DNA of 23,952 nt from a virus: the IMG/VR virus record IMGVR_UViG_3300020445_000074, positions 1 to 23,952 of that record; one strand, written 5' to 3'. The notes beneath the pieces are model-generated. The model worked only from the letters and a program-made list of their open reading frames with translations. It did no database searches and was not told the origin of the DNA. Position 1 is the stretch's first letter. Every line of letters starts with the position of its first letter. Shown here piece after piece: positions 1 to 23,952 of this stretch. The translations under genes were made by a program, and so were the position numbers.

Positions 1-32
1 GGTAGAGCATTCACTCTTCATAACTAGACCTA

Positions 33-170
33 ATGAACACAAGCATCAGATTCTGGACACCCGAAGACCAAAAGTGCCGATTTATGAGTTTTGCAACTTA
101 TGAGAAAGCACTAAAAATGATAAAGCAGTTAAATGAGATTAACTGCAAAGCAGAGGTCAAACTCTACTGA
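33..170 (+). CDS. small hypothetical protein, 45 aa
   Basis: An ATG-initiated reading frame of 45 codons ends at TGA 168-170, ten bases before a strong terminator stem, so it is the last gene of the preceding transcription unit. The product begins MNTSIRFWTPED and ends KAEVKLY. It looks like a small soluble alpha/beta protein with an aromatic-rich first half and a helix around residues 22-35 (YEKALKMIKQLNE). There is no clear Shine-Dalgarno sequence. I do not recognise the family. A second frame is open from base 2 to a TGA at 101-103 and could be the tail of an upstream gene overlapping this one, but it is too short to judge. Confidence 0.6.
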   Translation: MNTSIRFWTPEDQKCRFMSFATYEKALKMIKQLNEINCKAEVKLY

Positions 171-179
171 GAAGACAGA

Positions 180-213
180 CCCTCATCGGACAGTTAACCG
201 ATGGGGGTTTTTT
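180..213 (+). terminator. rho-independent terminator
   Basis: A 10-bp stem (CCCTCATCGG at 180-189 with CCGATGGGGG at 198-207, one T-G pair) closes an 8-base loop and is followed at once by six T residues (208-213). This is a textbook intrinsic terminator. It separates the 45-aa ORF upstream from the late structural cluster downstream. Confidence 0.9.
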
Positions 214-260
214 ATATGAGAATTCGCAATGCCTAATCTATAACGAACCATTCGAGTGAG

Positions 261-267
261 CTAAATA
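261..267 (+). promoter_or_regulatory. putative T4-type late promoter (CTAAATA)
   Basis: GCTAAATA lies in a T-rich stretch between the terminator and the first gene of the structural cluster, about 41 bases before its ATG. T4 late promoters use a TATAAATA -10 box recognised by the phage sigma factor gp55. The same GCTAAATA string occurs in the only other sizeable gap of the left half, before gp25. Assignment rests on similarity and position only. Confidence 0.5.
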
Positions 268-308
268 TTTTTTTGAGATAATTTTTCTCTTACAGGAATT
301 TTTCTATT

Positions 309-518
309 ATGGCTTCCAAGAAACCCTACTACGTCGTGTCGAGAGTCCACAAAGGTAGTCAACTATCCTCTGGTGTGGTATACTGGAGACAGGATAGCAT
401 ATGGACTTCCACTGCTACAGACGCTCACAAATTTCGCTCCACGAAGTCTGCTGAGAAAGAATTAGAAAAACTTACAGAAACATCCCCAGATGCAAGAGTC
501 GAAAAAATCACCCCCTAA
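309..518 (+). CDS. hypothetical protein, 69 aa
   Basis: First gene of the structural cluster. An AGGA-type ribosome site (AGGAA, about 293-297) sits 11 bases before the ATG. The product starts MASKKPYYVVSRV and is basic and soluble, with a beta-rich aromatic first half (YYVVSRVH, VVYWRQ) and a predicted helix near the C-terminus (residues 45-57, SAEKELEKLTETS). No signal peptide, membrane segment or known motif is visible. Its 3' end overlaps the next gene by 29 bases in another frame. Family not recognised. Confidence 0.7.
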   Translation: MASKKPYYVVSRVHKGSQLSSGVVYWRQDSIWTSTATDAHKFRSTKSAEKELEKLTETSPDARVEKITP

Positions 519-765
519 GGATCTAGATTCCTCAGAGTGGTATGAGAACGCCCTTAACGATCAGATAATTAAGAATGAACATCAAGTGCTAGAAGAAAAA
601 ATTCTGGCACTAGAGAAGAAGGTAGAAGAGTTATCTCAACGACCCATAGCAAAGGTAATGTATAAGCCTCCAGGTGCTACTAAGCATATGGAGTTAGCAC
701 ATTATCTAAATGAAGTAGAAACTAGGTTAAATACATTAGACTTGCGAATAGAACTTGATGTCTAA
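490..765 (+). CDS. hypothetical coiled-coil protein, 91 aa
   Basis: Starts inside the previous gene (29-base overlap) because no other in-frame start is available near the N-terminus. It ends in TAATG, sharing its stop with the start of the 836-aa gene. Residues 30-50 (heptad-like VLEEKILALEKKVEELSQ) form a convincing short coiled coil, and a second amphipathic helix lies at about 68-88. Such a protein could be an oligomeric structural or assembly factor, but that is inference from its shape and its place in a tail cluster. No family recognised. Confidence 0.72.
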   Translation: MQESKKSPPKDLDSSEWYENALNDQIIKNEHQVLEEKILALEKKVEELSQRPIAKVMYKPPGATKHMELAHYLNEVETRLNTLDLRIELDV

Positions 766-3275
766 TGACGTGTAATTGGCAAAATGGGTTAGCAATATCT
801 TCACCGATCGGGTCATCTTTCACATTTGATCCGATGGATCCTGATGACAATGTGTTGGGAACTAATGAGGATGAAGAGTATTTCGAGTATCTCTTTACAC
901 TTCTGAATGTAACGTGTGCGGATGACGGTACCTGTGATACCTATGCACCCGCAAGTATAAGAGTTACTGGAGAAGAGCAATACTTTACGTTATGGATTTG
1001 CGATAGCACGACTGAGCGTATATCCGTGCGTAATGCCACAGCAGAATTTAAGGTAGGAGAGACAGTTACTACTTCTGGAGGTGCTACAGGTACTGTAAAG
1101 GAATGGCATAACTTCAGAGAACCTAATGGGTTGGATATTATAGAGTTTGAGACAGGCTGCACAGGTAATTTCCCTTCTCAGGTAGTAACAGGTTCTGAAT
1201 CGGGGGCGACCGCCGACTGTATTGCTGGATGGTTCGATACCCCTGGTCAAACCTCATTAGCAACGACTCCTCCATTACTAATCAACACAGAAGTCGTCTT
1301 AGCGTCCGTTAGTGGGTTCTATGCCTATCCTAAGAAGGTTTCCTATACAAAATACCTAAGTCCCAAGTGCGATACCCTTGTAGACGTTTGTGGACCTATT
1401 GCTTCCTATGATGATTCAGGAGTAGGATGGAACGAAATGTTCCAGAATGCTGGTAATTGTGAAACGAAGAAGTTTGCTAAGGAAGTAGCAGATTCATTAA
1501 AGGACGTGTGGGGAGCGACCGAGCAATCTTGTAGTAGAGAATCAACGTGGCCGATTAATGCTGATACAGGTGTCTATGTAAAAGTACCACTACTAGGAGA
1601 AGACCTAGATGGTAAACCTGTAGAAATGAAAGAGATGCAACATACCAAGTTGCAAGATCAATTAGAAACAGGATGGAAGAATTGGTTTAATGCTGCTAAT
1701 GGATGTTATAATAATCAATTTGCAAATGAACAAACCTTTACTAACCTCTATAAAGGATTGTCACAACCAACTGATCTTACAGTCAACAGAGAATTTGTAA
1801 TCGATAGTGCCGAAGAGACTAAAATTGGTATGATGGATGCTGGTCTAGAACCAGATCGTATCAATAGTGCAGAGATGTGGAGAGAGGTACGTACCTTTAA
1901 CTGCGAAATGAATGATGTAATCGACTTGCAGATTGCAATGGCAGAACATCAGGACGCAATATTCAATAATAATAAGACTGTTGTGCCTTCTAACTGGTAT
2001 GTTGAGAAGATGCAGGAGTGGTCAACCCATTCTTTCAGGGGTGTGCCTAATGCTGGTACTAGAATCAAGTGGAATATATTTGAATATGTCCCTCATCAGA
2101 TGGGAAGACAAAGTTTTCCTTACACTATAACAGGCCAATGGTACTGCGCAGACCTGTTAGGTCTTAATGTAGGTGTCACTGGTGGATATAGTTGGACTAT
2201 ACCACTAGAAATTAATTCAAATTGGTCTACTTATAGGGATCTATTAGCAGAAGCAGTAGAAAGACAAGGTAATCCATACGATGATGTTAAGATTGCGACT
2301 CTAAAAGAGTTCATAAAGCCTTCAGATAGTGCAATTAAGATCTTCGATTACGATGCAGCGACCTTTCCCCACTATGGATACATTGAATTAAACAATTATG
2401 AGTATGCAGGACAGGGTATAACAGACATTACTTCACTAGATCCTGGTCTTGGGTATATGCATCAACCCATTGTCACTCTTACACCACCTGATTTGGAGGG
2501 TGGAGTGCAAGCAACAGCAGAAGCAATTGTTACAGGAGGGCGTGTGTATGGTTATAAGATCACTAATGAGGGTAGTGGATACATTCAGTCACCCGTAATT
2601 GAAGTAGAAACACCTAACTCAGTGCTCAATGCACTAGCAGATGTGACTGTAGGTAGTAGTTACATCATTAATATCACTATGTCGGACTACCCTAAACTGT
2701 TTATGGGTATAACAGTGCGGGATGATGGCAATCAAATGGACTTAAATGAGGTAAGGAGACTAGTACCTGCGGTTGATTTTGATTGTACTGCGGATGGTAG
2801 TAGTACTATTATAATAAACACGATCTATTCTCAAGGTGATGGGTACGATATAGACGATATACAAGCAGGAATGATTGTTGAAGGCTTTGATGATCCGACT
2901 ACTTACGTTCAATCAGTGTCTATAGCGGGTAATTCAGTCACTCTAAGTCAAAATATACCTGCTGGTTCGTATCGAGTGAACACGATGATGGCAATTCAGA
3001 TGGATACTGCGTCAAATGTGACCCTTACACAAGTAAATTTCTCGTTTACGGCACCTCAGACCGCAAATGCGACCGCATACTCCCGTCTTTTCCTCCAAGC
3101 AGAGACAGGAAGCTCCTTCACTTACGAAAATTCACGTGAAATTGCGCATTTTGACGGAAAAACGGCAAATGAAGACGGAAGTGTTACTCTAAATAACGTA
3201 TTAAGGAACCGCAAGGAGACAACTACCCTCCAACACTTGCGCAACGACCATACTTTCTTGCATATTTACGTATAA
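765..3275 (+). CDS. virion structural protein of unknown role, 836 aa
   Basis: Long ORF joined to its neighbours by TAATG overlaps on both sides, directly upstream of the PAAR gene, so it probably belongs to the tail hub, spike or baseplate. The N-terminal third is Cys-containing. A module beginning FKVGETVTTSGGATGTV occurs at about residue 95 and recurs in gp8. The middle (about residues 370-460) is dense in aromatic and polar residues, with MWREVRTFNCEMNDV, NNNKTVVPSNWY and FPYTITGQWY, and looks like the conserved core. Two GSGY-type beta motifs follow (about residues 553-575 and 593-616), like those in the giant gp7-like protein and gp8. No lysozyme signature, signal peptide or membrane helix is visible, so I do not call it gp5. 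Coding status is secure; function is not. Confidence 0.8.
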   Translation: MTCNWQNGLAISSPIGSSFTFDPMDPDDNVLGTNEDEEYFEYLFTLLNVTCADDGTCDTYAPASIRVTGEEQYFTLWICDSTTERISVRNATAEFKVGETVTTSGGATGTVKEWHNFREPNGLDIIEFETGCTGNFPSQVVTGSESGATADCIAGWFDTPGQTSLATTPPLLINTEVVLASVSGFYAYPKKVSYTKYLSPKCDTLVDVCGPIASYDDSGVGWNEMFQNAGNCETKKFAKEVADSLKDVWGATEQSCSRESTWPINADTGVYVKVPLLGEDLDGKPVEMKEMQHTKLQDQLETGWKNWFNAANGCYNNQFANEQTFTNLYKGLSQPTDLTVNREFVIDSAEETKIGMMDAGLEPDRINSAEMWREVRTFNCEMNDVIDLQIAMAEHQDAIFNNNKTVVPSNWYVEKMQEWSTHSFRGVPNAGTRIKWNIFEYVPHQMGRQSFPYTITGQWYCADLLGLNVGVTGGYSWTIPLEINSNWSTYRDLLAEAVERQGNPYDDVKIATLKEFIKPSDSAIKIFDYDAATFPHYGYIELNNYEYAGQGITDITSLDPGLGYMHQPIVTLTPPDLEGGVQATAEAIVTGGRVYGYKITNEGSGYIQSPVIEVETPNSVLNALADVTVGSSYIINITMSDYPKLFMGITVRDDGNQMDLNEVRRLVPAVDFDCTADGSSTIIINTIYSQGDGYDIDDIQAGMIVEGFDDPTTYVQSVSIAGNSVTLSQNIPAGSYRVNTMMAIQMDTASNVTLTQVNFSFTAPQTANATAYSRLFLQAETGSSFTYENSREIAHFDGKTANEDGSVTLNNVLRNRKETTTLQHLRNDHTFLHIYV

Positions 3276-3823
3276 TGGCAGCTTTTGGACTAACAACTGG
3301 GGTTTGTACTGGTCACGGATGCTGGCCACCCCAAGGATATGCCCCTTCACCCGTCACTTCGGTGATGGTAACCAAAATTCCACCTCTTGTAAGCACACAA
3401 ATAAGAAATGTGCACTGCAAACCGTGTGGAAAGAACCCTGCGTGCCATCCTGGCACTGTTTCTGTTGGTTGTGCGACTGTTTTATGTGGTGTAGGTGCTC
3501 CAGCAACTCCAGTGGCGGTACCAAAGGGTGCAGATCCAGAGACAGAAGCAATATTAGCGAAACTTGCACCTAAGGTATGTGCTACTAGGTTACCCAGTGC
3601 TAAGATTGGCACATCAATTAGTTGTGGATCAAAGGTTGCGGTAGGTGCCCCTAATGTGTTATTATGTAAAGGTGGTGACTCAGTTAGCAAACTTGCTGCT
3701 TTAGCTGCTACAATGGCATCATTAGGGATGTTCCCTATTCTATCGATTCCTTCTATTGGAGGAGGTGGTGGATCTGGATCACAATCCCCTGGTGACAACT
3801 CCGTAACTGATTGTTCTAATTAA
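3275..3823 (+). CDS. PAAR-like spike-tip protein, 182 aa
   Basis: PAAR proteins cap the beta-helical central spike of contractile tails (gp5.4 in T4) and bind a metal ion at the tip. The sequence shows a Gly/Pro/Val-rich chain with a VCTGHGCWPP start and many possible metal ligands: C11, H14, C16, H47, C48, C51, C57, H58, C66, C71. A later PAAR-style segment, PSAKIGTSISCGSK followed by VGAPNVLL, lies at about residues 105-130. Residues about 134-160 are strongly hydrophobic (LAALAATMASLGMFPILSI) and lead into a Gly/Ser tail, which is unusual for a bare PAAR tip. Position before gp25 and gp6 fits a baseplate role. The start is fixed by the TAATG overlap with the upstream gene. Confidence 0.75.
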   Translation: MAAFGLTTGVCTGHGCWPPQGYAPSPVTSVMVTKIPPLVSTQIRNVHCKPCGKNPACHPGTVSVGCATVLCGVGAPATPVAVPKGADPETEAILAKLAPKVCATRLPSAKIGTSISCGSKVAVGAPNVLLCKGGDSVSKLAALAATMASLGMFPILSIPSIGGGGGSGSQSPGDNSVTDCSN

Positions 3824-3960
3824 TGGCACTTTATTCCAACACTAACGACAAAATTGAACCGACCCCTAAAAAGACCCGTCAAGGCTCTGGTGCTCACACT
3901 AAGTATTCTGCTACTTCACGTAATAAGGCACGTAAACAGTACAGAGGACAAGGACGTTGA
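3823..3960 (+). CDS. small basic hypothetical protein, 45 aa
   Basis: ATG shares TAATG with the stop of the PAAR gene. The product begins MALYSNTNDKIEPTPKK and ends KARKQYRGQGR. It is strongly basic and rich in Lys, Arg, Ser, Thr and Asn, and probably unstructured. Short basic proteins of this kind are, from memory, frequent in cyanophage structural clusters, but no function is known to me. The close coupling on both sides and clean codon structure support a real gene. It could bind DNA or an acidic virion surface; that is speculation. Confidence 0.72.
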   Translation: MALYSNTNDKIEPTPKKTRQGSGAHTKYSATSRNKARKQYRGQGR

Positions 3961-4094
3961 AATATACTCAAATGTGGGACAAAGTAGCAAAACTCTTGAC
4001 AGCACTCTCCAAACGAGATGATGTAGTGTATCGAGTTAAGGCTACTCCTGAATCTGTTGATGCTAAACTTTGTAAGATTGGGGAATTTAGGTGA
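3957..4094 (+). CDS. small hypothetical protein, 45 aa (TTG start) or 40 aa (ATG 3972)
   Basis: A frame ending at TGA 4092-4094 can start at TTG 3957 or ATG 3972. The TTG is favoured: it overlaps the previous stop as TTGA and has AGAGGA at 3943-3948, 8 bases upstream. The ATG has no ribosome site at proper spacing. The product is MKYTQMWDKVAKLLTALSKR (TTG start) followed by about 25 residues ending KIGEFR. It has an amphipathic helix at the N-terminus and is basic. The downstream SET gene starts at GTG inside this stop. Family not recognised. Confidence 0.55.
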   Translation: MKYTQMWDKVAKLLTALSKRDDVVYRVKATPESVDAKLCKIGEFR

Positions 4095-4390
4095 CATACC
4101 AAGCATTACCCAAATGCATACACGTAAAAGATAGCCCTGTCGCTGGACAGGGCTTATTTGCTTTAAGCGATATACCTGATGACGTGTATCTTGGTATATC
4201 ACACGTTGTAGTGGATGATGACATTATGAGAACACCTTTAGGAGGGTTCGTTAATCATAGTGAAGATCCTAACTGCATCAAAGTATTTGAAGAGGAAGAA
4301 TGGGGGAAGATATATCATATGAGAACTATTAGAGAGATTAAGAAGGGTGAAGAGCTGTTTTTGAAATACACTTTCTATAAGGTAACTTAA
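4091..4390 (+). CDS. minimal SET-domain protein (putative protein-lysine methyltransferase), 99 aa
   Basis: GTG start overlapping the upstream TGA (GTGA), with GGGGA at 4080-4084, six bases upstream. SET signatures appear in the right order: GxG-LFA near the N-terminus (G19-Q-G21-L-F-A24, cofactor side), G52-F-V-NHS (N55-H56-S57) followed by P60-N61, and a C-terminal R-x-I-KKGEELFLKY block (residues 81-93) with Y93 and Y96 as candidates for the active-site tyrosine. SET proteins transfer methyl groups from S-adenosylmethionine to lysine side chains. At 99 residues this is shorter than ordinary SET domains (about 130) and than the 119-aa chlorovirus vSET, so the variable middle insert is nearly absent. 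Its substrate is unknown; a virion or host protein is possible. Catalytic activity is inferred only. Confidence 0.75.
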   Translation: MTYQALPKCIHVKDSPVAGQGLFALSDIPDDVYLGISHVVVDDDIMRTPLGGFVNHSEDPNCIKVFEEEEWGKIYHMRTIREIKKGEELFLKYTFYKVT

Positions 4391-4396
4391 AAGTCG

Positions 4397-4403
4397 CTAA
4401 ATA
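4397..4403 (+). promoter_or_regulatory. putative T4-type late promoter before gp25 (CTAAATA)
   Basis: GCTAAATAAA lies in the 34-base gap between the SET gene and gp25, about 21 bases before the gp25 ATG. It repeats the GCTAAATA seen at 260-267. gp25 has no obvious Shine-Dalgarno sequence. The motif resembles the T4 late -10 box TATAAATA. Confidence 0.5.
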
Positions 4404-4424
4404 AAGTGACGAATGATCTTGTAG

Positions 4425-4823
4425 ATGCCAAAGACGGTTAACTTTAAGGATGTATCCATTTCATTGGGTATGAATCCAGTAACCAACGACGTTCTTACAA
4501 TTACCGACGAAGCTGCGGTAAAAAGAGCGTTATATAATATTGTGATGACCAGGAAGGGAGAAAGATTCTTTAAACCCGATCTTGGTAGTAATGTAGCGGA
4601 TTTATTGTTTGAACCATTAGATTCAGCGACAGCCTCTCTTTTACAAGAAGAGATTGAATATGTCATCATCAAATACGAACCACGTATTAACTTAATTCGT
4701 TGTGATGTAGAAGCCAATTACGATAGTAATGGTTTTGATTGCGCAATTTCATTTGAAATTATCGGAATAGCTTCCGATGTGCAAATTCGTGATGTAGATT
4801 TCTTCCTAGAAAGAACACGATAA
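4425..4823 (+). CDS. gp25: baseplate wedge subunit gp25
   Basis: Homologue of T4 gp25 and of the sheath-initiator family of contractile machines. It forms part of the inner baseplate next to the gp6 wedges and nucleates sheath assembly. The 132-residue length equals that of T4 gp25. Diagnostic motifs match: MTRKGERFF (T4 has TTRKGSRPF), a following PDLGSNVADLLFE (T4 PEFGCDLSDQLFE), and YEPRI at about residues 83-87, which carries the EPR core. It is followed without a gap by gp6, as expected for proteins that bind each other. Confidence 0.95.
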   Translation: MPKTVNFKDVSISLGMNPVTNDVLTITDEAAVKRALYNIVMTRKGERFFKPDLGSNVADLLFEPLDSATASLLQEEIEYVIIKYEPRINLIRCDVEANYDSNGFDCAISFEIIGIASDVQIRDVDFFLERTR

Positions 4824-6638
4824 ATGTCCTACGTTCAAGTTGCCAATTTAGACTTCACAGAGATCAAATCTTCTCTGAAGGAATACCTGCGCTCTAATAG
4901 CGAATTTACTGATTACGACTTTGAAGGTTCGACTCTATCTACCCTATTAGATGTACTAGCGTATAACACGTACTACACGGCGTTTAACGCTAATATGGTA
5001 GTTAATGAGGCGTTCCTTGAATCAGCGACCCTCAGGGACAATGTGGTCTCTCTGGCGAAACAAATCGGGTATCTTCCCAAGTCATCTGTAGCTCCAACAG
5101 CAGTTATGAACATTGCTGCTGACTTTAGCACAGAAAACAATATTCCCTCTATAGTTAAACTCCCTAGAGGATCACAATTCCTTACCAGGATAAACGGTAC
5201 TACCTATTCCTTCATTACAGCAAAAGATTATGTTGTAGGACTGAATACACAAAGTATAGCAAATTTCACTGATGTTGAGATAAAAGAGGGTAATTATGTT
5301 CTTGAAACATTTACGTTTAATGGTGCCATTCCTCAAAGGTTTGTACTTCAAAACCCAGGGATTGATACAGGTACTCTCAAAGTCACTATTAGACCAACAT
5401 TTAATAGTACTAGTGTGGTTGAGTACCGCCTAGCAGAAAACATTATAGGCTATGATAGCACATCACAGGTCTTCTTCTTACAAGAAGGTGAGGATGAGCG
5501 TTATGAGATTATATTTGGAGACGGTATACTAGGTAAGAAATTAGAAACAAACAATTATATCGAAGTATCATATATTACAACTAATGGTGCATCTGCTAAT
5601 GCTGCCAGAGTGTTCTCATATGGTGCTGTATTAGAGGATAGCACTGGTGCTAGTGATTATGCTCCTTCGATTACATTAACCACTACTACAGCAGCATCTG
5701 GAGGCGAAACACTTGAATCGATTGATTCTATCAAAAGAAATGCTCCGAAGTTTTTTAACTCACAAAATAGGGCAGTTACCGCAGATGACTACGAATCCAT
5801 TATCCGTCGTATTTTCCCTGCAATTGCTGACATCGTTTGCTATGGTGGAGAAGACGCTAGCCCACCAGAATACGGTAAAGTTAAAATCGTAATCAAACCA
5901 GCATATTCTTCTACGTTATCTCAATATACTAAAAACCTCATCTCTACAGATCTTAAGAAGTATGCTGTAGTATCGGTGACACCTGAAATCGTTGATCCTT
6001 CGATTACATACGTTGAATTGAATTCAAACGTATACTATAACAAGTCACAGACAACTCTAAACAAATCAGAGTTGAAAGCAGAGGTAATATCTGGATTAAC
6101 TAACTATAGATCAACATCTGATCTAGAAAAGTTCAATGGTAGGTTTAAATACAGTCGTATAGTTGGTATCATCGATGCTACTGATACTAGTATCACTTCC
6201 AACGAAACTTCTATTAAGTTAAGAAAGGATTTTGTTCCTGTATTAAATACAGTAACACAATATGAAATTTGTTACCAGAACCTTATTAAGAGTGGATGCT
6301 CAAATCCTTCTGTACAGAGCAGTGGCTTTGTAGTTGCGGGTTATCCAAGTGATGTGGTCTACCTAGCGGATGACCAAAAAGGAGGTATTTACCTATACAA
6401 GATTGACCCTACTACTCAAGAGAGATTTGTTCTCAATGCACAGCAAGGAACAGTTGATTACGAGAAAGGAGAGGTAATGTTGAATCGGTTAAATATAATC
6501 AAAGGAAGTTATGATGATGAAAGGATTGAACTTCGTGTCATTCCTTCCAACAAAGACATATACGCTTATCGTGAAGCATATCTAAGTTTAGATTTGCAGT
6601 CTAGCGTATTCCTGATCACCCAAGAAGCACTAATCTGA
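4824..6638 (+). CDS. gp6: baseplate wedge subunit gp6
   Basis: The ATG follows the gp25 stop directly. gp6 dimers form the continuous ring of the inner baseplate and bind gp25, gp53 and gp7. At 604 residues it is close to T4 gp6 (660). The N-terminal part has the helical stretch typical of gp6 and J-like wedge proteins (FEGSTLSTLLDVLAYNTYY, then NEAFLESATLRDNVVSLAKQ and GYLP). The middle has a J-like stretch with SIKRNAPKFFNSQNRAVT followed by DDY and PPEYGKVKIVIKP. Position between gp25 and the gp7-like gene supports the call. No anomalies seen. Confidence 0.92.
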   Translation: MSYVQVANLDFTEIKSSLKEYLRSNSEFTDYDFEGSTLSTLLDVLAYNTYYTAFNANMVVNEAFLESATLRDNVVSLAKQIGYLPKSSVAPTAVMNIAADFSTENNIPSIVKLPRGSQFLTRINGTTYSFITAKDYVVGLNTQSIANFTDVEIKEGNYVLETFTFNGAIPQRFVLQNPGIDTGTLKVTIRPTFNSTSVVEYRLAENIIGYDSTSQVFFLQEGEDERYEIIFGDGILGKKLETNNYIEVSYITTNGASANAARVFSYGAVLEDSTGASDYAPSITLTTTTAASGGETLESIDSIKRNAPKFFNSQNRAVTADDYESIIRRIFPAIADIVCYGGEDASPPEYGKVKIVIKPAYSSTLSQYTKNLISTDLKKYAVVSVTPEIVDPSITYVELNSNVYYNKSQTTLNKSELKAEVISGLTNYRSTSDLEKFNGRFKYSRIVGIIDATDTSITSNETSIKLRKDFVPVLNTVTQYEICYQNLIKSGCSNPSVQSSGFVVAGYPSDVVYLADDQKGGIYLYKIDPTTQERFVLNAQQGTVDYEKGEVMLNRLNIIKGSYDDERIELRVIPSNKDIYAYREAYLSLDLQSSVFLITQEALI

Positions 6639-6641
6639 TAA

Positions 6642-9600
6642 ATGGCAGGTCCAAGTCTAGCAGCACTGATAGAAAGTCAGTTACCAGACTTCGTTGTCGA
6701 GGATTATCCCCTCGTCACGAATTTTCTGTCGAAATATTATGAAGCTCTATCGATAAGTGAAGGTCCGCAGGACATTATCAACAATTTTGAGAAATATCTC
6801 GATGTTGATACCTTCTCACCAGAGATTTTAGTTAAGACTGCTAGTTTAGCATTAGAGATAGGGGCAGGTACGACTAATATCGATATTACAGTCGATAAGA
6901 CTGATGGCTTCCCTGAAAAGAGTGGAGTTATAATGATCGATCAGGAAATTTTCCTGTATACGTCTAAAACAGACACTCAATTCTTAAATTGTGTCCGTGG
7001 TTATAACGCAAAGACTAAAATTGGTAGTTTGTACGAACCAATTAAGTATGTTGAGTCTAATAGTGCAGTACATAAGCAATATGCAGTTGTTAATAACTTA
7101 AGCAACCTATTATTGGCTGCTTTAATTAAGAATTACGAAGAACAATACACTAGTGGTTTCCCATATCCTTATCTCAGAGATCAGACGAATAAGAATCTCT
7201 TAGTTAAGAGGATTAAGGACTTCTATCGTGTTAAGGGTACCCCACAGTCATTGGAATTTGTTTTCCAAATGCTGTTTAGTGTCAAGCCAGACATTATATA
7301 CCCAAAGGAGAATGTATATAAAGCATCCGAGTCTGGATGGAACAATAAAGAACTTTTAGTAGTAGAAGCGATCTCTGGTGACATTAGAAAGGTCGTTGGT
7401 AATGAAATAATTCAAAGTACAGACCCATACAACCCAGAACTGACTGCTGCGTCTGCGATTATCGATAATATAGTCGGTGAGCCTTACCAAGGTAGTCTAC
7501 AGTACACTTTAACTGTTTCTCCTGGAAGTAAGAAGGGTGTTTTCGCTATAGCACGTCGTTCATTCCTTATGAATGACCTTCAGAAGACTGCTGGACCTGG
7601 AGATCGCATAGATGTCTTCTCTACAGTTGGATTCCCTGAAAAAGACGGTCGTGTTATCATAGGTATTGAAGAAATTACCTATAGTAGTAAAACATCAACT
7701 CAATTTATCATTAAAGAGAGGGATGCATTAAATACCGACAATAAACAAGAGTATATTCATAAGAAAAATGTCAGATGCTTCACTAAGAACAACCTAAGTG
7801 GATTCTATACCGAAGATGGTGTTCAGGGAGAAGTTAAACTTCGTATATACGGTCTTGTCTCAGGATTGACCTCCAAAGGTATCCAAGCTGATGCTTCTGC
7901 TGGTCTAGAGTACGATGAGACCGCAGACAACTACTTCGATGTTGCTGCTGGAGGCATCCCATATGTTTCCTTCAACAATATGGTTGAATTCAAGTCATCT
8001 GGATTCTCAGACGAGGCTCCATTGACTAATGAGTGGATTATCAACCAAGATTTTTCAAAGTTAACAGGTTCGGATCCAAGTAACGTAGGATCTAACAATA
8101 TTAAGGATAAAGTACTCTCGGATGTATCTGCAATCTATAGAGACAAAGAGAATTACTATATTGCGTCTTCTGGATTCCCTTCCTATGCAATTGGACCATT
8201 TGATAACATCAAAATCCCTCAGGACCAAGAGCATCTTAAGATTATCCCTAGGCAACCAATAGATGCCAGTTCTAAGAACATTACAACCTCAACAGAGGTT
8301 GGTGTTATGGTTAATGGTGTTCCTTTACTCAATCATAAGTCATCTAGAGGTCTAGACTTTGGTAAAGTCGAATCTGTAACCGTTACTGACTCAGGTAGGA
8401 ATTATAGTGTTCCACCTACTGTTAATATTGAAGGTAATGCTACTGCAACTGCTGAGATTAACGGATTAGGTGAAATTATTAAGGTTAATGTTACAGATCA
8501 AGGATCTGGGTATACCAGTACTCCAACTGTCACATTCACTAGTGGATCAGGTGGTTTATTCACTGTTTTGATCCAACAAGGAGAAATTTCCAACATTTAT
8601 CTTTCTGTTAACTCACAGGCTGAGATTATTGATGCTGGATCCGATTATACAGAGTCGCCAGATGTTTATATCTACGATGCAAGTGGAAAAGGACGTGGTG
8701 CACTCTTTAGTTGCCAAATAGATGCCACAACAGGTAAGATCACTGGATTCACTAAGCAATCTGGTGGATTCGACTATGAGGAAGCTACTACAACTATTAC
8801 ATTGGTACCTAGATCAAAAGCAGCAGAAGCAAGTGCTGTTTTGACCAGATGGCAGTATAACAGGTACTTAGAGATGCCTGTTGACAATGGAAACAGTGCT
8901 GGTATCGTTGAAACTGCAAATGACCCTAATTATGGTTATTCATATGGTCATATCGTTTCTCCTACCTCTTTAAAGATTTTAAGAAACGATAATGTTGATG
9001 GTCAGGGTAACCCAATAGCAAATAAGAGCCATTCTCCTATTATGGGATGGTCTTATGACGGAAATCCCATTTATGGTAGTTTTGGTTACGAAGATGTCTA
9101 TCAAGACGTTACTGCGAGCAGTCCTACCATTAAAAGGTTGAATTCCAGTTGGAAACTCAAAACAAGCAGAGTATCCGATGCCCCAAGTACAACTGAGTAC
9201 TCATTAGGTCGTTTTACTAATGATTATGAGTTTGAAGAGCGTTTAGGTGACCTAGATGCTAATAATGGTCGTTTTTGTACAACCCCCGAATTCCCAGAAG
9301 GAACTTATGCTTATTTTATGACTTCAGACGATCAGGAGGCACCAACCTTCCCATATACGATCGGAGAAGCATTTTATAACGTACCAGTTGAAGAAAACTG
9401 GAAAACCAAGTCTAAACAGTCAGAATTGCCAGATGACGTTCGTAGAAGGACAGTTAATGCTAATGATCAAGGTGGAGAGCTATTAACCTCTAGAGTTAGT
9501 GGTATTGAGTATGGGCCAATCACAAATATTGAAGTTCATCAATCTTCTTTCAATTTCACCAATGAGGATGTTCTATATGTCGATAATTCCATCAATGACA

Positions 9601-12600
9601 ATGGAGATGGGTTATTTGCTGCTGTAGACCAAATTCAAGGTCAGACAGTTGAATCATTGACTTGTAACAGTCCTAAGAACCAATATTTCACTTGTGACAC
9701 TAATGTCTACTTAAATCACACTGCTGTAATCACTCAGGAGAATACTGGTGCTACAGCAAACGTTATTGGTAAGATAGACGAGAATGATAGGTTCGTTGTA
9801 AAGAATGTTGTAGGTACTTTCAATCTAACTGATAATATTAACTCTACAACAGAGATTTACAATATAACCTTTGATTCTGGTGTTACTGCTGCTGTAGGAG
9901 ATAGAGTCGTATATACAGAAGCAGACGGTGGTGTAGCACACGAAGTTGCCGTTGGTAAGGTATTGCGCAATGTAGTAGATAAGAACACTCTTATCATCGA
10001 ATTACAGTTTGCTAACCCAGATAAATTGACTACCATCCTAGATGGCGTTACAGTTACTATTCCAGCATCTCAATATAACAAGCTTGGGTATTTTGCTGAT
10101 GGAAATGGTTGTTCAGTCAATGCAGACGCTGCAACTATTGTAAATGTAAGGTCTCTATCCAAAGGATTTAAATTATTGGACATTGAGTCTAATATTGCTG
10201 TTCTTAAGACATTAGATAAGCAGCACGGTCTAGCAGTTGGTGATGAAGTCATCGTTACTGTCCAACCAGACTCTACTATCTCTACACAAAGGTATGATGT
10301 TGAGACTAAGAAGTATCATACTATAAAATTATCAGAACCCTCAAAAACCAGTGATATCAATGGATCTGGGGTAGCAAGATTACAACTTATTAATGCTGGT
10401 AGTGGATTTACTCCTTCAACTACCTTCAATCAGGTCAACCTTACCAATAGTACTGGTACAGGTTCTGCTGGTACAGTAACTGTTAACACAGATGCTGATG
10501 GCCACGTTTCTTCATTCGTTATCATTACTAAGGGTGATGGATATCAGTATGGAAACGTTGTAACTATACAATCTAGTCTTCTAGGTGGTAATGTCAATAG
10601 TCAGGAGTGTACATTCTTTGTAGATGCTGCTGGTTGTTCTAAAACTGATGCTATCATCACACTTACCTCATCATCTGGGTTCTCAATTGATGACACCATA
10701 AGAATTACTGATGAAGAGTGCAAGATCACTAATGTTGATGGTAACAACATCACTGTAGACCGTGGAGTTAATGATACAGAAGCAGAAGACCATATTGAAG
10801 GTGCATCTGTTGAACTATTAACTAAAGCATACAGATTTACAAAAGATACTTCTATTTCCTTTAGTGGAGCTACTGCTTATATCGATACTTATGATTCAAG
10901 CACTCAAGAGTTAGTTCTCTACTATCAGAATGAAGGTGACACCATAATCACCACCTCAAATACTTTCTTGGATGGAAGTACTCCTGCGAAAGTCGTTCCT
11001 GTCACTGATGTTCCAGCAACATCACTTAGATTCCGATTTAAGAAGAATGGAGAGACTGAATGGAAGAGAAATATCAGCCTAGACATTCAACGGACATATC
11101 GTTACCTATTTGATACTAGCGATGCGTCATTGGTCAATAGAAACCTTAAATTCTACGAAAACGTTTATAAGACCACTCAATTATTACAAGCGTTCCAGTC
11201 AACCATCAAACCAGGCAATACTGGAGCATTTACTTCTTTCCAGTTGGGTTATGGTATCCCAATAGACGGTACTATTTGGAATAGTACACCTGTACTAGAT
11301 ATTCCTCCTAAAATTTACTATGGAGAGGTATCCGAGAAGATAGACAGTGAGAATGCATTCTTTAGTCTTGTTGAAGACCCATTTGCAGGAAAGCACGCTG
11401 TCTTCTATGGATATGAGTATGAATTTGCTTATAGGCTACCAGCAACTCCTCAGAATGAAGGATTTACTAATGTACAATACTATACCGACTCTCTATACGC
11501 TGTAGGAGCGATTAAGAGGGTTAAAGTCATTAGTGGTGGTAAAAACTACACAATGCCACCTCAGATTCCTGGTGTCTTCTTAAACAAGCGTTTCAGAGGT
11601 AATTTCACACCAAATATCACTGAAGGACGTATTGTATCTGTTACAGTTACCGATACAGGTTTAAATTACTCAAAACCAATTGTATTACTTGAAAATAAAG
11701 GAAATGGAGCAAATGCTAAGTTTACAGTCGAGTTAAGAGCAGATGGAAGTGTAAGTCGTATTATTCCAACCGATGAAGGTATTGCATACGATGCAGACAC
11801 TACATTGCGTCTTTATGAGTCCGATGTCAAGATGTTTGCCCACGGAGACGATATTGGTAAGCTAGCAACCCTAGAAATCATATCTTCAGGTAAAGACTTC
11901 AATAATGACCCAACTTTAAGTCCACAAGTCAATCCACCCATTGTAATGACTCTAAAGGATATGCCAGACAAGGCATTCTTGAATGGAGAGCTAATTACGC
12001 AAAGAAACCTTGGTGGAGACGTAATTGCTTCGGGTAGAGTCGATTATTGGGTTGATGGAATGAATATTCTTCGATTGAAGGGTATTTACGGAAAATTCGA
12101 TAATAGGTATTCAATTTACGGTGAAACACGTCGTAGCACTGCAAATATCCAAGTTATCTACGTTGCAGACATATCTCCCCAAATTGGACCTACAAGTACT
12201 TCAGTTGGTTCATATTCGAGTGATAGAAGTAAATTAAGTGCGGTTTCGCAGAAAGTCCAAGATGGAGTCTATTATCAAGATTATTCTTACGTAGTTAAGT
12301 CTACAATCTCTATTAACGACTGGAGAGACTTTGTTAAGCGTTTTACCCATCCTGCTGGATTTAACCTCTTTGGAGAGGTATTAATCGAGTCTCAAGGTGA
12401 CGGAACGCAACCAGAGACAATTGACACTCCACAATCGGGTATTAAGGATAATGGCTTCGGTGCTGTTATTAGTATCTTGGAACCAGGCGTTCTTGGTGTT
12501 ACATCTTTACATAAGGCAACAAGAATTACACAATCCCACGTTAGAGTCGATTCTATGTCGAAACAGCGTGGTAAGGGAACTATTAACTATAGTGAACAGA

Positions 12601-15600
12601 ATAACGTTGAAATTGAAGTATTTGACCTAGCAATCTCACCATCCTTCGATGGCTCTGTACAAGCAGATGGTACAATCTCTGGTACCACTACATTTACATT
12701 ATTCAAGAAAGACATTAACGAGGTACTATCTCCGTTTAGAGCACAACAATTGATTGTTACATTGGATGGTGTTCTACAGGATCCTGATACTGCTTATACA
12801 ATTAGTGGATCGACTATTACCTTTGCATCTCCACCATTAGGTCCATATATTGATGCTGCTACTGGTATTGCAGTTCCTGGAGTCACTTTCTACGGAAAGT
12901 CGATGAAATTCCAGGATGATGCTAATAATGCTGAATATATGAGAGAAGCGACTAATATCACTTCTTTATTCGATGGTACTAGTACAGACTTCGCTCTTGG
13001 TATACCAGTTGTAGATGGGGATCATTTATTCGTATCATTAGATGGTGTTATACAGGAACCTGATGTTGCTTATACACTAACAACTAATCCTGGTAATGGC
13101 GAAATCAAGTTTACTGAAGCTCCAAGACAAGTTGGTAAGATTGTTGAATTAGAAATCGGTGATGCAACCAATTGGTTGGTAAATGACTATGTTGTTGGAC
13201 AAACTTCTGGAGCAAGAGGTGAAATCGTTGCTAAGAGGTATTTCCAAGGTAACAAGTTCTTAGATGCTGCTAATATCATTGATAACAATGCTTCTGTCCT
13301 AGCAGAAGAAGCAGTTGGTATTCTGGATGATACAAGTAAGTTTGGATCTGAATATTTCCAGTATCCTGGTCTAGGTAGAAACCAATGTATCGTTGATCTT
13401 AAGTCTGTTCTTAGAGCAATGGCAGATGACCTCATTCAAGGAGGTAATGCTAACACTTATGACGCTGCTAAGGAGTATCTACTCACACCAGCATCAGCAA
13501 CATCTGATATTAAGCATATTGAAGGTGAAGTAGAAGCAACTCTATGGGCTATGAAGTATTTGAAGGATATGACTATCCTTGCGGTACGTAATAAGTTTGG
13601 TATAGACAATCTATATGATTATCAGAGAGCAGCAGCATCTACCTTTAGGTTAACACCTACAGGTGCTACCTACAGTCCTTCTACTGGTACATTTGTACTA
13701 ACAATAGTAGATCATAAGCTTGAGGTAGGCGACTTTATCACCATTGCTGATAATGCACTAAAATTTAGTTGCACAATGGGAACTGGGGATAAGACTTATC
13801 CAAGACAAGGAGATCCTGCTTATAGATCAACTCTTCAGGTGACACAGAAGACCGATGATACTATTACAGTTAATATCGGTACAACATCTAATATTACTCA
13901 TACTCCTACAGCTGGTTCATATGATCCTGCAACAGGTCTTATGACCTTGGATATTGGATCACATAACCTTGCACCTAATACTGCTGTTAAGATCGCTGGT
14001 AACTCACTCTCATTCAGTTGTGAGATGGATGATCAGGCTACAGTCAAGACTTATCCTAGAACAACCGATCCTTATTATGACACTGCTGTTAATATCGTAA
14101 GTACTGGATCTACATTCCATACTCCTACTACTGCATCATATAGCGGTACTACAGGATTTATGACTGTTACCGTTCCAGATCACGGATTTGAGAATGGAGA
14201 TAAGGTTAAACTTGTTGATGGTGCTATAACCTTCAGTTGCACCTATGGTGGTGGAACTCACAACTATGTTGGTGGAACTGCAACTAATGCAGTCCAAGTT
14301 ACAGGTGGATCTCAATTTGACGTAACTGGTGCATCATATAATCCTACTAATGGTGACTTACAGTTAACTATTGGTAGTCATAGTCTTACTAATACAGATA
14401 CTATTGTTATCTCTGCTGGATCTTTAGACTTCAAATGCGATGAGGACAATTATGCTACTACCCATTCTTACCCTCGCACATCAGACCCTGTATATAATAA
14501 GACCCTGGGAATTACCTCAGTGGGTGGCACAACTATTACAGTTAACGTTGGTGTAAGTTCTCCAGGCTCTGCATATCCTCGTCCTACTGATCCTATCAGT
14601 GGTAAGTTTATGCCTATTTCAAATGTAAGTCAAAATACATTTGATATACAAGTATTAGACACAATCCCATCTACCAATACCGATACTCATACCTATGTGA
14701 GTGCATTAACTAACGGTGTTGAATTAGAGAAGGGTACAATTACTCTACAGGTTGGTACAACCTCTAATGTATCACATAATGTTTCCTATGGTACCTATGA
14801 TCCTGTAACAGGTGATATGGAGTTGACTATTGGTAACCATACTCTTCCAGCTAACACAAGTATTAAACTATTAGACAACTCTCTAACCTTTAGTTGTACT
14901 GAGGGTAGTGGTGGACAGTATTCGTATCCTAGAACAGACGTTACTAACTCTACTGCGACTACTGGAACTACCTATAACCCAACAACGGGTGTAATGGCAG
15001 TTACCACAACAACAAACCACGGTTTAGTTAATGGTGATTGGATTAAGTTTGCTGATAATTCATTATCACTAAGTTGTGACTATGGTACCACTTCTCACAC
15101 TTATGTTGGTGGTACAGCAGTTAATGCCGTGGCATCTGGTGGTACTAACTTTAATGTCATAAACGCTGCTTATAACCCTGCAAATGGTGATATGGTATTG
15201 ACCATTGGTACACATTCATTGTCTACCTCTGACACCATCACTATCACTGCTAACTCATTATCATTTACCTGTGATGCAGATAACCACGCTACAACTCATA
15301 CCTATCCTAGAACTACTGATCCTAAGTACAATACATCGATTGATATCGATGCTGTAGATCAAGGTGCTGGTACTATTACTGTTAACGTTGGTGCAGCATC
15401 TGGTGGACAGACAAAGACATATCCAAGAACAAGTGATTATGCAAGTGACAGATGGTTAAAGGTATCTAACGTAAGTTCAACAACATTTGAAGTTACTGTA
15501 CTAGACATTATTCCTTCTACCAATACTAATACACACGTATTCGTTTCTTCTACGGCAGATGGTATCAGCAAGAAGAAGGATCCAATGCACGATGCTGCTA

Positions 15601-18600
15601 TTAACATTAAGTCAGTAACAACTACAACGATTACCATTAATGTATTAAATACTGCTCCTTCTACCAATGTAACTCCACATACTTACGTCACATCACTTCC
15701 TGGTGCAGTTATTAGTGGTGGTGCTTATAACCATAGATTTATTTCAGCTGCTGCTGATTCTATAACTTCTGGTGGTGACTATGCGCATACATTTGTAGAA
15801 TCAACACAAAATTCAATCGGTGTATATGAAGATCCATACAATATTGACAACCCTGTAGCAAATACATTCATCGATGCTGCGAAATTAATCTCTGACAACA
15901 AATCATTCGTTTCTGAAGAAGCAGTAGCAAGAATGGCTACTGGAACATTACAATCTGTAAGTGATGCGACATATACACCTGCGACAGGTCTATTAGAACT
16001 AAACATTGGTACTCATAGTTTTACTACTTCTGATTTCGTTAAGATACCAGACAATTCGTTAATATTCAGTTGTACAATGGGTATAGGTAATAAGACCTAC
16101 CCACGTTCATCTGATCCTATTAGTGGTGAAAGAAGACAGATAGAATCAGTCACTGCTAATACACTTACTATTGATGTAGGTGCATCACCTATCGTAAATT
16201 ACGATGTTTCTGGTGCAACATACAACCCTACTACGGGTGATATGGTATTAACAGTTGGTTCACACAGTTTACCTGTAGGTTCTCACGTTAAACTTGCCGA
16301 TGACTCATTAACATTTGAATGTCTTGCTGCTGTTGGAACTCACATCTATAGCGGTGGAACATCTGTTAATGCTATAACAATAACTGCTGGTAGTGTACTG
16401 AAAGATGTAACTGATGCTTCATACAACCCAACAACGGGTATATTGGAGATGACTATTGGTTCTCATAGTTATACAACTAGCGATACTGTCACAATTGGCC
16501 CTGATAAGATAACCTTTACTTGTGACGCAGACAGTCACGCTACTAACCACTCATATCCAAGAGCAACTGACCCTGCATATAATACTGCGATAGCAATTAC
16601 TGCTGTAACAGGAACTACAATCTCTTGTAACGTTGGTGTAGCATCATCTAATAACCAGAGCACATATCCAAGAGCAAGCAGCAATGATTATGCTTACAAT
16701 TCTCCACTAGAGATTACAGCAGCAACTGCAAACACTATTACACTTAATGTTAATGGTGGTCAAGGTCCAATCAGTGTTTCTTCTGCTCATACATTTGTAA
16801 GTGCAACTTCTGGAGCAGTAATTACTGGTGGTAATTATACTCATACATTCCAAGGATCAACAGCACCAATAGAAGTTGGTGGTCTTGCTATTGCTGATCC
16901 ATATTACGACGACGCTGTTTATATTAAGTATGAGGGTACTCCTCTTACTCCTACTGCTGCCACATATGCTCCTGACACTGGAGTTGTGACACTTACTGTA
17001 CCTACACAACAGTTTACTGTAACAGATGCTACCTACGATCCTGTTGGTGGTGATATGGAGTTGACTATTGGTACACACAGTCTTACTACCTATGACAGTA
17101 TTAAGATATCACCTAATTCAATATCCTTTAGTTGTGAGTACAACGGTGTAACTCAATCTAAGACCTATCCTAGAGCAGGTGGTGCTGATTATGCTTATGA
17201 TGTCTTCCTACCAGTCCTTAAAGTCTCTGGAGCTACCATTACAGTTAATGTGAATGGTGGACAGGGTGCTATTAGTCATAATGTTGCTCATACATTCATT
17301 GGTGCTGGTTCTCTAGGTATTACTACAGAGGGTCACGGTTTAAGTAATGGTGATAAGATTAAGATTGAAGATCTATCATTAACATTCACTTGTGCTGAGG
17401 ATGGTAATTCAACCAATCACGCTTATCCAAGATCAACAGACCCAATTAGCGGTAACTGGATCGATGTATCAAATGTTACAACCGATACCTTTACTATTCA
17501 GTGTTTAAACACACTTCCATCTACCAACGAGACAGACCATATCTTTGTAAGTGCTAAAACTAACAGTATTGTTAAGCAAGATGATGTAATCATATGTAAC
17601 GTTGGTAAGTCTTCTAATACTAGCCCTCATCAATTTGTTGTTCAGACTGGTAAGACACCAAGTGCTGCTTCTTACAATCCTACAAATGGTGTGATGCAGT
17701 TAACCATTACTGAGCACGGATGGAAGAGTGGAGACTTTATAAGATTCGATGATAACGCCCTTGTATTCCGTTGTGACGAGGATGGACAGGGAACTGACCA
17801 CTCTTATCCTAGACCAATTACAACCACCTTCACTGCTGGTGCAGGTACCTCATATGATCCTAGTACTGGTGTACTATCGATAGATGTAGGATCTGCTCAT
17901 AACCTTTCTAATGATGATTGGATTAGATTAGACGATGGTGCTATAACATTTACTTGTGCACAAGATACTAATGCAACTCAACACGCATATCCAAGATATA
18001 CAGATTATGCAAGTGATAGATGGTTCCAGATTTCAAATGCTAGTGGCCAAACATTCGAGATTAATATTTTAGATATAATTCCTTCTACTAATACTACTGC
18101 TCACGTATTTGTAACTGGGGCACCAGATGGCATTAAGCATAGACAGGATCCTAATACAGGTCAGTTCTTACAAATCACTAAGATTGATGACGATACTTTC
18201 AGTGTAGTTGTTAACACTACATTACCTTCCAGTAACGTAACTACCCACGTATTCCAGTCTGCTGTTCCTAATAGTGTTAAGAGAGCGACTATTCTAACTG
18301 GTGGTGCTTATACTCATACATTTGATAGAGCACTATCTGATGCTGTTACTGCTAATACTGGTGCTAAGTTTACACCTACTGCTGTAACATTTGATCCTGC
18401 AACAGGAGATGTAGTCTTTAACATTGGTGCTGGACACAGCCTAACTGATAGCAACACCATTACCATTGCTCCTAATTCCATCTATATGAGATGTAATATG
18501 GATAGCAGTGAGACTCCTCATTCATATCCTAGACCTTCTGATCCTGCATATGGCAGAACATTGTCTATCAAGTCATATGATGATGGAGCAGGAACTATAA

Positions 18601-21600
18601 GTGTATTCGTTGGTAAATCAGAACCTATAGCATACGAACCTACAGCAGGTAGATACGATCCTGCTACAGGTGATGTACATTTAACTATTGGTACACATAG
18701 ATTGAATAGAGGTGCTGGATTTAGATTCTTCCATAACGCAATATCATTAACTTGTGGTATGGACAGTCACGCAACTGTCCACACATATCCTAGAGCATCT
18801 TCACACGATGCACTTGGTGATTGTGTTGATGATGTTAAGGATATTTTAGAGGCTATTGTATGGAACCTTAAGTATGGTGGTAACAACAGAGTTTGGGATG
18901 CTGCTGATCTATTCATTGATAGAAGAGGATTCTTAGATCATATCCAACATCAAGTACCAGAAGTACTTAATGTAATGGGTCATCTTAAGACTGTTCTCTC
19001 TAATGTAATACGTAATAATACAGTTAGTGCGGTTGGATCACACGGTATAGTACAAATTAAGGATTTAACCATTACTAAAGAGTCTAGTGAATGTGCTGCT
19101 GTAGAATCTGCTGTTGATACATTCGTAGGTCTAATTGAGAATGCAGTACAGAACCCTGCTACATTTGAATCTGGTGTAACTAGAACTATCCCAGAGAGAT
19201 GGCCAGTTGTTCATAGTTCACTAACTGCTAATAGAGATCTTACTATTACTGTTGATTCTATTCCACAGTGTGCTCAGATCGAATCTGCTATTAATACACT
19301 ATTCAGTATTGTTACTACAACTATTCAAGAGGCAGTTTACAACAATAACAACTATCTACTAACTCTAACTCAGGACTTCCCCAATCCTAATAGGATTCAG
19401 GTTGAGATGACCAAGAAGGAATTCCTAAGCAGTGAAGATGTACAGAGTGAAGCATCATTGGCAATTGCCACAGTTTCTAGTGCTAGTGTTATTGCTCCAG
19501 GCGTTCAACAGAAATTCTTCGGTTATAAGCACGGTAAGTATTATAAGTTAGATTCTATTAAGGGTCAGTTTAATAATGCTCAAACTATATTTGAACTAGA
19601 ACGTGGTGGTGTTCCTTTCTATGCAGAAAGAAGTCAGAACGTTGTTGTTATATTGAATGGTGTTATTCAGCAGAACAGAATAGCATATAGAATTGAAGAT
19701 AATATCATTGTATTCCAAGAGGCTCCTTCAGAAGGATCTGCTTGTTTCATCCTATACTTCTATGGTTTAGATCCAGAACGTATTCTACTAGGATTCAACG
19801 TTGAACCTCCTGGTACATTTAAGAAGTTCTTTAGATTAACTGTAGATCAGCAAATCGTTCTTCCTCTAGAGGGTGCAGATTGTTGGGTATCCACTGATTC
19901 TAATGGTGTCAATCATACCTACGTTAATTCTTTTGCTAGAGGTAGAATCTACAAACAGAACTGGGCACTAGGATCTAGAAACCTTCTATTCGTTGAAGGT
20001 GTTACAGCACAGAAAATTAACTGGACAGGTGGTACTTTAAGTATTACTAAGGATAGAGGTGCTTCTGCTTCTCTACTTGACGTTAATATTCTATCAATTG
20101 AAGAGACTACTAACTCTGATCTAAGAGAAAAATTATTTAACAGACAGGATAGATTGAAGTCTAACTTGACTGCTGGTGAAGAAATCCTAATCGATGGTGA
20201 GGCAGATTCACGTTCTATCATTCGTGCTGCTAGAGAAGCACTGGTAACTTCTGGTTATGACAGTGACACTACTGTTGGATCATACTATAGAACATATGAG
20301 TATGAAGTTGTTATCAACGTTGGTGCTTACTCTGGTCAGATTGAAGGAGCTGGTGCACAGGCAGTTGCTCGTATTGATGCAGAACTTAGATATCACACAT
20401 TGACATCTAGTAGACAGGCAGGTTTAGAATTCCTACCTAACGACGTTGTATGTCAGTACAATGATCAGAATGATATTAACTCTGGCATAGTATGGCAAGG
20501 TACAGTTAAGAACTATGTTCCTGCTAGGAAGACTGTAGAACTATACAGTTTATATCTTGACGGTGTTGGTAATACTGATCCAGTTGCTGCTAACTTCCGT
20601 CCTGGCGAAAAGGTTTATATTGATACTGTTGCTGGTACCGAATGTATTGGTCTTCAATATCTCAAACCAGGTGGTGTTAATAGCATCGTAGTTTCTAAGA
20701 GAGACAATACTACTTACTTCGATAACCAGGCTAATTGGAGAAATGATAACGTATTGAATAAAGGACTAGATCGTTTAGGTGGTGGATTTATTCCTGAGAA
20801 TGCCAGTTCTTCAGGTGTCACACAAGAATACGATTACACATCATCAATATATTCAGATGATCTACAACCACAGATATCTCAGAACTATCGTGAACCACCC
20901 GTAATGATCTTCCGTAGTCAGCCTGAGGTTGACGCAAATGGTGATCCAGTTGGAGCACCTGCTGGTGGTGGTGCACGTGCTAACGCAATCACTGTTAGAG
21001 GTGAAATTGCTGATATTGAAGTTATATCAAGTGGTACTGGTTATAGAGTTCCACCACAGGTTCTCTTTACTAGAGGATACTTTGTTATCCGTAAGAACCC
21101 TCTTGATATCAAGAACCTTACTACATTCGGTATTGAACCAGTTGGTCTTGATGGTTCTTGTAACGTCAAATCATATCTTGACACTATCTTTAAGGGTGGT
21201 GCTCAGACTATGTGGAGTAATTGGGCATCTCAAGTTCCATATGGTGTTTCATTAGTATTTGGTAATGCTGGTGGCTCTGCATATCTCCTCAATAGAACTT
21301 CTGATCCTATCATTCACGTTAGGAAGATACTTGATATTGGTGATCTTGCAGTTAAAGGGCAACCTGAAATTTGGATTAATTTAAAGAAACAATATGTAGC
21401 AGTTTCCTATAAGGGAACTAAAGTTACTCAAACTCAGTGCACAGGTGGTGTACAGGGTATCTCTGTTGCAATGACTAAGTTCAAGAATACAGAAACAAAA
21501 CTATCCTGTAACGCTGGTGCTGTTGAGAAACAAGCAGGTAACAACTACTTGATGAGAGGTAATAATTCCTACTCTGCTGGTAGCCTTGGACCTCATCTAA

Positions 21601-22568
21601 ACTTCTTACAGAGCTTTAAGTTTGAGATCCAACCTCAGAGTGGTACCAATTATACAGGATCATATGTTGATGGTAAAGGAAATACTATCAATTATACAAT
21701 GGGTGATATGACAATCGAATTCTTCTCCGATCGTTATCCTAATCTCACCATTGGTGATTTTGAAAATCCTGAAGTTTATAATTCCCAGGTTAATGATCCT
21801 GGTGATACCAATAACTTTGTATTCCAACAGGGATCAGAGATACATTTTGGTACAACTATGAAGTATGCTGCCTTGGATAATCCAAATGGTTCAGATACTT
21901 TCCTTGTTACATCAACTGCTGGATTCCCTGCTGCTGGAGGAAGTTTCATTATAGGAAGCGCAGCAGATAATAGTAAAGTTGAAAAGATTACGTATACACA
22001 AGCATTTGCCGATCGTTTTGTTGGGTGTACACGTGTCAACCCATTAGGTGTAGTTGAAAAAGGATTTAGTGCTTACGACTTTAACACTACTAACGTAGGT
22101 GCATCAGTCGTAGCTGGTGGAACAGTTTTTGATTCCAACATAAACTATCTCTTATTCTCAGGTGCAAGTGGAGCTCGATCCGCAACATTTGCTGCTACTG
22201 ACTTGACTACATACAGTACAGTAACCTTTAGTGCGATTCGTGGTAACGGTAGCAATGGTGGTAATGCACCTTCTACTGGTGCACACACCTTGATGCTAAG
22301 TTACAGTATCGATGGTGGAACTACATTTATTGATATTGGGTCAGTTGTAAACTGGAATCAGACTCCTACGTTTGATGACTGGAATACACAAACACACAAT
22401 ATCCCAGCTAATGCTCAAACTGCCACAACGATAATCCGTATCTATATGGCTGACTCCACAAATACAACATCAGATCAATATGGTGTTAGATTAATGTGGT
22501 TCAATGATGCAAACACTGACTCCTATGTCGCAGGTGACTATATAATCACCGCAGATTTAGATCTATAA
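6642..22568 (+). CDS. gp7: giant gp7-like baseplate wedge protein, 5308 aa
   Basis: A single open frame of about 15.9 kb occupies the gp7 slot between gp6 and gp8; T4 gp7 is 1032 residues. The N-terminus (PDFVVEDYPLVTNFLSKYYE, then RIKDFYRVKGTPQSLEFVFQ at about 190-210) and a block at about 1873-1913 (YYQDYSYVV, INDWRDFVKRFTHPAGFNLF) look like the conserved wedge-initiator core of marine T4-like phages. Inserted or added parts, in order: GFPEKxG beta modules (about 81-120, 318-360), GSGY-type motifs (575-680), a YHYH-type domain (735-925), LDGV-x-Q modules (about 2036, 2128, 4334), a helical DAA/EEAV module (2204-2322), a 16-unit Cys/YPR repeat array (about 2335-4056), a helical half-module (4058-4130), and a C-terminal jelly-roll-like domain (about 5150-5308). 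Calculated size is about 0.57 MDa. The gp7 name rests on synteny and the core motifs; function of the extension is unknown. The frame is intact throughout. Confidence 0.85.
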   Translation: MAGPSLAALIESQLPDFVVEDYPLVTNFLSKYYEALSISEGPQDIINNFEKYLDVDTFSPEILVKTASLALEIGAGTTNIDITVDKTDGFPEKSGVIMIDQEIFLYTSKTDTQFLNCVRGYNAKTKIGSLYEPIKYVESNSAVHKQYAVVNNLSNLLLAALIKNYEEQYTSGFPYPYLRDQTNKNLLVKRIKDFYRVKGTPQSLEFVFQMLFSVKPDIIYPKENVYKASESGWNNKELLVVEAISGDIRKVVGNEIIQSTDPYNPELTAASAIIDNIVGEPYQGSLQYTLTVSPGSKKGVFAIARRSFLMNDLQKTAGPGDRIDVFSTVGFPEKDGRVIIGIEEITYSSKTSTQFIIKERDALNTDNKQEYIHKKNVRCFTKNNLSGFYTEDGVQGEVKLRIYGLVSGLTSKGIQADASAGLEYDETADNYFDVAAGGIPYVSFNNMVEFKSSGFSDEAPLTNEWIINQDFSKLTGSDPSNVGSNNIKDKVLSDVSAIYRDKENYYIASSGFPSYAIGPFDNIKIPQDQEHLKIIPRQPIDASSKNITTSTEVGVMVNGVPLLNHKSSRGLDFGKVESVTVTDSGRNYSVPPTVNIEGNATATAEINGLGEIIKVNVTDQGSGYTSTPTVTFTSGSGGLFTVLIQQGEISNIYLSVNSQAEIIDAGSDYTESPDVYIYDASGKGRGALFSCQIDATTGKITGFTKQSGGFDYEEATTTITLVPRSKAAEASAVLTRWQYNRYLEMPVDNGNSAGIVETANDPNYGYSYGHIVSPTSLKILRNDNVDGQGNPIANKSHSPIMGWSYDGNPIYGSFGYEDVYQDVTASSPTIKRLNSSWKLKTSRVSDAPSTTEYSLGRFTNDYEFEERLGDLDANNGRFCTTPEFPEGTYAYFMTSDDQEAPTFPYTIGEAFYNVPVEENWKTKSKQSELPDDVRRRTVNANDQGGELLTSRVSGIEYGPITNIEVHQSSFNFTNEDVLYVDNSINDNGDGLFAAVDQIQGQTVESLTCNSPKNQYFTCDTNVYLNHTAVITQENTGATANVIGKIDENDRFVVKNVVGTFNLTDNINSTTEIYNITFDSGVTAAVGDRVVYTEADGGVAHEVAVGKVLRNVVDKNTLIIELQFANPDKLTTILDGVTVTIPASQYNKLGYFADGNGCSVNADAATIVNVRSLSKGFKLLDIESNIAVLKTLDKQHGLAVGDEVIVTVQPDSTISTQRYDVETKKYHTIKLSEPSKTSDINGSGVARLQLINAGSGFTPSTTFNQVNLTNSTGTGSAGTVTVNTDADGHVSSFVIITKGDGYQYGNVVTIQSSLLGGNVNSQECTFFVDAAGCSKTDAIITLTSSSGFSIDDTIRITDEECKITNVDGNNITVDRGVNDTEAEDHIEGASVELLTKAYRFTKDTSISFSGATAYIDTYDSSTQELVLYYQNEGDTIITTSNTFLDGSTPAKVVPVTDVPATSLRFRFKKNGETEWKRNISLDIQRTYRYLFDTSDASLVNRNLKFYENVYKTTQLLQAFQSTIKPGNTGAFTSFQLGYGIPIDGTIWNSTPVLDIPPKIYYGEVSEKIDSENAFFSLVEDPFAGKHAVFYGYEYEFAYRLPATPQNEGFTNVQYYTDSLYAVGAIKRVKVISGGKNYTMPPQIPGVFLNKRFRGNFTPNITEGRIVSVTVTDTGLNYSKPIVLLENKGNGANAKFTVELRADGSVSRIIPTDEGIAYDADTTLRLYESDVKMFAHGDDIGKLATLEIISSGKDFNNDPTLSPQVNPPIVMTLKDMPDKAFLNGELITQRNLGGDVIASGRVDYWVDGMNILRLKGIYGKFDNRYSIYGETRRSTANIQVIYVADISPQIGPTSTSVGSYSSDRSKLSAVSQKVQDGVYYQDYSYVVKSTISINDWRDFVKRFTHPAGFNLFGEVLIESQGDGTQPETIDTPQSGIKDNGFGAVISILEPGVLGVTSLHKATRITQSHVRVDSMSKQRGKGTINYSEQNNVEIEVFDLAISPSFDGSVQADGTISGTTTFTLFKKDINEVLSPFRAQQLIVTLDGVLQDPDTAYTISGSTITFASPPLGPYIDAATGIAVPGVTFYGKSMKFQDDANNAEYMREATNITSLFDGTSTDFALGIPVVDGDHLFVSLDGVIQEPDVAYTLTTNPGNGEIKFTEAPRQVGKIVELEIGDATNWLVNDYVVGQTSGARGEIVAKRYFQGNKFLDAANIIDNNASVLAEEAVGILDDTSKFGSEYFQYPGLGRNQCIVDLKSVLRAMADDLIQGGNANTYDAAKEYLLTPASATSDIKHIEGEVEATLWAMKYLKDMTILAVRNKFGIDNLYDYQRAAASTFRLTPTGATYSPSTGTFVLTIVDHKLEVGDFITIADNALKFSCTMGTGDKTYPRQGDPAYRSTLQVTQKTDDTITVNIGTTSNITHTPTAGSYDPATGLMTLDIGSHNLAPNTAVKIAGNSLSFSCEMDDQATVKTYPRTTDPYYDTAVNIVSTGSTFHTPTTASYSGTTGFMTVTVPDHGFENGDKVKLVDGAITFSCTYGGGTHNYVGGTATNAVQVTGGSQFDVTGASYNPTNGDLQLTIGSHSLTNTDTIVISAGSLDFKCDEDNYATTHSYPRTSDPVYNKTLGITSVGGTTITVNVGVSSPGSAYPRPTDPISGKFMPISNVSQNTFDIQVLDTIPSTNTDTHTYVSALTNGVELEKGTITLQVGTTSNVSHNVSYGTYDPVTGDMELTIGNHTLPANTSIKLLDNSLTFSCTEGSGGQYSYPRTDVTNSTATTGTTYNPTTGVMAVTTTTNHGLVNGDWIKFADNSLSLSCDYGTTSHTYVGGTAVNAVASGGTNFNVINAAYNPANGDMVLTIGTHSLSTSDTITITANSLSFTCDADNHATTHTYPRTTDPKYNTSIDIDAVDQGAGTITVNVGAASGGQTKTYPRTSDYASDRWLKVSNVSSTTFEVTVLDIIPSTNTNTHVFVSSTADGISKKKDPMHDAAINIKSVTTTTITINVLNTAPSTNVTPHTYVTSLPGAVISGGAYNHRFISAAADSITSGGDYAHTFVESTQNSIGVYEDPYNIDNPVANTFIDAAKLISDNKSFVSEEAVARMATGTLQSVSDATYTPATGLLELNIGTHSFTTSDFVKIPDNSLIFSCTMGIGNKTYPRSSDPISGERRQIESVTANTLTIDVGASPIVNYDVSGATYNPTTGDMVLTVGSHSLPVGSHVKLADDSLTFECLAAVGTHIYSGGTSVNAITITAGSVLKDVTDASYNPTTGILEMTIGSHSYTTSDTVTIGPDKITFTCDADSHATNHSYPRATDPAYNTAIAITAVTGTTISCNVGVASSNNQSTYPRASSNDYAYNSPLEITAATANTITLNVNGGQGPISVSSAHTFVSATSGAVITGGNYTHTFQGSTAPIEVGGLAIADPYYDDAVYIKYEGTPLTPTAATYAPDTGVVTLTVPTQQFTVTDATYDPVGGDMELTIGTHSLTTYDSIKISPNSISFSCEYNGVTQSKTYPRAGGADYAYDVFLPVLKVSGATITVNVNGGQGAISHNVAHTFIGAGSLGITTEGHGLSNGDKIKIEDLSLTFTCAEDGNSTNHAYPRSTDPISGNWIDVSNVTTDTFTIQCLNTLPSTNETDHIFVSAKTNSIVKQDDVIICNVGKSSNTSPHQFVVQTGKTPSAASYNPTNGVMQLTITEHGWKSGDFIRFDDNALVFRCDEDGQGTDHSYPRPITTTFTAGAGTSYDPSTGVLSIDVGSAHNLSNDDWIRLDDGAITFTCAQDTNATQHAYPRYTDYASDRWFQISNASGQTFEINILDIIPSTNTTAHVFVTGAPDGIKHRQDPNTGQFLQITKIDDDTFSVVVNTTLPSSNVTTHVFQSAVPNSVKRATILTGGAYTHTFDRALSDAVTANTGAKFTPTAVTFDPATGDVVFNIGAGHSLTDSNTITIAPNSIYMRCNMDSSETPHSYPRPSDPAYGRTLSIKSYDDGAGTISVFVGKSEPIAYEPTAGRYDPATGDVHLTIGTHRLNRGAGFRFFHNAISLTCGMDSHATVHTYPRASSHDALGDCVDDVKDILEAIVWNLKYGGNNRVWDAADLFIDRRGFLDHIQHQVPEVLNVMGHLKTVLSNVIRNNTVSAVGSHGIVQIKDLTITKESSECAAVESAVDTFVGLIENAVQNPATFESGVTRTIPERWPVVHSSLTANRDLTITVDSIPQCAQIESAINTLFSIVTTTIQEAVYNNNNYLLTLTQDFPNPNRIQVEMTKKEFLSSEDVQSEASLAIATVSSASVIAPGVQQKFFGYKHGKYYKLDSIKGQFNNAQTIFELERGGVPFYAERSQNVVVILNGVIQQNRIAYRIEDNIIVFQEAPSEGSACFILYFYGLDPERILLGFNVEPPGTFKKFFRLTVDQQIVLPLEGADCWVSTDSNGVNHTYVNSFARGRIYKQNWALGSRNLLFVEGVTAQKINWTGGTLSITKDRGASASLLDVNILSIEETTNSDLREKLFNRQDRLKSNLTAGEEILIDGEADSRSIIRAAREALVTSGYDSDTTVGSYYRTYEYEVVINVGAYSGQIEGAGAQAVARIDAELRYHTLTSSRQAGLEFLPNDVVCQYNDQNDINSGIVWQGTVKNYVPARKTVELYSLYLDGVGNTDPVAANFRPGEKVYIDTVAGTECIGLQYLKPGGVNSIVVSKRDNTTYFDNQANWRNDNVLNKGLDRLGGGFIPENASSSGVTQEYDYTSSIYSDDLQPQISQNYREPPVMIFRSQPEVDANGDPVGAPAGGGARANAITVRGEIADIEVISSGTGYRVPPQVLFTRGYFVIRKNPLDIKNLTTFGIEPVGLDGSCNVKSYLDTIFKGGAQTMWSNWASQVPYGVSLVFGNAGGSAYLLNRTSDPIIHVRKILDIGDLAVKGQPEIWINLKKQYVAVSYKGTKVTQTQCTGGVQGISVAMTKFKNTETKLSCNAGAVEKQAGNNYLMRGNNSYSAGSLGPHLNFLQSFKFEIQPQSGTNYTGSYVDGKGNTINYTMGDMTIEFFSDRYPNLTIGDFENPEVYNSQVNDPGDTNNFVFQQGSEIHFGTTMKYAALDNPNGSDTFLVTSTAGFPAAGGSFIIGSAADNSKVEKITYTQAFADRFVGCTRVNPLGVVEKGFSAYDFNTTNVGASVVAGGTVFDSNINYLLFSGASGARSATFAATDLTTYSTVTFSAIRGNGSNGGNAPSTGAHTLMLSYSIDGGTTFIDIGSVVNWNQTPTFDDWNTQTHNIPANAQTATTIIRIYMADSTNTTSDQYGVRLMWFNDANTDSYVAGDYIITADLDL
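8850..9400 (+). other. YHYH-type domain inside the gp7-like protein
   Basis: Residues about 735-925. The centre reads MGWSYDGNPIYGSFGY (near 9040-9089), the signature of YHYH-domain proteins of marine bacteria and phages. It is followed by LGDLDANNGRFCTTPEFPEG, TYAYF and FPYTIGEAFY, which complete the usual domain pattern. Its biochemical role is unknown. It lies within the conserved N-terminal part of the giant protein. Confidence 0.75.
13252..13605 (+). repeat. helical DAA/EEAV module, complete copy
   Basis: Residues about 2204-2322 of the giant protein. The order is FLDAANIIDNNASVLAEEAV, a linker of about 22 residues, CIVDLKSVLRAMADDLIQGG, a NTYDAAKEYL element and a further helix ending TILAVRN. 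It is mostly alpha-helical, unlike the beta-rich surroundings. A second copy occurs downstream in two separated halves (15867-15944 and 18813-19025). Confidence 0.6.
13645..18805 (+). repeat. tandem array of about 16 Cys/YPR beta modules (coding)
   Basis: Residues about 2335-4056. Each module reads roughly Y-x-P-x-TG-x3-LTIG-x-H-x-L, then D-x-I-x-I-x3-SLxFxC, then a loop ending H-x-YPR-x-TDP or H-x-Y-x-GG, often followed by TITVNVG. The FxC core positions begin near 13774, 14013, 14231, 14430, 14889, 15070, 15263, 16065, 16316, 16513, 17127, 17384, 17767, 17948, 18487 and 18749. Accessory units of PSTNxxxHxFVS type (six: near 14660, 15500, 15645, 17510, 18070, 18210) and GGxYxHxF type (four) are interspersed. 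Modules are diverged at the DNA level, so the array is old rather than freshly expanded. An adhesin-like or spacer role is plausible. Confidence 0.85.
15867..15944 (+). repeat. helical module, second copy, N-terminal half
   Basis: Residues about 3076-3101: FIDAAKLISDNKSFVSEEAV followed by ARMATGT. It matches the first half of the complete copy at 13252. The rest of the module does not follow here; YPR modules do. Confidence 0.55.
18813..19025 (+). repeat. helical module, second copy, C-terminal half
   Basis: Residues about 4058-4128: a Cys at 4061 opens CVDDVKDILEAIVWNLKYGG, then NNRVWDAADLFI and helices ending SNVIRNNTV. It matches the second half of the complete copy (CIVDLKSVL, GGNANTYDAAKEYL, LAVRN). 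It follows directly on the last YPR module. Confidence 0.55.
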
Positions 22569-22578
22569 ATATAAATAA
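22564..22578 (+). promoter_or_regulatory. putative tandem late promoter before gp8 (TATAAATATAAATAA)
   Basis: A perfect T4 late -10 box TATAAATA (22564-22571) overlaps the stop codon of the giant gene, and a second ATAAATA follows at once. The gp8 ATG lies 37 to 44 bases downstream, a usual distance for a phage late promoter. It would let gp8 be transcribed independently of the 16 kb gene before it. Confidence 0.65.
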
Positions 22579-22615
22579 CTTTCGGATCCAGTCTCAGAAA
22601 CCTTTTTAGAAAACA

Positions 22616-23952
22616 ATGTCTGCTATTATCACTGATCTGTTCAGGATACATAATGCCCAACAGTTCGTCGAGGCATTATCTGAACCAACAACCTCTACTC
22701 CTGCTGAAGAGTCAGCAGCTGAAGCTGGTACCCAACGAACACGACTCTACTTCTTTATCGGAAGACCGCAAGAGTGGCGTGCATACCTAGAGCTCTATGC
22801 TATTAACAACACTTTCCAAGTAGGAGAGGTTGTTTATCAAGGTACGTCATATCCTGGTGGTGCTGCTGTATACGGAACTGTAGAAAAAGTATTCCCTAAT
22901 TCTGTCCTATTATCTGGTGTAAATGGTACACTAGGTCAAAACTCTAACTTCGTTGCTGGTACTACTGTAACTGGTAATACTGGTGGTGCAACTGCTAAGG
23001 CTGGTGTGTGGAGAACTGGATCTGAGAACGTTCCTACATCACCTTTTGACTCTCAAGAAGAGAAGTTCGAGATCTACGATGATATGATCTCTCTTAAAAG
23101 AGTTAAGAAAGATGATTTAACATTCGTGGTTAAGCGTTATAACTTCGGTGCTAACACAGTGTACGATATGTACAAGCCCGATTATTCTAGTGCTAAGACT
23201 ACTGCTACTGGTGCCACCTCATTATTTGCTTCTACATTCTACGTAATGAATAGCAGCTATGAGGTCTTTAAGTGCATCTATAATGGTCAAACTCCTACTG
23301 ATCCTAACGGTGTAGTTTCTGTAACAGAACCAACTAAGGTTCAGTCAGTCTCTGGTATCTTCATCGAACCAGAAGATGCTGGTAACCCAGGATTTAGAAC
23401 AGATGGTAAGCGTCCATATATTTGGAAATATATGTACACCATCCCTACTGACAGTGTATTGAAGTTCTTGTCAACTGACTTCCTTCCAATCATTGAAGAA
23501 ACTGCTGTTACTTCTGCTGCTGTAAACGGTGCAATCGATACTATCCTGATTACTGATTCAGGTACTAACTATGATGCTGGTACTTACTACACTCCAATTA
23601 AGGGTGATGGTTCTGCTGGTATTGCTAAACTAGTAGTAGATTCTGGTGCTATTGCTGAGGCAAGTGTACAGACTGCTGGTACTGGATACACTTATGCATC
23701 TCTTAACTTAGGTGATGTGTACAGTGACACTGGATTGACAACTGCATCAAACATTGACGCTAACAGTGACGCAACTGGTGGTGCTCTTGAAGTTGTTATT
23801 CCTCCTCAGGGTGGACACGGTGCTGACCCAGTTGAAGAATTGGGTGGTAAGCGAGTTATGATTAACACTCGTTTAACATATGATGAAGGAGAAGGTGACT
23901 TCCCAACAGATAATGACTTCCGTCGTATTGGATTACTCCGTGACCCATACAA
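22616..23952 (+). CDS. gp8: baseplate wedge subunit gp8 (3' end outside window)
   Basis: An open frame of 445 codons from ATG 22616 runs off the window end. gp8 is a dimeric wedge protein that binds gp7 and gp10 in T4. Matches to T4 gp8: RLYFFIGRPQEW at residues 43-54 (T4 IFITFGRSEPW), YEVFKCIYNG (T4 VYRCLD region), RPYIWKYMYTIP at 266-277 (T4 GYVWEYLFEIP) and DFRRIGLLRDPY at 434-445 (T4 GFRQISIITNP). It is longer than T4 gp8 (334 aa). Extra material includes a FQVGEVVYQG / GTTVTGNTGGATA segment after residue 60 and two GTNY / GTGY beta motifs at about 305-360. No good Shine-Dalgarno sequence precedes the ATG. Confidence 0.93.
   Translation, partial: MSAIITDLFRIHNAQQFVEALSEPTTSTPAEESAAEAGTQRTRLYFFIGRPQEWRAYLELYAINNTFQVGEVVYQGTSYPGGAAVYGTVEKVFPNSVLLSGVNGTLGQNSNFVAGTTVTGNTGGATAKAGVWRTGSENVPTSPFDSQEEKFEIYDDMISLKRVKKDDLTFVVKRYNFGANTVYDMYKPDYSSAKTTATGATSLFASTFYVMNSSYEVFKCIYNGQTPTDPNGVVSVTEPTKVQSVSGIFIEPEDAGNPGFRTDGKRPYIWKYMYTIPTDSVLKFLSTDFLPIIEETAVTSAAVNGAIDTILITDSGTNYDAGTYYTPIKGDGSAGIAKLVVDSGAIAEASVQTAGTGYTYASLNLGDVYSDTGLTTASNIDANSDATGGALEVVIPPQGGHGADPVEELGGKRVMINTRLTYDEGEGDFPTDNDFRRIGLLRDPY

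Follow-up and report, generated by a model that had tools for sequence, protein, structure and literature searches.

A minimal SET-domain protein of marine cyanophages, predicted to be a lysine methyltransferase carried as mobile cargo

The DNA described here is a virus record of 23,952 bases (IMGVR_UViG_3300020445_000074), the whole of which we call the window. Within it lies a gene for a stand-alone SET domain of just 99 amino acids. The reading we consider probable is that this gene is single-gene mobile cargo, moved by recombination into several tolerated phage slots, and that it encodes a lysine methyltransferase dependent on S-adenosylmethionine whose target, a protein of the host or of the phage, is reached in trans. 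Computation supports the SET fold and purifying selection, as well as the conservation of active-site residues and the movement between loci. The family to which the protein belongs, PHROG 28741, is unannotated and widespread among phages; viral SET proteins as such are a known kind. A search of an open-access library found no paper combining cyanophages with the SET domain, and phage protein-lysine methylation appears to be little studied.

A small SET domain and its family

From its matches to P-SSM7 and P-RSM6, and from its genes for gp25, gp6, PAAR and giant structural proteins, we place the window among the T4-like marine cyanophages (Kyanoviridae), presumably with a host of cyanobacterial type. 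The gene order is PAAR, PHROG 516, a doubtful 45-aa ORF, SET, gp25 and gp6. Further along is an ORF of 5308 aa (6642-22568), the first 1000 residues of which match virion structural or baseplate types; many similar repeats follow.

The SET gene runs from 4091 to 4390 on the plus strand and opens with a GTG codon; most homologues use an ATG one codon downstream, immediately 5' of a Y-x-A-L-P block. Its assignment draws on Pfam, PHROG, AlphaFold2 and VIA-align. The Pfam SET model (PF00856) passes its gathering score over residues 51-93 (E=4.1e-11), and the PHROG 28741 profile, labelled unknown function in PHROGs, matches at full length (residues 1-99 against 1-99 of 100, E=4.9e-55). Three motif blocks stand out: G19-Q-G21-L-F-A, in which the GxG (4145-4153, plus strand) is the expected contact for S-adenosylmethionine; N55-H-S-E-D-P-N61, an NHSxxPN motif at 4253-4273 (plus strand) picked out by column conservation; and G86-E-E-L-F-L-K-Y93 (4346-4369, plus strand), which ends on the expected catalytic tyrosine, Tyr93 (4367-4369), and was identified by column conservation and by phmmer against chlorovirus vSET. 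The initial annotation, made from the letters alone, had called this a very small SET-domain ORF with these same motifs, and so it is. It is also, as that annotation had it, shorter than the 119-aa vSET (PDB 1n3j), but it is not uniquely small, given a Marseillevirus SET protein of 100 aa.

Relatives are plentiful. One scan of IMG/VR returned 257, of which 80 were kept, and divergent queries added more, bringing the family into the hundreds. Among isolates and single-cell genomes, the carriers (with protein identity) are P-SSM7 (79%), P-RSM6 (67%), AG-345-P14 (53%) and the Pelagibacter phage Kolga (45%); Rhodoferax phage P26218 has a distant match at 33% identity. The P-SSM7, P-RSM6 and Kolga records all annotate the gene as hypothetical.

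Conservation was read from 59 sequences, the window protein and 58 representatives sharing less than 85% identity. N55, H56, E88 and Y93 are invariant (59/59). G19 and G21 are present in all 58 sequences covering that motif, S57 in 57 of 59 and N61 in 58 of 59; the motif residues for cofactor and catalysis are the most conserved positions of the protein. The initial annotation had pointed to Tyr93, Tyr96 and the NHS block as the places to look in homologues: the NHS block and Tyr93 are kept, and Tyr96 less strictly, in 47 of 59. The gene is under purifying selection: simple Nei-Gojobori comparisons of the window gene with close relatives yield a finite dS for 117 pairs, over which the median dN/dS is 0.067, and another 63 pairs were saturated. 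The profile matches, the number of relatives and this selection together put the gene well outside anything that chance would produce. The PADLOC library of defence systems gave no match for the protein. Membership of the AnkI/LegAS4 family was considered and rejected, the NCBIfam match being weak, below threshold and confined to the SET part.

Structure prediction tells the same story. A first AlphaFold2 model, built on 22 close sequences, reached a pLDDT of 83 and VIA-align Z scores of at most 8.2. The second, built on 52 diverse sequences, has a pLDDT of 92.4 and a pTM of 0.80, with low confidence at residues 97-99. All 50 matches listed for the second model are SET/PR-domain enzymes (Z 10.4-12.1), among them MLL, SET8, EZH2, ASH1L, SMYD, SETD6 and LegAS4. 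vSET (3kma) aligns over 87 residues with a Z of 11.4, 29% identity and an rmsd of 2.1, the lowest among the matches listed. The initial annotation had made its enzyme claim hang on a predicted fold with a cofactor pocket; the SET fold is predicted with confidence, and the pocket we judge from that fold and the motifs. A search of viral structures added other small SET proteins, including the Marseillevirus protein, a close structural match, and several phage proteins already named SET.

Residues 5-93 of the model span residues 1-105 of vSET, leaving about 16 residues absent; from the motif spacing, these probably lie between GxG and NHS, that is, in SET-I. The post-SET segment after Y93-Y96 is also absent. 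As most of SET-I and the post-SET segment are gone, a monomer may not form a complete lysine channel. One could therefore imagine a SET-fold protein that has kept its shape and lost turnover, serving as a binding module or an inhibitor, and the poorly predicted residues 97-99 would sit comfortably with this. We regard it as improbable all the same, since the cofactor and catalytic residues are the positions that selection has guarded most closely, which is the pattern of active enzymes. The SET fold, the invariant residues of catalytic type and a dN/dS of about 0.07 argue instead that the protein is likely an active SAM-dependent protein-lysine methyltransferase.

The gp25 slot and other sites

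In the window the SET gene occupies the interval between PHROG 516 and gp25 (3960-4425), which in cyanomyoviruses is a cargo slot with contents that vary from phage to phage. Its upstream edge is the Lys/Arg-rich, 45-aa PHROG 516 protein (3823-3960, plus strand) and its downstream edge the baseplate wedge gene gp25 (4425-4823, plus strand; Pfam GPW_gp25, E=7.7e-15). Where cyanophages have no SET gene there, the slot measures anything from 33 to 1239 bp. P-TIM68 fills it with a CP12 protein (Pfam E=1.4e-10), P-SSM4 with a 2OG-Fe(II) oxygenase labelled DenV, S-CAM1 with a product labelled PurM and others with small ORFs. The P-SSM4 label looks to us like a misannotation: the gene (2108-2662 of its locus), annotated denV or DNA endonuclease V, matches the Pfam 2OG-Fe(II) oxygenase family (E=2.3e-07). 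P-RSM3 has the same denV label on a gene at the same place.

A second 45-aa ORF (3957-4094, plus strand, TTG start) overlaps the start of SET. It is a weakly supported gene, with no family match in the Pfam or PHROG search, and only a handful of near relatives have anything like it. The initial annotation had spoken of a neighbouring Lys/Arg-rich product of 45 aa. Such a product exists, at 3823-3960, but it is not the immediate neighbour, as this other 45-aa ORF lies between.

Between SET and gp25 stands a late-promoter-like motif, GCTAAATA (4396-4403, plus strand), within a small predicted hairpin (4393-4410). The pattern xxTAAATA, which resembles a T4-type late promoter, occurs no more than 70 nt 5' of gp25 in all but two of the 74 distinct loci that carry SET (72 of 74; shuffling would give about 10 of all 86 loci) and 5' of SET in only 27 of 163. 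GCTAAATA is its commonest form and departs from the T4 consensus, which leaves it a putative promoter. Its position between the two genes suggests that gp25 can be transcribed without SET. We also considered a mobile unit made of late promoter, hairpin and SET gene together and rejected it: TAAATA lies 3' of SET in nrdB loci and many gp25 loci, and not in others.

The gp25 slot is far from the only home of this gene. In a sample of about 221 distinct genes, biased towards our queries, 106 occupy the gp25 slot and share the strand of gp25 in every case. Another 39 sit beside primase or helicase genes, the arrangement of Kolga, 17 are close to nrdB, the arrangement of P-SSM7, and 58 are found elsewhere. 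Among the remaining surroundings are regions with 2OG-Fe(II) oxygenase and radical SAM genes and places with glycosyltransferase, primase or terminase neighbours. In P-SSM7 the order is nrdA, nrdB, a small ORF, SET, two small ORFs and talC, and its gp25 directly follows PHROG 516 with no SET between. The best DNA match between cyanophage contexts is 284-319 bp long at 84-91% identity, with its limits near the start and stop codons of the gene. A quick tree from few columns needs about 12 changes of context; its well-supported branches alone force at least three changes for the gp25 label and two for nrdB. Unlinked contexts, similarity that stops at the borders of the gene and the changes on the tree together indicate that SET moves as a unit.

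Two observations belong beside this census. 2OG-Fe(II) oxygenase genes recur near SET in loci from several unrelated contexts (L035, L040, L042, L130 and L163), which may only mirror their frequency as phage cargo. And a SET gene 87% identical to that of the window sits at 5001-5294 on a contig binned as a Euryarchaeota metagenome-assembled genome; the locus falls outside the set lacking gp25 or nrdB nearby and looks like a misbinned phage contig.

Could SET nonetheless be a tail-specific enzyme, made with the late genes to methylate a baseplate or tail protein, or packaged in the virion? We think this unlikely. The idea keeps some weight, since no other site was sampled as often as the gp25 slot and a protein of phage P26218 fuses a tail-fibre-like N-terminus to a SET domain; vSET, moreover, is packaged in PBCV-1 virions (PMC7019647). 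Against it, close relatives sit after nrdB, as in P-SSM7 with its 79% identical protein and a gp25 region free of SET, the gene is missing from hundreds of cyanomyovirus records that have PHROG 516, and the slot is elsewhere filled by unrelated cargo. The late-promoter-like motif between SET and gp25 also suggests that their transcription is separable. The initial annotation's link to the baseplate is left without support by these unrelated loci, the DNA similarity that ends at the gene, the varying cargo and a gp25 with a promoter-like motif of its own. Linkage to baseplate genes is not a conserved property of the gene, with 106 of about 221 in the gp25 slot and the rest elsewhere.

Substrate and function

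A proposal in the initial annotation, offered there as speculation, was that the Lys/Arg-rich neighbour could be the substrate. PHROG 516 does lie upstream in most SET loci of the gp25 context, and three of its lysines (K16, K27 and K38) never vary. Yet those lysines are equally invariant where there is no SET gene, and of the phages behind 449 PHROG 516 records only three (P-SSM7, P-RSM6 and AG-345-P14) carry SET. In P-SSM7 the two genes are unlinked, and near SET in the nrdB, oxygenase and Kolga contexts no match to PHROG 516 was found. A search for a substrate by lysine signature, comparing carriers of SET with non-carriers, picked out no PHROG 516 lysine specific to carriers. We accordingly regard the proposal as very improbable. 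Some lysine columns of gp25 do differ between carriers and non-carriers (K44 in 67% against 0%); none is universal among carriers, and the differences may follow phylogeny.

We return, then, to a mobile methyltransferase acting in trans. A stand-alone, minimal SET-fold enzyme would transfer methyl groups from S-adenosylmethionine to lysines of other proteins. Its gene would recombine as single-gene cargo, filling in this phage the slot between PHROG 516 and gp25, and its target would belong to the host, or be a phage protein that the carriers share, and would not be one of the baseplate proteins encoded next door. Of the initial annotation's lysine methyltransferase, the SET fold and the blocks for cofactor and catalysis stand, the activity is what they lead us to expect, its suggestion of a baseplate target is weak, and its other suggestion, a target in the host, stays a candidate. 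Room is left for a late-expression or virion role, since about half of the sampled genes lie in the gp25 slot on the same strand.

If vSET, which acts on histone H3, and Go1-SET, which acts on MC1-alpha, are a guide, the first candidate for a target would be a basic protein of the host that associates with DNA or RNA. More tentatively, at less than an even chance, we suggest that in marine cyanophages and SAR11 phages a minimal SET enzyme with a mobile gene methylates some protein of the infected host (of the nucleoid, transcription or translation, for example), much as vSET does but in bacteria. A small, conserved enzyme whose mobile gene is widespread in phages of the ocean and missing from most cultured relatives has the look of a host-takeover or auxiliary function. 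The cultured carriers P-SSM7 and P-RSM6 are Prochlorococcus phages, which makes all this directly testable, and a host target, if shown, would raise the importance of the family.

Relation to known SET proteins

The nearest precedent is vSET of the chlorovirus PBCV-1 (A612L; PDB 1n3j and 3kma), likewise a small, stand-alone viral SET domain. The C-terminal motif blocks of the two align (phmmer, residues 46-93 with vSET 60-105). vSET is packaged and acts on host histone H3 (PMC7019647), and the title of a 2003 paper cited there describes it as dimeric. It differs in length, 119 aa against 99, and the bacterial hosts of the phage family have no histone H3.

Go1-SET of Methanosarcina mazei, which methylates the DNA-binding protein MC1-alpha (PMC3980110), is a prokaryotic SET enzyme too, and Methanosarcina relatives turned up in our genome scan. 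It is, however, cellular and longer; one Methanosarcina relative has 131 aa. The alignment with the phage protein is confined to the second half.

Other tailed phages have SET domains of their own: uncultured Caudovirales (in BFVD), ORF62 of Stenotrophomonas phage Ps15, and PHROG 34170 of Rhodoferax phage P26218. The P26218 protein, P26218_30 (3416-4291 of its locus), has 291 aa; its N-terminal part matches short tail fibre PHROGs, and in the SET domain at its C-terminus the GxG, the NHS and the final tyrosine are retained. Where their length is known, these proteins are larger or fused, in contrast to the mobile cyanophage family of fewer than 100 amino acids.
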